DNA from: an uncultured Alphaproteobacteria bacterium
Lineage (GTDB): Bacteria; Pseudomonadota; Alphaproteobacteria; SP197
Assembly: GCA_943787175.1 (NCBI GenBank)
Contig: CALSLK010000009.1
Span: 1-64,000 of the forward strand
DNA length: 64,000 bases
Direction: 5' to 3'
Of this stretch, positions 1-64,000 are shown in pieces. Position numbers and translations under genes: made by a program. The notes beneath the pieces were generated by a model. That model did not search any database. It was not told the origin of the DNA and saw only the letters and a list, made by a program, of their open reading frames with translations. Position 1 is the first letter of the stretch. Every line of letters starts with the position of its first letter.

Positions 1-344
1 ACACTCTGACCGTCGCCGGGACGACAGTACATCTGGCCGGCATCGCCGCACCGCCTCTGGATCAGTGGTGCCAGCGTAACGACAAGGCGATCCCCTGCGG
101 TGTCATCGCACGCGGTGCACTGCTGGATCTCGTGACCGCGATGACGGTGACCTGCCGCCTGACCGGCACGATGTTCCAGGGGCGACCTGATGCGGTCTGC
201 AATGCCGGCGGTTTCGAGATCAATGCCAACATGATCTACACCGGCTGGGCGCTGCCGCTGCCCGGCACGGATTTCGAGATCACCCGCGATGGTGCTCGCC
301 AGGACCAGCGCGGCCTCTGGGCCACCAACTACGTGCGCTACTGA
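1..344 (+). CDS. SNase-like (thermonuclease-fold) protein, 3' end only
   Basis: This is the C-terminal part of a gene that enters from the left edge; it reads in frame from base 3 to the TGA at 342. About 113 residues are present. The order of motifs (VAGTTVHLAGIAAP near the start, a Cys-rich middle with WCQRND and CRLTG, and a C-terminal GLWA) resembles the staphylococcal-nuclease-like domain found in many small alphaproteobacterial secreted proteins. The N-terminus and any signal peptide lie outside the window. Catalytic Arg and Glu residues cannot be confirmed, so nuclease activity is only inferred. Confidence 0.55.
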   Translation, partial: TLTVAGTTVHLAGIAAPPLDQWCQRNDKAIPCGVIARGALLDLVTAMTVTCRLTGTMFQGRPDAVCNAGGFEINANMIYTGWALPLPGTDFEITRDGARQDQRGLWATNYVRY

Positions 345-345
345 A

Positions 346-774
346 CTAGTCGGCCTTGCCGAAACGGTCTGCCAGGCTGTTCATGCCGGAATCAAAAATG
401 CCTTCAATAGCCTCACGCACGACGCTCTCAGGCGCACCGGCAGGCTGGAAGCTGCATGACCACGTCACGGCACTGGTACCGGAACCCCCTGCCACAACAC
501 GCAGGGTGGCCGTGAAGTCGGCAACAGGAAGTCGCCCGCCATCGCTGATCCCATAGCGCTGCACCATGGTATCGTCGTCATGAGCGATCAGGCGTTCGGT
601 CACCTTGATTCCCCCGACAAACACCAGATGACGCACCATGCGCCCGTCATCCTCACCAACCCTGCTGTCGAGCACGGCGGGATGCCACGACGTCAGCGCG
701 TCGAACTGGCCAATCAAGGCCCAAACCTCCGAAGCGGGTGCCGACAGGGATACGGAACGGCTGACGTCGGTCAT
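346..774 (-). CDS. SRPBCC family (polyketide cyclase/START-like) protein
   Basis: The 142-residue protein begins with the typical SRPBCC strand, in which a short hydrophobic start is followed by APASEVWALIGQFDALTSWHP. It ends with the long C-terminal helix of the fold (ESVVREAIEGIFDSGM). Proteins of this family bind hydrophobic ligands in a deep cavity; the ligand cannot be read from the sequence. The start codon overlaps the stop of the upstream cupin by 4 bp, so the two are probably cotranscribed. It lies tail to tail with the SNase-like gene. Family call is firm, function unknown. Confidence 0.8.
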   Translation of the reverse strand: MTDVSRSVSLSAPASEVWALIGQFDALTSWHPAVLDSRVGEDDGRMVRHLVFVGGIKVTERLIAHDDDTMVQRYGISDGGRLPVADFTATLRVVAGGSGTSAVTWSCSFQPAGAPESVVREAIEGIFDSGMNSLADRFGKAD

Positions 775-1388
775 GAGGCAGGTCTCTCAGGGTCAGGCAA
801 ATCGGCTTCCATTCGATAGGAATTGAGGCTGATATCGCCCATCCAGATCCAGGCCATCAGCAGCGCCTCGTCCCCGGTGCGGATCGCATGGGGCTGCCAG
901 CTTCTGGAATGCGCAAATTCGCCGGGACCGTGGCGCACATATGGTTCGCCATCATAGGACCAGCGGCCCGACCCCGCGATAATAAGGTAGAGTTCCTCGG
1001 CACCATGAACGTGCCGCGGATAAAGTGCGTTGGGCGCAATCAGAAAGGTCCCGAACCGGATGCCGGTAGACGCCGCCCGGTCTGCCGGGCCAACCAACTG
1101 CGTTACGCAGTTGCGGCCACCCAGTGCCGTTTCATTTCACCCTCACCTGGTTCAGAACCAGATCAGGTCTGGCGCCAGTGCGGCAAGCGGTTCTGCAAGA
1201 TCGGAGCGATCCGATGAGCCCAGCAGGGGTTGCAGGTAAGCAAGCGCCCTGGGCTCAGGTACATCGACACGCGTCGCCGGGGCCAGGCTCTGCAAAAGTG
1301 CAGCCCGCAACTCCCGTGCTGCCTGCCCGCAGACCGCCTCAGGTCGTTCCGACAGCCAAGCCGCACATGCTTCAGCAAATTCCTGCAT
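771..1388 (-). CDS. DddQ-type DMSP lyase-like cupin, carrying frameshifts
   Basis: The protein is a single-domain cupin of about 205 residues, the usual size of DddQ-type dimethylsulfoniopropionate lyases, which cleave DMSP to dimethyl sulfide and acrylate. The metal/catalytic strand YPRHVHGAEELY has the Tyr-x2-His-x-His-x3-Glu-x-Tyr spacing of the DddQ active site, and a later His in QPHAIRT is the expected fourth ligand. The N-terminal helical part (from 1388) and the cupin core are in the same frame. Between them (about 1,118-1,150) are three TGA codons within eight codons. They disappear if a base is removed near 1,147 and one restored near 1,125, so a pair of compensating indels is likely. 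Start 1388 was chosen because a longer start at 1484 would overlap the divergent hydrolase. It may be a different cupin activity; biochemical identity is inferred. Confidence 0.6.
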
Positions 1389-1473
1389 CCAACCCCCAGC
1401 AATTCCACGTACCGTGATCGACGCCCGCCGCGCCGCATCCCATAGTAGCGCCAGCAGGCCAGGGAACAATGCG

Positions 1474-3517
1474 ATGAAACGCATCGTCGAAAACTTCTCC
1501 AACTCAGTCCGCGATATCGAGGAAACCGGTATCACGTTGAAAGACGGCACCCGTCTTTCCGCGCGCATCTGGATGCCCGAAGACGCAGAAGACCAGCCGG
1601 TTCCTGCCATTCTGGAATACATCCCCTATCGCAAGCGCGACCTGACCCGAAACCGCGATGAACCTATGCACGGCTACTTCGCGGGCCACGGTTATGCATG
1701 CCTGCGTGTCGATATCCGTGGTTCCGGTGAATCCGAAGGCATTCTGCACGATGAATACCTTGGTGAACCCGAACTCAGCGACGCGTTGGAGGTTATTGCC
1801 TGGATCGCCGAACAGCCCTGGTGTGACGGCAAGGTCGGGATGATGGGAAAATCCTGGGGCGGCTTCAATTCGCTCCAGGTAGCCTCCCTGCAACCCCCGG
1901 CCCTGAAGGCGATCATCGCGGTTGCCGCCACCGATGATCGTTATGCCGACGACATTCATTACATGGGCGGCTGTCTGCTAAACGAGAATCTGACCTGGTC
2001 GGCGACCATGCTGACCTTCAACACACGCCCGCCTGATCCAGAGATTGTCGGTGAGCGATGGCTCGACATGTGGAAAGAACGCCTGGCTGCGGACGAAGCC
2101 CTGGGCTCTGACCTGGCTGGAACACCAACGGCGCGACGCCTATTGGAAACATGGTTCGGTTTGCGAGAATTACGACGCGATCCAGGTGCCGGTTTATGCC
2201 ATCACAGGATGGTCGGATGGGTATTCCAACGTCATTGCGCGCCTCATGGCAGGCCTGAAGGGGCCGCGCCGCGGCGTGGTCGGTCCCTGGGCGCATGTCT
2301 ATCCCCATGACGGCACGCCGGGCCCTGCCATCGGGTTCCTGCAGGATGCCCTGCGCTGGTGGGACCGATGGTTGAAAGACTGCGACACCGGAATCGACAG
2401 GGAACCGGTCTATCGCGTCTGGATGCAGGAGAGCGTGGCTCCTGCCGTCAACTATACCGAACGGCCCGGACGATGGGTCTCCGAGAACCAGTGGCCCTCA
2501 AGGGAACTCCAGCAGAAGACACTTCATCTTCACGGCGACAACACCCTGCAGGACACGCCAGGTAAACCCGGTGAACGTGCCTTCCGCTCTCCTGCCTCTA
2601 CTGGAATGGACGGCGAGGAATGGTCCAGCTTCGGCCTGGCAGGCGAACTTGCCCTGGACCAGAGATCCGAGGACGGCCGCAGCCTGTGCTTCGAGACCGC
2701 GCCACTTACCGAACGCCTGGAACTGCTCGGTGCGCCAGTCATCGAACTGGAACTTTCCAGCGACAAGCCAATTGCCCAGATAGCCGCACGCCTGTGCGAT
2801 GTTGCGCCCGATGGTGCATCGACGCTGGTGACCTATGGCGTGCTCAACCTCACGCACCGTGAGAGCCATGAGAACCCGAAGCCGCTTGAACCCGGCCAAC
2901 GCTACAAGGTCCGCGTACAACTCAACGACCTTGCCCAGGCCTTCCCAAAGGGCCATCGCCTGCGTCTTGGTCTTTCGACCTGCTATTGGCCGCTGATCTG
3001 GCCTTCACCCGAAGCAGCGACGCTGACGCTGACGACGGGAACGGCAACCCTTGTGTTGCCGGTGCGCGAGCCCCGCCCGGAGGACGCTGATCTACCTGCC
3101 TTTGCCGAACCGGAAACCGCGCCGGATGTGTCAGTGACGTCTGTGGCGCCGGGAAGTTTCCATCGCACCATGAATCGCGACAAGGTCACCGGCGAAGTGA
3201 CCAGCCTGATGACCGGTGAAGGTGGTTTCTTCGGCATTGAGGGAACCTATCGCATCGATCCCATCGGCACGGAGTTATCCCACACCATGGAAAGGCGCAT
3301 GGCGATCCATGACGACGATCCGCTTTGTGCCAGCATACAATACGATCAGACCATCGGCATGAAACGTGGGGACTGGGAAATCCGCGTTGCCATGAACTGC
3401 CGCCAGTGGAGTACGGCAACGCACTTCATTCATGAGGTCAGTGTCGATGCCTGGTACGGCGATGCAATGATTTCGTCACGAAACTGGGTTAAGGAAATCG
3501 AACGCGACCTTGTCTGA
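1474..3517 (+). CDS. CocE/NonD family hydrolase (X-Pro dipeptidyl-peptidase-like), one frameshift
   Basis: This is an alpha/beta hydrolase of about 680 residues in the cocaine-esterase/X-Pro dipeptidyl-peptidase S15 family. The N-terminal catalytic domain has the nucleophile elbow GKSWGGF near residue 127 and the His-bearing PWAHVYPHDG. The C-terminal half is the jelly-roll domain. Two overlapping frames must be joined at about 2,102 (ctggGctctg); removing one G gives DEALALTWLEHQRRDAYWKHG, which matches the intact paralogue at 17.4-19.5 kb. With that correction the length equals the paralogue within one residue. Start 1474 (MKRIV) was preferred over 1414 because 1414 lies closer to the divergent cupin. 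The substrate is unknown; members cleave esters, amides or acyl-peptides. Confidence 0.85.
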
Positions 3518-3553
3518 TCGCAAGCATAGAGAACTCTGCATGGAAATGGCGTC

Positions 3554-4552
3554 ATGACCACTTACGCGCTTAATGGCCTTGGCCGCATCGGCAAACTGGC
3601 CCTGCGTCCTCTGCTTGAACGCGGCGCAAAAATCGCCTGGATTAACGATGCAGTCGGTGATCCTGCCATGCATGCCCATCTGCTGGAGTTCGACTCCATA
3701 CACGGACGCTGGCCAGCCGAGATTTCCTGCGACGACAGTTCGGTCACGATCGACGGCGCCCGCCTGGCGGTCCACGACAAGAACCAGATCGCAGACCTTC
3801 CACTGGACGGCGTTGATATCGTGATCGACTGTACCGGCGTCTTCAAGACCGAAAAAGCGCTGGCACCCTACTTCGCAGCAGGCGTGAAGAAGGTTGTGGT
3901 CTCTGCGCCCGTCAAGGACGGCAATGCAGCCAACATCGTCTATGGCATCAACCACGACATCTACGACCCCGCACAGCACCAGATTGTGACGGCGGCAAGT
4001 TGCACGACGAACTGCCTGGCACCTGTCGTGAAGATCATTCACGAAGCAATCGGCATCCGCCACGGCTCCATCACCACCATCCACGACGTCACCAACACGC
4101 AGACTCTGGTGGACCGCCCGGCAAAGGATCTGCGGCGGGCGCGCTCCGCACTCAATTCGCTGATTCCCACGACGACCGGCAGCGCCACGGCGATCACGCT
4201 CATCTACCCTGAACTCACGGGCAAGCTGAACGGCCATGCCGTGCGTGTTCCCCTGCTCAATGCCTCCCTGACCGATTGTGTTTTCGAAGTTGCGCGCGAA
4301 ACGACGGCCCAGGAGGTCAATGCGCTCTTCAAGGCCGCCGCTGATGGCCCGCTCAAGGGCATCCTGGGCTACGAGGAACGCCCGCTGGTCTCGGCCGACT
4401 ACACCAACGACACACGTTCGGGCATCGTGGATGCACCCAGCACCATGGTCGTGAATGGCACCCAGGTAAAAATCTACGCCTGGTACGACAACGAGACGGG
4501 CTATGCGCACCGCCTGGTCGATGTCGCCTTGATGGTCGGGCAACACCAGTGA
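3554..4552 (+). CDS. ArsJ-associated glyceraldehyde-3-phosphate dehydrogenase
   Basis: A 332-residue GAPDH homologue with the N-terminal NAD-binding motif LNGLGRIGK, the catalytic SCTTNC (Cys150) and the C-terminal [11 protein letters not shown] signature. Its gene overlaps arsJ by 4 bp (GTG start inside the stop), and an ACR3 pump follows. That arrangement is diagnostic for the organoarsenical resistance pair in which GAPDH makes 1-arseno-3-phosphoglycerate from arsenate and glyceraldehyde 3-phosphate, and ArsJ exports it. The pathway assignment rests on the neighbours and on general knowledge of this operon type, not on a residue unique to the isozyme. No arsR lies next to it. It begins 36 bp after the CocE-like gene. 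Confidence 0.9.
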
Positions 4553-5814
4553 GCCGACCCGACGGTTTTTCCGCCTATATCGCGGTGACCGCTGCCTATT
4601 GGGCCTTCATGCTCACCGATGGCGCGCTGCGCATGCTGGTGCTGCTTCATTTCCATAATCTGGGTTTCACGCCGCTCCAGCTTGCCTGGCTCTTTGTGCT
4701 CTATGAGTTCGCAGGCATGGTGACCAATCTTTCGGCTGGCTGGATCGCTGCCCGGTTTGGCCTCACCACGACGCTCTACGCAGGATTGGGCCTTCAGGTC
4801 GTGGCACTGGTGGCGCTTTCCCAACTTGATCCCGGCTGGGCGCTGGGACTGTCCATCGCTTATGTCATGGCAGTACAGGGCGTTTCCGGTGTCGCCAAGG
4901 ATCTGGCCAAGATGTCCTCGAAGTCTGCCGTCAAGCTGCTTGCCCCCAAAGACAGTGGCCGCCTGTTCCACTGGGTTGCCGTGCTGACCGGCTCCAAAAA
5001 TGCCGTGAAGGGGTTTGGTTTCCTGCTTGGCGCAGCCTTGCTCGCAACCATCGGGTTTGTCGGGTCGGTTCTGGCCATGGCCGCCGTGTTGGCCGCAATC
5101 CTGCTGGCTGTCCTGATCCTGATGCCGACCGGCCTGCCCAAAGGCCGCAGCGACGCGAAGTTCAAAGAGGTCTTTTCCAAATCGCCCAACGTGAACTGGC
5201 TCTCGGCAGCCCGGGTCTTCCTGTTTGGCGCACGCGATGTCTGGTTTGTCGTGGGCATTCCACTCTATTTCTATGCCGTGCTTTCCGATGGCACTGCTGA
5301 CGGTAACCGCGATGCCTTTTTCATGGTCGGCAGCTTCATGGCGACCTGGATCATCCTCTACGGTGCGGTCCAATCGGCCGCGCCCCGCCTGTTGCGCGCG
5401 GGCCGACGCCCCGAAGGCGAGCTGGTGGGTGAAGCCCGACGCTGGGCCATCATGCTGCTGGTCATTCCGGCCATCCTGGCAGTGGCATCCTTTGTCGCAG
5501 GAGAACCATCCACCTGGCTCACCATCACTCTGGTGACAGGACTACTGATGTTTGGTGCTATCTTTGCCGTCAACTCCTCCCTGCATTCCTACCTCATCCT
5601 TGCCTTCACACGCGATGAGCGCGTCACCATGGATGTCGGTTTCTATTACATGGCCAATGCCGGAGGACGTCTTTTGGGCACGGTGCTTTCGGGCCTCACC
5701 TATCAACTCGGCGGACTTGGCCTTTGCCTTGCCACTGCGGCTATCATGGTTGGTCTCAGCGCGGTGGCAGCAGGCCGGCTGAAAACCCATGAACCAGCAG
5801 AGAAATCGGCATGA
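4549..5814 (+). CDS. arsJ: ArsJ, MFS permease for 1-arseno-3-phosphoglycerate
   Basis: A 421-residue membrane protein with about 10-12 hydrophobic segments and a major-facilitator layout. The central loop carries [13 protein letters not shown] and the ARDVWFV segment seen in ArsJ proteins. It starts at a GTG that overlaps the GAPDH stop and ends in a 4-bp overlap with the ACR3 gene, so the three are translationally coupled. The product acts in the inner membrane and exports the unstable arsenylated glycerate, which then releases arsenate outside the cell. Identification depends on both sequence character and operon context. Confidence 0.88.
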
Positions 5815-6818
5815 ATCTCTTCGAGCGTTACCTCAGTATCTGGATCGCCCTGGCAATCCTCGCAGGCATCGCTCTGGGCAATGTCGCGCCGGGGCTTGTG
5901 GAACTGATTGCCGGCGCCGAAATCGCAAGCGTCAACTTGGTCGTTGCGGTGCTGATATGGGCCATGGTTTATCCCATGATGATCGGCGTCGATCCCCACT
6001 CGTTCCGCGACATCGTCGCCCAGCCCAAGGGATTGGGCATCACGCTGGTCATCAACTGGCTGATCAAACCCTTCACCATGGCGGCATTGGCCATCCTCTT
6101 CTTCGAGGTGATCTTTGCGCCTCTGATCGAGCCTGAGGACGCGCAGCAATACATCGCCGGCCTGATCCTGTTGGGCGCAGCGCCCTGTACGGCGATGGTG
6201 TTCGTGTGGTCTCAACTCACGCGGGGCGACGAGAGTTACACCCTGTTGCAGGTATCGGTGAACGACGTCGTCATGATCTTTGCCTTCGCGCCCATTGTCG
6301 CTGTGCTGCTGGGCGTCACCGATATCATCGTGCCATGGGAAACGCTGGTTCTCTCGGTCGTGCTTTTCGTCATCCTGCCTCTGGCGGCTGGGCTTCTGAC
6401 ACGATTCCGCCTGTCGGACCCCGCACGCATCACCGCATTCCGCGACCGCATCAAGCCACTCTCGATCATTGGCCTCATCACAACCGTCGTCATCCTGTTT
6501 GGTCTGCAGGGCCATGTCTTCCTGAACGACCCGCTCATCATCCTGCTGATCGCCACGCCGATTCTGATTCAGAGTTACGCGATTTTCGCGCTGGCCTATG
6601 GCGTCGCATTTGCCATGCGCGTGCCGCACAGGATTGCAGCACCCTGCGCCCTGATCGGCACATCCAACTTCTTCGAGCTGGCCGTTGCCGTCGCCATCAG
6701 CCTGTTTGGCCTGAATTCCGGCGCAGCCCTGGCCACGGTAGTCGGTGTGCTGGTTGAAGTACCTGTCATGCTCTCGCTGGTCACCTTCGCCAACCGGACG
6801 CGATCACGCTTCACCTGA
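5811..6818 (+). CDS. ACR3-type arsenite efflux permease
   Basis: A 335-residue protein with ten hydrophobic segments in the BASS/ACR3 fold. The fourth segment contains [14 protein letters not shown] with Cys126, the conserved cysteine needed for As(III) transport, and the C-terminal half has the [14 protein letters not shown] motif typical of ACR3. It overlaps arsJ by 4 bp and is the last gene of the operon. Together the operon would handle both arsenate (GAPDH/ArsJ) and arsenite (ACR3), although no arsenate reductase gene is visible in the window. Confidence 0.92.
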
Positions 6819-6911
6819 ACGCTTTCATCATTCCAACCAGGACAGTGGAAACCGGGCAGGACCATGGCAAGATGCCTCCTGCTTCCATCTCCAATGAAAT
6901 GTACATGCCGC

Positions 6912-8321
6912 ATGAATGATCTCGACCTCTGTTACCTCTCTGCACGCGATGCGCTGGGCCTGTTCCGCAGCCGCAAGCTTTCGCCTGTTGAATTGCTCAA
7001 GGCGCAGATCAGACGCGCCGAGGCGGTTGAGCCGGCCGTGAACGCCCTTGCCTATACGTTCTATGACGATGCCCTGAAGGCTGCCGCCAAATCCGAAGCC
7101 CGCTACATGAAAACCGATGGCCGGCCGCGCAAGCTGGAAGGCCTCACCCTTGCCGTGAAGGAAGACACCGCCGTCAAGGGGCGCCCCCGCACCTTTGGGT
7201 CGCTGGTCTTCAAAGACAACATCGCCGATCACACCAACCCGTCTGTCGAACGTCTGATGCGTGCCGGGGCAATTGTTCATGCCCTGACCACCTGCCCTGA
7301 ATTCGTTTGGCCCTGGACCTGCACGTCCAACCTGCATGGTGTAACCCGCAACCCTTGGAACACCGCCATGACCAGCGGTGCTTCCTCAGGCGGTGCGGCT
7401 GCCGCGTCGGCTTCAGGCACAACGACGTTGGCGACGGGTTCAGACAGTGCGGGCAGCATCCGCATGCCAGCGGCCATGTGCGGTATTGCCGGGTACAAGG
7501 CACCCTATGGCCGCAACCCAGGAAGCCCCGAGGTTGCCATGGATCCGTTTTTCCATATCGGGCCCATGACCCGCACCGCAGGCGATGCGGCATTGATGCA
7601 GAATGTCATGTCGGGCCTCCACGCCAGGGATCACAGCACGCTGCCCCAGCGTTTGACCCTGCCCGATACCTTCCCCGATGTCGCAGGCATGAAGATCGCC
7701 TGGTCCATGGACCTGGGCGTTTATGAGGTTTCCAGTGGCGTGCGCGCCAACACCAAAGCCGTGCTTGACCAGCTACGCGACGCAGGCGCAATCATCGAAG
7801 AGATCGAAACACCCTGGGCACAACACGCCAAGGCCAATGTCGGCATGTGGGGCGGCCATATCTATGGCGATGAGTTCAGCGATGCCGTCGACAATCATCC
7901 CGACCTCGTCTGCGAATACACACGTACCTTCGATCAGGAGAACAGAACCATCACGCCGCGCGAATTCCATGCCTGCATGCAGGCGATCGGTCAAACCTGG
8001 GCCGAGTTCGGCCCGCAACTCGCCCGTCACGATGCGTTTCTGTGTCCCACCGTGGGCACCACCGAGATTGGTGCTGATGTGCGTGACTGGGTTGATCCCA
8101 TCACCGTCGATGGTGTGGAACATGACGTCAACAAGGTCATCATGACCTTCCTGTTCAACGGCTTCAGTCGGTGTCCCGCACTTTCGGTTCCGTCGGGCCT
8201 TGCAGGCGATGGCGTGCCTACCGGGATCCAGATCGTCGGCAATCCCTATGACGACAAAGCCGTATTCCGGATCGCTCAGGCCCTTGAAGGTCGCGTCGAT
8301 TTCGGAAAGATCGCTCTCTAG
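6912..8321 (+). CDS. Amidase signature family hydrolase
   Basis: A protein of about 469 residues with the Ser-cisSer-Lys triad of amidase-signature enzymes: Lys83 in LAVKED, cis-Ser159 in GASSGG and nucleophile Ser182 in DSAGSIRMPA. The start at 6912 (MNDLDLCYLS) was chosen because homologues begin with a short helix leading into SPVELLKAQI; starts at 6864 and 6894 add an unlikely Cys-rich leader. Family members hydrolyse amides such as allophanate, indoleacetamide or Gln-tRNA precursors. No partner gatB or gatC genes are nearby, so a catabolic amidase is more likely than GatA. Confidence 0.88.
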   Translation: MNDLDLCYLSARDALGLFRSRKLSPVELLKAQIRRAEAVEPAVNALAYTFYDDALKAAAKSEARYMKTDGRPRKLEGLTLAVKEDTAVKGRPRTFGSLVFKDNIADHTNPSVERLMRAGAIVHALTTCPEFVWPWTCTSNLHGVTRNPWNTAMTSGASSGGAAAASASGTTTLATGSDSAGSIRMPAAMCGIAGYKAPYGRNPGSPEVAMDPFFHIGPMTRTAGDAALMQNVMSGLHARDHSTLPQRLTLPDTFPDVAGMKIAWSMDLGVYEVSSGVRANTKAVLDQLRDAGAIIEEIETPWAQHAKANVGMWGGHIYGDEFSDAVDNHPDLVCEYTRTFDQENRTITPREFHACMQAIGQTWAEFGPQLARHDAFLCPTVGTTEIGADVRDWVDPITVDGVEHDVNKVIMTFLFNGFSRCPALSVPSGLAGDGVPTGIQIVGNPYDDKAVFRIAQALEGRVDFGKIAL

Positions 8322-8327
8322 CGCAGA

Positions 8328-8882
8328 TCAGGGCAACGGCGTCGTGATATGTGGCGCCAGGGCTTCCATGACAGCGTTGTATTGAGCACGCGCCGCATCA
8401 ATTTCAGCGATCTCCATGGCGCTTTCATGGGTGTATCGGACCTTATGGATGCACTGGCCATCGTGCCCCAGACCGACAAACTCGGTCACGGCACCGGTTC
8501 CCTTGATGCCGACATAGATGATGCCCAGCATCTCGATATCGCCGGCCATGAAGGACTCCATCTGCTCCATGTTGACGATCTCCAGGCCATTCATCTGTGT
8601 GACCTGCTGCACGACGGCGTGAACGCTCTGGATTTCGGCCGCAGCGATCTCGTTGGAGATCGCGTCATGGTCTCCATCATAGCGGTAGTACGAAACATTC
8701 CTTTGCCCGTCGGCATCGTAGAACCGATACTGCACACCGGCCCCGGAGTTCGGAAAGCGAACCGTTTCCTGATAGGGGATGCCTGCCAGGTCTGGCGCAT
8801 CGATTTCGAAGTCCTGGTTGCATTCGGCAAAGGCAATTGCGGGCGCAACAATCAGGACCATCAGGATTGGAAGAAGGCGCAT
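8328..8882 (-). CDS. Secreted hypothetical protein
   Basis: About 184 residues starting with a classical signal peptide (MRLLPILMVLIVAPAIAFA, cleavage after AFA). The mature part starts ECNQDFEIDAPD and has two Cys that could form a disulfide, an aromatic YRFYDADG stretch and a long C-terminal helix. I do not recognise a family. The gene is convergent with the amidase, only 6 bp apart. Start 8882 was preferred to 8921 because it places the signal peptide at the N-terminus. Confidence 0.65.
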   Translation of the reverse strand: MRLLPILMVLIVAPAIAFAECNQDFEIDAPDLAGIPYQETVRFPNSGAGVQYRFYDADGQRNVSYYRYDGDHDAISNEIAAAEIQSVHAVVQQVTQMNGLEIVNMEQMESFMAGDIEMLGIIYVGIKGTGAVTEFVGLGHDGQCIHKVRYTHESAMEIAEIDAARAQYNAVMEALAPHITTPLP

Positions 8883-8994
8883 GGTTCGCTCCGCGAGGGT
8901 GGAAACCCGATCTGATCCCAATCATGTGGCAACAATGCAGCCTTGTCGCGACGTTCTTCCAGCCTGAGCAGATGACTGGCCCCGAACGTCGGGT

Positions 8995-9291
8995 CTACCC
9001 CATTCCCTCAACAACATAAGACCGGCTGACGCAGGCCTTGTCGCGGATCGAAAGTGCTTCGGCGTAATCGTCACTGCGGAACCAGGCGACAGCCTGTTCG
9101 GCCGAGGGGAACCGGATAATGACAGCGCGCGACAGGGGCACGGGCTCGCCTTCGAGATGGGTGATGTTCTCGCTTGCTGCCAGCACCTCACCCTCAAAGG
9201 TGGCCAGTGTCGGGCCGATGAGCTCGCGATAACGCGGCATCATTTCTGGATGTTTCACATCGAGTTCAACGACATAGTAACCAAAGGCCAT
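8995..9291 (-). CDS. DUF1330 domain protein
   Basis: A 98-residue protein of the small dimeric alpha/beta-barrel DUF1330 family, recognised from the opening GYYVVELDVKHPEMMPRY and the later RAVIIRFPSAEQAVAWFRS and YAEALSIRDKA. Members are ferredoxin-like proteins of unknown biochemical role. It sits 15 bp downstream of the stop of the ABC ATPase gene on the same strand, so it may be the last gene of that operon. Confidence 0.85.
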   Translation of the reverse strand: MAFGYYVVELDVKHPEMMPRYRELIGPTLATFEGEVLAASENITHLEGEPVPLSRAVIIRFPSAEQAVAWFRSDDYAEALSIRDKACVSRSYVVEGMG

Positions 9292-9306
9292 GAGACCGGC
9301 TCCTGT

Positions 9307-11148
9307 TCAGACGTGATCCTGCGCCTTCATGAGTTCCTGTTCGGTATGCTGGCAGTAAACGACATGCTTGTGGCCCATCTCGCGGCGTGGCGCGGGTTCG
9401 GAATCACACTTGCCCTCAATCATGACCGGGCAGCGCTTGCGGAACGGACACGGCAGATCATGCAGCATCACATTGCTGCGCATGCCTGCAGCAGCTTCGC
9501 GACTGCCGATCACCTCTTCCAGCCAACCCTGGCGCAAAGCAGGCACCGAATTGATCAGAAGCTGGGTATAGGGGTGGTGCGGGGGCGCAAAGACCTCCTT
9601 GGTAAGGCCGGTATCGATGATACGTCCGGCATACATCACCGCGACCCGATCAGCGATCGAGGCAACCGTCGAAAGATCATGGCTGATGAAGACATAGGCG
9701 ACCTTGTGCTTCTCACGCAGTTCCTTCATCAGTTCCAGCACACGCGCTGCCACCACGGTATCAAGGGCCGACAGCACCTCGTCACACAGGATGACATCAG
9801 GTTCGGCAGCAAAGGCGCGTGCAATCGAGACACGCTGACGCTCACCGCCTGACAATTCGGCAGGGAAACGGCCGGCATAGTCTCCGTCCAGACCCACCAT
9901 ATCCAGAAGTTCGGCAATTCGATCCTGCTTCTCTGAGCCTTTCATGCCGAAATAGAGTTCCAGAGGGCGCCCGATCGCATCATCAATACGCTTTTCAGGA
10001 TTGAGCGACTGGTCCGGACTCTGGAAGATGATCTGGATTCGGCGCAGCTGCTCCTTGGTGCGTTTTCGCGCGTGAATGGGCAGAGTGTCGTCATCCATGG
10101 TCACCGCGCCGTTCAGTGCGGGATGGAGGCCGGCCATGACGCGGGCCAGCGTGGACTTGCCACTGCCCGATTCACCAACAACCGCCAGCACCTCACGCGG
10201 ATAGACATCTAGTTCGATATCATGGAGCACGTATTGCTCGCGATCCGTTGTCTGGAACATGCGTTGGCGTTCATAGGTCGCATCGACATCGCGCACCGTC
10301 ATGATCGGTGTCTGCTCTGCGGTGGGGTTCCAGTCCGACAGCGCGGTCTCGCGCGTCGGTTTGGGTTTCACCGCGCCCAGCAACGTACGTGTGTATTCCT
10401 GTTTTGCGTGGTTAAGGATGACGTCTGTCGTGCCCTCTTCAACAACATCACCGTTGTTCATGACCAGAATGCGGTCGGCAACCTGAGCGACCACGGACAG
10501 ATCATGGCTGACATAGATTGCAGCGGTATCGCGATCACGAATGACATCCTTGATCGCTTTGAGCACCTCGATCTGGGTCGTGACATCAAGCGCGGTCGTG
10601 GGCTCATCGAGCACCAGAAGCTTGGGGTTACAGGCTAGCGCCATGGCCATCATGATGCGTTGCTGCTGGCCGCCGGAAGTCTGGTGCGGGTAGCGATGCG
10701 CCAGAGTTTCAGGGTCCGGCAGATCCAGCAGATCAAGAAGTTCGATCGCGCGCTTTCTGGCGTCTGTCTTGTTGCCCATATTGTGCAGGATCAGGCTTTC
10801 GGCGATCTGATCACCGATCGGTATGGCGGGGTTGAGCGAAGCCTGCGCACTCTGCGCAACATAGGCAACTTCGCGGCCGCGCATGTCGCGCCTGTCGCGC
10901 GCCGACATGGTCAGGATATCCTGACCTTCCAAAAAGACCTTGCTGCCGTTGGCAAAGCGCGTGCCGGGCCGCGTGTAACCCAGCGATGCCAGCGCAACCG
11001 TGGTCTTGCCCGCGCCGGATTCGCCAATCAGGGCGACGACTTCACCTGCGTTCACATCAACGCTGCACTTGTGCACCGTTTCGATCCAGATTCCAGAAGG
11101 CGGCCTGCCTTCGACGATCAGGTCTTCAATCCGCAACAATGGTGTCAC
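9307..11148 (-). CDS. Dipeptide/oligopeptide ABC transporter, double ATPase (DppD-DppF fusion)
   Basis: A 613-residue protein containing two complete ABC ATPase domains. The first has Walker [10 protein letters not shown] (residues 42-50), signature TSGGQQQRI and Walker [13 protein letters not shown]. The second has [18 protein letters not shown] and [12 protein letters not shown]. Each domain is followed by the oligopeptide-transporter C-terminal extension; the second has the Cys motif [10 protein letters not shown]. This layout matches fused GsiA-like ATPases that serve family-5 solute-binding systems. The start overlaps the stop of the DppC-like permease by 4 bp. The cognate binding protein may be the one at 15.7 kb. 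Confidence 0.93.
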
Positions 11149-12023
11149 TTGGTCAGTTCCTCGGAGATACCACGGCCGGATTGCGCACCCAGCCAGTCAA
11201 CAATGAGATTGACGCCCACGGTCAGGATGGCGATGGCAAAGGCCGGCGCCAGGACGGCAATGTATGCGTGGTTCTGCATGGCGTTCATGTTCTCGCGCAC
11301 CATCGAACCCCAGTCAGCATCGGGCGGCTGAATACCCAGCCCCAGGAAACTCAGGCTGGACAGGAACAGGATCGAATAAGTCAGGCGCAAACCGAATTCG
11401 ACCGCCAGTGGGCGAATGGTCGATGGCCAGATTTCACGCACCAGGATCGACGTGAGCTTTTCGCCCCGGGCCCGCGCGACCTCCACGAACTCCAGCGCAG
11501 CAATGTTCATGGCAACAGCGCGACCGACACGGGCAACGCGCGACGAATGGATCACTGCAATGGTGCCGACCAGAACCCAAAGGTCCGAGGACAACGAGGC
11601 AATCACGATCAGTGCCAGCAGGATCGGCGGGAACGAGAGAAAAACGTCGATCAACCAGGTGATGAAATCGTCGTAACGACCGCGTATCTCTGCAGCAGAA
11701 AAGCCCACAGCCATGCCCAGAACAAAACCCAGGATGGTCGCGACAAGCGCCACGCCGACGGTCAGCCTTGCGCCATGAAGCAGGCGTGAAAGCAGATCGC
11801 GACCCAGGACATCACCGCCCAGAAGGTTCTGGGCATCGGGTTGCGCATAAACAGTGGTGACGATGTTGCCCACGCCAAAGGGCGCGATCCACGGGCCGAC
11901 CACGGCCAGGACAAGGCCCACGATCACGATGGTAATTCCGGTCCATGCCCAGGCATCCGGGCGTGGACGCGCGCGCTTGCTGCGTTTGCGGGGGGCGGCT
12001 GACGTTACGGCGGCATCGGTCAT
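11145..12023 (-). CDS. Dipeptide-type ABC transporter permease (DppC-like)
   Basis: A 292-residue inner-membrane permease. After a short basic N-terminus (KRSKRARPR) there is one hydrophobic segment, the periplasmic NLLGGDVLGRDLLSRLLHGA motif of DppC proteins, five further membrane spans and a cytoplasmic coupling helix around EVARARGEKLTSILVREI. It overlaps the neighbouring permease and ATPase genes by 4 bp on both sides, so the three form one translationally coupled unit. Confidence 0.92.
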   Translation of the reverse strand: MTDAAVTSAAPRKRSKRARPRPDAWAWTGITIVIVGLVLAVVGPWIAPFGVGNIVTTVYAQPDAQNLLGGDVLGRDLLSRLLHGARLTVGVALVATILGFVLGMAVGFSAAEIRGRYDDFITWLIDVFLSFPPILLALIVIASLSSDLWVLVGTIAVIHSSRVARVGRAVAMNIAALEFVEVARARGEKLTSILVREIWPSTIRPLAVEFGLRLTYSILFLSSLSFLGLGIQPPDADWGSMVRENMNAMQNHAYIAVLAPAFAIAILTVGVNLIVDWLGAQSGRGISEELTK

Positions 12024-12967
12024 TTGGCATACCTCAGACGCGGGTTGGCCATGATCGCTCCGACATCGGCAAAGATGTTGAGCGCGACATAGAAACTGCA
12101 GAACACCATGGCGACGGCCTGGATCTGGGGCACATCACGGAACACGACCGAATCCACCATCAGCCGGCCAAGGCCGGGATAGGTAAAGACGACCTCGACC
12201 ACGACAACGCCACTGATCAGGTAACCAAGGTTCAGAGCGACAACATTGACGATCGGCCCCATGGCATTGGGGATCGCGTGTTTCAGGATGATCCGCGATT
12301 TGGACGCGCCCTTCAGCAGCGCCATCTCGATGTAGGGTTGCTTAAGCACGTCCAGGATTGCCGCACGGGTCATGCGCACGACATGGGCCAGCAAGGTCAG
12401 TACCAGGGTCACCATCGGCAGGAAGGTCTTGTCCATGGTGCCAAAGACATCCTCCCAGCGCGGTCGGTGAATGGCGCCGGGGAACCAGCCCAACTCAACG
12501 GCGAAGATCATGATCAACAGGACCGCGATGACAAAGTCCGGAATGGAGATGAAAAACACAGTGACCGAGGAAACCGTGCGATCGAAATGGCTTTCGGGAT
12601 AAGCCGCCGAAAGCAGCCCCAGACCAAGAGCAAGCGGCATGGCGACCGCTGCTGCATAAAGGGCCAGATAAACCGTGTTCCAGAGGCGCAAGCCGATGAT
12701 GCGGTCCAGCGGCATACCGTTGGTCAGCGAAACACCCAGGTCACCTGAAAGGATGTTCCCAAGCCACTCGAAGTAGCGGATATAAGCTGGCCGGTTAAGC
12801 CCCAGGGTTTCGCGCAGGGCCGCCAGATTCGTTTCGGTCGCCGACTGACCAAGAATGGCAGAGGCAACGTCGCCCGGCAGAATTTCAGTTCCCAGGAAAA
12901 CAATGACCGAGATTGCCAACAACGTCAGCAATCCCAGAAATATCCTCCTGACGATCAACTTGAACAC
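12020..12967 (-). CDS. Dipeptide-type ABC transporter permease (DppB-like)
   Basis: A 315-residue permease with the DppB hallmark N-terminus (a first membrane segment followed by GDVASAILGQSATETNLAALRETLGLNRP, described here only by its key parts), six hydrophobic segments and the coupling helix ALLKGASKSRIILKHA. It is the first gene of the minus-strand transporter unit. The 145 bp upstream (12,968-13,112) separates it from the AI-2E family gene and probably holds its promoter, although no clear -10/-35 pair was seen. Confidence 0.92.
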   Translation of the reverse strand: MFKLIVRRIFLGLLTLLAISVIVFLGTEILPGDVASAILGQSATETNLAALRETLGLNRPAYIRYFEWLGNILSGDLGVSLTNGMPLDRIIGLRLWNTVYLALYAAAVAMPLALGLGLLSAAYPESHFDRTVSSVTVFFISIPDFVIAVLLIMIFAVELGWFPGAIHRPRWEDVFGTMDKTFLPMVTLVLTLLAHVVRMTRAAILDVLKQPYIEMALLKGASKSRIILKHAIPNAMGPIVNVVALNLGYLISGVVVVEVVFTYPGLGRLMVDSVVFRDVPQIQAVAMVFCSFYVALNIFADVGAIMANPRLRYAK

Positions 12968-13112
12968 GTCAAGCGCCTCCCAGATTTCCTTCCCCGTGCC
13001 GGATTATTGATTGCCTGACACATGCCCTGCTGGTTTTCCAGCTTGCGGTTATCGTACGGCACATGCCGTGAAGCGCAAGGCAGCAACTTTCAGATAATTG
13101 TGTGCAGCACCA

Positions 13113-14177
13113 TCAAATGGGCTTGCGCCAGGCCGATGTTCGAGGCCAGGCCTTAAGCACCGCCTGCACGACCGTAGCCAGGGGAATGGCAAAGAAAACA
13201 CCCCAGAAGCCCCACAGGCCACCAAATATCAGGATGGCCACGATGATCGCGATGGGGTGCAAATCCACGACCTCGCTGAACAGAATGGGGGCGAGCAGGT
13301 TGCCGTCCAGCGCCTGAATGATGGCATAGGCGATCACCACGTAGCCAAAGTCCCAGGTCGGCCCCCACTGCACAAATGCCACCACGGCAACAGGAACCGT
13401 CACGACCGCCGCGCCGACAAACGGGATCAACACCGACAGACCCGTCATGACGGCCAGCAGGATTGCAAAGTCGACGCCCAGAATGGTGAACACGACATAG
13501 GTCACCACCCCGACAATCAGGATTTCCCAGAACTTGCCACGCACGTAATTGGCAACCTGCAGGTTGACCTCGCTCCACACGGTGGTTGTCAGGTCGCGTT
13601 CACGCGGCAGGAATCCGATCACCCAGTTCGCAATCTTGTCCTTGTCCTTCATCATGAAGAAGACCAGCAACAGGACCAGGATGATGTAGACCACCGACGT
13701 CATCAACGTGACCACCGATGCGCCGGCAAGCGAAGGCAGGGACGAGAAGAGATACAGCGCACTGCCGCCGATTTCGGCCATGAAGCCGCGCACCTGGGCT
13801 TCGCTCACCAGGTCGGGGTACTGCTGGGGCAACTCGAGCAGATGCCCCTGCAGTTCCTGGGTCATCACGGGAACCTGGGCAACAAATTGGCCCACCTGAC
13901 GGAAGAGAATCGGCAGAAGTCCCAGCAGAAACAGCATGGTCATCAGGATGAAGCCGATGAAGACCACAAGAATCGCAATGATCTTGCGTACACGAAGACG
14001 TTCCAGCCTGACCACCAGGCCATCAAGCAGAAAGGCAAAGACAATGGCCGCGATCACCGGTGCCACCATCTCGGCAACAAAGATGATGCCGATCAGTGCT
14101 ACCAGCAGTACGCCGGTCAGGATCAATACCTGCGGATCTGAAAACGTCTGGTGAAACCAGTCGCGAAGAGGTTTCAT
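13113..14177 (-). CDS. AI-2E family transporter (PerM/TqsA type permease)
   Basis: A protein of about 354 residues with seven to eight hydrophobic stretches in the AI-2E transporter pattern: an N-terminal pair of spans separated by a basic loop (RLERLRVRKI), a long periplasmic helical region, then a C-terminal bundle with GLSVLIPFVGAAV and the family motif NLLAPILFSEVVDLHP. Family members export autoinducer-2 or act as Na+/H+ antiporters; substrate cannot be inferred here. Start 14177 (MKPLRDW) was chosen over 14243 because the longer leader is Cys-rich and unlike homologues. Confidence 0.87.
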   Translation of the reverse strand: MKPLRDWFHQTFSDPQVLILTGVLLVALIGIIFVAEMVAPVIAAIVFAFLLDGLVVRLERLRVRKIIAILVVFIGFILMTMLFLLGLLPILFRQVGQFVAQVPVMTQELQGHLLELPQQYPDLVSEAQVRGFMAEIGGSALYLFSSLPSLAGASVVTLMTSVVYIILVLLLVFFMMKDKDKIANWVIGFLPRERDLTTTVWSEVNLQVANYVRGKFWEILIVGVVTYVVFTILGVDFAILLAVMTGLSVLIPFVGAAVVTVPVAVVAFVQWGPTWDFGYVVIAYAIIQALDGNLLAPILFSEVVDLHPIAIIVAILIFGGLWGFWGVFFAIPLATVVQAVLKAWPRTSAWRKPI

Positions 14178-14313
14178 GAATCCAACCACCTGCCCCAAGA
14201 CACGACCCGAACATAGGCAGAGGAACTGGGCGCGGCAAGACATCCGGCATCACACGGTTCCTTATTGTGCAGTCTCCCTTTAGGTTGCCGCCCCTAAATG
14301 AAAAAGGTGATGT

Positions 14314-15570
14314 ATGTCTGGTGATGTTGATGTCGTGATTGTGGGTGCCGGCGCAGCCGGATTGTCAGCCGCCAAGGAGGCTGCCCAAAAGGGACTCTCC
14401 TTTGTCGTGGTGGAGGCCTCGCATCGCATCGGCGGCCGGGCCTATACCGAGGAACTTGCACCGGGTCAGCCGTTCGACCTGGGCTGTCACTGGATGCATT
14501 CGGCCAGCCTGAACCCCTTTGTCGCCATCGCCGATCAGCATGGTTTTGCGTATCGAAAAGACGGCTCCTGGGATCACGATATCTGGCACCGCGGCGCCTT
14601 GCTTGGGGAAGAACAGCGACAGGCCGTCAGAGCCCTGGGAGAAGCTGACGAACAGGCCATCGCCAAGGTGATCGCTGAAGGCCGGAACGATTCGATCGCC
14701 GATGTGGTCGATCTCGACTCTCCCTGGCGCCCCTACCACGCCTATTGGTTCTCGCTCAGCACCTCGGTCGATATTGATCAGACCGGTGTGCTCGATATCG
14801 CAGCCTACAACGACACCGACGAGAACTGGCCCGTGATCAAGGGTTACGGCGCTCTTGTCGCCGCCTGGGCAAGCGACGTTCCGGTCACGCTTAACAGTCC
14901 TGTGGAACGCATCCGCCTGAAAGGTGACGGCGTCGAGGTTGTAACCAAGGGCGGGACCATTAGCGGACGCACTGTTCTTGTCACCGTATCGACAAACATC
15001 CTTTCGTCTGGCGCCATCATCTTCGAACCGGGCCTGCCCGATTCGAAACAGGCTGCAGCCCTGGAACTGCCTCTTGGTGTCCACAACCGCATCGCTATCC
15101 TTTTGAAGGACATGCCCGCAGGCGACATGATGGGGCAAAGCAGCACCGTCATGCTGGAAGAAGACGAGATTCCGTTGGCCATCGAACTGGGGCCCTATGG
15201 GCTTTCCCATGCCGTGGCTGTCACGGGCGGACGGTTCGGCTCCTGGCTCGAACGGCAGGGCCAACAGGCATCGGTCGACTACCTCTCGGAGCGAATCCTG
15301 GCGGCATTTGGCAACGACATGGCCAAGCACCTTACCGACCGTGTCATCGTGACGGCCTGGGAGGGTGATCCCTGGACTCTGGGCTCCTATTCGGCGGCAC
15401 TGCCGGGAAGCCACCAGCAACGTGCCGTGCTTGGCCAACCGATCGAGAACAGGATTTTCTTTGCCGGTGAAGCCACGTCCACCGACTTCTATTCAACCTG
15501 TCATGGCGCCTATCTCAGCGGCATTCGAGCGATTGAACAGGTTGCCGGGACGGTGCGTTCCGCAATCTGA
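14314..15570 (+). CDS. FAD-dependent amine oxidase
   Basis: A 418-residue flavoprotein of the monoamine oxidase group. The N-terminal Rossmann motif IVGAGAAGLSAAKEA is followed by GGRAYTEEL, both needed for FAD binding. The C-terminus has the family motif FFAGEATSTDFYSTCHGA, which closes the flavin site. It has no signal peptide, so a cytoplasmic oxidase or dehydrogenase of primary or polyamines is likely. It is transcribed away from the AI-2E family gene and lies 120 bp before the peptide-binding protein gene. Confidence 0.88.
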   Translation: MSGDVDVVIVGAGAAGLSAAKEAAQKGLSFVVVEASHRIGGRAYTEELAPGQPFDLGCHWMHSASLNPFVAIADQHGFAYRKDGSWDHDIWHRGALLGEEQRQAVRALGEADEQAIAKVIAEGRNDSIADVVDLDSPWRPYHAYWFSLSTSVDIDQTGVLDIAAYNDTDENWPVIKGYGALVAAWASDVPVTLNSPVERIRLKGDGVEVVTKGGTISGRTVLVTVSTNILSSGAIIFEPGLPDSKQAAALELPLGVHNRIAILLKDMPAGDMMGQSSTVMLEEDEIPLAIELGPYGLSHAVAVTGGRFGSWLERQGQQASVDYLSERILAAFGNDMAKHLTDRVIVTAWEGDPWTLGSYSAALPGSHQQRAVLGQPIENRIFFAGEATSTDFYSTCHGAYLSGIRAIEQVAGTVRSAI

Positions 15571-15690
15571 AAAACTTCCCGGTTTTTGCATCGGGACTCG
15601 CAAAGCCTGATTTTCCAGTGTTAACGTGTTGCCAAGGTTCCTGACAAATAGGATCAGGGGTTTCTGCAACAAGACACTGGGAGAACGTTC

Positions 15691-17301
15691 GTGAACAAGA
15701 AAGATCTTCTCATTCGGGAGTTTGTGCGGGGCAAGGTTTCGCGCCGCGATTTCAATGCCGGCCTCGTCAGCATGGGCCTCAGCGCCGCTGCGGCGAGCGC
15801 ATTGGTCAACAGCACCATCAGTCAGGCCAACGCCGACGAACCCAAACAGGGCGGCTACATGCGGGTTGCCGCGACCGGCAGCCATGCCGGTGACACGCTC
15901 GACCCGGCAAAGATCGTCAGCGGCGTCGACATCATGCGCGCCGGTCTGCTTTACAACCGCCTGGTCGACTATCTCCCGGGTCAGGGCCTGGTCAACAATC
16001 TGGCCAATGGTTACGAATCCAACAACGAAGCGACCAAGTGGACGATCGAGATCAAGGACGGCGTGGAATTCCACAACGGAAAGACCATGACCGCGGCCGA
16101 TGTGGCCTATTCCTTCAATCGCCATCTCGACCCTGATGGTGGTTCGCCCGCCAACGCCTACCTTGGCGATGTCGAGTCCATTGTCGCCGATGGCGATCAG
16201 CATGTTGTCTTCAACATGAGTGCGCCCAACGCCGACATCCCTTACCTGCTGTCGGAGTATCATTTCACGGTCCAGCCCGAAGGCGCTGACGCCGAGAGTT
16301 ATGCCGCAGGTGAAGCCGTCGGCACTGGCCCCTGGCAGGTCAAGGAATTCGAGCCCGGCATTGCTGCTGTGTTCGAACGCAACCCCAACTATCACAGGAC
16401 CGGGTTCCCCTACATCGACGAGATCGAGACGTTCGGCATTCCCGACAACACGTCACGTGTGAACGCACTGCTGGCCGGTGAGGTCGAAATGATCACGGCA
16501 CTTGACCCGCAGCTGGTCACGCAGGTCAGTGAATCCGACAATTCTGCCGTACTCAACCAGCCCGGCGGAGCCCATCCGACCTATCCCATGCGCTCCGACG
16601 TGTCGCCCTTCAGCGACAACAACGCACGTCTGGCCATCAAGCACGCGGTCGACCGTGAACGCATGTTGGAGCTGGCTTGGGGCGGGCTGGGAACTGTGGG
16701 CCGCGATCACCCGATCCCGGCGCATGACCCGTTCTTTGCACCCGATGTGGAGGCGCTGCCGCGCGACCCCGACAAAGTGGCCTACTATCTCAAGCAGGCC
16801 GGTATGGAGAATCAGACGTTCGAGCTCCATGCATCGGACGCCAACTTCGGCGGTGCTAACGCCAGCGTTGTCATGGCCGAGCTGATGAACGAAAGCGGGC
16901 TGAACGCGACCGTGAAGAAGGTGCCTTCAGACGGGTACTGGAGTGCCATCTGGCTCACTGTACCCTGGTGTGGTTCGTCCTGGTATGGTCGCCCCACCGC
17001 CGATCAAATGCTTTCGGTGGCCTACATCACCGGCGCTGCGTGGAACGAGAGCTACTGGTCCAACGAGAAGTTCGACAACCTCGTGTTCGAGGGACGCAAG
17101 ACGACCGACTTTGCCCTGCGTCAGGAAATCTATCGCGACATCCAGATTATCATGCGCGACGAAGGATCCTCGATCACGCCGGTCTTCACCAACTGGCTCG
17201 ATGCTTATTCGACCAAGGTCAAGAATCTGAAAGGTCATCCCCACGGCTTTGCCGGTTGGATGTACTGGGAAGACGCCTGGCTCGACGACGCCAACGCCTG
17301 A
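15691..17301 (+). CDS. Peptide ABC transporter substrate-binding protein, Tat-exported (family 5)
   Basis: A 536-residue periplasmic binding protein starting at GTG with GGGAG-like ribosome binding sequence (ctgggagaacg) about 7 bases upstream. The leader carries a twin-arginine motif, SRRDFNAGL, then a hydrophobic stretch and an ANA cleavage site. The mature part shows SBP family 5 features: DTLDPAKIVSG, VEFHNGKTMTAADVAYSFNR, and the C-terminal Trp-rich lobe. It probably feeds the DppBC/ATPase set at 9.3-13 kb, although it is separated from it by two genes and lies on the other strand. A terminator hairpin follows. Confidence 0.9.
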   Translation: MNKKDLLIREFVRGKVSRRDFNAGLVSMGLSAAAASALVNSTISQANADEPKQGGYMRVAATGSHAGDTLDPAKIVSGVDIMRAGLLYNRLVDYLPGQGLVNNLANGYESNNEATKWTIEIKDGVEFHNGKTMTAADVAYSFNRHLDPDGGSPANAYLGDVESIVADGDQHVVFNMSAPNADIPYLLSEYHFTVQPEGADAESYAAGEAVGTGPWQVKEFEPGIAAVFERNPNYHRTGFPYIDEIETFGIPDNTSRVNALLAGEVEMITALDPQLVTQVSESDNSAVLNQPGGAHPTYPMRSDVSPFSDNNARLAIKHAVDRERMLELAWGGLGTVGRDHPIPAHDPFFAPDVEALPRDPDKVAYYLKQAGMENQTFELHASDANFGGANASVVMAELMNESGLNATVKKVPSDGYWSAIWLTVPWCGSSWYGRPTADQMLSVAYITGAAWNESYWSNEKFDNLVFEGRKTTDFALRQEIYRDIQIIMRDEGSSITPVFTNWLDAYSTKVKNLKGHPHGFAGWMYWEDAWLDDANA

Positions 17302-17324
17302 TCGCAGCCTTTGCTGCAACAAGA

Positions 17325-17360
17325 AGGGCCGTCCTGGAAACAGGGCGGCCCTATCTTTTT
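17325..17360 (+). terminator. Rho-independent terminator after the binding-protein gene
   Basis: A 12-bp stem (agggccgtcctg / cagggcggccct, one mismatch) closes a GAAA tetraloop and is followed by atcttttt. It lies 24 bp past the stop of the peptide-binding protein gene. Confidence 0.88.
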
Positions 17361-17418
17361 CTGTCACATGGCAATCCCAACAACGCTGGGGATCACATGC
17401 GCGTTGTTCCCAAACCCA

Positions 17419-19464
17419 TCACATCAGGTCGCGGGGAATGCGGCGGGTTTGGTTATCTGAAAAGACAACGTCCTCGCCTTCCGTCGCGCTGACGGTCATC
17501 TCCACGATAAAACATTCTGCATCGCACGTGATGATTGTCGTGGCCTCCACCGCGACCTGCCAGTCGCCACGTGACTGGGCAATGCGCCAGCGCACCTCGC
17601 CGCGGTTCGAAAGCGGGTCGCCCTCGACGATAGACTGGCGCTCCCAGCCCAGCTGATCGACTTCCATGGCGTGGGTCGGGATGCGATAGGCGCCATCATC
17701 CTTATCGAGCACCAGTTCGGTCTTGCCCAGGGCCAGGTCGGTCACAATCTGGCGTTTGCGGCCAAAGGAACGCAGCCACTCCAGAACAGGTGGCTTCGGA
17801 ATCTCCGCCGGCTCGAAGTCTGGCAATTCCTGATCGCGTTGCTGCGGCTGACGCACCGGCAGACGCAAAACACTGCGCGCGCCATCAATCGACAGACGGG
17901 GCATGTCAGGCGCCGGCCACAAAAGCGGCCAGCTCCCGTTTGCCAATGCCAGACGCAGCCGGTGTCCCGCTGGGACCGTCTGGGCAATAGCGTTCATGGA
18001 CAACGTGACGTCACAACGCTTCCCGGGCTCCATCGGTTCGGGCACCTCATGGCCGTCACGATGGGTCAGGTTCAGGCATCCCCATGTGATCAAGGCAGAT
18101 GTGCCATCGGGCGCGACATCCTCCAGCCGTGCCACCAGGGTTGCCACGGGTTTGTCCGACGCGATCGCCACATCCAGTTTAACGAACCCGACGATGGCAA
18201 GGTCTTCGGCCAGAACCTCGCCGTCGAACACCACCGACAAGGCATCCTCCAGACGTTGATCTAGCGGCAGTTCGGGACCAATTCCGTGGGGATTCCATTC
18301 GCCGGTCAGCGTTCCCACGGTCAGCGGGGTGGCGACCTCGATTGCACCGTGGCCGGCCCCTTCCCGCAATGCCCCGCCAGCATCCAGACCCAGCGAACAT
18401 TCCTGTGCATCTGCGACGGGCCAGGTGTCCTCGGTAATCCAGTGGCCCGGCCGTTGCGTCTGCTGGGCCGCCGGGGGCGCCGCATCCTGGAGCCACAGTC
18501 GAACCTCAGGTTCGGTTTCGATGCCGTTCTCCACACCCTTAAGCCAGCGATCCCACCAGCGCAGGCATTCCTGCAGGAACCCGATGGATGGTCCCGGGGA
18601 CCCCAGATGGGGATAACCATGGGCCCAGGGGCCGATCAGGCACCGCTTGGGCACTTTCAGACCGGCCATCAGCTTCAAGGCGGTGTTGGTGTAGCCATCG
18701 GCCCAACCGGTGACGGCAAAGACCGGACATTGAATGGCGTTCCAATCCTCACAGACCGAACCGTGTTTCCAGTAGTCATCACGGCGTTGATGGCTGGTCC
18801 ATTCGGCCGTTGTGAACGGCAGATTCTCAAGGCGTTCCATCCACATGTCACGCCAGGCATCGCCGACGATTTCGGGATCGGGCGGCCTCCCGAAATAGGC
18901 CTGCGCCTGTCCGCCCCAGGCCAGGTTGTTACGCAGCAGACAGCCCGACATGTAATGCACATCATCGGCATAACGGTCATCGGTCGAACACAACGTGATG
19001 ACCGCTTTGAGTTCCTTGGGTTGCCGAAACGCCGTCTGAAGGCCGCTGAAGCCGCCCCAGGAAATCCCGATCATGCCGCAAGAGCCTGTGCACCAGGGCT
19101 GCTCTGCCAGCCACGCCAGTGCATCGAGCATGTCGTCCTGCTCCTGACGCACATACTCATCCATCGGCTTGCCTTCGGAATTGCCGGATCCGCGCAGATC
19201 CAGGCGAATCGCGGCATAGCCGTGTCCGGCAAACCAGGGATGGACCAGTTCATCACGCGGCAGCGTGAAATCGCGCTGGCGATAGGGAATGTATTCGATG
19301 ATGGCAGGGACCGGATCGTCCTCGGCATCTTCGGGCAGCCAGATGCGCGCTGACAGACGCGTCCCGTCCGACATCGGAATCCATTGGTGTGCAATCTCGC
19401 GCACCTTGCGCGGAAACTCTGTTTGAATGTGAAGACCAGCGTCCGTCGCGACCAGATTGACCAT
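17419..19464 (-). CDS. CocE/NonD family hydrolase, intact paralogue
   Basis: A 681-residue alpha/beta hydrolase in the same family as the gene at 1.5-3.5 kb, with nucleophile elbow GISWGGF, the conserved LCSTDDRYADDVHYMSGC block, His-bearing PWAHGYPHLG and the C-terminal jelly-roll. Start 19464 (MVNLVATDAG) is preceded by a strong ribosome binding site (aggagg, 5 bases away); an in-frame ATG at 19515 has none. It is the last gene of a minus-strand run with the PaiB-like protein, GntR regulator and DoeB-like deacylase. The N-terminal 20 residues differ from its paralogue, the rest aligns closely. Confidence 0.92.
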   Translation of the reverse strand: MVNLVATDAGLHIQTEFPRKVREIAHQWIPMSDGTRLSARIWLPEDAEDDPVPAIIEYIPYRQRDFTLPRDELVHPWFAGHGYAAIRLDLRGSGNSEGKPMDEYVRQEQDDMLDALAWLAEQPWCTGSCGMIGISWGGFSGLQTAFRQPKELKAVITLCSTDDRYADDVHYMSGCLLRNNLAWGGQAQAYFGRPPDPEIVGDAWRDMWMERLENLPFTTAEWTSHQRRDDYWKHGSVCEDWNAIQCPVFAVTGWADGYTNTALKLMAGLKVPKRCLIGPWAHGYPHLGSPGPSIGFLQECLRWWDRWLKGVENGIETEPEVRLWLQDAAPPAAQQTQRPGHWITEDTWPVADAQECSLGLDAGGALREGAGHGAIEVATPLTVGTLTGEWNPHGIGPELPLDQRLEDALSVVFDGEVLAEDLAIVGFVKLDVAIASDKPVATLVARLEDVAPDGTSALITWGCLNLTHRDGHEVPEPMEPGKRCDVTLSMNAIAQTVPAGHRLRLALANGSWPLLWPAPDMPRLSIDGARSVLRLPVRQPQQRDQELPDFEPAEIPKPPVLEWLRSFGRKRQIVTDLALGKTELVLDKDDGAYRIPTHAMEVDQLGWERQSIVEGDPLSNRGEVRWRIAQSRGDWQVAVEATTIITCDAECFIVEMTVSATEGEDVVFSDNQTRRIPRDLM

Positions 19465-19542
19465 GGATTCCTCCTGCAAGGCGCGAACGATAGCGACCTC
19501 GCCATGGGCGGTCATCTGCTGATTGCAGTCCTCAGAAGGGAA

Positions 19543-20181
19543 TCAGGATTTTGTGCTCTTGTCGGCCAGCCCGGCCATCAGCAGGCCAATCTCGCGCGAT
19601 CCTGCATCGGGCCGCCCGGCCAGCCCTTTTGCAGCACCACGCAATGCGGGTTCGCCCTTGTGCTGGTTCAGCTTGTCAGCACCTTCAATCGTCTCAACCG
19701 CAACACCAATGGCAACAATGGCGCGTGTCATGGCCTCCAGCTTTTCTGGGGCGGTCTTGTCGCTTGTCCACGGTTTCTTGGGTGCAAGGCGCGTTTCGAA
19801 ATGGGCCGACAGGCGATCCACCACACCACGGATCTCAGGCTCGGGCAGAACGTGGGCAATGCCGCTCACATGCACGGCACGATAAGCCCAGGTCGGCACC
19901 TGATCGGCCACGCCATACCAGTCCGGGCTGATATAGGCATCGGGTCCCTGGCAGATCAGAAGAACCCGACAGCTCTCGCCGATCACTTCATGAATCGGAT
20001 TGGTGCGCGCAACGTGGAGCTCCAGGCTCACCGAACCGTCGTCATGTTCAAGAGTCAGGAATGGCACCTGCACGCCGGTCGGGCCGTCGGCGCCCTCGGC
20101 CACCAGCACGCCAAAGGCCCGCTCCTTGAGAAACCCTATGGCTTCTGCGTCATCAGTCCTGAACGCCTTGGGAACGTACAT
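19543..20181 (-). CDS. PaiB-type FMN-binding protein
   Basis: A 212-residue protein beginning MYVPKAFRTDD, which with ELHVARTNPIH, SPDWYG and VPTWAYRAVHVSG is the PaiB/FMN-binding split-barrel signature. The family was first described as negative regulators of sporulation and protease genes in Bacillus; in proteobacteria they are probably flavin-dependent enzymes. It lies 18 bp downstream of the GntR gene on the same strand and is likely cotranscribed. Confidence 0.9.
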   Translation of the reverse strand: MYVPKAFRTDDAEAIGFLKERAFGVLVAEGADGPTGVQVPFLTLEHDDGSVSLELHVARTNPIHEVIGESCRVLLICQGPDAYISPDWYGVADQVPTWAYRAVHVSGIAHVLPEPEIRGVVDRLSAHFETRLAPKKPWTSDKTAPEKLEAMTRAIVAIGVAVETIEGADKLNQHKGEPALRGAAKGLAGRPDAGSREIGLLMAGLADKSTKS

Positions 20182-20199
20182 GGCCGGGCCCGCTTTGCT

Positions 20200-20955
20200 C
20201 TAGCTCGACCCCACGATGCGGCGCTGCGCGTTGTGCAGATGCGCACGCATGGCAACGCGGGCACGATCGGCATCGCTGTCGTTGATCGCGTCCACAACGG
20301 AATCGTGTTCACCCTTCAGGACAGCAATCCGTTCGCGCTGTTCCGACTTGGTCAGGCTGCGCGCCATGTCCATGCCGTCCTGAATGTCGTCGTGCAGCAG
20401 TTCCATGGTCTCGGCAAACAGCGCGTTGCCGCTGGCATGGGCGATCGACATGTGGAACTCCAGATCTTCTTCCTTGCCCAGGCGTCCCTTGCGCGCGGCA
20501 TCGTTGCAGGCTTCATGAGCCAATTCGATGGCGCGCATGTCCTGGCTCGTCCGGCGCGAGGCTGCCAGGGCTGCTGCTTCACCTTCCAGCGCGATGCGGA
20601 ATTCGAAGCAGCGCAGAAGCTGTGCCACATTGGATGTTTCGCCATAGCGCAGGAGATCGCGCACGGGACGGCAGCGAACATAACTTCCTGAACCCTGCCT
20701 GGAATCGATGATGCCATCAGCACGCAGACGCGCCAGCGCCTCTCGGATCACAGGCCTGGAGACCTCGAACATGCGGCAGAAATCGTGTTCGCTGGGCAAT
20801 CGATCGCCTTCGGCCAGCGTGCCGGCGACAATGCGTTCGACGATCTGTTCATAGACCCGGTCACCCAGCTTGGGTGCGCGAAGGGGAGAGCGGTTGGGCC
20901 AGGCGTCCTGACCGGATTTGATTGTGCCGTTCATGATCTCAGAATTGTGGCTCAT
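20200..20955 (-). CDS. GntR family transcriptional regulator (FadR/FCD type)
   Basis: A 251-residue regulator. Residues about 30-100 form the winged helix-turn-helix (LPSEHDFCRMFEVSRPVIR then LRADGIIDSRQGSGSYV), and the C-terminal part is the all-helical FCD ligand domain, with FEFRIALEGEAAALAA and FHMSIAHASGN supplying metal-site His and Asp/Glu. The start overlaps the end of the DoeB-like gene by 17 bp. It probably controls the surrounding minus-strand genes in response to a small carboxylate. Confidence 0.93.
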   Translation of the reverse strand: MSHNSEIMNGTIKSGQDAWPNRSPLRAPKLGDRVYEQIVERIVAGTLAEGDRLPSEHDFCRMFEVSRPVIREALARLRADGIIDSRQGSGSYVRCRPVRDLLRYGETSNVAQLLRCFEFRIALEGEAAALAASRRTSQDMRAIELAHEACNDAARKGRLGKEEDLEFHMSIAHASGNALFAETMELLHDDIQDGMDMARSLTKSEQRERIAVLKGEHDSVVDAINDSDADRARVAMRAHLHNAQRRIVGSS

Positions 20956-21973
20956 TAGCGTCTACGGCCAGATGACCCAGGCAATCACCCGGTTCAACAC
21001 GGCCAATGGCACGCACGCAGATCAACAGACCCGATGCGCGGAACGTCACCTCGATGGGTGCGCGTTCAGGGTGTTCGAGATTCTGGACGGTACCCACCAG
21101 ATCTCCCTTTGAAACTTCCTCACCCAGACCGGCGACAGGCACAAAGACGCCGTAATCGGGCGCCAGACTGAACAGATCGGTACCATTGGCCTCCATCAGG
21201 CGCATGGGACCGGTGTCTTGGATGGTTGCACCAGGCGTCACGCCGGCCTGGACCAACAGGTTACGGACGCCACGCTCGACCAGATGGAGGTGATCGCGAT
21301 GAACGACAGCGCCGCCGCCGAATTCACCACCGATCTCGATGGCACCGTTGCGCAGCGCGGCTCCACCAGCTGTCCGGCTGCCACCCGTGGTCGCTCCGAT
21401 ATCGACTGCATTCCAGACCTGGCCGTAAGGCCCGCCAAAGGCGCGCATCAGGTCAAAGGCTTTCCGGTCATGATCTGCATTGCCGGTAAAGGAGGCCGAA
21501 ACAAAGGGAACATAATCCAGCGAAGCGCCGCCCGAATGCAGATCAACGAAGACATCGGCCATCGGCATCAGGTGATGCTCGATATAGTCGGCGATCTCGT
21601 GGGTCGGGCCATGGGCCGGATCGGCGGGAAACACTCGGTTGAGGTTGGCATCATCCAACGGGGAGACCCGAACCCCGGCACGCGCGGCCGGCAGGTTGGC
21701 AGAAGGAAGAATAATGACCCGCCCCGTGACCGTTTCGGGATCCAGGTCACGGATCAGATTGCCCAGGGCTATCTGGCCCTCATATTCGTCACCGTGGTTG
21801 CCTGCCATCAGGAACACGGTAGGGCCTTCGCCGTTCTTGACGACGGCAAGGGGGATGGGAATCACGCCATAGGCCGAGCGCGTCACGGAATAGGGCAGGT
21901 TCAGGCGTCCGATCTGCTTGCCGTCGCGTTCGAAATCAATTTCAGTGAATAGCGTCGTGGAATAAACCGACAT
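20939..21973 (-). CDS. DoeB-like N-acyl deacylase (succinylglutamate desuccinylase/aspartoacylase family)
   Basis: A 344-residue zinc hydrolase of the M14-like AstE/AspA group. GNHGDEYEGQ supplies the first His and Glu ligands and VDLHSGG the second His; the C-terminal beta-rich domain follows. It resembles DoeB, which removes the acetyl group of N-acetyl-diaminobutyrate in ectoine breakdown, but no ectoine hydrolase gene is in the window, so the substrate remains inferred. Start 21973 (MSVYSTT) was chosen; in-frame sequence upstream is non-conserved and overlaps the divergent gene. It heads the unit with gntR. Confidence 0.82.
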   Translation of the reverse strand: MSVYSTTLFTEIDFERDGKQIGRLNLPYSVTRSAYGVIPIPLAVVKNGEGPTVFLMAGNHGDEYEGQIALGNLIRDLDPETVTGRVIILPSANLPAARAGVRVSPLDDANLNRVFPADPAHGPTHEIADYIEHHLMPMADVFVDLHSGGASLDYVPFVSASFTGNADHDRKAFDLMRAFGGPYGQVWNAVDIGATTGGSRTAGGAALRNGAIEIGGEFGGGAVVHRDHLHLVERGVRNLLVQAGVTPGATIQDTGPMRLMEANGTDLFSLAPDYGVFVPVAGLGEEVSKGDLVGTVQNLEHPERAPIEVTFRASGLLICVRAIGRVEPGDCLGHLAVDANEPQF

Positions 21974-22033
21974 GATAAGAAGGCCCCCCGGGCAGCAAGT
22001 TCCATGTCCGCAGAAGCGGCGCATAATAGTCCC

Positions 22034-23846
22034 ATGATCATGCCAAACCATTCCGTGAGCGCCATGACAGGCGCGCTTTTTGTCGTTCTTGTGTCGTGTT
22101 GGCCTGTGCTGGGCGATGATTCGCCCATTCTCCACGCTCTTGCCATGCATGGTGAAGCAGCGTTTCCGGATGGCCCACAGGCGCCCTTTGACTGGGTCAA
22201 TGCCGATGCGCCCCAGGGCGGCACCCTGCGTCTGGCCGAAACCGGCACCTTCGACAGCATGAATCCCTATATCGTGTTCGGCCTGCCGGCGCGTGGCCTG
22301 GGCCTGGTTTTTCAGAGCCTGCTTTTCCGTTCCCCGGACGAACCCTTCACGCTCTACCCCCAGCTTGCCCAGGGCATCCAGCTTGCTGATGACAGGAGCT
22401 GGATCATCTTCCATCTTGACCCTGGCGCCCGTTTTCAGGACGGCACGCCTGTCACGTCAGGCGATGTTCTCTTCACCTTCAATGCGCTGCTGAGCGACGG
22501 CAAACCCCACACCCAGACCTATTATGCCGGTGTGACGCAAGCCCGGGCGATCGACGAACTCACAATCCGGTTCGATCTTGTGCCCGGCAACTGGGAACTT
22601 CCCATGATCCTGGGACTGATGCCGGTCATGTCGGAAGCCTATTTCGAAGAGATCCCATTCGAGCGTACCAGTCTGGAAATCCCGTTGGGCACCGGTCCCT
22701 ACAAGGTTGCCCTGATCGAACCTGGACAGCGCGTGATCTATCAGCGTGATCCCGATTACTGGGGCAACGACCTTGCCTCCAGCGCGGGCCGCTACAATTT
22801 CGAGACAATCGAATACACTTGGATCCGCGACAGCAACGTCGCGCTCCAGACTTTCCTGGCAGGCGACGGCGACTTGCGGTTTGAAGCTGACCCCCTGCGC
22901 TGGGCGACCGGTTACGAAAGCCCTGCCGTGGAGGCAGGCAGAATCATCCGAGAAGAGATTCCTGCCATGCGCCCGTCAGGCCTGTTTGCCGTCGTGTGGA
23001 ACCAGCGACGCCCGCCCTTTGACGACATCCGCGTGCGCGAGGCGCTGGGCCTGGCGTTCGACTTTCGCCTGGACCAATGACAATCTTCTGCATGGCCAGT
23101 ATGTCCGCACCAACGGCCTGTTCGACAATTCTGCGCTTGGCCCCACCGGACCAGCAGCCGGTCTGGAACTGGAGCTGCTGGAGCCCTGGCGCGATCAGCT
23201 GCCCGAAGCGCTGTTTGAGGCGCCCTATGTCTGGCCGGAAACCGACGGCAGCGGGCGCCTGCGCAAGCACCTCAACACGGCCGGCGCTCTGCTGGACGAG
23301 GCCGGTTACGTCATGGTCGACGGCGTGCGGCGCAACGGCGAAGGCCACGAGATAACCTTTGAAGTCATGCTGGCAGACTCCACGCAGGAGCGCATTCTGC
23401 TGCCCTGGATACGGAACCTGGAACGTCTTGGCGTCACAGGCACCCTGCGCACCATCGATGCCGCCCAGCATCAGTCACGCATATCCGAGTTTGACTACGA
23501 CGCCATGGTCTGGCGCTGGGGCGTGTCGCTGTCCCCGGGCAACGAGCAATGGATCTACTGGGGCAGCGATGCCGCAGCAGGCCCCGGGCAGCCGCAACTA
23601 CGCCGGCATCGCCGACCCCGTGCTCGACTCCCTGATTGCCAGCCTCTCGGACGCCCGCAGCGCCGAAGACCTCGTCGCCGCGGCCCGCGCGCTCGACCGC
23701 GTTCTCATGTGGGGCCGCCACGTCCTGCCGCTCTACCACCGCGTCGGCGACCCTGGTGCGCAGACTGGGACACCATCCAGCGCCCCGAGCACGTGCCGCT
23801 CTACGGCGTTGATTTCACGATCCTGGTGGTACTGCAGACCCCCTGA
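22034..23846 (+). CDS. YejA-like extracellular solute-binding protein, three frameshifts
   Basis: A family-5 substrate-binding protein of about 600 residues with a signal peptide (ALFVVLVSCWPVLGDD). It shows the YejA pattern: HALAMHGEAAFP near the N-terminus, NADAPQGGTLRLA, FDSMNPYIVFG, YYGPG-like RTSLEIPLGTGPYKV, and NDNLLHGQYVRTNGLFDNS. Three breaks split it: an extra C near 23,066 (FDFRWTND restored), an extra G near 23,575 (APGSRNYAGIAD restored) and a missing base near 23,752 (PWCADWDTI restored). Each repair gives a well-conserved continuation, so I treat it as one gene. YejA imports peptides such as microcin C; no yejBEF genes are adjacent. Confidence 0.78.
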
Positions 23847-23893
23847 ACGTCCGCCTTTTCAAGCAATCGCCTGCGAGTGATAAGAAGCGTGCC

Positions 23894-24716
23894 ATGGTCA
23901 TTACTGTAAGCTTCTCGTTACAGTTCTTTTTCGCGCTCTGCTCTGCAGCTACGGCCGCTGCTTGCCGAGCACCACCGATCAGGTCACCTTTGAAGTCTCT
24001 GGATACCTATCCCGGCGCTGCGGCCCAAGCCAGCCGGCCGAGGTTACCGCACTCTCTGACCCTGCCCGACCGAGGGTGAGGGCCCCTTCCCCGCCGTGAT
24101 CATGCTGCATGGCTGCAGCGGGCTGGAGAGACAACCACACCCGCTGGGCACGCCTTCTGGCCGACTGGGGTTACGCCAGCCTGCGCGTCGACAGCTTCAC
24201 ATCCCCGCGAGTATTGACGAGATCTGCACCGACATCATGCGCCCGGTCCCCAGGGGCGCCGACGTCAACGGCGCCATCGTCTTCCTGCAGGGCCTGCCGC
24301 ACATCGATGCCACGCAACTGGTCGTTATGGGCTGGTCACACGGCGGCACAGTCGTCCTGCAGGCCACCTCCGAACCCGGCTCAACGCGCGATGACCTCAA
24401 GCCTGCCATCCTTGGTGCCATTGCCATCTACCCCTACTGCACGCGCACGTCGCAACCGTTCCGCGTGCCGCTCATGGTGCTGATCGGCGATGCAGACGAC
24501 TGGACTCCTCACAGTCTTTGCGAATCCATGGCAGTAGAAACGTCGTCGCGGAGCGCGTGGATCGATCTGGTGGTTTATCCCGACGCAACCCACTCCTATG
24601 ATTGCCACGCCTGCAATGGCGAGTATTTTGGCCATTCGCTGATCTTTAACGAGCCTGCCTATGACGACAGTGTTCTGCGTGTGCAGGAATTTCTGGCCGC
24701 AACGTTTTCCGACTGA
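23894..24716 (+). CDS. Secreted dienelactone-hydrolase-like alpha/beta hydrolase, several frameshifts
   Basis: The last two thirds read as an alpha/beta hydrolase: GPFPAVIMLHGCSG, RWARLLADWGYASLRVDSF, nucleophile elbow GWSHGG, acid residue in LIGDADDWTP and His in YPDATHSYD. The N-terminal part has a plausible signal peptide (MVITVSFSLQFFFALCSA). Pieces lie in three frames with breaks near 23,965, 24,045-24,075, 24,130 and 24,213, so at least four indels are needed. The dienelactone hydrolase family cleaves lactones and esters. As written the gene cannot be translated; it is either a pseudogene or mis-sequenced, the latter being more likely given its neighbours. Confidence 0.65.
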
Positions 24717-24739
24717 ATCCGCCGACCTGGAGACCCGCC

Positions 24740-25214
24740 ATGATGAGCCGATTTGGAGCCCGCTTCACGATGGCCATGGCCGGCCTTTTCATGACGTGCA
24801 CATCTGCCAGCGCCGGAGAGACCGATGTGGGAACAACACTGTCAGGTGGCCAGATTGAAGGGGCACTGACCAACAGCGCCACCAAGGGCGTCAACAGCTA
24901 TGGCAACCCCTATACCGTCTGGATCCTTTCTGCCGGACGTCCTTGACGGTGTTGCCGGAAAATCAGACGAGTTTGTCGATACCGGCGAATGGTGGACTCG
25001 AAGACGATTTCCTTCTGCCGGCGCTGGAACACCTGGCTTGACGGCGCCACGGGCTGTTTCCAGGTCGTCATCACCGACGGCACGATCTACTGGCTCGACC
25101 ACCACGACAGAGGTCATCGCGCCAGGAAGAGTATTCCGCGCCGCAGTAACGACACCGCTGCCCCGAGGGGATGCTGTTTCCATCCCCGCACGTTCTACTC
25201 TAAACAACCGGTAA
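24740..25214 (+). CDS. DUF995-like secreted protein, frameshifted
   Basis: The first 55 residues read cleanly: a signal peptide (MAMAGLFMTCTSASA) then LSGGQIEGALTNSATKGVNSYGNPYTVW. The reading then changes frame twice: GKSDEFVDTGEWW, then SKTISFCRRWNTW with GCFQVVITDGTIYWL. The order G-x-WWV, C-R-x-W, C-F-x-V-V and a DG-x-I-x-W end is the DUF995 pattern. A final frame change leads to a stop near 25,214. Function of DUF995 proteins is unknown; they are small periplasmic or surface proteins of alphaproteobacteria. Confidence 0.55.
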
Positions 25215-25226
25215 CTCCCTACCGGT
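25207..25226. promoter_or_regulatory. Perfect inverted repeat just before the MATE gene
   Basis: accggta and taccggt are perfect inverted 7-mers separated by six bases, ending 8 bases before the MATE start codon. Spacing and symmetry suit a repressor operator or an RNA hairpin that masks the ribosome binding site. No regulator gene adjacent to it was recognised. Confidence 0.3.
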
Positions 25227-25234
25227 ATCCAATC

Positions 25235-26617
25235 ATGCAGCTTGTCCCACCTGACCTGGCGACGCGGCCCGCCGCGGGCAGCCTGCGCGAGCATATTGCG
25301 CGCACGCTCAAGCTCGCCTGGCCGGTGATCGTGGCACGTTGCGGCCTGCTCATCATGGTCACGGTCGACACCATCATGACCGGTCAGGCCGGCGGCACCG
25401 AGCTGGCTTACCTGGCCATCTCCTTTGCGCCCCATATCACCATGCTGGTGATCGGCATCGGCATGCTGTCGGGCGCCGTCATCCTGGTTTCTCAGGCCGA
25501 TGGCGCAGGTCGGAAACACGCCTGTGGCCGCATCCTGTGGGTTGCCCTGCTCGACGGCCTGATCCTGGGATTGCTCTGGTCCCTGGTCTTGTTTGAAGGC
25601 GAGGCCTTCCTGCTATGGACCGGGCAGGAAGCCGATCTGGCACGCGGCGGCGGCTATGCCATGTCGATGTTCGCCTGGGGCATGCCCGCCATCTACCTCT
25701 TCACAGCAACCTCCATGTTTCTGGAGGGCATCGGGCGCGTGAAACCGGGCATGGTCATCATGCTGGCAGCCAACATCGTGAATGCCGGGCTCAACTGGTG
25801 GCTCATCTATGGCGATCCCGAAATTGTGCCCGGCGGAGCAGCCGGCGCAGTACTTGCCACCAGCCTGACACGCTGGGTCATGTTTGCCGCCATCGCCTGC
25901 TACATCCTGTTTCTCATGAAGGACGCCGACGTCTACGGCATCTTCCGCAGGGTCGAGAACTTCATGGACCTCCAGAAGCGCTTCCTGCGCCTGGGCATTC
26001 CCATGACGCTCTCCTACACCTTCGAGACCACCGCCTTCATGTCGATCACCATCATGGCGGGCTGGCTGGGCGCAATATCGGTCGCAGGCTACCAGGCAGC
26101 CATGAACGTCAATGCGTTCTGCTTCATGATCGCCATCGGCATGTCGACGGCAACCTCGGTGCGCGTCGGCAATGCTGTGGGTCGACATGACCGGCCCGGC
26201 ATGGAAACCGCAGGCTGGGTCGGCGTCGGGCTGATCGGCGTGTGTATGGTACCGCTGTCGGTGCTGGTTGCTCTGTTTCCCGAATCTCTTGCCTCGATCT
26301 ACACCAACGACCCTGCGGTCATTCCGGTCATTGTCGCCGGCCTTTTTGTGGCCGTGTTCCTGATCCTGGCCGACGGCCTCCAGGGCGTCCTGTTGGGCGC
26401 GTTGCGTGGCGCCGCGGATGTCTGGCCGACAACAGGGCTGGGCTTCACCGCATTCTGGATCATCATGGTCCCGCTTGCCTGGTTGCTGGGGCATCACTGG
26501 GGCGGTGGTGTTCCCGGACTTCTCTGGGCCGAAGTAATTGGAATCTTTGCTGCCACGATACTGTTCGGCTGGCGGTTCCGGATTATCGCGCGGCGTGAGA
26601 TCAAACCGTTTTCCTGA
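25235..26617 (+). CDS. MATE family multidrug efflux transporter
   Basis: A 460-residue protein with twelve hydrophobic segments in two homologous halves. Family features are the opening LKLAWPVIVARCG, DTIMTGQAG in segment 1-2, the mid-protein linker RRVENFMDLQKRFLRLGIP, and ETTAFMSITIMAG in segment 7. It exports cationic drugs or metabolites in exchange for Na+ or H+. Start 25235 (MQLVPPD) lies at the expected distance from the first span; an open frame extending upstream belongs to the damaged DUF995-like gene. Confidence 0.92.
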   Translation: MQLVPPDLATRPAAGSLREHIARTLKLAWPVIVARCGLLIMVTVDTIMTGQAGGTELAYLAISFAPHITMLVIGIGMLSGAVILVSQADGAGRKHACGRILWVALLDGLILGLLWSLVLFEGEAFLLWTGQEADLARGGGYAMSMFAWGMPAIYLFTATSMFLEGIGRVKPGMVIMLAANIVNAGLNWWLIYGDPEIVPGGAAGAVLATSLTRWVMFAAIACYILFLMKDADVYGIFRRVENFMDLQKRFLRLGIPMTLSYTFETTAFMSITIMAGWLGAISVAGYQAAMNVNAFCFMIAIGMSTATSVRVGNAVGRHDRPGMETAGWVGVGLIGVCMVPLSVLVALFPESLASIYTNDPAVIPVIVAGLFVAVFLILADGLQGVLLGALRGAADVWPTTGLGFTAFWIIMVPLAWLLGHHWGGGVPGLLWAEVIGIFAATILFGWRFRIIARREIKPFS

Positions 26618-26623
26618 ACCCGC

Positions 26624-27724
26624 TCAGGAGACCTCGCTCGGTGCCGTAAGAATGAAGTCCGCGCGACCACAGGAGACGCCGTTGATCTGGACCTCTATGC
26701 CATGCTGGCCGGGATAGTGACGGCGTGTTGTGCGTTCCTGGAACGAACGTTTTGCACCAAGAGAAACGCTTTGCCCGGCAGCCAGATCAAGTGCCTTCAG
26801 CTTGAAGACCTTGGGCGCGGTCTGGCCATTCGCCTTCATGAAATGGACGACATAATCGACCGCCAGGCGCTGCGCCTTTGCGGAAGTCGAGGTAACGCCA
26901 AACGCGATCTCGACCGTCCCTCCCCAGGGCACGACCGAGGGTTTCACTACCATATCCGTGACATCGACCTCCGGTTTGCCGGAGAACCCCAGCAGGGCCA
27001 GCGCACGTTCGTTGCCGCTCTTGATCAGGCTGCGGCAACCATGACGCATGATCCAGGCCGTGTGATCGTTCTGGCGATCCCACGTCTCGATCAGGTCCAG
27101 CATCCGGTCAGGGTGGTCCTTGGCAATGTCGTTGAGATGGTTGGCAACAGACTTGCGGACATAAAGCTCCGGGTCGGCCTTCAGCGCTTCCAGAATCGGA
27201 AACGCCGGGGCGGGATCGTCGATCAGGCACTCCAGCCGGAAAGACCACGGCAGGCGCGGCCTGCATCCCTCGCTTGCCAATCGCCTGACGTGATGGTTCC
27301 TGTCGCGCGACCATCGTTTCATCTGCGCCATGGTCTTTGTAAAATCATCTTTCAGAAAGTGACGGATCGCAAATTCCCCAGAGCCGTGACAGGTGAGTTC
27401 AGCCAGCGCCGGCAACGCCTGTTTGGGGTCATGACGTCCGAACCGCGCAACAAACTCCGGGCCGATCAGCGCACGAAATTCTCCGGCATAACGTGGCATC
27501 ACGGCACGTATCACCGTCAGTTGCTCACCAAACCCGCCGGGCAGGTGCTTGCCGCACAGGTCGGCAGCCCGCCGCAGACGGTCCATCAGTTCCAGATCGT
27601 CCAGTTCCTTGCGCGCCTCACGCACAAACGCCTTGCGATCGAACGACCCGGCTTCCTGGGCAAGGGCATCGGCAAACCCGTCAAAAAAGCGCTTGTCGAA
27701 CCAGGCTTTCAGCTCCTCGGCCAT
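26624..27724 (-). CDS. AlkC-like DNA alkylation repair protein (HEAT repeats plus Ig-like end)
   Basis: A 366-residue protein. Residues about 60-250 are helical HEAT-like repeats including FAIRHFLK, WSRDRNHHVRRLASEGCRPRLPW and YVRKSVANHLNDIAKD, the last being a hallmark of alkylpurine DNA glycosylases of the AlkD/AlkC superfamily. The C-terminal 100 residues are beta-rich (PSVVPWGGTVEIAFGVTS), matching the Ig-like domain found in AlkC but not AlkD. It would excise N3- or N7-alkyl purines. The start lies 2 bp after the stop of the upstream AlkA-like glycosylase gene. Confidence 0.85.
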   Translation of the reverse strand: MAEELKAWFDKRFFDGFADALAQEAGSFDRKAFVREARKELDDLELMDRLRRAADLCGKHLPGGFGEQLTVIRAVMPRYAGEFRALIGPEFVARFGRHDPKQALPALAELTCHGSGEFAIRHFLKDDFTKTMAQMKRWSRDRNHHVRRLASEGCRPRLPWSFRLECLIDDPAPAFPILEALKADPELYVRKSVANHLNDIAKDHPDRMLDLIETWDRQNDHTAWIMRHGCRSLIKSGNERALALLGFSGKPEVDVTDMVVKPSVVPWGGTVEIAFGVTSTSAKAQRLAVDYVVHFMKANGQTAPKVFKLKALDLAAGQSVSLGAKRSFQERTTRRHYPGQHGIEVQINGVSCGRADFILTAPSEVS

Positions 27725-27726
27725 CG

Positions 27727-28359
27727 TCAGGCTCCCGTCACGGGGTGGCGGTAATAGGCCCACAACAGCCGCGCCGCCACCGCACGCCAGGGACGCCACG
27801 CTTGCCCCATGCCTTCCAGGTCCTTCTGGCTGGGGCGTGGATCAATCCCGAATGCGCGCCCGGCAGCGGTCTGCAGGGCAACATCACCGGCAGGCCAGGC
27901 ATCGGCGCGCGCCAGGCATGAAAGCATGTAGACCTCGGCCGTCCAGGGGCCAATTCCAGGCAGGGCCACCAGCTCGGCCCGGGCCGCGTCATCATCAAGT
28001 TTCGGCAGGCGCTCGAACATGCCATCAGCAGCAGCCCTCGCCAGCCCGTGAAACGCCTTTCCCTTGGCCAGCGTCAGCCCAAGCTCGCGCAGGCGCTCGG
28101 GCGACACGGCAAGCACCGCTCTGGGGTCAGTAGGATCAAACGTCGCCGCCAGCCGTTCCCAGATCGCAGCAGCAGCTTTCAGCGAAATCGACTGTTCGGT
28201 CACCACGCGCAAGGTCGTCGCCAATCCCGGACGCGAAAGCCGCAACGGAGGATCACCAATCGCCTCATGCAACGCCACAAAGCGCGGATCGATCACGCAC
28301 AGCGCGGCGACCCCTTCTGACAGGGCCTTGCGGTTGCGGATTGTCAGGGGTTTGGCCAT
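27727..28359 (-). CDS. DNA-3-methyladenine glycosylase (HhH-GPD, AlkA type)
   Basis: A 210-residue base-excision glycosylase. LVALPGIGPWTAEVYML is the helix-hairpin-helix and PAGDVAL carries the catalytic Asp159. It is shorter than E. coli AlkA because it lacks the N-terminal domain, as in many alphaproteobacterial versions. It is directly upstream of the AlkC-like gene on the same strand, so the pair forms an alkylation-repair operon. Confidence 0.9.
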   Translation of the reverse strand: MAKPLTIRNRKALSEGVAALCVIDPRFVALHEAIGDPPLRLSRPGLATTLRVVTEQSISLKAAAAIWERLAATFDPTDPRAVLAVSPERLRELGLTLAKGKAFHGLARAAADGMFERLPKLDDDAARAELVALPGIGPWTAEVYMLSCLARADAWPAGDVALQTAAGRAFGIDPRPSQKDLEGMGQAWRPWRAVAARLLWAYYRHPVTGA

Positions 28360-28446
28360 CGGTCATCCCTACCATTGCATGGGCGCGCAAGATGCCCACA
28401 ATGGCGCCCGACTTCGACCGTTCATTTCATACCCGGGGAAAAAATC

Positions 28447-29043
28447 ATGGGCGAACAACAGACCATTCCAGCGAGCGGCGGCAAGGCTGCCCACGTCAAG
28501 AAGGGCCAGCACATCAAGATCATCAACACCCATGGCAGCCAGGTCGTCGATACCTGGGCGTTCAATGCTGATGACACGAGCGAATACATGGCGATGGATG
28601 CCACGCGTGCCTACAACCAGCGCATGTCGCCCCTGGTCGGCGATCACCTTGTCACCTACAAGCGCCGCCCCATCCTGACCCTGATCGAAGACACTTCGCC
28701 CGGTCGTCACGACACCCAGATGGCAGCCTGCGATCAGTGGCGCTACCACTTGCTGGGCGTCGAAGGTTACCACCGCAACTGTGCCGACAACCTTTCTGAA
28801 GGCCTGGATGAGCTGGGCGCCAAGGAAACCCACACGCCGGCACCGCTCAACCTATTCATGAACATCCCCTGGCAGCCCGATGGCACGCTCAGCTTCGATC
28901 CGCCGCTCACAAAGGCCGGCGATTACGTTGTCCTGCGTGCCGAAATCGACTGCATCGTCGCCATGTCGTCCTGCCCCCAGGACCTGCTCCCCATCAACGG
29001 TACGGACGGCAAACCCACCGAAGCCCATTTCGAGGTCTATTGA
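28447..29043 (+). CDS. DUF1989 (urea carboxylase-associated family) protein
   Basis: A 198-residue protein with the DUF1989 pattern: SGGKAAHVKKGQHIKI, a mid-section GSQVVDTWAFNADD, and the cysteines of CADNL and SSCPQDLLPING that bind metal in the family. Members are encoded near urea carboxylase/allophanate hydrolase or guanidine genes. Here it precedes a TSUP permease. Start 28447 follows a purine-rich stretch (ggggaaaaaatc). Activity is not established. Confidence 0.85.
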   Translation: MGEQQTIPASGGKAAHVKKGQHIKIINTHGSQVVDTWAFNADDTSEYMAMDATRAYNQRMSPLVGDHLVTYKRRPILTLIEDTSPGRHDTQMAACDQWRYHLLGVEGYHRNCADNLSEGLDELGAKETHTPAPLNLFMNIPWQPDGTLSFDPPLTKAGDYVVLRAEIDCIVAMSSCPQDLLPINGTDGKPTEAHFEVY

Positions 29044-29076
29044 GGGTCGGATTAAAACCGCTCTCATGAAAACAGC

Positions 29077-29107
29077 GTGTCATCCCGGCTCAAGGCCGGG
29101 ATGACAC
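29077..29107. repeat. Palindromic repeat with TCAAG loop (copy 1)
   Basis: A perfect 13-bp inverted repeat (gtgtcatcccggc / gccgggatgacac) closes the loop tcaag. It lies between the DUF1989 and TSUP genes and shares its GTCAT ends and TCAAG loop with the other copies in this window. Confidence 0.85.
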
Positions 29108-29880
29108 AATTTTGGAGAGACAAGCCCCTGCCCCTCCTCGATCCGCTCTTCCTGACCCTGGCCATCGCCTCGATCCTGGTATCGGGCATCTCCAAGGGCG
29201 GGTTCGGCGGCGGTCTGGGCATCCTTGCCGTGCCGCTGCTGGCGCTCACCGTTTCGCCTGTTGAAGCCGCAGCCATCGTCGCGCCTCTGCTCTGCGCCAT
29301 GGATCTCGTGGGTCTACGCGCCTATTGGGGCAAATGGGACAAACGCCTGCTGCTCCTGATGGTCCCCGGCGCCTTTGTCGGCATGGCACTGGCGGCACTG
29401 CTGTTCGGCATGATCACGGAATCAGGCATGCGCCTGTTTCTGGGGCTCATCGCCACGCTGTTTGCGCTCCATTACTGGAGCGCCACGCTGATGGGCCGCT
29501 TCTCGCCCGTCATCAAATCCTGGATGGGACCCATCGCCGGCCTGATGTCGGGTTTCACCAGCTTTGTCGCCCATGCCGGCGGCCCGCCCGTGCAGGTCTT
29601 TCTGCTTGGCCTCAAACCCGACAAAACGGTTTACGTCGCCACCACGGTCGGTTTCTTCACCGTGCTCAACTACATCAAGCTGGTGCCCTATACGGCCATG
29701 GGCTTTTTCACCCCGACCACCCTGCTGACCTCAGCTGTGCTGCTGCCTCTGGCCGTCTTTGGCATGTGGTTGGGCGTGCGCCTGCACGGGAAGGTGCGTC
29801 AGGAGACTTTCTATAGGATTTGCTACAGCATGCTGCTGCTCGTCGGCCTCAAATTGCTCGCCGACGGCTTCGGCCTCTAG
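29101..29880 (+). CDS. Sulfite exporter TauE/SafE (TSUP) family permease
   Basis: A membrane protein of about 259 residues with eight hydrophobic segments. GISKGGFGGGLGILAVPLLAL near the start and SFVAHAGGPPVQVFLL in the second half are the two TSUP half-repeat motifs. Family members export sulfite, sulfoacetate or similar organosulfur anions. The start is uncertain: the ATG at 29101 lies inside the preceding palindrome, and a purine-rich site at 29113 could serve a later non-ATG start. Confidence 0.85.
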   Translation: MTQFWRDKPLPLLDPLFLTLAIASILVSGISKGGFGGGLGILAVPLLALTVSPVEAAAIVAPLLCAMDLVGLRAYWGKWDKRLLLLMVPGAFVGMALAALLFGMITESGMRLFLGLIATLFALHYWSATLMGRFSPVIKSWMGPIAGLMSGFTSFVAHAGGPPVQVFLLGLKPDKTVYVATTVGFFTVLNYIKLVPYTAMGFFTPTTLLTSAVLLPLAVFGMWLGVRLHGKVRQETFYRICYSMLLLVGLKLLADGFGL

Positions 29881-29898
29881 AATCAACGGGAGATCACC

Positions 29899-30267
29899 AT
29901 GTCCAACAACGAACGACGCGAACGCGGAGAAGCCATCACCACGGGCATGTGGGGCAACCCACCCCAGGGCAACGACGTCAGCCAGGAGATGATCGACATC
30001 ACCGTCGAGCACCTCTTCGGCGATATCTGGTCGCGCTCCGGCCTCAACCTGCGTGACCGCTCCATGATCACCGTGGCCACCCTGGTCGTCACCGGCAAGG
30101 AAGCCCAGTTGAAGGCCCACCTGAAAGGCGCCCTTTCCAACGGCGTCACACGCGACGAAATCAAGGAAATGATGATCCACCTGGCCCACTACGGCGGCTG
30201 GCCCTGCGCCATGACCGGCCTGACGGTTGCGAAGGCCGTGTTTGATGAGATTGACGGCGAAACCTGA
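29899..30267 (+). CDS. Carboxymuconolactone decarboxylase family protein
   Basis: A 122-residue all-helical protein of the CMD/AhpD fold: VEHLFGDIWSRSGLNLRDRSM, VVTGKEAQLKAHL and the signature EMMIHLAHYGGWPCAM, which carries the conserved His and Cys. The closest enzymes are 4-carboxymuconolactone decarboxylases. The CxxC of AhpD is absent. It is 18 bp after the TSUP gene and 13 bp before hyuB. Confidence 0.9.
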   Translation: MSNNERRERGEAITTGMWGNPPQGNDVSQEMIDITVEHLFGDIWSRSGLNLRDRSMITVATLVVTGKEAQLKAHLKGALSNGVTRDEIKEMMIHLAHYGGWPCAMTGLTVAKAVFDEIDGET

Positions 30268-30280
30268 TCCGGACCCGGCC

Positions 30281-32023
30281 ATGACCGTGCCTTCTCCCGT
30301 CCAACTTGCGCTGATCCAGAATCGCCTGGACGAGATCGCGCGCCAGATGGCCACGGTCATGGTGCGGACGGCGCGCAGCACCGTGCTCAGCCTGAGCCAC
30401 GACTTCTCCTGCTTCGTGAGCGATGCCGATGGCGCGATCATCAGCCAGGCCGACGGTTGTCCGATCCACACCGGATGCGGCGGCCTTTCGGTCAAGGCCC
30501 TGCTCGCGGCCTTCCCCGACGACGTCAACGAAGGCGACGTTTTCCTCATGAACGACCCCTATGTCGCGGGCGGCAATCATCTGGCCGACTGGGTTGTGGT
30601 TCGCCCCGCCTTTCATGATGGATGCCGCATCGGCTTCACCTGCAACCGGGCACATCAATCCGATATCGGCGGCGGGGCGGCGGGAACCTTCAACCCCAAG
30701 GCGACTGAAATCTGGCACGAGGGCATCCGCCTGCCACCGCTGAAGCTCTACCGGCGCGGAGAGGTCACCGAGGACCTCTGGCAACTCCTGCTGTTGAACT
30801 GCCGCACGCCCGACCTCATCGACGGCGACCTGCGCGCCATGGTGGGCTCCACCGAGATCGGAAAGGACAGGCTTGAGGCCATTGCACGGGATCTGGGCGT
30901 GGATCAGGCCAAAGCCTGTTTCCGCGGTATTCTCGACCATGGCGAACGTATGGCGCGGACCTGCATCGCCGACATGCCCGACGGCACCTATCACGGCGAA
31001 GACTGGACCCTGAACGACTGCTTCGAGGAGATCGCGACACCGGTGCGGGTCGCTGTCACGGTCTCTGGCGACAGCGTGCATGTGGATTTCGAGGGCACCG
31101 GTCCACAGATGAAGGGCTTCAAGAACTCTTCGGTGGCCAACACCCAATCGGCCGTCTACATGGCCATCAAATCCTTCTTTGATGCCCCGCTGCCCCACAA
31201 CGAAGGGGTCTTCCGGCCCATCACCATCGCCATGCCCCTGGGTAGCGCGGTCAACCCGCGCCCGCCTGCACCGACCTCGAACGGCACGATTGTGATCGCC
31301 CAGCACATCATCCATGCCGTCTGGCAGGCACTGGGCGAGGCTGATCCCGACCTTGCCTGTGCCGGTTGGGGCCGCAGCGTGCATCCCACCATGTCGGGCC
31401 ATACGCCCGAAACCGACCATCGCTATATCGTCTTCCACTTCCAGACAATGCCTGGCGGCGGCGCCCTGAAAGGCCGCGACGGGTTTGCTTCGGTCGGCCA
31501 CCTTTCAGCACTGGGTGGGCTCACCATTCCCAATATCGAACCCTACGAACAGCTCTACCCCATCACCTTCGAGCGCCAGGAACTGCGCTGCGATGCAGCC
31601 GGACCGGGCGAGTACCGGGGTGGACCCGGCATCGATTACGCCGTCACCATGCAAGAACCCTGCACCATGCATTTCCGCAGCGAAGGCATCGGGCCCCCGA
31701 GTGGTTTTGGTGCCAATGCGGGCGGAGAAGGCGAAGGCGGCTTCATGGAAGTGACCGAAACCAGCGGCGATCACGACCTTCCTCCCCCCTTCAGCACACG
31801 CCATTACGGCCCCTGCACCTACCACGCTCTGTCTCCCGGCGGCGGCGGTTGGGGCGATCCACTACAGCGTCCTGTCGAGCTGGTACTCGACGATGTTCTG
31901 GGCGGTATCGTCAGCCGAGAAAAGGCCCGCGAAATCTACGGTGTTGTTATGCTGGAGGATGGCCGCACCGTCGATGCGGAATCGACCGCCCACCTGCGCG
32001 GTCACACCATCGCCGCACAGTAG
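30281..32023 (+). CDS. hyuB: Hydantoinase B / oxoprolinase family protein
   Basis: A protein of about 580 residues of the HyuB (N-methylhydantoinase B, acetone-carboxylase alpha-like) family. Recognisable parts are the N-terminal ARQMATVMVRTARSTVLSLSHDFSC, FLMNDPYVAGGNHLADW, GTNHL-like RAHQSDIGG, and the C-terminal PGGGGWGDPLQRP. HyuB normally works with HyuA in ATP-dependent opening of hydantoins or 5-oxoproline, but no hyuA lies beside it. Start 30281 was chosen from the conserved AMTVPSPVQLALIQ. Confidence 0.88.
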   Translation: MTVPSPVQLALIQNRLDEIARQMATVMVRTARSTVLSLSHDFSCFVSDADGAIISQADGCPIHTGCGGLSVKALLAAFPDDVNEGDVFLMNDPYVAGGNHLADWVVVRPAFHDGCRIGFTCNRAHQSDIGGGAAGTFNPKATEIWHEGIRLPPLKLYRRGEVTEDLWQLLLLNCRTPDLIDGDLRAMVGSTEIGKDRLEAIARDLGVDQAKACFRGILDHGERMARTCIADMPDGTYHGEDWTLNDCFEEIATPVRVAVTVSGDSVHVDFEGTGPQMKGFKNSSVANTQSAVYMAIKSFFDAPLPHNEGVFRPITIAMPLGSAVNPRPPAPTSNGTIVIAQHIIHAVWQALGEADPDLACAGWGRSVHPTMSGHTPETDHRYIVFHFQTMPGGGALKGRDGFASVGHLSALGGLTIPNIEPYEQLYPITFERQELRCDAAGPGEYRGGPGIDYAVTMQEPCTMHFRSEGIGPPSGFGANAGGEGEGGFMEVTETSGDHDLPPPFSTRHYGPCTYHALSPGGGGWGDPLQRPVELVLDDVLGGIVSREKAREIYGVVMLEDGRTVDAESTAHLRGHTIAAQ

Positions 32024-32104
32024 AATCCTTGACGACATAGTCTGGTTGATCCTGAGCCACGGGGCACCAGACCCATCCAGGCGTGTTATGCCGCCGGTGC
32101 ATGG

Positions 32105-32127
32105 ATCATCGAATCAAGTTCGATGAT
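32105..32127. repeat. Palindromic repeat with TCAAG loop (copy 2)
   Basis: A perfect 9-bp stem (atcatcgaa / ttcgatgat) around tcaag, followed by gac. The stem sequence differs from copy 1 but the loop and AT...ATGAC ends are kept. Confidence 0.75.
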
Positions 32128-32172
32128 GACTCTTGGAGATTGTCGCCACTACCAACACAATATTCTCGAGTC

Positions 32173-32195
32173 ATCCTTCGGCTTGACCGGAGGAT
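32173..32195. repeat. Palindromic repeat, CTTGA orientation (copy 3)
   Basis: A 9-bp stem (atccttcgg / ccggaggat, one mismatch) around cttga, preceded by gtc. This is the same element as the other copies read on the opposite strand. Confidence 0.7.
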
Positions 32196-32367
32196 CCATG
32201 AACGGACCTGGCCACCCGTACCACCGTGTTTGATGGCACCCCTATGCCCCGCCCCGAAACGCAACCGGCCCGATGCGATTGCACCGGGCCGGGAAACGTC
32301 GTCAGCAATTATCTCGCGAAGCCCCGGATCGACCCTGGGGCAGTCCGGGATGACACGCGTTGGTCGG

Positions 32368-33153
32368 TTACTCTGCCGCGACGGGCTGGGCCGCTGCAGC
32401 TTCGGCCTTGGGCTGGAAGATGCAGAAGATCTTGCGCACCTTACCCACACTGTCCCACTGGTAGATCATGCCTTTGGGCACCAGGAAGGTGTCGCCGGCC
32501 TTGTAAGTATTGGACTTGCCGGTGCCGTCGGTGATCGTGACTTCACCTTCCAGAATATGCATCAGTTCGTTGCGCACGAAGGGCAGCGGCTTGGTGTGCA
32601 TTTCCTCGGTTTCCCATAGGCCCACCGTCATCTGCTGGGTGGCATCCTGGAAAAACACTTTGGTGCCCTGCTTGGGTGTGCCGCCGATATAGCGCGATCC
32701 ATCCTGCTCACCCACGGGGTCCAGATCCATGTCATGGGCGAAGGTGCGGATGTTCAGGCCATCGGCACCCAGGACCTCGCCGGAGGGGTCGTCATGGATG
32801 ACGTAGAACTTGCGGATGTTCTCGGTCTGCTTCCAGATGCAGGGCGTACCCTTGGGCACGATGAAGCTTTCACCCGCGCTGACCGTTGTCTCCGTACCGT
32901 CCTCGTGGATCATGGTGACGGAGCCTTCAAGCACCAGCATGTATTCGTTGACGTCATAAGGACCGGACTTGGCCGTCATCGGCGTGCAGGTCCACACACC
33001 GGCGGTCAGGGTGCCGGTGTCGTCGGTGAAATAGTTGTGGCCGGTTTGCACCGGCTCGCCGGCGGTCAGCGCCTCGGCAGGAATCTGTTCCCATGTCTCA
33101 AGCCCGCTGTCGGGGCCCTGGGCACTGAACGCAATCGGTCGAAGGTCACTCAT
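32368..33153 (-). CDS. Two-domain cupin (DUF861-type), second of tandem pair
   Basis: A 261-residue protein made of two cupin barrels. Each half has the sequence type GVWTCTPMTAK...YMLVLEGSVTMIHEDG...AGESFIVPKGTPCIWKQTE, that is, a DUF861-like cupin with a conserved Cys-Thr-Pro and Trp-Lys-Gln. No signal peptide. Similar bicupins include (S)-ureidoglycine aminohydrolase, but the substrate here is unknown. It starts 15 bp after the stop of its tandem paralogue, with which it shares the same architecture. Confidence 0.85.
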   Translation of the reverse strand: MSDLRPIAFSAQGPDSGLETWEQIPAEALTAGEPVQTGHNYFTDDTGTLTAGVWTCTPMTAKSGPYDVNEYMLVLEGSVTMIHEDGTETTVSAGESFIVPKGTPCIWKQTENIRKFYVIHDDPSGEVLGADGLNIRTFAHDMDLDPVGEQDGSRYIGGTPKQGTKVFFQDATQQMTVGLWETEEMHTKPLPFVRNELMHILEGEVTITDGTGKSNTYKAGDTFLVPKGMIYQWDSVGKVRKIFCIFQPKAEAAAAQPVAAE

Positions 33154-33168
33154 GGATTTGTCTCCTTG

Positions 33169-33951
33169 TTACTCTGCTGCATCCGCGACGCGGGCCATGG
33201 CCTCGTCGGGATAGAAAATCATGAAGTACTTGCGGACGTATTCGTCGCTGATCCAGGAAATCTCGGCCCCCTTCTCCACAAGCAACGTATCTCCTGCCTT
33301 GAAGACATGGTCGCCCACGCCTTCCTCACGGATCGTCACGCTGCCTTCCAGGATCGACATCAGCTCATGACGCGGAAACGGCCCGCTTTTGGTCGTCATG
33401 GGCGTGCAATCCCAGACCCCTGCAGTCAACTGTCCGCTGGGGTCGGCATGATAGGTATGTAGGTGCTGGGATGGGGTTTCGCCAACGAAAACTGACTGAT
33501 CAGTCAGATCGACAACCGCCAGGCCGCCGGGGCCATGCCCTTCCATGCGCATGGGGCGCAGAGCGGCGGAACCTTCGGCCTGCGAGCCCGAAGGGTCCTC
33601 GAAGATGAAGAAAAACTTGTGGCAATCCTCAGTCTGCTTCCACTGGCGCACAACACCCTTGGGCAGGAACATGGCCTCACCGGGACCGAAATGATGCTCC
33701 TTGCCGTCGGCATCGATCACCGAGGCGGAGCCATCAAGAATGATGCAGTATTCGTTGGAACCGTGCGGGCCTTCCTTGGTGTGCATCGGGGTGCAATGCC
33801 ACACGCCGATCTTCAGGCCATAGGCGTCATCCTGGAAGTAGAGATGCCCCTGCTGCTCGGGTTTTCCCGAGATCAGTGCAGAGCCAGGAATCTCGGGCCA
33901 GGGCGCCATTGCCTGACCGGTTTCGAAACGCGTTACCTTGGATTTGGCCAT
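33169..33951 (-). CDS. Two-domain cupin (DUF861-type), first of tandem pair
   Basis: A 260-residue paralogue of the downstream bicupin: GVWHCTPMHTKEGPHGSNEY and FLPKGVVRQWKQTED in the first barrel, GVWDCTPMTTKSGPFPRHE in the second. Near-equal length and conserved domain order show a tandem duplication, though the linker between barrels (DLTDQSVFVGETP) has diverged. Start 33951 (MAKSKVTRF) was chosen since an upstream extension to 34143 runs into the divergent permease promoter. The two proteins could form a hetero-oligomer. Confidence 0.85.
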   Translation of the reverse strand: MAKSKVTRFETGQAMAPWPEIPGSALISGKPEQQGHLYFQDDAYGLKIGVWHCTPMHTKEGPHGSNEYCIILDGSASVIDADGKEHHFGPGEAMFLPKGVVRQWKQTEDCHKFFFIFEDPSGSQAEGSAALRPMRMEGHGPGGLAVVDLTDQSVFVGETPSQHLHTYHADPSGQLTAGVWDCTPMTTKSGPFPRHELMSILEGSVTIREEGVGDHVFKAGDTLLVEKGAEISWISDEYVRKYFMIFYPDEAMARVADAAE

Positions 33952-34063
33952 GACGACCCCCTCGATTGGCTGATTCGCCTGATTATGCACCAGCCCGGCC
34001 TGTCGGAACAGGTGACAAGCTTCATGAATTGCTATTCGGTGCGTCGTCTTACTTGGATTCTCC

Positions 34064-34936
34064 ATGACATATCGCGCCGGCCTCCTGATCCTGACAGTTG
34101 CAGCCTCCATGGCGAGCTTCAACGGCCTGATCGTGCGTTCCATGGAGTCTGCCGACGCCTACCAGGTGGTCGTCGTGCGGCATCTCTTCATGGCGGCCGG
34201 TCTGTTCCTGATCGCGGTTCTGCGCAGCAGGGCGGGCGGTTATCGGTTCACCATTGCGCTTGGCATGCCAGGGCTGGTGGCCTGCATCAGCTATGGTATC
34301 GGGAGCATCACCTTCATCCTGGCGCTGGCCCATACTACCGTTGCTCAGACGCTGCTCATCATCACTGCGCTTCCGGTCACAACAGCGATCATGGCGCGCA
34401 TCTTCCTCAAGGAGTCGGTACGGCCCATCGCCTGGTTCGCCATGGCCGGCACCATTGTCGGAATTGTGATCATGGCAGGCAGCATCGGTGAGGGCGGCAG
34501 TATCTATGGTTTCATCATGGCCGTGATGACGGTTGCAACGATGACCTATTTTGCCGTGGGCCTGCGATGGGGCCGCGAGACCGACATGATTCCGCCCATT
34601 GCCCTGGGTTCCCTGGTTGCTGCCTTCGGAGCAGCACTTATCTCGCCGTCTGCGCCATTCGACGTCAGCCTGCACGATTTTACGGTTCTCATGGTTTGGG
34701 GCGGTGTTTGGAGCACCGTGATGATCCTGTTTTTCATCCTGGCATCGCGGACTGTGCCCGGTGGTGAGATGATGCTGTTCATCGCGCTTGAGGCTGCCCT
34801 GGGTCCGCTCTGGGTCTGGCTTGCCTATGACGAAGTCCCGACCGTGGCGACCCTTGCAGGCGGCGCACTGGTGCTGGCTTGCGTCATCGGATTTGCCATC
34901 AGCGGCATGCGCCGACCAGCCGGGGAGCAGACCTGA
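34064..34936 (+). CDS. EamA/DMT family transporter, first of pair
   Basis: A 290-residue membrane protein with ten hydrophobic segments in two EamA repeats. Features are SMASFNGLIVRSME in segment 1, HLFMAAGLFLIAVLR, the mid-protein TTAIMARIFLKESVRPIAW and a matching second half. It belongs to the drug/metabolite transporter superfamily, whose members export amino acids and other metabolites. It divides a short intergenic region with the divergent bicupin, and its stop overlaps the start of its paralogue (TGATG). Confidence 0.9.
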   Translation: MTYRAGLLILTVAASMASFNGLIVRSMESADAYQVVVVRHLFMAAGLFLIAVLRSRAGGYRFTIALGMPGLVACISYGIGSITFILALAHTTVAQTLLIITALPVTTAIMARIFLKESVRPIAWFAMAGTIVGIVIMAGSIGEGGSIYGFIMAVMTVATMTYFAVGLRWGRETDMIPPIALGSLVAAFGAALISPSAPFDVSLHDFTVLMVWGGVWSTVMILFFILASRTVPGGEMMLFIALEAALGPLWVWLAYDEVPTVATLAGGALVLACVIGFAISGMRRPAGEQT

Positions 34937-35799
34937 TGCGTTACGGCACCGCCGTCATCCTGCTGCTGATCGCAACCACGCTTTCGAGCCTGAACGGGGT
35001 TTTCGTCAACTCATTCGAAGGCATGACCGATTGGCAGATCGTCTTCTGGCGCCACCTGCTGGTTGGTATTGCGATGTTCACCGGCCTGTTGCTGGTCTAT
35101 CGGCGCCGCTTTGCCGGAGCCCTGAAAAGTCAGGGCTGGGTCGGACTGGGTGGTGCGTTTGCGTTTGGACTGAGCACGCTCCTGGTCACCATGGCGCAGC
35201 ATCACGCTCCGATCGCCGACGTCATGTTCGTGCTGGCCAGCGTGCCCTTCCTGACCGCCCTGCTGGCCTGGCTGATCCTGCGCGAGGCAATACACACCAT
35301 CACCTGGTTTGGGCTCACCGGCGCATCTGCCGGTATCATCATCATGGTTCTGGGCAATCTTGGTTCCGGCAACATGACCGGCACGCTGCTTGGCGTCGGC
35401 GCAGCGCTCATGATTGCGACCTTTGCCGTCATCCTGCGCTGGGGCAAGGCGATCGACATGATCCCCATGTTCGCTCTTGGCTGCTTCATTGCCGCAGCCA
35501 TCGCATTGCCGTTTACCGTCAACGACCTCTGGTTCGACAGCAGACATCTTCCGCTGATGCTGGTCTGGGCCGCCATCATCTCGCCAACCTATTACGCGCT
35601 CTTCGTCATCAGCTCACGTTACATTCCAGGCGGCGAACTGATGCTCTCCCTGGCAGTGGAAACTATCGAAGCGGCCATTCTGGCCTGGCTGCTACTCAGT
35701 CAGATCCCGACACAACAGACCTTCATCGGCGGCGCAATCATCATGGCCTCGGTCGGAATCCTGGCGTACTTCCGCATCCGACGAGAGCACCAGAGCTAG
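34936..35799 (+). CDS. EamA/DMT family transporter, second of pair
   Basis: A 287-residue paralogue of the preceding gene: TTLSSLNGVFVNSFEG, WRHLLVGIAMF and the same ten-span arrangement. The start ATG overlaps the upstream TGA by one base, so the two are translationally coupled and may act as a heterodimeric small-solute exporter or two homodimers. Its TAG stop overlaps the stop of the convergent enolase-superfamily gene in the palindrome CTAG at 35,796-35,799. Confidence 0.9.
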   Translation: MRYGTAVILLLIATTLSSLNGVFVNSFEGMTDWQIVFWRHLLVGIAMFTGLLLVYRRRFAGALKSQGWVGLGGAFAFGLSTLLVTMAQHHAPIADVMFVLASVPFLTALLAWLILREAIHTITWFGLTGASAGIIIMVLGNLGSGNMTGTLLGVGAALMIATFAVILRWGKAIDMIPMFALGCFIAAAIALPFTVNDLWFDSRHLPLMLVWAAIISPTYYALFVISSRYIPGGELMLSLAVETIEAAILAWLLLSQIPTQQTFIGGAIIMASVGILAYFRIRREHQS

Positions 35800-36930
35800 G
35801 CTGCGCTGTCGAACACGATTTCAGCGTCCTGCTCGACCCCGGCCCAGTCGATCTCAATACCCAGGCCGTTTTCACGTGGCGCGGACACACAACCCAAAGC
35901 GTCCAGCGCAATGGGGAGAACGAGCAGGATAATCAAACGGGGCGGAAGGCGCCGGGTGCTCGAACCAGGTGTTGCCGACCATGCCCAGCATCACATGCAG
36001 ATTGGCAAGCTGTGCCGTCTGGTAGCCAAAGGACTGGATTTCGACAGGCACATTCATGGCCTTGGCCAGCCCCATCGCCTTGACCGCTGTGGAGATACCA
36101 CCGGCATTGCAGACGTCGAAGCGAAGCCTGGACCAGGCTTTGCGGGAAAGACCTTCACGCCAGTTGTCCAGTCCGACCAGGATGTTGCCAGCATTGAGAA
36201 TATCCACATCGACGGCTTCGTTAAGCGCGACATAGGCATCAAGGTCGGTATCGGGAAGCGGTGCTTCCAGCCAGTCGAACGGCCCCTTGCTCATGGCCTG
36301 GCCCAGCCGCACGGCTTCATCAAAGGTGCAGAGCTGTTCCTGATCGGTCATGAAGCGCACCTTGCCTTCGCCATAGGCGCTGGTGATCAGGGCGACCAGT
36401 TCCAGGTCGAAATCAGGATCGGTGTTCATGTGAAACTTGATCGCTGGATAACCCATGGCGATGAACCGTTTCGTCACATCAAGATATTCCTCCATCGTCA
36501 GGAACGCCTCGGTGCTGGCATAAACCGGAATGCGCTCGCGATAACCACCCAACAGACGATAGACCGGCTGACCAACCGCACGGCCATAGGCATCCCACAT
36601 GGCGCAATCGACCATGGAGATACCCATCCATGGGCCCTCGCCCGCCTCTTCCAGAAGCGTTTGCGTCAAAGCGGCGCGCCGACCGGCATTGTGGCCCACG
36701 ATCTGTTCGGCAATGGCGGCAACTTCATTGACAAAACAGCCCATCGCACGACCAGCCCAGCCGCTCAGGTAGGACGCTGCACCCTCTGCGCCACCCGCCA
36801 GCGTCACGCGCACCAGCTCGATGTTCATGGCCGCGCGATCCATGCGTCCGTGATAGCGCGTTGGTACCGACTGCTCGGGTGTCAGGGCATAGCCGCGCAC
36901 ACGCGTGATATCGAGATCGTCCGCCATCAC
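35796..36930 (-). CDS. Mandelate racemase/muconate lactonizing enzyme family protein, one frameshift
   Basis: An enolase-superfamily enzyme of about 377 residues. The N-terminal capping domain (LDITRVRGYALTPE) is followed by a barrel with AIKFHMNTDPDFD (base-bearing strand), FMTDQEQ and WLEAPLPDTD (metal ligands), and VCNAGGIST. The written frame ends early after FDYPARSPH; removing one C from the CCCC run near 35,915 continues into PIALDALGC and the family C-terminus GLGIEIDWAGVEQD, then TAG at 35,796. Members abstract a proton alpha to a carboxylate (dehydratase or racemase). It is immediately downstream of a paralogue. Confidence 0.82.
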
Positions 36931-38073
36931 TCAGTCCTTCAGATCAAAGGTCAGAAACGCCTCAGCTTCAATGCGCTCCCAATCGGGCACCGCACCCAGA
37001 CCCGGCCCGGTCGGTGCGTGTATCAGGCCGCTGGCATCAACCACCGGCGGTTCAGCCAGTTCATAGTTATAGTCGGTTTCGGCAACCGGTTGTTCGAACC
37101 AGTCACAATTGCCCAGACCCAGGGCAAGATGCAGAGCAGCCAGCTTGCGCCCTTCATATCCATAGGACTGCAGTTCGACCGTCATGCCGTGCGCATCAGC
37201 CAGACCCATGGCGCGGATCGAAGCCGTGAGGCCGCCATTGTGGCTCGGGCCGGTTCTGACATGGTCCCACGCACCGCCTTCGATACCCGACCGCAGGTCT
37301 TCAAGGCTGGTCAATGTGTTTCCGGCCGGAATGATCGGCACGTCAACAGCCCGGCGCAACTCGCGGTAAGCGACAAAATCGGCATCGGGCAACGGCGCCT
37401 CGAACCACACGAATTCAAGTTCGGCCAGGCGCTGACCAACCCGCACAGACGTGCGCAGGTCATAACGTTGCTCAACGTCGAGCATGAAGCGCATGCGCTT
37501 GCCATGGGCGTCATGTACCGCATCGATCATGGCCAGATCCCAATCAGGATCACATTGGGTATGCAGCTTGGCTGCCCGATAGCCGCGCTCAGCCAGATCG
37601 CCGACATAGGCGACATAAGCCTCAACCGTCTCGAGCACCGGTGTGCTGGCATACGCCGGGATGACATCACGAACGCCGCCCAGCATCTGCCAGAGTGGTT
37701 GGTTTGCGGCGCGCGCCATCAGATCCCACAGGGCGATATCAATCAGCGATTCAGCACGACGCCGGGGATCATCACAGGTTCGCAACAGACGTTCGCTGAC
37801 GGCTTCACGCTCCAGCGCGGATGCACCCAGGACCTGCGGCGCAATCTCGTGCAGCCGATCAGCAGCCGAGCGTTCGGGTGCGCCAGCGCCATCATCATGG
37901 GGCGCATTCGACGTGTTCGATGCCCAACCCTCCAGGCCGTTGGCAGCGGTCAGGCGCAGCAGATTGTCGGTGATGCGCACAAAGCCGTCCTGCCCTGTCC
38001 AGCGATAGGGCGGCGTGTTGGCTGGCGTGACGGCATAGATGCGGGCACGGACGATATCAAGATCACGACTCAT
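36931..38073 (-). CDS. Mandelate racemase/muconate lactonizing enzyme family protein
   Basis: A 380-residue enolase-superfamily enzyme, paralogous to the next gene downstream, with which it shares ALWDLMARAANQPLWQMLGG, AAKLHTQCDPDWD, FMLDVEQ, FEAPLPDAD and the C-terminal FEQPVAETDYNYEL...GPGLGAV region. The first metal ligand is the Asp of LDVEQ, the second the Glu of EAPLPD. Its stop abuts the paralogue's start with no gap. The pair may form an acid-sugar or hydroxyacid dehydratase set; which substrate is unknown. Confidence 0.88.
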   Translation of the reverse strand: MSRDLDIVRARIYAVTPANTPPYRWTGQDGFVRITDNLLRLTAANGLEGWASNTSNAPHDDGAGAPERSAADRLHEIAPQVLGASALEREAVSERLLRTCDDPRRRAESLIDIALWDLMARAANQPLWQMLGGVRDVIPAYASTPVLETVEAYVAYVGDLAERGYRAAKLHTQCDPDWDLAMIDAVHDAHGKRMRFMLDVEQRYDLRTSVRVGQRLAELEFVWFEAPLPDADFVAYRELRRAVDVPIIPAGNTLTSLEDLRSGIEGGAWDHVRTGPSHNGGLTASIRAMGLADAHGMTVELQSYGYEGRKLAALHLALGLGNCDWFEQPVAETDYNYELAEPPVVDASGLIHAPTGPGLGAVPDWERIEAEAFLTFDLKD

Positions 38074-38088
38074 AGAGAAACGAAGCCC

Positions 38089-38919
38089 TCAACTACCCTT
38101 GAACTCAGGCTTGCGCTTCTCGGCGAACGCGCGCGCACCTTCCATGAAGTCATCGGAGAACAGCATGCGTTCATAGGTTGGCAAGCCACTGTCGCCAGAG
38201 CCACCAGCCTGAATTGCACGCCGCGTCACTTCGAAGGACTCAGGCAACGGCAGATGCATCATCGCGCCCAGTGCTTCCTTCAGGGCCTGGAGGGCAAGCG
38301 GCGCGCCATCGGCAATCTCGGCCGCCAGCGCGCGGGCGTGATCCAGCAGTTGCTGGCGCGGCACAACATCGCGCACCAGTCCCAGATGTTTGGCCTCGGC
38401 CGCGCCCATGCGGCGGCCAGTGAGGAACAGGTCCATGGCGACATTGTAGGGAATGCGGCGCGGCAGACGCTGGATGGCGCCGGCATCGGGCAGAAATCCA
38501 CGCTGCATCTCGGGCAGGAAAAACTCGACGTGATCAGCCGCAACCAGAAGATCGCAGGCCAGCGCGATCTCGAAGCCACCGCCGACCGCAACGCCGTTGA
38601 TCGCGCCGATAACGGGCTTCTTCAGATCCCAGAATTCGACAATGCCTGCAAAACCGCCTTCGAGATCATCGGCCGAGGCAAGAGCATCGGCGTTGGAACC
38701 CGATCCCGACGCAATCTCCTTGAGGTCCCATCCTGCACTGAAAATCCGCTCGCCCGTGGCAGTCACGAGGCCAACGCGGAGATCATCGTCATCTTTCAGC
38801 CAACTCAGGGCTTCGTACATCTCCATGCTGAACTGGCGATTGATCGCATTGGCAGGTGGGCGGTCCATCACGATTTCGAGAACTCTGCCGCGTTTGGCAG
38901 CATGCACAAAGTCACCCAT
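38089..38919 (-). CDS. Crotonase family protein, carnitinyl-CoA dehydratase-like
   Basis: A 276-residue enoyl-CoA hydratase/isomerase. Features are DRPPANAIN near the start, the oxyanion segment IFSAGWDLKE, and INGVAVGGGFEIALACDL with LPEMQRGFLPDAGAIQRL, the Glu being catalytic. The C-terminal DDFMEGARAFAEKRKPEFKG is common to CaiD-type dehydratases. It lies 15 bp upstream of the enolase-superfamily pair on the same strand. Together with the betaine-type binding protein nearby, a role in carnitine or related acid breakdown is a reasonable but unproven inference. Confidence 0.85.
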   Translation of the reverse strand: MGDFVHAAKRGRVLEIVMDRPPANAINRQFSMEMYEALSWLKDDDDLRVGLVTATGERIFSAGWDLKEIASGSGSNADALASADDLEGGFAGIVEFWDLKKPVIGAINGVAVGGGFEIALACDLLVAADHVEFFLPEMQRGFLPDAGAIQRLPRRIPYNVAMDLFLTGRRMGAAEAKHLGLVRDVVPRQQLLDHARALAAEIADGAPLALQALKEALGAMMHLPLPESFEVTRRAIQAGGSGDSGLPTYERMLFSDDFMEGARAFAEKRKPEFKGS

Positions 38920-39019
38920 CAGCGCTTTCTCCCCATGTTCAAGGCAGAGACTAAAGCAGTTTTCCGGCCCACGAAATCACCCCGATGCCGGTACAATCTG
39001 GACCAAATTCACGACCGAC

Positions 39020-39050
39020 TTGCGCTTACCCCCCTGGTTGCGCATAAAAT
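39020..39050 (+). promoter_or_regulatory. Possible sigma-70 promoter for the betaine-binding protein gene
   Basis: ttgcgc (39,020) and taaaat (39,045) are separated by 19 bases, about 60 bases upstream of the start codon. The -10 is good, the spacing long. This is a visual match only. Confidence 0.3.
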
Positions 39051-39109
39051 CGCCTCAGATTCGGTCCAACGTGGCCGAACTTGATCCACATACTGGGAGA
39101 CACATAATT

Positions 39110-40081
39110 ATGGATCTTATCCGCAAATTTTCTTCGGCTGCTGCCGTTGGCGCGCTCGTTATGGGCATGTCGGCTGCTGCTCAGGCGCAGAACATTCCTG
39201 AGTCAGAAGAGCCGATCAAGCTCGCCATGAACGAATGGACAGGTCAGCACGTCAGTACGGCGGTTGCCGGCGAAGTCCTCAAGCGCATGGGTTACAACGT
39301 CGAATACATCACTGCGGGTTACTACCCTCAGATGACCGCTCTGGCCGATGGCGACATCGATGCCACGCTGGAAATCTGGAGCTCGAACATCGGTGAAGCA
39401 TTCGACGAAGCGATTGATTCCGGCACCGTTCAGGTTCTGGGTGAGTCAGGCCTGCGTCCGCAGGAAGCCTGGTACGTTCCGTCCTATGTCGTCGAAATGT
39501 GCCCGGGCCTGCCAAGCTGGGAAGCGCTGAACGCCTGCACCGAACTGTTCGAGACGGCAGACACGTCGCCTTCCGGCCGGTTCCTCGATTACCCTGCCGA
39601 ATGGGGTGATACGAACGCCGCCCGTATTGCAGCGCTCGACCTCGACTACGTTGCGATCCCGTCTGGTGGCGAAGGCGCCCTCATTGCCGAGATCAAGTCT
39701 GCTGTTTCACGTCAGGCTCCGCTGATCACCATGTTCTGGGAGCCGCATTGGCTGCACGCTCAGATCGACATGACACGCGTCTATCTGCCCGAGTACTACG
39801 ATGGTTGTCATGATGACGCATCGCTGGGCATGAACCCTGATGCGACTTATGACTGCGACTGGTCGTCGGTGACCATCTGGAAGATGGTCAACAAGGAGCT
39901 TCATAACTCGCATCCTGCCGCCTGGAACCTCATTGAGGTCTACCAGATCACCAATGCCGAACAGGCAGCGATGATGGCAGAGATCGACGACAACGGTCGT
40001 GATCTCGTCGAAGTCGTCAACGAGTGGCTCGACAACAATCCCGAAAAGGTCAAGGAATGGACCGACAACGCGATGATGTAA
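39110..40081 (+). CDS. Glycine betaine/proline-type ABC substrate-binding protein (ProX/OpuAC)
   Basis: A 323-residue binding protein with a signal peptide ending in AAQAQ. The mature sequence starts with EEPIKLAMNEWTGQHV and has YITAGYYPQMTALADGDIDATLEIW, WYVPSYVVE and FWEPHWLH. Aromatic residues of this kind form the quaternary-ammonium box in OpuAC proteins. It is preceded by gggag and a 190-bp intergenic region and is a single-gene transcript with a terminator. No ATPase or permease gene is beside it, so it must use components encoded elsewhere. Substrate is likely betaine, choline, carnitine or a related compound. Confidence 0.9.
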   Translation: MDLIRKFSSAAAVGALVMGMSAAAQAQNIPESEEPIKLAMNEWTGQHVSTAVAGEVLKRMGYNVEYITAGYYPQMTALADGDIDATLEIWSSNIGEAFDEAIDSGTVQVLGESGLRPQEAWYVPSYVVEMCPGLPSWEALNACTELFETADTSPSGRFLDYPAEWGDTNAARIAALDLDYVAIPSGGEGALIAEIKSAVSRQAPLITMFWEPHWLHAQIDMTRVYLPEYYDGCHDDASLGMNPDATYDCDWSSVTIWKMVNKELHNSHPAAWNLIEVYQITNAEQAAMMAEIDDNGRDLVEVVNEWLDNNPEKVKEWTDNAMM

Positions 40082-40107
40082 TCGCTTGTTCCTTCGGGAA
40101 GTAACTG

Positions 40108-40137
40108 GAAGGCCGGGTGGCAACACCCGGCCTTCTG
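40108..40137. terminator. Hairpin terminator between convergent genes
   Basis: A perfect 11-bp stem (gaaggccgggt / acccggccttc) closes a six-base loop. It lies between the stops of the binding-protein gene and the convergent flavoprotein gene and could stop transcription from both sides. The following T-run is weak. Confidence 0.7.
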
Positions 40138-40142
40138 CTTAT

Positions 40143-42215
40143 TCAGGGCAGTACAAATCCATCTGCCAGTTCGGTCAGTTCACGGCGATAGGGAATGTCG
40201 GCAGGTTCCGTGCCCAGCTCCCGCGCAAAGCGGTGCCCTTCATAGACCGCCGCAGCGATGATCGAAGGACCGTAACAATCACCAATGCGCTTGACGCCCT
40301 GCAACCCGGCATCTGCGAACTTCTGTTCTTCTGCCATCAAGGCATGGAACAACGCATCATCAGGCACGCGCGACGTCACCATCACAATGCTTGCAGCATT
40401 GATGGAGCGAGTCTGGCCGCTGTAGAGGCAGGAAAGTTCGATCGTGCCGGAGTTGACCTTGTCGAGCTTGTGGTTGGTGACAATCTCGATACCCAGCTCG
40501 ATGATGCGCGCCTGAATGCGGTGCTGTTCAAGCGTGGCGTCGGTCCAGGATGAAACCTTGGAATCCGTCGTGACCAGGACAACCTCGAGCCCGTCACCCC
40601 GCAGCTTCTCGGCCACGACAGCGCCCATGTAGTAATGCTCATCGTCATAAACCACGACCGGGCCGTTGGGCACCACACCGTCCATCACGTCGTCAGGCGT
40701 TAACACATTGGCACCGTCGGCTCCGGGAATCGGAAACTGGTGTGCGCTGCCGTAACCGTCCTTGCGCCAGTGCGCGCCGGTCGCAATTGCGACCTGATTG
40801 GCGCCGAACTCCAGAACCTGGGCAGCATCGAGCTCGCTTCCCTGGAATATTTCGACATTGGCCATCTGCTGGATGCGATGCACGCGATAGTCACGTACCC
40901 GGCCCCAGGCTGACAGACCAGGCAGATTGCTTTCGCGCGTCACACGACCACCCAGTTCTTCGCGCGCTTCGGCCAGCGTAACGTTATAGCCGCGCTCTGC
41001 GGCAGCACGGGCAGCTTCCAGACCTGCTGGGCCGGCTCCGATGATCAGGATTGAATCATCGTTCGCCTTGGGCGCAATGCGTTCAGGGTGCCAGCCCTTG
41101 CGCCACTCCTCGCCCTTGGTCGGATTCTGGGTGCAGCGCATGGGCGCCTTGTGGATGTCCCAGGCAACACAGATGTTGCAGCCGATGCATTCGCGGATGT
41201 CGTCGATACGCCCTTCCTCGATCTTCTTAGGGAGGAACGGATCAGCAATAGAAGGCCGCGCCGCGCCGATCATGTCGATCACACCCTTGTTCACCAGAGA
41301 CACCATGCGATCGGGCGAGGTGTAACGCCCTACGGCAACGACCGGCTTGGTCGTGACGTCCTTCACAAAGGAAATGAACGATTCCTGAAAGCCCTCCTCG
41401 GCAAAACGGCTGGTGACGCTGTCATTTGCCCATTCCGATACATTGACGTCCCAGAGGTCAGGCTCCTCGGCCATCATCTCGATGATCTCGCGCCCTTCCT
41501 TCTCGAACTCCATGCCTTCGGCACCGCGCAGCTCGTCCACCGCAAAACGCGCAACCACGCCCATGGTGTCGCCCACGGCATCCTTGGCATCGGCAATGAG
41601 CTCACGGAACAGGCGAATGCGGTTTTCCAGACTGCCGCCGTATTCATCCGTGCGTTTGTTGTAGCGCGGCAGCATGAACTGGCCAGCAAGCGACAGGTTA
41701 TGCCCGGCGTAACAGCAGATGATGTCGAACCCGGCCTCCTTGGATCGCTTGACCGCTTCGAGATGCCAACGCCGATAGTCGCGGATGTCGGACTTGTCCA
41801 TCGCGCGGCACTGCCAGGGACTGCCGACAACCGGCATGTGCGACGGGAACATCGGCACTTCGCGGCTATATAGGTTCGGAGCAAACTTGCCGTTGTGGGT
41901 CAGCTCAATCAGGGCCAGCGAGTTATGTTCATGCACCGCATCGCACATGCGCGCGAGATAGGGGACGTCCTGATTGGACCACAACCGGCCCTCCGACGAC
42001 GGCGAGATATCCGACGTGGGATGGATATCGATCTGCTCTGTCGAAATCACTGCCCATCCGCCTTCGGCCTTTACGCCACGCATTGCCGCCATGCTGGATG
42101 GATAGGTCCGGCCCATGCCGTTGCAGTGGGGCACCTGATAGAACCGGTTGCGCGCCGTCACAGGCCCGATCTTCACAGGTTCAAACAGAACGTCGTAACG
42201 AGGATCGCGGGTCAT
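40143..42215 (-). CDS. TMADH/DgcA-like FMN-FeS-FAD oxidoreductase, second of tandem pair
   Basis: A 690-residue flavoprotein. The N-terminal half is an old-yellow-enzyme FMN barrel (VPHCNGMG, the active-site LTHNGKF region, DEYGGSLENR). Near residues 343-361 is a 4Fe-4S cluster, CIGCNIC then Cys after 11 residues. The C-terminal third binds FAD/ADP, with IGAGPAGLEAARAAAERG. This order matches trimethylamine dehydrogenase and dimethylglycine demethylase DgcA. Start 42215 overlaps the upstream paralogue's stop (ATGA), favouring the shorter start over 42233. It probably demethylates or oxidises a methylated amine imported by the betaine-type binding protein. Confidence 0.87.
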   Translation of the reverse strand: MTRDPRYDVLFEPVKIGPVTARNRFYQVPHCNGMGRTYPSSMAAMRGVKAEGGWAVISTEQIDIHPTSDISPSSEGRLWSNQDVPYLARMCDAVHEHNSLALIELTHNGKFAPNLYSREVPMFPSHMPVVGSPWQCRAMDKSDIRDYRRWHLEAVKRSKEAGFDIICCYAGHNLSLAGQFMLPRYNKRTDEYGGSLENRIRLFRELIADAKDAVGDTMGVVARFAVDELRGAEGMEFEKEGREIIEMMAEEPDLWDVNVSEWANDSVTSRFAEEGFQESFISFVKDVTTKPVVAVGRYTSPDRMVSLVNKGVIDMIGAARPSIADPFLPKKIEEGRIDDIRECIGCNICVAWDIHKAPMRCTQNPTKGEEWRKGWHPERIAPKANDDSILIIGAGPAGLEAARAAAERGYNVTLAEAREELGGRVTRESNLPGLSAWGRVRDYRVHRIQQMANVEIFQGSELDAAQVLEFGANQVAIATGAHWRKDGYGSAHQFPIPGADGANVLTPDDVMDGVVPNGPVVVYDDEHYYMGAVVAEKLRGDGLEVVLVTTDSKVSSWTDATLEQHRIQARIIELGIEIVTNHKLDKVNSGTIELSCLYSGQTRSINAASIVMVTSRVPDDALFHALMAEEQKFADAGLQGVKRIGDCYGPSIIAAAVYEGHRFARELGTEPADIPYRRELTELADGFVLP

Positions 42216-44299
42216 CAGGCTGCTCCTGGCCAATCGTTGGAAAGTTCCACCACTTCACGGCGGAAAGGTGTCGTGTCGAGCGGTACATCGGTATCGAGTT
42301 CACGCGCATACTTGTGGCCGCCATAAACCGCCGCAGCGATCAAACCGGGCGCCAGACAATCGCCGATTGCCGTGACGCTCTTGATGCCTGCCGCCTTCAG
42401 GGCGGGCTCATCGCTGCTGAGTTCACGGTAAAGCGCATCGTGGGCATTCCGCATGGTGACCAGCACCAGGCTGCCGCGATCAAGCCAGGATCGGTTGTCG
42501 GAATAGGTGCAGGCAAGTTCGAGTTCTTCATCACCCACGCAGGCAATTTTCTTGGCGAGGTGGAGTTCGACACCCAGATCCATCAAACGGTACTGGATGC
42601 GCGATTGCTCCATGGTGTTGTGGGTCCAGTGGGCCACGTCGGTTGCGGGCGTGACGTAGATGACCTTGTGGCCCTGCGCGACTGCGACTTCCGCCAGCAC
42701 GCTGCCCATGAAGTAATGATCATCGTCATAGATCACGACCGGGCCGGAAAGCTCAGCGCCCGCCATCACATCATCGGGCGTGAAGATGCCGGATTCTTCA
42801 AAGCCCGGGATGGGCTGCCGGTGCGCCCGGCCCAGACCATCGCGTCGCCAGGATGATCCCGTGGCAATGGCAACATGGTCAAAGCCGAATTCGTGGACCT
42901 CATCAGCACCAAGTTCGCTATCCATGAAAAGTTCGACATTGGGCAACTTGTGCAACTGGCCAACGCGCCAGTCGCGCACCCTGCCCCAGGTTGAAAGACC
43001 CGGCAGTTTCTCCAGCTGGTTGAGGTGACCACCCAGTTCGGTCGTTGCCTCGGCAAGCGTCACTTCATAGCCGCGCTGTCCCAGGGCACGCGCGGCCTCC
43101 AGACCGGTGGGTCCGCCACCGACGATCAGGACCTTGCTGTCACTTGCTTTGCCATCGATCCGTTCGGGATGCCAGCCGCGTCGCCATTCTTCGCCCTTGG
43201 TCGGGTTCTGGGTGCAACGCATGGGCATATGCATGAAGTCACCGGAGACGCAGATATTGCAGCCGATGCATTCGCGGATGTCGTCGATACGGCCTTCCTC
43301 GACCTTTTTCGGGAGAAAGGGATCGGCAATGGAAGGGCGCGCCGCGCCAATGAAATCCACAATGCCCTTGTTGACCAGTGAGACCATGCGGTCGACCGAG
43401 GTATAGCGGCCCACGGCCACAACCGGCTTGTTGGTTGTTTCCTTGACCCAGCCGATGAAGGATTCTTGGAATCCCTCCTCCGAGAAACGCGCGGTCTGGC
43501 TGTCGTTTTCCCATTCGCTGATGTTGACGTCCCAGAGATCGGGAAGGTCAGCCAGAAGCTCGACCACGGCCCGGCCATCGCCATCGGCCGTGATGCTGCC
43601 ATCACCCAGGAGTTCATCGACCGCGAACCGCACCGCCACGCCCATGGTGTCACCGACGGCATCCTTGGTGTCCTCAATGACTTCACGCAGCAGGCGCACG
43701 CGGTTCTCAATGGAACCGCCGTATTCATCCGTGCGCTGGTTGTAACGCTGCGCAATGAAATGCTGCATCAGGCAAAGATTGTGCGCGGCATAGACATAGA
43801 TGATGTCAAACCCGGCATCACGTGCACGAATGGCGGCCTGTTTGTGCCAGCGGCGGAAGTTGGCAATGTCGGCCTTGTCCATGGTGCGCGCCTGGCCGGG
43901 CTCGAACCCTTCCACCGGAATTGCGACCGGGGCCATGGGGACTTCACGCGAGAGTTTGTTGTGGCCGGCCGCACCGCCATAGACCAGCTCACATCCAGCA
44001 AGAGCGCCGTGTTTGTGAACATTGTCGACCATACGCGCCATGATCGGAATATCCTGCTCGCTCCAAAGGCGCGCTTCGATGGCAGGCGTGACATCACCGG
44101 TATGATGAAAGTCGCATTCTTCGGTGCAGATGACAGCCCAGCCACCTTCTGCCTTTACGCCGCGCATCGCGGCCATGGCGCTGGGATAATGTGTGCCCAT
44201 CCCGTTGCAGTGGGGCACCTGATAGAAGCGGTTGCGCGCCGTGACCGGGCCGATCTTCACCTCTTCAAACAAAACATCGTATTGTGAATCGCGCGCCAT
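42215..44299 (-). CDS. TMADH/DgcA-like FMN-FeS-FAD oxidoreductase, first of tandem pair
   Basis: A protein of about 694 residues, the same architecture as the following gene: FMN barrel with VPHCNGMGTHYPSAM, the QRTDEYGGSIENR motif, iron-sulfur CIGCNIC with a fourth Cys after the M-P-M-R, and FAD/ADP domain with VGGGPTGLEAARALGQRG. The barrel has diverged at substrate-facing positions compared with its partner (for example CELVYGGAAGHNKLSR versus IELTHNGKFAPNLYSR), which suggests different substrates or a division of labour. Start 44299 (MARDSQYDVL) was chosen; 44341 adds an unconserved leader. Confidence 0.87.
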   Translation of the reverse strand: MARDSQYDVLFEEVKIGPVTARNRFYQVPHCNGMGTHYPSAMAAMRGVKAEGGWAVICTEECDFHHTGDVTPAIEARLWSEQDIPIMARMVDNVHKHGALAGCELVYGGAAGHNKLSREVPMAPVAIPVEGFEPGQARTMDKADIANFRRWHKQAAIRARDAGFDIIYVYAAHNLCLMQHFIAQRYNQRTDEYGGSIENRVRLLREVIEDTKDAVGDTMGVAVRFAVDELLGDGSITADGDGRAVVELLADLPDLWDVNISEWENDSQTARFSEEGFQESFIGWVKETTNKPVVAVGRYTSVDRMVSLVNKGIVDFIGAARPSIADPFLPKKVEEGRIDDIRECIGCNICVSGDFMHMPMRCTQNPTKGEEWRRGWHPERIDGKASDSKVLIVGGGPTGLEAARALGQRGYEVTLAEATTELGGHLNQLEKLPGLSTWGRVRDWRVGQLHKLPNVELFMDSELGADEVHEFGFDHVAIATGSSWRRDGLGRAHRQPIPGFEESGIFTPDDVMAGAELSGPVVIYDDDHYFMGSVLAEVAVAQGHKVIYVTPATDVAHWTHNTMEQSRIQYRLMDLGVELHLAKKIACVGDEELELACTYSDNRSWLDRGSLVLVTMRNAHDALYRELSSDEPALKAAGIKSVTAIGDCLAPGLIAAAVYGGHKYARELDTDVPLDTTPFRREVVELSNDWPGAA

Positions 44300-44385
44300 C
44301 CTGGCCCCCTGTAACTGATTGGCACGATTGTAGTCTGCCACCGCCTCAACACGCCACCGCTATCGGCAGGCAACTGACTGTCCAG

Positions 44386-45280
44386 TCAGATTTGCTCACC
44401 AATCCAATCCCGGAACGCCGTAACGCGGCTGTCTCCTGACCGGGTTTTCGGCCAGACGAGAAAATAGGAAAAGGGGTGCTCCGCCGTGAGATCGAAAGGC
44501 CGGATCAGGCGACCGGCATCGATGTCCGGCTGGGCAAGTTCCAGATAACCCATGGCAAAACCCACCCCGTCCATGGCGGCCTGCAGGGCAAGGTTCGGGT
44601 CCTGGAAAGACAGGCCCGGCAGTTCTTCACCTGCCGGCACCCTGGCGGCCTCCAGCCAGTAGCGCCATTCCTCACCCAGAGCATGGCCGCGAACATCGGC
44701 ATGGATCAGCGTCTGCTCGAGCATGACCGCGGGGTCGGGATTATCACCCAACGCGGCACAGGCTGCCCGGCTGCAAAGCGGTGTGAGATGGATGGGGAGC
44801 ATCAACTCGGATTCCAACCCCTGCCATGGTGCCAATCCGCATCGCAGGCCGATATCGGCTTCACCGGTGCCCAGGTTGCTGAAGGCCAGGGTGGGATGGA
44901 GGTGGATCGGGATGGCAGGGTAACGCCGCTGCCAGTCTCCCAGGCGGGGAATGAGCCACTTGGCGGCAAAGGTCGGCGTCGTCGTGACCTTCAGGGCGCC
45001 CTCGTGCTGGTCGGCCACAAGCCCCCCCAGGGTTGTGGCGATGCGGTCGAAGGCATCGGCCAGGACCGGCATCAGGGTCTGGCCGGCCTCGGTCAGCGTG
45101 ACGCCGCGATTGCTGCGATGAAACAGGTCAAAGCCGAGCGAGGCCTCCAGCTGGCGCACCTGATGGCTGATCGCGCTGTGGGTAACGTGGAGTTCGTCCC
45201 CAGCACGCGAAAAACTCAGGTGTCGCGCAGCCGCCTCAAAGGCGCGCAGGGCAGTTGAACTGGAGCGATCCGCGTTTCAC
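44386..45280 (-). CDS. LysR family regulator (GcvA-like), one frameshift at the N-terminus
   Basis: The C-terminal 257 residues read cleanly: TTTPTFAAKWLIPRLGDWQRRYP, LGTGEADIGLRCG and GVGFAMGYLELAQPD are the GcvA-type effector domain. The helix-turn-helix is in the same frame only back to ALRAFEAAARHLSFSRAG with SHQVRQLEASLGFDLFHR; a one-base shift near 45,253 joins it to the start at 45,280 (GTG, MKRGSLQFN). A total of about 297 residues results, normal for LysR. It is divergent from the Rieske oxygenase gene and likely controls it and the flavoprotein pair. Confidence 0.85.
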
Positions 45281-45391
45281 ATCAGACCCTGGTGTGAGTT
45301 TCATTCACACCCATCGTGCAAAATCATCGCTTGCTGTCAAATGCGACACAATCGCATCGTGGCATCCTGAACCTGCATTCCAGAGTGAGCG

Positions 45392-46753
45392 ATGGCACCA
45401 CGCACCAACACCTCCGCGCCGTATGACGGCTATCACCAGACCTGGACCGGCGCGAGCGATTCCGGTGCTGACTCAGGTCGGCCCCGGCACGCCATGCGGC
45501 GAATTACCTGCGCCGCTACTGGCAGCCGGTCGAACTTGCCAGGGAGCTGGGTGAACGCCCCAAGCTGATCCGCGTGCTGGGCGAAGACCTGGTGCTGTTC
45601 CGCGACAAGAGCGATCGGCTGGGCCTGGTCCACAAGAACTGCCCGCACCGCCGCGCGTCGATGGAATTCGGTATCTGCGAAGGCCGCGGCATCCGCTGCT
45701 GCTACCACGGCTGGCTGTTCGACGTGGACGGCACCGTTGTCGAAGCGCCCGGCCAGCCCGACGGCGTTGAGGAACGCATCCAGGCTTCCACCCGTCTGGG
45801 TGCCTATCCCGTGCGGGAGTATCAGGGCCTCGATCTTCGCCTATCTCGGCCCGCCTGACGTCGGTGCCCGAGTTCCCCATCTACGACACCCTGGAAATGC
45901 TCGGGCACGAGATGGTGCCCTACAAGGCGCCCTTCCACTGCAACTGGATTCAGGTTCAGGACGCCATCCTCGACCCGCTGCACACCGCCTTCCTGCACTC
46001 GCGCATGAGCCGCCAGCAGTTCTCCGAAGGGCTTCGGCGAAATCGGCGAGATGAAGTTCTATGAACGCCCGTCCGGCTATATCGGCACGGCGACACGCCG
46101 CGTCGGCGACAATGTCTGGGTCCGCGTGAACGAGCTGGTCCTGCCCAACTACACCCAGGCCGGCGCTGCCTTTGCCGCCGACGGCACGGCGAACAACGTT
46201 ACTTTCGGGCGCACCTCCTTTGCCCGCTGGGTCGTGCCGCTCGACGACACCGAAACCATGTGTTTTGCCTGGGCCGTGTTTGGTGACCGTGGCGATCCCG
46301 CAGGAATACAACACGCCCGAAGGGCCCTGAGCTGATCGAACAGGGCGAGGTCTTTGACCGGCCCTATGAGGAGCGCCAGCGCTTTCCCGCCGATGTCGAA
46401 GCCTGCGAGGGCATGGGCGTGTTCAGCGAACACGAGAAGGAAAACCTGGTGCCCAGCGACAAGGGCATCCAGATGTACCGCCGCCGCCTGCGCGAGCTGA
46501 TCGGCGCCCTGCAGGACGGCACGGAGCCCCCGCATGCCACCTCGATCTGGCCCAATCCGCTGCCGACCTATGGCGGCGACACCGTCCTGACGGTGCCAGA
46601 GCCGGCGGCGGGGATGACCGCAAGCTCCTGCAGAAGGTCGGCATGGCGGTGATGGACATCCAGTTCGCGGCGGAACACCTGAAAGGTGACGAACGCGACC
46701 AGCAGGTCATCGCCGCCCTCAAGACCCTGGAAGCCGAAGGTGTTGCAGCATGA
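45392..46753 (+). CDS. Rieske non-heme iron oxygenase, alpha subunit; multiple frameshifts
   Basis: The reconstructed protein has about 450 residues. The N-terminal Rieske domain has KNCPHRRAS and CCYHGWLFD, which give the Cys-x-His and Cys-x2-His ligands. The catalytic domain has the iron-binding DPLHTAFLHS. At least seven single-base shifts (near 45,513, 45,833, 45,853, 46,036, 46,292, 46,333 and 46,612) are needed; most are +1 insertions and each repair restores family sequence, for example IFAYLGPPD and GFGEIGEMKFYE. It resembles phthalate-dioxygenase-type or O-/N-demethylating oxygenases. It overlaps the next gene's start by 4 bp (ATGA). No reductase subunit is adjacent. Confidence 0.8.
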
Positions 46754-47770
46754 GTGTGCGCGTCCACATCAAGAACAACCACGCCCATCCCGACACCTTT
46801 CCGCCCACGCCCGGAGAGCGAGCCGGTCTTCACGACCACGCAGGAGCGTTATGACGCCGCGCTGAAGGGGTTTCTCCGACATCGCGCCCCAGCTCGATAC
46901 CGTCATCGACTGGGACACCGACACCTTCGCCGAGTCCATGCAGAACCGCCGAGGCCCTGATGTGCTGGGACCTGCCGACGGAGAACCTGCGCGAGGTCGC
47001 GCCCCACCTGAAATGGATTCACATCATCGGGGCGGGTGTCGAGCATCTCTGCCCCATGGACTGGGTGCCCGAAGGCCTCGTCATCACCAACAACAAGGGC
47101 GCCCAGGCCGACAAGGCCGGCGACTTTCGGCCTGATGGCCGTCATGATGCTCCACAACCACATCCCGGCCATCGCCAGCAATCAGGCCAAGTCGGAATGG
47201 CTCTCGCTCTATTCCACGCCCATCGAGGGGCGCACGGTGCTGATCGTGGGTGTCGGCAGCCTGGGCGGCGGCGCCGCCAAACAGCTCAAGAAACTGGGCA
47301 TCCGGGTTCTGGGCATCAGCCGCCACGGCAATCCCCACCCCCATGTCGACGAGATGGGAACGGTGGCGCAGCTGGATGACTTCCTGCCGCGCGCCGATCA
47401 GGTCTTTGTCGCCACGCCCATGACGCCCGAAACCGTCAACCTGATGAGCCGCGAGCGCCTGGCGCGCATGAAACCCGGTGCCGGAATCATCAACATCGGG
47501 CGCGCCGGCACCATGGACTATGACGCGCTGGTCGAGTTCCTGGGCACCGGCCAGATCGGCGGCGCGATCCTCGACGTCTTCGACCCCGAGCCCCTGCCGG
47601 CGGATTCACCGCTCTGGACGACACCCAACCTGATGGTGATGCCGCATATCTCGGCCGATGACGGCGACACCTATATCGAGACCACGCTCAACATCTTCCT
47701 TTCCAACATGCGCCGCTTCATCGCCGGCGACCCACTCCACAACATCGTCCGTCCCGAGCTGGGCTATTAG
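46750..47770 (+). CDS. D-isomer-specific 2-hydroxyacid dehydrogenase, frameshifted N-terminal half
   Basis: The last 240 residues read cleanly: NAD-binding LIVGVGSLGGGAAKQL, the Arg of NIGRAGTMD, Glu of DVFDPEPLP and His of PHISADDG are the catalytic and cofactor residues of the family. The N-terminal domain (SVRVHIKNNHAHPDTF, TTTQERYDAAL, LKWIHIIGAGVEHL) is cut by shifts near 46,813, 46,872, 46,944 and 47,127, all +1. The enzyme interconverts a 2-oxo and a D-2-hydroxy acid with NAD(P)H. It lies immediately after the Rieske oxygenase in the same operon. Confidence 0.82.
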
Positions 47771-47807
47771 ATTCCGGCTCGCGCTCCGACCTTCCCGCAC
47801 ACCCGTC

Positions 47808-47832
47808 ATGGCACGGCTTGACCGGCGCTCAT
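47808..47832. repeat. Degenerate palindromic repeat, CTTGA orientation (copy 4)
   Basis: A weak hairpin around cttga (catggcacgg ... ccggcgctc). Its flank cccgtcatgg matches the reverse complement of the downstream copy, so the two form an inverted pair about 100 bp apart in the 240-bp gap between the dehydrogenase and the glutamine-synthetase-like gene. Confidence 0.5.
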
Positions 47833-47934
47833 CCCTGCCGGAGCACCGGCACCACCCACCGACGGGTTGTCACGCGCACGATGGTGCCGCCATCATGTCA
47901 CCGGCAGAGCTGGAGTGCTTGGCCTCAGGCATGG

Positions 47935-47957
47935 ATGGCCCCATCAAGTGGGGCCAT
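47935..47957. repeat. Palindromic repeat with TCAAG loop (copy 5)
   Basis: A perfect 9-bp stem (atggcccca / tggggccat) around tcaag, followed by gacggg. The surrounding text (agctggagtg, ggcatggatgg) recurs around copy 7 at 56.2 kb, so the repeat unit is longer than the hairpin. Confidence 0.8.
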
Positions 47958-48010
47958 GACGGGTTGGGGAGAAACGCTATCGCACATCAACACCAACGGG
48001 GGCATCCGTC

Positions 48011-49438
48011 ATGACACTTCCTGATCCACAATCGCTCGAGGAAGCGCTGGCTTCAGAGGAACGCATCAAGGAGACCGGCGATTGGCTGGTTTCCAAAGGC
48101 ATCAAATCGATCCTGTGCTGCTGGATCGACCTTCTGGGCGTGCCCAAGACCAAGCCGGTCCCCATCTCTGACTGGCACCGCCTGTGCAAGGGCAAGGGGC
48201 CGCAGTTTGCCGTGCATTCGGTATCGTTTGTGCCCGAGCTTGGCCCGGCTGATCCCGATCAGATCATGGTACCTGATCTCGATTCCCTGCTGATCTGCCC
48301 CTGGGACCGCAGCCTGGCCTGGGTCTTTGCCGACCTGTGGTGGAGCGACAAGCCCTATAACGTGTGTCCGCGCAGCGCGATGAAACGCATCGTGCGCGAC
48401 TGCGAAGCCAAGGGTTACCAGCTCTATGCCGGTGTCGAGCCGGAATTCATGGTGATGCGCTGGAAAGACGGCCAGCCGGTCAAGGCCTACGATAACGACC
48501 CCCAGCCCGGCGAAGGCCTGCGCCCACGCCGCCAGGCGTTTGGTTACGACGTGGAACACACCATGGATTCCATGGGCTTCCTGGGCGAATTGATCGAGAT
48601 CCTCGACAAGGAACTCGAATGGGACCTGCATGATGTCGTGGCCGAAGGGGCCTACAGCCAGTTTGAGCTCGACTTCGGTTACACCAACATCCTGCAGATG
48701 GCCGACCGCCTGGTGTTCCTGCGCATTCTCCTGAAGGAGATCGCCAAGAAACACGGCATGTTCGCGACCTTCATGCCCAAACCCACCATCGGTGACTGGC
48801 GTTCGGGCGCGCATATGAACATCTCCATGCGCCATGTCGATGAGCCCGACGTCAACATCTTCGAGACGGCCAGACGGCGGCTGGGGCGATCCGCGTCTTC
48901 AACGCGGTCGCCGGGCTGCTGCGCCATGGCGGCGCCCTGACGGCGGTCGCCTGCCCCACGGTCAACTCCTACAACGGCCTGGTGCCCCGTGTCGGCGGCT
49001 TCGAGGGTGGCACGGTGACCTGGGCGCCCACGCACATGACCTATGGTTACAACAACCGCTCGGCCATGCTGCGCCTGCCCCAGAGCCGTTTCTGCATCGA
49101 GAACCGCGCCGCCGACATGTGCATGAACCCCTATCTGGGCCTGGGCATCTCGGCTGCGGCCATCACCGACGGCGTGGTCAACGGCTATGATCCCTGGACG
49201 CCCGCTCAACCAGGACCTCTATTCGCTGTCCCAGAAGGATATCGAGGAGTCGGGCACCCAGCGCCTGCCGCGCAACCTGCTGGAGGCCATCGAGACCCTG
49301 CGCAGCGACGACTTCGTCCGGCAGGCCATGGGCGAGCAGATGGCTGAATCCTTCATGGCCTACAAGGTCGATGAATGGGAGCGTTACCATCAGGCCGTTA
49401 CCGACTGGGAAGTGCAGGAATACCTGCGGCTCTATTGA
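48011..49438 (+). CDS. Glutamine synthetase family ligase (GlnT/GmaS-like), frameshifted
   Basis: A class-III-type glutamine synthetase homologue of about 470 residues. Conserved parts include CCWIDLLGVPKTKPVP, the metal/glutamate site GVEPEFMVMR, LHDVVAEGAYSQFELDFG, FMPKPTIGDWRSGAHMN and, after repair, ADGGWGDP, SYNGLVPR and RLPQSRFCIENR. Breaks near 48,872, 48,894 and 49,203 are single-base shifts. GlnT and gamma-glutamylmethylamide synthetase (GmaS) belong to this subgroup; with TMADH-like enzymes nearby, methylamine assimilation by glutamate ligation is plausible but unproven. Its stop overlaps the MetX-like start. Confidence 0.8.
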
Positions 49439-50466
49439 TGGCTGCCGGGCACGAGACCTTTGATCTCGGCGACGTCACCCTGCAATCGGGTGACGTCCTG
49501 CGTGATGCCAAGCTGGCCTACAAGACCTATGGCACGCTGAACGATGCCCGCGATAACGTCGTGGTGCTGCCGACCTTCTATACCGGCACCCACGAACGCA
49601 ACGAGTGTTACTTCGGTCCGGGCCGGGCGATTGATCCCGCACGCCATTTCATCGTCGGCGTGAATCTGTTCGGCAACGCGGTCTCGTCCTCGCCCAGCAA
49701 CACGGCCGCCCCCCAGGACGGTCCGCGCTTTCCCAGAACCACGTTCCACGACAACGTTGCGTGCCAGCACCGGCTCCTCACCGAACATCTGGGCATCGAG
49801 CGCATCGCGCTGGTGACCGGCTGGTCCATGGCGGCCTGCCAGTCGTTCCAGTGGGCCGCACAGTTCCCCGACATGGTCGATGCCATCCTGCCGTTCTGCG
49901 GCTCGGCAAGAACGGCGCCCCACAATGTCGTCTTCCTGGAAGGCGTGAAGGCGGCGCTCACCGCCGATGGCGACTGGAACGGTGGTGACTACCTTGCGCA
50001 CCCCTTACGGGGCTTGAAGGCCTTCGGTCGGGTCTATGCCGGCTGGGCGTTCTCCCAGACCTGGTACCGCGAAGGGACCTACCGCGAACTGGGTTACGAG
50101 ACCTATGAGGACCTGCTCCTCGACTGGGAGGCCGATCATGTAACCGGCTGGGACCCCAACAACCTGCTCCACAAGATCTGGACCTGGCAGCAGGGCGACA
50201 TCTCCAACAACGATCTCTATGGCGGTGACTTCAAGGCCGCCCTTGGCGCGATCAAGGCAAAGGCGATTGTCATGCCCGCCTCAACCGACCTCTACTTCCC
50301 GCCCGAAGACAACGCCATCGAAGTCGCCCAGATGCCCAACGCGGAACTGCGCATCTTCGACACCACCTGGGGCCACTGCTGCGCCAGTGGCAACAGCGTG
50401 CCTGCCTTCCATGCCTTCTTCGACGAAGCAGCCGCAGAACTGATGAACTTTACACGCACCCCATAA
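49438..50466 (+). CDS. MetX-like alpha/beta hydrolase (homoserine O-acetyltransferase family)
   Basis: A 342-residue protein of the MetX fold: LAYKTYGTLND, VNLFGNAVSSSPSN, nucleophile elbow GWSMAACQS, and the catalytic Asp/His in PASTDLYFPPED and WGHCCASG. The elbow reads GWSMAA instead of GGSMGG of true homoserine acetyltransferases, so an alternative acyl acceptor or a hydrolase is likely. It starts at the ATG overlapping the preceding TGA and is the last gene of the Rieske-dehydrogenase-ligase group. Confidence 0.85.
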   Translation: MAAGHETFDLGDVTLQSGDVLRDAKLAYKTYGTLNDARDNVVVLPTFYTGTHERNECYFGPGRAIDPARHFIVGVNLFGNAVSSSPSNTAAPQDGPRFPRTTFHDNVACQHRLLTEHLGIERIALVTGWSMAACQSFQWAAQFPDMVDAILPFCGSARTAPHNVVFLEGVKAALTADGDWNGGDYLAHPLRGLKAFGRVYAGWAFSQTWYREGTYRELGYETYEDLLLDWEADHVTGWDPNNLLHKIWTWQQGDISNNDLYGGDFKAALGAIKAKAIVMPASTDLYFPPEDNAIEVAQMPNAELRIFDTTWGHCCASGNSVPAFHAFFDEAAAELMNFTRTP

Positions 50467-50490
50467 GTTCTGGGTCAAGTTTGGCAACTT

Positions 50491-50896
50491 CTAATCAAAG
50501 ATCGCCATATAGCCTTGATTAGCTGACTTGTTTTCAGGCCGCACGCTCGCGTGAGTTGTGACCAAGTAGAAGCAGGACCCTGTAGAAGAATCGTAGTTGG
50601 TATTGCCTCCGGTCGTAACCTCTCCGATCGTAAACGTAATAACTTCCTCCGGCCCAGGAGCCCCGTGACTGAGAGCAAACAATAACCTTCGTAGGTTCGG
50701 CCAAACTGACCAAAAGAGATGTGCGGTCAGCTACACTCTTCCAATGCAAGACAGTGGACGCGCCCATACTTAACATCCACGCTTCGATGTCCTTTGACAT
50801 CTGATCGTCTTCATCAGCCTGCGAAGTTTCGACGGTTGCTCCAACCATGAACAAGGCCACCAGAACTCCTGAAACACGTTGAGTTATGACAGACAT
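50491..50896 (-). CDS. Small secreted hypothetical protein, one frameshift, lower GC
   Basis: The reconstructed protein has about 134 residues: a signal peptide (SGVLVALFMVGATVETSQA), then EDDQMSKDIEAWMLSMGAST, VLHWKSVADRTSL, a VIVCSQSRGSW segment and, after a one-base shift near 50,665, EEVITFTIGEVTTGGNTN and a C-terminus SANQGYMAIFD. No family recognised. Codon use is clearly more AT-rich than in the neighbours, and the 70 bp upstream of it are AT-rich as well, so recent transfer is possible. Confidence 0.55.
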
Positions 50897-50964
50897 GCTA
50901 AATCTCCCCTATAGCTGACTTACAATCTATCCTTATTACGTGTTCTGATTCAACAAAAACAATT

Positions 50965-51686
50965 TTAAGTGGCACTCTCGCTTCCGTAGGCCTTCACCAG
51001 CCCCTCCTTGCCGAACATCTCCTCGATGGCCTGGGGGCCGGAGCGTTTGGAGAGTTCGATGAAACGGTCGTCTTCTCCCAGCGCGCCAGATCATGCGTTC
51101 GCTGTAGGCCGGCATCAGGTCATCCTGGCGGCGGCGCTGGTAGCCGCCCCAGCTTTCGTCCAGGGCGGCGACGACGTCATCGGGCCGGGTCCAGGCGGCC
51201 TTGTAGAGGATCAGGCCACCGCGCCCGATCAGCCAGGTCATGTTGGGCAGGGTGCCGAAGGCCCGGTGGCAGGTGCCCGTCATGTCATCGAGCAGGATGG
51301 GGCGTTTGATCTTCTGTTCCTCACGGAACTGGCGCGCGTGTTCGCGCTTCATGCTCCATCGAGGCATGGGGCGGCAGGTTCTCGGCTGGATGAGCCTCAC
51401 GTACATACACAAAAACCGATCGCACGGACCGGTCGGCGTACACTTCAGCGATGTCTTCCATCGCCTCGGCCGCCATCGTGCAATACGCTCAGCTGTAGCT
51501 GCCGAACTCCATCAGAACAGCGCCTGACTTCCAGAGATCCTTGAGATGGAGCGTCTCGCCGCTCTCCAGGTCTTCCAGGGCCATATCGGGTGCGATCGTC
51601 CCCACGTTCGGCGCTTCGTAGAATCGCTCGAACTTGTCGGCTTTCTCACCCGTGGGCGGGAAATGCGCATAGTTGTAGTCGTCCAT
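50965..51686 (-). CDS. Deiodinase-like thioredoxin-fold protein, candidate selenoprotein (in-frame TGA)
   Basis: The reading starts MDDYNYAHFPPTGEKADKF and, at codon 66, meets TGA (51,489-51,491) in MEFGSYS-TGA-AYC. It then continues in the same frame through EDIAEVYADRSVRSVFVYVREAHPAENLPP. Two one-base insertions near 51,353 and 51,080 are needed further on to restore MKREHARQFREEQKIKRP, LLDDMTGTCHRAFGTLPN and the C-terminus KEGLVKAYGSESAT. Alignment by eye to iodothyronine deiodinases (FGSCTUPSF, VYIEEAHASDGW, VVDTM) puts the TGA at the selenocysteine position; here it would form a U-x-x-C redox motif. The alternative is a stop-codon mutation or a miscalled TGC. About 239 residues; cytoplasmic, no signal peptide. 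Confidence 0.65.
51448..51464 (-). other. Candidate bacterial SECIS hairpin downstream of the TGA
   Basis: In the mRNA, gcgaug and caucgc form a perfect 6-bp stem closing the loop gaaga. The loop begins 30 nt after the UGA and its first base is G. General bSECIS descriptions require a short upper stem, a small apical loop with a G in the first two positions and roughly 16-37 nt from the UGA; this hairpin fits all three. Such hairpins occur by chance, so it supports but does not prove selenocysteine insertion. Confidence 0.45.
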
Positions 51687-51826
51687 CGGTTTCCTCCGTC
51701 TCGGACGAAACCAGTAAAGCAGCCCAGCAATACGGGGGCCACGCCCTCACAGGCGTTTGATCTATCGCAGTGCGCTCCTTTCCGTGCCGTTCATGATGCC
51801 AGACAAACCCGCATTCTGGAGATCTG

Positions 51827-53224
51827 ATGACCGTGAATCCCGCGACATCCCGTCGTCTGTCGTCGCTTGAGCAGATTCATCCCCGTTCGTTGAAGTATCT
51901 CAGCGGCTATCTGCGCAGCCTGGTTCGCGGGCGTCTGTGGGCACAGGTGCTGGCCGGCATGGTGCTGGGGCTCGCCATGGGCATTGCCATCGGCCCGACA
52001 GGCGGCTGGCTGGAACCGACGACCGCAGCGACCCTTGGCAACTGGCTTGCCATGCCGGGAAGACTGTTTCTGGCGCTGATCCAGATGATCGTGGTGCCGC
52101 TCGTGTTTGCCTCGATCATCAGAGGGCTCGCGGCAACGGAAAACCCGTCCCAGTTGCGCACGATTGGCCTGCGTGTCGTGCTCTACTTCATTGCAACGAC
52201 AGCGCTTGCCATCGTTATCGGCATCGTTCTGGCGTTGGTCATCCAGCCCGGTAGTTTCGTGGATCAGGAGATGGTGCGCCAGGCCGTTGGCACCGCAACG
52301 CTTGGTCCGGTCGAAGCGTCGGGACCGCCCGCTCTGTCGGAGATCCCCGAAAAGCTGATGTCCCTTCTGCCCGCCAATCCGCTGGGCTCGATGGTCGAGA
52401 GCGACATGCTGCGTGTGGTGATCTTTGCCGTGGTCGTGGGTGTCGCCCTCGTGATGATGCCGCCTGGACAATCAAAACCCCTGCTGGACCTTCTGGGCTC
52501 CCTGCAGGAAGTCTGCATGACCGTGGTGCGTTGGGCCATGATGCTGGCGCCCATCGCAGTGTTCGGTCTTCTGGCGCAGCTGACGTCCAAGATCGGCCTT
52601 GCTGCCCTGCTCGGCATGGCCGTCTATGTCGCGACGGTACTGGCAGGTCTTCTGATCCTCTTCGTGTTCTACATGATCCTGCTGTTCGTCTTTGCGGGCA
52701 GACGCCCCTTGCCGTTCCTGGCAGGAACCCGCGAACTGCTGCTGCTGGCGTTCTCGACGTCGAGTTCGGCAGCCGTGATGCCGCTTTCCATCAAGACGGC
52801 AGAGGAAACGCTGAAGGTGCGTAGTTCCATCAGTCAGTTCGTCATTCCCCTGGGCGCCACCATCAACATGAACGGCACCGCGCTCTATCAGGGCGTTGCC
52901 GCGATCTTCCTGGCTCAGGTCTTCGGGGTCGATATCAGCCTGGCCGGCATGGCACTGATCGTCATCACGGCTGTGGGCGCTTCGATCGGTACACCGGCCG
53001 CACCAGGTGTGGGCATCGTCGTTCTGGCCATGGTGCTGGGTACGGTCGGCATTCCCCCGGCAGGCATTGCACTGATCATGGGTGTGGACCGCATCCTCGA
53101 CATGTGCCGCACGGCCATCAATGTCTGCGGCGATCTGGTGGCAACCGTGCTGATGGATCACTGGAGCGCGGCGACCGACGCACCGGCAGCCGAGACTGCA
53201 AGCGAAGTCGCCGGCAGGACATGA
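51827..53224 (+). CDS. Dicarboxylate/amino acid:cation symporter (DAACS family)
   Basis: A 465-residue inner-membrane symporter. The serine-rich hairpin FSTSSSAAVMPLS and the NMNGTALYQGVAAIFLAQ motif (Na+ and substrate binding) identify the GltP/DctA family, as do the C-terminal GASIGTPAAPGVGIV and VDRILDMCRTAINV. It transports C4-dicarboxylates or glutamate/aspartate with Na+ or H+. The gene stands alone between minus-strand groups. Confidence 0.95.
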   Translation: MTVNPATSRRLSSLEQIHPRSLKYLSGYLRSLVRGRLWAQVLAGMVLGLAMGIAIGPTGGWLEPTTAATLGNWLAMPGRLFLALIQMIVVPLVFASIIRGLAATENPSQLRTIGLRVVLYFIATTALAIVIGIVLALVIQPGSFVDQEMVRQAVGTATLGPVEASGPPALSEIPEKLMSLLPANPLGSMVESDMLRVVIFAVVVGVALVMMPPGQSKPLLDLLGSLQEVCMTVVRWAMMLAPIAVFGLLAQLTSKIGLAALLGMAVYVATVLAGLLILFVFYMILLFVFAGRRPLPFLAGTRELLLLAFSTSSSAAVMPLSIKTAEETLKVRSSISQFVIPLGATINMNGTALYQGVAAIFLAQVFGVDISLAGMALIVITAVGASIGTPAAPGVGIVVLAMVLGTVGIPPAGIALIMGVDRILDMCRTAINVCGDLVATVLMDHWSAATDAPAAETASEVAGRT

Positions 53225-53233
53225 CGCTGGCCG

Positions 53234-54385
53234 TCAGAGCGTCTCCTGCACGCCCCAGATCGCCGTGACCTGGCTGGAGAAGTGGCCGCCGTTGCCGTGG
53301 CTGATGGCTGTCTTGGCATCCGCGACCTGACGGTCACCGCAGTCACCGCGCAACTGCTGGATCGCTTCGATCACGGTGAAGATGCCGTACATGCCCGGAT
53401 GCACGCAGGAGAGGCCGCCGCCATTGGTGTTGACCGGCAGGCGTCCGCCCGGCGCGATGCCGCCGTTCTCGACAAACGGGCCGCCCTCGCCCTTGGCGCA
53501 GAAGCCCAGGTCCTCGAGGAACATGATCGGGTTGATCGAAAAGGCGTCATAGAGTTCCAGCACGTCGATCTCGGCGGGCTTGAGTCCGGCCATCTCGAAG
53601 GCGCGGGGTCCGGTCTCGCTGGCACAGGTCTGGGTCAGGTCGGGAAGCTGGGAAATCTGGCGATGCCAGTGGGCCATGGCCGCACCCAGCAGATAGACCG
53701 GCTCACGATTGCAGTCACGCGCGCGGTCGGACCGGGTGAGCACGACGGCACCCGCGCCATCGGTCACCAGACAGCAATCGCGCACGGTAAAGGGATCGCA
53801 GATCATCCTGGCGTCGATGACTTCGTCACGCGTGAGCGGGCCGCGCATGAAGGCATCCGGGTTCAGCGCCGCCCATTGGCGCGCGGCAACGGCGACATCG
53901 GCAAGCTGTTCGCGCGTCGTGCCGTATTCGTACATGTGGCGCGAGGTCGAGAGCGCATAGGAACTGATGGGATAACGCGGGCCATAGGGCATCTCGTAGA
54001 TCAGCGGTTCGCTGGTCGAGGGCGACAGCAGCTTGCCCGCCACGCTGCGCTGGGTGCTGCCGTAACAGATGAGCGCGGTATCGATCAGCCCGGCATCGAG
54101 CGCCAGCGCGGCCCAGATCAGGTGTGCGACCGGCGAGGAGCCGCCGATCTGCGTGCCTTCAGAAAGCTTGGGCCGGATGCCCAGATATTCCCCGACATTG
54201 AGCGGGGCGAAGATGTTCTGCAGGTTCGCCGCGAACAGGCCGTCGACATCGCTGAAGGAAAGCCCGGCTTCATCCAGCGCCTGTTTGGCGGCCATGGCGG
54301 TGAGGTCGAGATGCGACAGGCCCGGCGCCTCGCCGATGCCCGCCAGGCCAACACCCACGGCGGCAACCTTCCCCCGGAAACTCAT
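53234..54385 (-). CDS. Thiolase-like protein of the SCP-x/Ltp2 lipid-transfer group
   Basis: A 383-residue thiolase-fold protein (VGLAGIGEAPG, ELYDAFSINPIMFLEDLG, SCVHPGMYG). At the place of the nucleophilic Cys of true thiolases the sequence reads TQIGGSSPVAHLIWAA, i.e. Gly/Ser without Cys. That is a trait of Ltp2-type aldolases that act with a DUF35 partner. The DUF35 gene lies directly upstream with a 4-bp overlap, in agreement. In steroid side-chain degradation this pair performs retro-aldol C-C cleavage; the substrate here is unknown. Confidence 0.83.
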   Translation of the reverse strand: MSFRGKVAAVGVGLAGIGEAPGLSHLDLTAMAAKQALDEAGLSFSDVDGLFAANLQNIFAPLNVGEYLGIRPKLSEGTQIGGSSPVAHLIWAALALDAGLIDTALICYGSTQRSVAGKLLSPSTSEPLIYEMPYGPRYPISSYALSTSRHMYEYGTTREQLADVAVAARQWAALNPDAFMRGPLTRDEVIDARMICDPFTVRDCCLVTDGAGAVVLTRSDRARDCNREPVYLLGAAMAHWHRQISQLPDLTQTCASETGPRAFEMAGLKPAEIDVLELYDAFSINPIMFLEDLGFCAKGEGGPFVENGGIAPGGRLPVNTNGGGLSCVHPGMYGIFTVIEAIQQLRGDCGDRQVADAKTAISHGNGGHFSSQVTAIWGVQETL

Positions 54386-54765
54386 GAGGGATCAAAGACG
54401 ACCAGCGGATTGCCGTCCTCCTGTTTGATGCGTGCCGCGACGGCCATGCCGATTTTCACGTCTTCGGGTGCCGGCCCCTCCACACGCCCGGGAAAGCGCA
54501 CGCCCTCCTCCATGTCCACAAGGCATAGGTTGTAGGGCCCGCCCTTGTCCGGCCTCTGCCGGATCACCGTGGTGGCATAGACCGTGCCCTTGCCCGACAC
54601 CTCGCGCCAGGTCAGGGATGATCCGTGACAATGGGGGCAAAAGAGCCGCGGGTAAAAGACGTGGCGCTGACAATCGCCGCATTGCTGAATGCAGATCCGC
54701 CCTTCGGCAAGGTAAGCGGCATAACGTTCATCGGGACCTTCAGGGAGCGGGTGGGGCACAGACAT
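54382..54765 (-). CDS. DUF35 OB-fold/zinc-ribbon partner protein
   Basis: About 127 residues. The N-terminal zinc ribbon has two Cys pairs (QQCGDCQR and LFCPHCHGS), followed by the OB-fold (WREVSGKGTVYATTVI, VDMEEGVRFPGRVEG). Such proteins bind acyl-CoA and activate thiolase-like enzymes. It overlaps the thiolase-like gene by 4 bp and the metallophosphoesterase gene by about 25 bp, so all three are in one transcript. Start chosen at 54765 (MSVPHPLP). Confidence 0.9.
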   Translation of the reverse strand: MSVPHPLPEGPDERYAAYLAEGRICIQQCGDCQRHVFYPRLFCPHCHGSSLTWREVSGKGTVYATTVIRQRPDKGGPYNLCLVDMEEGVRFPGRVEGPAPEDVKIGMAVAARIKQEDGNPLVVFDPS

Positions 54766-56152
54766 CTCCATCACGGATTGGCATGGCGCAGGTCATCAGC
54801 AGGGATGGCGCAACGCTGCCATCGGCATCGAACGATGTGAGATCACCGCGCCAGGTCATCGCATCATCCAGATTCACGGAAAGGTAGCCGAAGGCCGCCG
54901 TCGTCGACGGCACGGCCGAGACCCAACCGGTCGCCGCCTCACCATCAACCTCCATGGCAACCGGAAGCGTGATCACGTTGCTGTCGAGATGTGTACCACT
55001 GTTGCCGACGATGATCTGAGACGGCCGGTCGCTGTCAAAGGAAAGCGCCTGGGCCTCATGGACATGGCCCGACAGCACCAGCGAAACGTTGCCGGGAAGC
55101 TTACCATCCAGCGCCGCCTTCAGGGTCAGTTGCCAGGCATCACTGCCATCGAAGGTGCCGCCACCGCTTAACACATTCGCCGACCAGAACGGACGATGGG
55201 TCAGCAGCCAGACGGGATCGTCGCCTTCTGCGGCAAGATCCACAGTCTGGTTGAGCAGAGGCGAGAACTCTCTGACCTGCCAGGCAAACGCTGCCTCGTC
55301 CTGCCAGGAACTGGCATCACAGCCATCGGAGTTGTCGAGCACGACCATGTCGAGGTTGCCGACAGAAACCCGATACGGTTCGGTCGTCACGACGGGTGCC
55401 GTGCAGTGGCGTGTTCCGTGCAGGGGGTCCAGCAGTTCGGAATGAGGGTCGAGGAAATAGAACCAGCCATCGCCACCCCGGCTGCAGAGTTCGTGGTTTC
55501 CGCGCACGACAACCCAGGGGGCAGCATCCATGAGCGGCGCGGCAGGCGTCATCAGATCGTCGCGCCAGGTCTCCCAGGTCGAGAGGTCGTGCAGGGAGAC
55601 GTAGTCGGCGTCGGCGCCCGGCACACAGCCGTCATAAACACGGGGATCGCCCTCATCACGGCGTGATGGCGTGCCGCGATAGTCGTAGTCGCCCATGTGG
55701 ATCACGAGGTCGGGGCTGTCGCCTGCAGCGGATGCGGCCAGTTCGGGGAACGGCCAGCCATCCTCGCAACTCTGATCCTTGGGCGAGCAGCCGGTATCGC
55801 CCAGGATGGCAACATCAAGGCCTCCGCCGTCATGCCCATGCATGGTGGCGATGGGCTTGTCTGCGATGCTGACCGTTGCATTGAGCGGCACGACGACTTC
55901 ACAGACCGCGACCGGAAACCGTTCGGCATCGGGATTGTAGCGAGGCGCCGAGACCGTTGCTTTGCCATCAACCACAAACACCGGACAAGCCGTCTCCGCG
56001 CCATCAACCACGGCCCGCGCGAGCAATACCGTCCTGTCGTTGACCGGGTCGTAGGCAACGACGCTGTAGGACGCCAGGGCATCCGCGTCAGCCCGGCCCG
56101 ACAGCACCATGATCGAAAGCGCAAGGAAGAGGCACCCAAGGACATGTTTCAT
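54740..56152 (-). CDS. Exported metallophosphoesterase
   Basis: A 470-residue protein with a signal peptide (MKHVLGCLFLALSIMVLSG). Four metal-binding blocks of the calcineurin-like family are visible: AILGDTGC, HMGDYDYRG, VRGNHELC and LSGHVHEAQ, plus LTHRPFWS. Function could be phosphodiesterase or acid phosphatase in the periplasm. Its C-terminus overlaps the DUF35 start. It is an unexpected member of an otherwise acyl-CoA-type operon and may have been inserted, with palindromic repeats on its upstream side. Confidence 0.88.
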   Translation of the reverse strand: MKHVLGCLFLALSIMVLSGRADADALASYSVVAYDPVNDRTVLLARAVVDGAETACPVFVVDGKATVSAPRYNPDAERFPVAVCEVVVPLNATVSIADKPIATMHGHDGGGLDVAILGDTGCSPKDQSCEDGWPFPELAASAAGDSPDLVIHMGDYDYRGTPSRRDEGDPRVYDGCVPGADADYVSLHDLSTWETWRDDLMTPAAPLMDAAPWVVVRGNHELCSRGGDGWFYFLDPHSELLDPLHGTRHCTAPVVTTEPYRVSVGNLDMVVLDNSDGCDASSWQDEAAFAWQVREFSPLLNQTVDLAAEGDDPVWLLTHRPFWSANVLSGGGTFDGSDAWQLTLKAALDGKLPGNVSLVLSGHVHEAQALSFDSDRPSQIIVGNSGTHLDSNVITLPVAMEVDGEAATGWVSAVPSTTAAFGYLSVNLDDAMTWRGDLTSFDADGSVAPSLLMTCAMPIRDGDVCAPPAP

Positions 56153-56176
56153 GACGCGCCCCTCCCATTTTCCGTC

Positions 56177-56199
56177 ATCGCCCCACTTGATGGGGCGAT
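56177..56199. repeat. Palindromic repeat, CTTGA orientation (copy 6)
   Basis: A perfect 9-bp stem (atcgcccca / tggggcgat) around cttga, preceded by gtc, in the gap upstream of the metallophosphoesterase. Confidence 0.75.
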
Positions 56200-56258
56200 C
56201 AATGCCGTAACTGCGTTGTCAGCTCTGCCGGAGCTGGAATGTGACAGCGTCGGCATGG

Positions 56259-56281
56259 ATGGCCCGGTCAGGCCGGGCCAT
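56259..56281. repeat. Palindromic repeat with TCAGG loop (copy 7)
   Basis: A perfect 9-bp stem (atggcccgg / ccgggccat) around tcagg, followed by gacggg. With copy 6 it forms an inverted pair in the 169-bp gap; the flanking gagctggaatg and cggcatggatgg match those of copy 5. Confidence 0.8.
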
Positions 56282-56321
56282 GACGGGTGGGTTGGGTGGG
56301 CTGAGTGTTGTTCGTTCATCG

Positions 56322-57183
56322 TCACACCACCTCCGCATAGCCGTTGTTGAGCACAACGACATCACGTTCGACCACCCGTGCGCGGAAAGAGACGGTGCTG
56401 CCGTCGCGCCACATCTCCGTGCGGATAGTTTCGCCGGGGAAAGACCGGTGCGGAGAACCGCACGTCGAAGCGTTTGAGACGGGTGGGGTCGTAACCGCAC
56501 AGGGTCTTCAGAAGGGCATGACCGGAGACACCGAAGGTGCAGAGACCGTGCAGGATCGGGCGCTCGAAATCCGGCCTCCCTGGCGACATCCGGGTCGGCG
56601 TGTAGCGGATTGCCGTCCCCGTTGAGACGGTAGATCAGGGCCTGCTGCGGCAGGGTCGGCAGGTCGCAGGTATGGTCGGGCTCGCGTTCGGGAAGCTTGT
56701 GCACCGGTCGGATGGGACCAGTGGGCCCGCCGAAACCGCCGTCCCCGCGGCAGAAGGTCGTGCGCGTGATCGTGGCGACGGCCTTCCCCGTACTCGGCGT
56801 TCGCAGACCTCTCGGGTCATGTAGATCAGCGCGCCCTTGCCTTCCCCCTTGTCGATGATCTCATCGACCCGGCTGCGGGTCACGTACCGTCCCTGCGGCA
56901 ACAGCGTCTGGTGCAGCGTGATGCCCTCCTCGCCATGGACGACCCGTTTCCAGTCAACCCCGGTTGCGGGATCACGCAACCAGAAGTGCGAGGGGGCGAC
57001 CACCACGGCCATGGTCGGCAGGGCCAGCATGCCGGGCTCATAGGTATATCTCAGTTGGTCGGGATCAACGGGGTCGAATCCCAGTCCGACACCCAGCGCA
57101 TAGAGCGCTGATTTCTCCCAGGTCCAGTCAACGACCTGTTCCCCGAAATCCCACGCCTTGAGTTTCTCGTAATCGATTGCCAT
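56322..57183 (-). CDS. MaoC-like hydratase (second of pair), frameshifted
   Basis: About 286 residues after repair. The N-terminal half reads cleanly (ALYALGVGLGFDPVDPDQLRYTYEP, AVVVAPSHFWLRDP) and is a degenerate hot-dog domain. The C-terminal hot-dog domain has YRLNGDGNPLHADPDVAREAGF and, in another frame, RPILHGLCTFGVSGHALL, i.e. the Asp-x4-His hydratase motif of 2-enoyl-CoA hydratases. Breaks near 56,440, 56,570, and 56,740-56,800 must be repaired. It is 3 bp downstream of a paralogue and has the same two-hot-dog layout as peroxisomal MFE-2 hydratases. Confidence 0.75.
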
Positions 57184-57186
57184 AGC

Positions 57187-58053
57187 TCAACCTCGCAGAT
57201 CGGCACGGCCGTTGTCGATGACAACAATGTCGCGCGCCTGAGCCTTCACGTGGAACCAGACCGTCGATCCCTCGTGCCAGAGTTCCGTGGAGAGGGTTTC
57301 GCCGGGATAGACCGGTGCCGTGAACCGGCCAGAAATCCGCGCAATGGCCGCGGGGTCATGGCCACAGCAGGACGCAACCACCGCGTGACAGGCCAGGCCA
57401 TAGGTGGCGAGGCCGTGCAGGATGGGGCCGTCGAATCCGGCGGAGCGGGCGTATTCAGGCTCGACATGAAGCTTGTAGTGGTCGCCCGACAGCCGATAGA
57501 GCAGCGCCGCCTGTGCCGGAACCTCGCGCGTCACACGGTGGTCGCACGCACGGTCCGGAGGCGCCGGCCGATCGGACGATGGCGGCGGTTCCCCGCCAAA
57601 ACCGCCAGCGCCGATCAGCACATCGGTCTGGCGGCGCGTGGCGACCAGAGCGCCGGTTGCCGCATCGTGCAGCTCTTCCTCGATGATCAGGAGTCCGTGG
57701 CTGCCCTCGCCCCGGTCATACAGTCCTGCAATGCGTGACTGGCTGGCGAGCCTGCCCTCGGGTTTCAGTGGAGCATGGAGAATCAGGGTTTCGTCACCGT
57801 GGACATTGGGCGCGTCGCCCAGGCCAAGGTTCGGGTCCTCCAGCCAGTCAAGCTTGTCCCCCAGGACCGTGGCAAAGGTCGGCAACACCTTAGGCCCCCA
57901 TTCTTCGTAGACGAACGGTAGTTCCTCCCGATCCATGGGATCGGCCCCCAGCCCCAGACCCAGCGCGTAAAGCAGGGCATCCGAGGCAGTATAGCTGCGC
58001 TCTGTTCCAGGAATGGCAAATGCGGCCACCTTGTCGGGATCGGGACGGATCAT
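57187..58053 (-). CDS. MaoC-like 2-enoyl-CoA hydratase (first of pair)
   Basis: A 288-residue double hot-dog protein. The catalytic motif of hydratase 2 enzymes is in the C-terminal half: YRLSGDHYKLHVEPEYARSAGF then GPILHGLATYGL, with Asp and His in place. N-terminal half resembles DALLYALGLGLGADPMDREELPFVYEE. It would hydrate trans-2-enoyl-CoA to the (R)-3-hydroxyacyl-CoA. The start overlaps the stop of the upstream SDR gene by 4 bp, so SDR and hydratases are coupled. Confidence 0.9.
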   Translation of the reverse strand: MIRPDPDKVAAFAIPGTERSYTASDALLYALGLGLGADPMDREELPFVYEEWGPKVLPTFATVLGDKLDWLEDPNLGLGDAPNVHGDETLILHAPLKPEGRLASQSRIAGLYDRGEGSHGLLIIEEELHDAATGALVATRRQTDVLIGAGGFGGEPPPSSDRPAPPDRACDHRVTREVPAQAALLYRLSGDHYKLHVEPEYARSAGFDGPILHGLATYGLACHAVVASCCGHDPAAIARISGRFTAPVYPGETLSTELWHEGSTVWFHVKAQARDIVVIDNGRADLRG

Positions 58054-58971
58054 ACGGGATCCCAGCTGAAGACATCGCCCGAAACCTCCAGCGGGGTGAG
58101 GTCGTTGGCAAAGGCTGGACCCATCTGATCGGCGAGCGCCCTGGGGGTCCAGCCGCCGTCGCGGTGCAGCTGGCGGATCGGGCGCGGCTGGCTCATCAGG
58201 AACACTTCGTTGCCGCGCATGCAGAAAATCTGGCCTGTCACCTCGGCTGCGGAATCGGACGCCAGGTACACCACCAGGGGCGCGACCTTGGCGGGGGTCA
58301 GCGATTTCAGCTTGTCGACCCGGGCCTTCTGCTCTTCATCGCCCGTGGGGATGGAGCCGATCATGCGCGACCAGGCGAACGGTGCCAGACAGTTCGAGCG
58401 CACGCCGAACCGGGCCATGTCGATGGCGATGCCGCGCGACAGCCCGACAATGCCCATCTTGGCGGCGGCATAGTTGGCCTGTCCGACATTGCCGATCAGG
58501 CCCGAGGTCGAGGTGAAATGGACAAACGCGCCCGAACCCTGCTCGCGGAAGAGCGTCGCGGCGGCACGGCTGGTGTTGAAGCTGCCGCGCAGATGAACAT
58601 CCAGCACCGCCTCGAAGTCGGCGTGGCTCATCTTGTGAAAGATGCCGTCGCGCAGGATGCCGGCGTTGTTCACCACCGCATCCAGACGGCCATAGGCGTC
58701 GATCGCCGTGGCAGACCATGCGCTGCGCGCCCGCGAGGGTCTGCGACGTTGTCGCCGTTGACGACCGCTTCGCCGCCGGCGTCACGGATTGCACCGCAAC
58801 GACCTCTGCTGCGGGCCCCTGGTCCGCTCCCGCGCCATCCAGCGCGGCGCCGAGGTCGTTCACCACCACGGCCGCGCCTTCCTCTGCCGCCAGGATCGCG
58901 ATCTCACGCCCGATGCCGCGCCCCGCGCCGGTCACCAGCACCACCTTGCCTGCCATCATGCCGTCTGCCAT
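58050..58971 (-). CDS. Short-chain dehydrogenase (3-hydroxyacyl-CoA type), frameshifted
   Basis: About 306 residues after repair. N-terminus: LVTGAGRGIGREIAILAAEEG (NAD-binding Gly motif, cited by its parts) and VVVNDLG. After shifts near 58,798, 58,742 and 58,715 the reading continues with VVNNAGILRDGIFHK, catalytic Ser in TSTSGLIGN and YAAAKMG (Tyr-x3-Lys). The C-terminal 90 residues extend beyond a plain SDR and resemble the tail of MFE-2 dehydrogenase domains. It would oxidise 3-hydroxyacyl-CoA made by the adjacent hydratases. It is first in the minus-strand operon. Confidence 0.85.
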
Positions 58972-59060
58972 GGGTCCCTCCCTCGATACCGACTGCTACT
59001 GTTTCGCTCACGACCGAAGCGGTCAATGATGCTGGCCACAATTCCTTCCAGGAGATTGCC

Positions 59061-59767
59061 ATGAGCAAGGATCTCTATGCCCGGCTGGCCGGGCTGAGCA
59101 CGGCCACGGTTTCCACCCAGCTCCTGAAACACGGCTACCGCGCGGTCTATATCGGCGGCGTCCGGCCGCTCTCACCGGACCAGCCGACCATCGCCGGACC
59201 GGCCTACACCCTGCGTTGCCTGCCGTTCCGGGAGGATCTTTGTGATCCCGCAAAGCTGGGCCACACCGAAAGCAGCCAGCGCAAGACGATCGAGGAAGCA
59301 CCACCCGGCAGCGTCATCGTGATCGAAACCCGCGGCGACACCTCGGCCGGCGTGATGGGCGACATCCTGGCGACCCGCATGAGGGTGCGCGGTGTTGCAG
59401 GGCTCGTGACGGACGGCGCGGTGCGCGACGCCGCTGGCGTGACGGCAAGCGGTTTCCCGGTCGTGTGCGCAAGCGCCACCGCGCCGGCCAACATCGCTTC
59501 GTTCAGCGACGGCGGTCGCCAGCTCGCCATCGCCTGCGGCGGCGTCTGCGTTGTTCCCGGCGACGCCGTCATCGCCGATCAGGACGGCGCCATCGTCATC
59601 CCCGCTGATCTGCTCGAAGCGGTTGTTGATGACGGCGAGAAACAGGAAGCCTTTGAAGCCTGGGTGCTGGGGCGAAGTCGAAGCCGGACAAGGCATCTTC
59701 GGCCTCTACCCGCCCGATGAGGGAAACCAGGGCACGGTACGAAGCGTCGAAAGCCCAACAGGATTAG
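59061..59767 (+). CDS. RraA family protein, C-terminal frameshifts
   Basis: About 234 residues. The RraA/4-hydroxy-4-methyl-2-oxoglutarate aldolase features are all present: LSTATVSTQLLKHG, GDTSAGVMGDILATRM, the conserved GLVTDGAVRDAAG (Arg and Asp for metal and substrate) and GDAVIADQDGAIVIP. Two extra Gs, near 59,673 and 59,721, hide the normal end; removing them gives LGEVEAGQGIFGLYPPDEETR and a stop at 59,765 overlapping the convergent aldehyde dehydrogenase stop. A ribosome binding site (ccaggag) sits before the ATG. Members are aldolases or decarboxylases of oxo-acids. Confidence 0.87.
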
Positions 59768-61272
59768 CCCTGATAGGCCTCTTCATCCTTGTAGGGGAAC
59801 CACCAGAAGTCGGCAGGCTCGTTTTCGTGGTCGATCATGGTGAGTTTGGTGTGGCGGAACTGGTCGATCCCCTCTGATCCAAGCTGGCGGCCTGTTCCTG
59901 ACAGCTTGCGCCCGCCAAACGGCCCGGCATCGTTGTCGACCAGCGCCGAGGCGTTGATCCAGGTTGTGCCGACTTCAAGCTCGTTCATCGAACGCATGAT
60001 CTCGGTGACATCGTTGGTGAAGACACAACCGCCCAGGCCGTAATCCGAATTGTTGGCAAGGTCCATGGCTTCATCAAAGCTGCCGACGCGGCAGATCGGC
60101 ATGACCGGGCCGAAGCTCTCGTTGTTCATGATGTCCATGTCGGGGGTACAGTCGGTCAGGATCGTGGGGCTGTGGAAAAAGCCCCTGTTGAAGCCGTCGG
60201 GACGACCACCGCCCAGCGCAACCTTGGCACCCTGGTCGATCGCATGGGCCAGAATACCTTCAAATCGATCGCGTTCGCGCTGTGCCGCCATCGGCCCCAG
60301 GTCGACCTTGTCGAGGCCGTTGCCGATCCGAAGCCGGGAAGCAAGCTCTGTAACCTCCTCGACGAACTGATCGTGGACGTCCTCATGGATGTAGAGCCGT
60401 TCGGCCGAGGTGCAGACCTGACCGCAATTGGCAAAGGAGGCGAAGACGGCCGCCTGGCTCGCGACCGACAGTTTTGCCGACGGCATGACCATGAATGCAT
60501 CGTTGCCGCTGGCTTCGATCAGGGCCCGTTTGAAGGTATCCGCACAGGTCCGCGCCACAGCCTGCCCGCCGGGAACCGAGCCGGTGAAGGCAATACCATC
60601 AACGCCCTTATGGCCAACCAGCGCCTCGCCGGTCTCCAGTGCCCCGGGAATGCATTGCATCAGCCCTTTGGGCAGATGGTCAAAACACTCCATCAGCACC
60701 AGCGACGAGAAACTGCACAGTTCCGAGGGCTTCATGATAACCGCGTTGCCGGCTGCCAGCGCAGCGCTGGCCTCCCAGCCGAACAACACAAAGGGGAAGT
60801 TGTAAGGCAGGATGACCCCGACCACGCCCAGGGGATCTTTGGTGACGACATGCATCTGACCATCGACGTTGGGTCCGACCACACGGCCGGCATCGTGGCG
60901 TGCGATCTCGGCGTAGTAGTCAAAGGCACTGGCCGCCCACCACACCTCGTTGGCCGATTCCTTGAAGGGTTTACCCATCTCGCGCGTTGCCGCTTCGGCC
61001 AGCCTGGGCATCGCCTCGCGAAGCCGACGCGCGACCTCATGCAGTTCCTCGGCCCGGGTTCCCTGGTTTGTGCGATTCCATTTCTTCTGCGCCCGTTTGG
61101 CGGCTTCAACGGCTTCATCCACCTCAGCCGCACTTGCAAAAACAAGCGCGCCATTGACTTCCTCGGTCGCGGGATCAATCGCATCACAACCCTCGGTGCC
61201 GGCACCCTTGCGCAGCACACCATCAATGTGGATGTGCCCTGATAAACTTTTGAATGTTTCCATCATGGTCAT
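59764..61272 (-). CDS. NAD(P)-dependent aldehyde dehydrogenase
   Basis: A protein of about 502 residues with family motifs ILPYNFPFVLFGW, KPSELCSFSS, FTGSVPGG, catalytic Cys in FANCGQVCTSAERL and the PFGGRKLSGTGRQLG end. The general-base Glu is in IEASGND. The C-terminus FWWFPYKDE resembles betaine- or aminoaldehyde dehydrogenases, a function that would fit the rest of the window, but substrate specificity is not certain. Start 61272 (MTMMETF) was taken; the earlier in-frame codon adds 23 unconserved residues. Confidence 0.92.
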   Translation of the reverse strand: MTMMETFKSLSGHIHIDGVLRKGAGTEGCDAIDPATEEVNGALVFASAAEVDEAVEAAKRAQKKWNRTNQGTRAEELHEVARRLREAMPRLAEAATREMGKPFKESANEVWWAASAFDYYAEIARHDAGRVVGPNVDGQMHVVTKDPLGVVGVILPYNFPFVLFGWEASAALAAGNAVIMKPSELCSFSSLVLMECFDHLPKGLMQCIPGALETGEALVGHKGVDGIAFTGSVPGGQAVARTCADTFKRALIEASGNDAFMVMPSAKLSVASQAAVFASFANCGQVCTSAERLYIHEDVHDQFVEEVTELASRLRIGNGLDKVDLGPMAAQRERDRFEGILAHAIDQGAKVALGGGRPDGFNRGFFHSPTILTDCTPDMDIMNNESFGPVMPICRVGSFDEAMDLANNSDYGLGGCVFTNDVTEIMRSMNELEVGTTWINASALVDNDAGPFGGRKLSGTGRQLGSEGIDQFRHTKLTMIDHENEPADFWWFPYKDEEAYQG

Positions 61273-61428
61273 GGCAGATTCTCCCGGAACGTTCCTGTCA
61301 TGTGTTACCCCACTCCACAGTCGAGCAGGGTTTTCTTTCAAGAGCCATGCCCCAAAGGGGCCATTAACCTATCGGGATTCGATGCTAGGTTTGCATGATC
61401 AACAGTTCTGAGGGGCAGGTGAACCGAC

Positions 61429-62085
61429 ATGGCAAACATCTTCATCATCGGCGCAACCGGCGGCGTCGGCAGCAAGTTGGGGCGGCTCCTGGTGCGGTCC
61501 GGGCACAGCGTCATCGGCCTCCATCGAAAACCCGATCAGGCTGCTGGTCTGGCCGATGACGGAGTATCGCCAGCCCAGGGTGACATCATCGAGATGACAC
61601 CGGAGCAACTGGCCCAGGCAGCGCAGGGCGCTGACGTGATGGTCTTTACCGCCGGTGCAGCCGGGAGTGGCCTCGACCGGACGACCGCGATCGACGGCGA
61701 CGGCCCGGCCAAGGCAATCGAGGCAGCAAGGCTTCTGGGGATCACGCGCCTGTATCTCGTCTCCGCCTTTCCCGAAGCCGGCCGCCAGCGGGAACGCAGT
61801 GATGGATTCGAACACTACATGGCCGAAAAGAAGCGCGCCGATGTGGCCGTGGCGACGTCGGAACTCGAGTGGGTCATCCTGCGCCCCGGCACCCTGACGG
61901 ACGCCGAAGGCCAAGACACCGTAACGATGGGTCCTGCAATCCTGTACGGCAGCATTGCCCGCGAGACCGTGGCGCGCGCCCTCTGCGCGCTGATCAATCA
62001 ACCATCGGTCTGCCGGGAGATCATTGAACTGACGGATGGTCCCACGCCCATCGACGAAGCCGTCGCCGCATTGAGGCAGGGTTGA
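61429..62085 (+). CDS. NAD(P)-binding atypical short-chain oxidoreductase (NmrA/YwnB-like)
   Basis: A 218-residue protein with the Rossmann motif IIGATGGVGSKLGRLLV, GLHRKPDQ, a central VFTAGAAGSG and RLYLVSAFPEAGRQ. In place of the Tyr-x3-Lys there is YMAEKKRAD with the later EWVILRPGTLTD, typical of SDR_a5-type reductases. Cofactor binding is clear; the reaction is unknown. Its TGA overlaps a TTG start for the next regulator gene. Confidence 0.88.
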   Translation: MANIFIIGATGGVGSKLGRLLVRSGHSVIGLHRKPDQAAGLADDGVSPAQGDIIEMTPEQLAQAAQGADVMVFTAGAAGSGLDRTTAIDGDGPAKAIEAARLLGITRLYLVSAFPEAGRQRERSDGFEHYMAEKKRADVAVATSELEWVILRPGTLTDAEGQDTVTMGPAILYGSIARETVARALCALINQPSVCREIIELTDGPTPIDEAVAALRQG

Positions 62086-62902
62086 GCGACACCCCGCACA
62101 CCACGCGACAACTCAGTTCCGACGGCGCTGCCATCCTGGGCCATGCCATGTCATGTGCGGGAACGCTGGAAGGACCAGACGCTATTGCCGCGTTTGTCGG
62201 GAAGTCGTTCCCAATAATGTACAGCCGTGTTTGCCTGGCAGGCAGGCCGCCGACCCAGGCACATGCACGAGAACTATGATGCAAGAAGAAAGCAGGTCGC
62301 GAACCAGATCTACATGAAGGGTGCCTACCTTCTCGATCCGTTTTTTGTCGCCAGCCAGGACATCAATCAGATTGTGTTCTGCGTCTGCGGGACGTCCAGA
62401 CAGACAAGTTCCGGCAAAGCGAGTACTACCGATCCTATTACGTCAGCACCGGCCTGATCGACGAGATCTCCTTCTATGCCAAATGTGAGAACGACGCGTT
62501 TCTTGCCATATCGATCGGTCGCTACCGTGGCGCGCCCAGAAGTTCTCGCAGCGCGACTACGATCGCGCCTGCTTCTTCCTTGCCTGTCGTCGCCGCCCTC
62601 GTCCGGCGCCAGTGGCTTCGCAGAGGTGGCAGGCGATTCCTCGGGAGAGCACCAAACCGCGCACGATGCAGTCGCTCCCACTGCTTCCCCAACTGCTGGC
62701 ACAGCAGCCCTTCGCCGTCCTGACGGCTCGGGAACGCGAGATCGTCGCTCTCATGCTTCGGGGACACTCGTCGAAGTCGATTGCCGGCGCCGTCGCGATC
62801 TCTGTCGGCACGGTGAAGAACCACCGCAAGAACATCTACCGCAAGCTTGCCGTCCATTCCCAGTCAGAGCTGTTTGCCCGGTTCCTCGACGTCATCGGCT
62901 AG
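62082..62902 (+). CDS. LuxR family transcriptional regulator, frameshifted
   Basis: The C-terminal 70 residues read cleanly: FAVLTAREREIVALMLRG, SKSIAGAVAISVGTVKNHR and KNIYRKLAVHSQSELFARF are the LuxR helix-turn-helix. Upstream pieces in other frames, QIYMKGAYLLDPFF, KFRQSEYYRSYYVSTGLIDE and FLAISIGRYRG, are the sensor domain of a common alphaproteobacterial LuxR group that lacks an AHL-type pocket. At least four single-base shifts (near 62,225, 62,385, 62,535 and 62,600) separate them. Total would be about 270 residues. It precedes the cytochrome P450 and may control it. Confidence 0.7.
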
Positions 62903-63112
62903 AGCTCATCCAGCCGGCACATACCCCCAAGGGGACATAGACCCGATCATGCCTCGCCTTCTAGCATGGCGGTGTTGGGCCATGAGTTCTGAATCATACG
63001 CGGCAAAGACCGAGGGACTCCGGGCCTCGACGCGGGCGTCAGACACACACGGCCTTGCCATCGCTGCTGGCATCGTCGACAATTGCACCAGACATCATTC
63101 GCATGGACTGCC

Positions 63113-64000
63113 ATGACCGAAAGCCTTGACGATATCCGCCTCTCCGACGCCGACCTTCTGGAGGCGGCCCGACAAACACGAGGTTCTGGCGCGCTTCCGC
63201 CGGGAACGCCCGATTGCTCGCCAGCCGTCACCCGACGGCCATGGTTTCTTCTGGTCGCTGACGCGCCACAAGGAAACGTGTGCAATCTCCAAGAACCAGA
63301 AGTTGTTCGTCTCGCGTTACGGCACCGGCATGGCCAGCTCCATGGAGAGCCCGGAGCTGGCCTATGAGGTCGCAGGCATGGTGAACCGGGATGCACCCAT
63401 TCATCCGCGCCTGCGCAAGATCCTCGTCAAGGTTTTCACGCCCCGTCGTCTTCAGGAGATCGAGGACGACCTGGCCGCGTCGGCCCGCGGTGTGGTCGGG
63501 GCGATCAGCGAACGCGGTGAATGCGACTTCGCCGCCGATGTCGCCGGCCGTCTGCCCACGAAAGTGGTCTGCGACATGCTTGGTGTCCCAAACGGCGAGA
63601 TTCGTGAATGGCTGGCCCGGATGAGCATCGAGGCGCAGGGTTATGGCGATGAGGGTGTGGGCGATGAGGCAAACACACTCAAGGCCTTTTTCGATCTGAA
63701 CGACTACGGTGAAGAACTCTGTCGCGAGCGGCGCAAGGCACCGGGCGACGATCTGCTCTCGATGATGATTGCAGCCGATGCGGATGGCGAGAAACTCACC
63801 GATCGTGATGTCGGAATCTACTTCCAGCTTCTCATCACTGCCGGCATCGAAACCACCGGAAGCTCGATCGCCCAGGGCATGCGGTTTTTGGCAGAACACC
63901 CGGACCAGTGGCACGACTGGCGCCGGGATTACGACGGACTGGTGGGAACCGCGCTGGAGGAGATCGTGCGTTACGGCACCCCGGTCGTGCACTTCGGGCG
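63113..64000 (+). CDS. Cytochrome P450, 5' part, one frameshift
   Basis: About 295 residues of a bacterial class I P450. After MTESLDDIRLSDADLLEAAR an extra base near 63,172 shifts the frame; the repaired reading gives HEVLARFRRERPIAR and FFWSLTRHKE, then NRDAPIHPRLRKILVKVFTPRR (C-helix), the I-helix LLITAGIETTGSS with the oxygen-activation Thr, and EEIVRYGTPVVHF (K-helix and substrate loop). The heme-binding Cys is beyond the right edge. The HPRLRK and I-helix sequence resembles P450s of the CYP125/142 steroid-oxidising branch; substrate is not determinable. Confidence 0.87.

Follow-up and report, generated by a model that had tools for sequence, protein, structure and literature searches.

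The gene, its reading frame and its neighbourhood

The DNA analysed here (the window) is a stretch of 64,000 nucleotides, positions 1 to 64,000 of contig CALSLK010000009.1, from an uncultured alphaproteobacterium. Between 50,965 and 51,686 it carries, on the minus strand, a gene whose frame starts with the ATG at 51,686, runs through 65 codons (51,492-51,686) and reaches a TGA at 51,489-51,491, codon 66, where selenocysteine (Sec) is predicted. Past the TGA the same frame runs on as AYCTMAAEAMEDIAEVYADRSVRSVFVYVREAHPAEN, which is clear protein sequence. An earlier note on this DNA had placed a TGA at codon 66 of a frame that goes on with family sequence, and both points are confirmed on the minus strand. 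Two further frame changes follow in the window copy, and the remainder of the protein is found in both other frames: a middle part in the second (approximately 51,080-51,352) and a C-terminal part in the third (approximately 50,965-51,078), the latter matching the C-terminus of the closest relative, G004, to about 50,984. Because of these two later changes, 50,965-51,686 is not a single open frame even if the TGA is read through. The length of the protein, about 239 residues, is taken from the intact copy in G004. Gene finders that halt at TGA would end such a gene at codon 66 or begin it past the TGA.

Downstream of the TGA, and on the same strand, the TGC of Cys69 (51,480-51,482) completes a U-A-Y-C motif and is a candidate resolving cysteine. 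A SECIS-type hairpin spans 51,447-51,465, with its loop, GAAGA, at 51,454-51,458. Codons 97-99 (51,390-51,398) encode a Glu-Ala-His (EAH) common to deiodinases, and a second candidate redox cysteine lies in the sequence GTCH (51,269-51,271).

A thiolase gene is located at 53,234-54,385 on the minus strand. In the window, as in G004, a dicarboxylate symporter gene (51,827-53,224, plus strand) stands between it and the TGA-containing gene. In three relatives (G009, G012 and G015) a gap of 57-58 bp separates the thiolase from the start of the gene, which follows it on the same strand, and in G005 thiolase-matching DNA begins about 110 bp from it. Genes near the G004 thiolase encode a ChsH2-like OB protein, two MaoC/MFE-2 hydratases and a short-chain dehydrogenase. 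When the short flanking sequences of eight other loci were inspected by eye, the thiolase cluster was not recognised outside family f1, and we regard this neighbourhood as a weak hint on function. In locus L031 (about 1-1152; SAR202 Chloroflexota) an ORF close to the TGA gene has, by eye, the look of a Rieske oxygenase and resembles the one that the window carries at about 45-47 kb.

Decoding of codon 66

The gene is present in six of 61 genomes, comprising the host's own and 60 relatives, and codon 66 is TGA in all six; a profile search of 16 genomes of the host's family returned the same six. Family members at E <= 1e-12 occur in 19 of 385 Alphaproteobacteria genomes (own included), and a scan of GTDB contigs yielded 35 loci from several phyla. 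After removal of duplicates (L007-L010, L090, L102, L103), truncated loci (L104, L105) and two matches from genome G389, 63 homologues were compared at the site. Every one of them has either TGA (34) or a cysteine codon, TGC or TGT (29), and the two alternate across phyla. With TGA also in all five relatives that have the gene, conservation of this codon is far above chance. Extra TAG, TAA and TGA stops were flagged in the Alphaproteobacteria matches; in the loci that were read, they appear to lie beyond the gene's own end. The intact genes of G004 and G009 themselves terminate in TGA, and in these two genomes TGA is therefore not just another sense codon.

G389, an alphaproteobacterial genome, has four family matches, of which two lie near each other on a single contig; those that were read, L085 and L095 among the loci, carry U-P-P-F. 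No relative was confirmed in the viral contigs searched. The plasmids searched gave one distant record, at 138728-139216 of the Mycolicibacterium vanbaalenii plasmid NZ_CP126902.1, whose protein is annotated as 'deiodinase-like protein' and shares 28% identity over 69% of the query.

The selenocysteine machinery for which the earlier note proposed to search is found in the host's own genome. Contig C31 holds a tRNA-Sec (68.4 bits, gathering score 47; anticodon TCA according to ARAGORN) and a full-length selA (573.9 bits), while selB and selD are recovered in pieces with scores below the curated cut-offs. In each of the five relatives that carry the gene, selB scores above the cut-off and tRNA-Sec reaches 65.7-82.4 bits. 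Low-scoring tRNA-Sec matches are no evidence, since they are seen in most genomes searched and in all 14 controls. A tRNA-Sec of more than 70 bits is also present in relatives that do not have the gene, such as G001-G003, and the gene is therefore not the sole reason for the selenocysteine trait in this group. The sequence ahead of the host's selD pieces (L075, about 2500-4563), on the same strand, resembles by eye an NADH dehydrogenase (MDVVLIGGGHAHVEVL), and the two perhaps form a fused SelD; the search flagged a TGA inside this selD.

The hairpin described earlier as a 6-bp stem beginning 30 nt after the TGA is present with the loop GAAGA, but its stem has seven pairs (six Watson-Crick and one G-U) and starts at 23 nt; the distance of 30 nt holds for the start of the 5-nt loop. 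Bacterial SECIS elements have been described as having a loop of 3-9 nt with a G in the first two positions, a stem of 4-16 bp, a spacing of 16-37 nt and a minimum free energy of at most -7.5 (PMC13188914). At -9.8 kcal/mol, and with a G first in its loop, the window hairpin lies within each of these limits, as had been claimed, although its loop starts with G-A and not with the G-G or G-U that is commoner in that model. The hairpins of the five relatives range from -11.5 to -13.9. Among the 63 homologues, a hairpin at -6 kcal/mol or below follows the site in 30 of the 34 TGA genes and in one of the 29 cysteine genes; at -7.5 or below the counts are 21 and none. The corresponding difference in energy (Mann-Whitney p 1.8e-11) is overstated by this p value, since related sequences are counted. 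Within the UAYC group taken by itself, shuffling synonymous codons often produces a hairpin of the same stability (p 0.10-0.23). Codons 67-90 are enriched in identical codons (13/18 vs 42/120 elsewhere, p 0.003); over the hairpin alone (4/5, p 0.06) the enrichment is not significant. Rfam gave no match at gathering thresholds in the window and none up to E 5 within 51,380-51,500.

The conserved TGA, the exchange of Sec and Cys, the Sec machinery and the hairpin together support the selenoprotein interpretation of the earlier note. What had been a guess by eye is now a selenoprotein with good support, found in a group of uncultured Alphaproteobacteria, and the in-frame TGA is very probably decoded as selenocysteine in a thioredoxin-like redox protein.

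Fold, predicted chemistry and alternative readings

Against Pfam AhpC-TSA (PF00578) the part in the window scores 29.4 bits and G004 39.5, both above the gathering cut-off of 26. Against T4_deiodinase (PF00837, cut-off 27) the window part scores 21.5, the full-length G004 protein 29.0 and G012 21.4. The best NCBIfam match is the deiodinase family protein NF038285, at 64.6 (G004) and 66.7 (G012), below its curated cut-off of 250 bits. A PF00837 search of the host's own genome gave no match at 0.001 and is uninformative, since the 14 control genomes gave none either. A profile built from ten UxYC proteins finds, among solved structures, the deiodinases DIO3 first (1.3e-12) and then DIO2 (1.7e-8). 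It places the TGA on the Sec of both, in agreement with the alignment drawn earlier by eye, and it aligns VREAH with the deiodinase EAH; a wider profile gives the same result. E97, A98 and H99 are invariant in the 27 rows of alignment A2. Cys69 is conserved in all ten UxYC proteins (alignment A3). In the UAYC proteins one cysteine follows Sec at a distance of three residues and a second lies in a GxCH motif, the latter being present in 6/6 alphaproteobacterial and 0/4 Chloroflexota/Thermomicrobiota rows of A3.

AlphaFold2 models the G004 protein with confidence (pLDDT 90.3, pTM 0.90), and the predicted N-terminus consists of about 11 loop residues followed by a helix of 13. When this model is used as a Foldseek query, ResA ranks first (1.1e-9) and DIO3 twelfth (5.5e-9), with DIO2 giving the top query TM-score, 0.59, among the 50 matches listed. 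The cysteine homologues from Acidobacteriota (L016, L018, L020, L025, L032, L033) have a longer C-terminal part; by eye it resembles a membrane helix with basic residues after it.

A midpoint-rooted tree of 55 sequences was built, leaving out five broken, masked or partial sequences (L001, L004, L014, L027 and L034) as well as the cysteine rows L078 and L097-L100. DIO2 and DIO3 group with 20 bacterial sequences at 99/97, and 15 of these 20 have U/C-P-P-F. The window's UAYC relatives join two further alphaproteobacterial UPYC proteins at 99/97, and this alphaproteobacterial group joins four UxYC proteins of Chloroflexota and Thermomicrobiota at 96/93. With a midpoint root and long deiodinase branches, the group of the window gene falls outside the clade that contains DIO2 and DIO3. 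At least five changes between Sec and Cys are required. The label 'deiodinase-like' used in the earlier note is a fair one, but the protein stands outside the DIO2/DIO3 clade and scores higher with AhpC-TSA than with T4_deiodinase.

The best explanation of the locus as a whole, to which we give a probability of about 0.83, is a selenoprotein of the thioredoxin/peroxiredoxin fold with Sec at UGA66, a redox role for a Sec-Cys pair, and frame shifts that are errors. Decoding of UGA66 as Sec is supported by comparison across genomes, through the conserved TGA, the Sec/Cys exchange, selection past the TGA, the Sec machinery, the hairpin and the fold. SelB and tRNA-Sec would read the UGA as selenocysteine, aided by the hairpin just downstream. 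Sec66 would serve as the attacking selenol, Cys69 of U-A-Y-C could resolve it as a selenenylsulfide, and a thioredoxin-like donor would then reduce the selenenylsulfide again, with Glu97 and His99 possibly assisting proton transfer. The likeliest substrate would be a peroxide or a disulfide.

Alternatively, the protein could genuinely be a deiodinase-type reductive dehalogenase whose substrate carries iodine or bromine. In favour of this, the best profile matches in the PDB are to DIO3 and DIO2, and both Sec and the EAH motif align with deiodinases. We nevertheless consider this unlikely. Besides the separate position in the tree, the residue two before Sec is Tyr64, leaving the protein without a proximal cysteine, and the loop that corresponds to the Dio insertion (loop-D) is 9 residues shorter than in DIO3 and 12 shorter than in DIO2. 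This insertion has been linked to thyronine recognition and to a proton relay, and DIO2 itself is without the proximal cysteine, having alanine there (PMC11592359). The UxxC pair, together with ResA as the best fold match, suggests chemistry on disulfides or peroxides. Judged from motif and fold, the missing proximal cysteine and the shorter Dio loop make a selenol redox enzyme likelier than a deiodinase.

The genomic context allows a further, improbable suggestion. Because the gene directly follows a thiolase in some genomes of family f1, where MFE-2-type hydratases and a ChsH2-like OB protein belong to the same cluster, the UAYC/UPYC branch might be a separate selenoenzyme lineage with the deiodinase fold and EAH that serves acyl-CoA metabolism, perhaps reducing peroxidised, halogenated or thiolase-linked intermediates through its Sec-Cys pair. 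If so, the deiodinase superfamily would gain a substrate class beyond thyroid hormones.

The broken frame of the window copy could also be that of a decaying pseudogene, in which the TGA would be a plain nonsense codon to which the two frame shifts added more damage; the G005 copy is frame-shifted as well. This account is very improbable. The TGA is found at the same codon in six genomes, in four of which (G004, G009, G012 and G015) the gene is otherwise one continuous frame of 235-239 codons, and TGA alternates with cysteine codons across phyla. Among these four intact copies dN/dS is 0.105-0.287 before the TGA and 0.092-0.235 after it; between the window and G004 the values are 0.124 and 0.158. 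The low values past the TGA argue that this part is selected as protein. The DNA of G004 is about 94% identical to the window (three alignments, 17,254 columns in all), and over about 17 kb the two differ by 46 gaps, of which 42 are extra bases in the window. Many of these lie within other genes, and the stretches affected include a Rieske protein, a glutamine synthetase and a protein identified by eye as a dehydrogenase. The host's selB region shows 34 gaps over 4.9 kb against G004, again mainly extra bases. Since extra bases are scattered through the neighbouring genes too, the two frame shifts are most likely read or assembly errors. If the gene was lost in the host's own strain only, its relatives could still have a functional copy. 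More generally, comparison of 45083-62905 with L070, a 94% identical relative, suggests that the window assembly is rich in small insertion errors, and broken genes there need careful reading.

That translation begins past the TGA, with the upstream frame outside the protein, is hardly credible: an ORF finder does give such an ORF, of 169 codons, in G004, but codons 1-65 are as constrained as those that follow the TGA and supply the opening strands of the modelled fold, and the catalytic position would itself be lost.

Comparison with known systems

Deiodinase-like selenoproteins of bacteria were reported from the Sargasso Sea in 2005, in Sec and Cys forms and with a suggested redox role (PMC1088965), and a further count was made in the GOS data (PMC2398784). 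This bears out the earlier remark that they are known from marine metagenomes. Reviews of 2022 and 2026 list the family as PF00837/UxxC (PMC9312934, PMC13188914). Since UxxC deiodinase-like selenoproteins have been in print since 2005, the present gene is an addition to an already known selenoprotein family. In our literature searches, Rhodospirillaceae, selenoprotein and deiodinase were not found joined in one paper, nor was 'deiodinase family protein' found together with bacteria.

The window gene shares with this prokaryotic family (PF00837; PMC1088965, PMC9312934, PMC13188914) the exchange of Sec and Cys at the site, the UxxC motif, a SECIS-type hairpin, the thioredoxin fold and the suggested redox role. 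It differs from the family as described there in having UAYC and not U-P. ResA/TlpA oxidoreductases and AhpC/TSA peroxiredoxins resemble it in fold, ResA giving the best Foldseek matches and the AhpC-TSA Pfam cut-off being passed, and in the CxxC spacing of two active residues. Unlike them, it has Sec for the first cysteine, the VREAH motif and a C-terminal part past the common fold, and its score with the NCBIfam ResA model, 25.4, is far below the cut-off of 170.

With animal DIO2 and DIO3 it has in common the position of Sec, the EAH motif and the best profile matches to solved structures. It differs from them in its separate clade, in the missing proximal cysteine and loop residues, and in carrying U-A-Y-C where they have U-P-P-F. 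These sequence comparisons suggest that the bacterial 'deiodinase-like' proteins form at least two branches, one mostly of U/C-P-P-F proteins together with the animal deiodinases, the other with a candidate resolving cysteine near Sec. Distinguishing a UxxC branch from one that holds the animal deiodinases refines the picture of the known family, and both the origin of the animal deiodinases and the chemistry of their bacterial relatives could be examined branch by branch.
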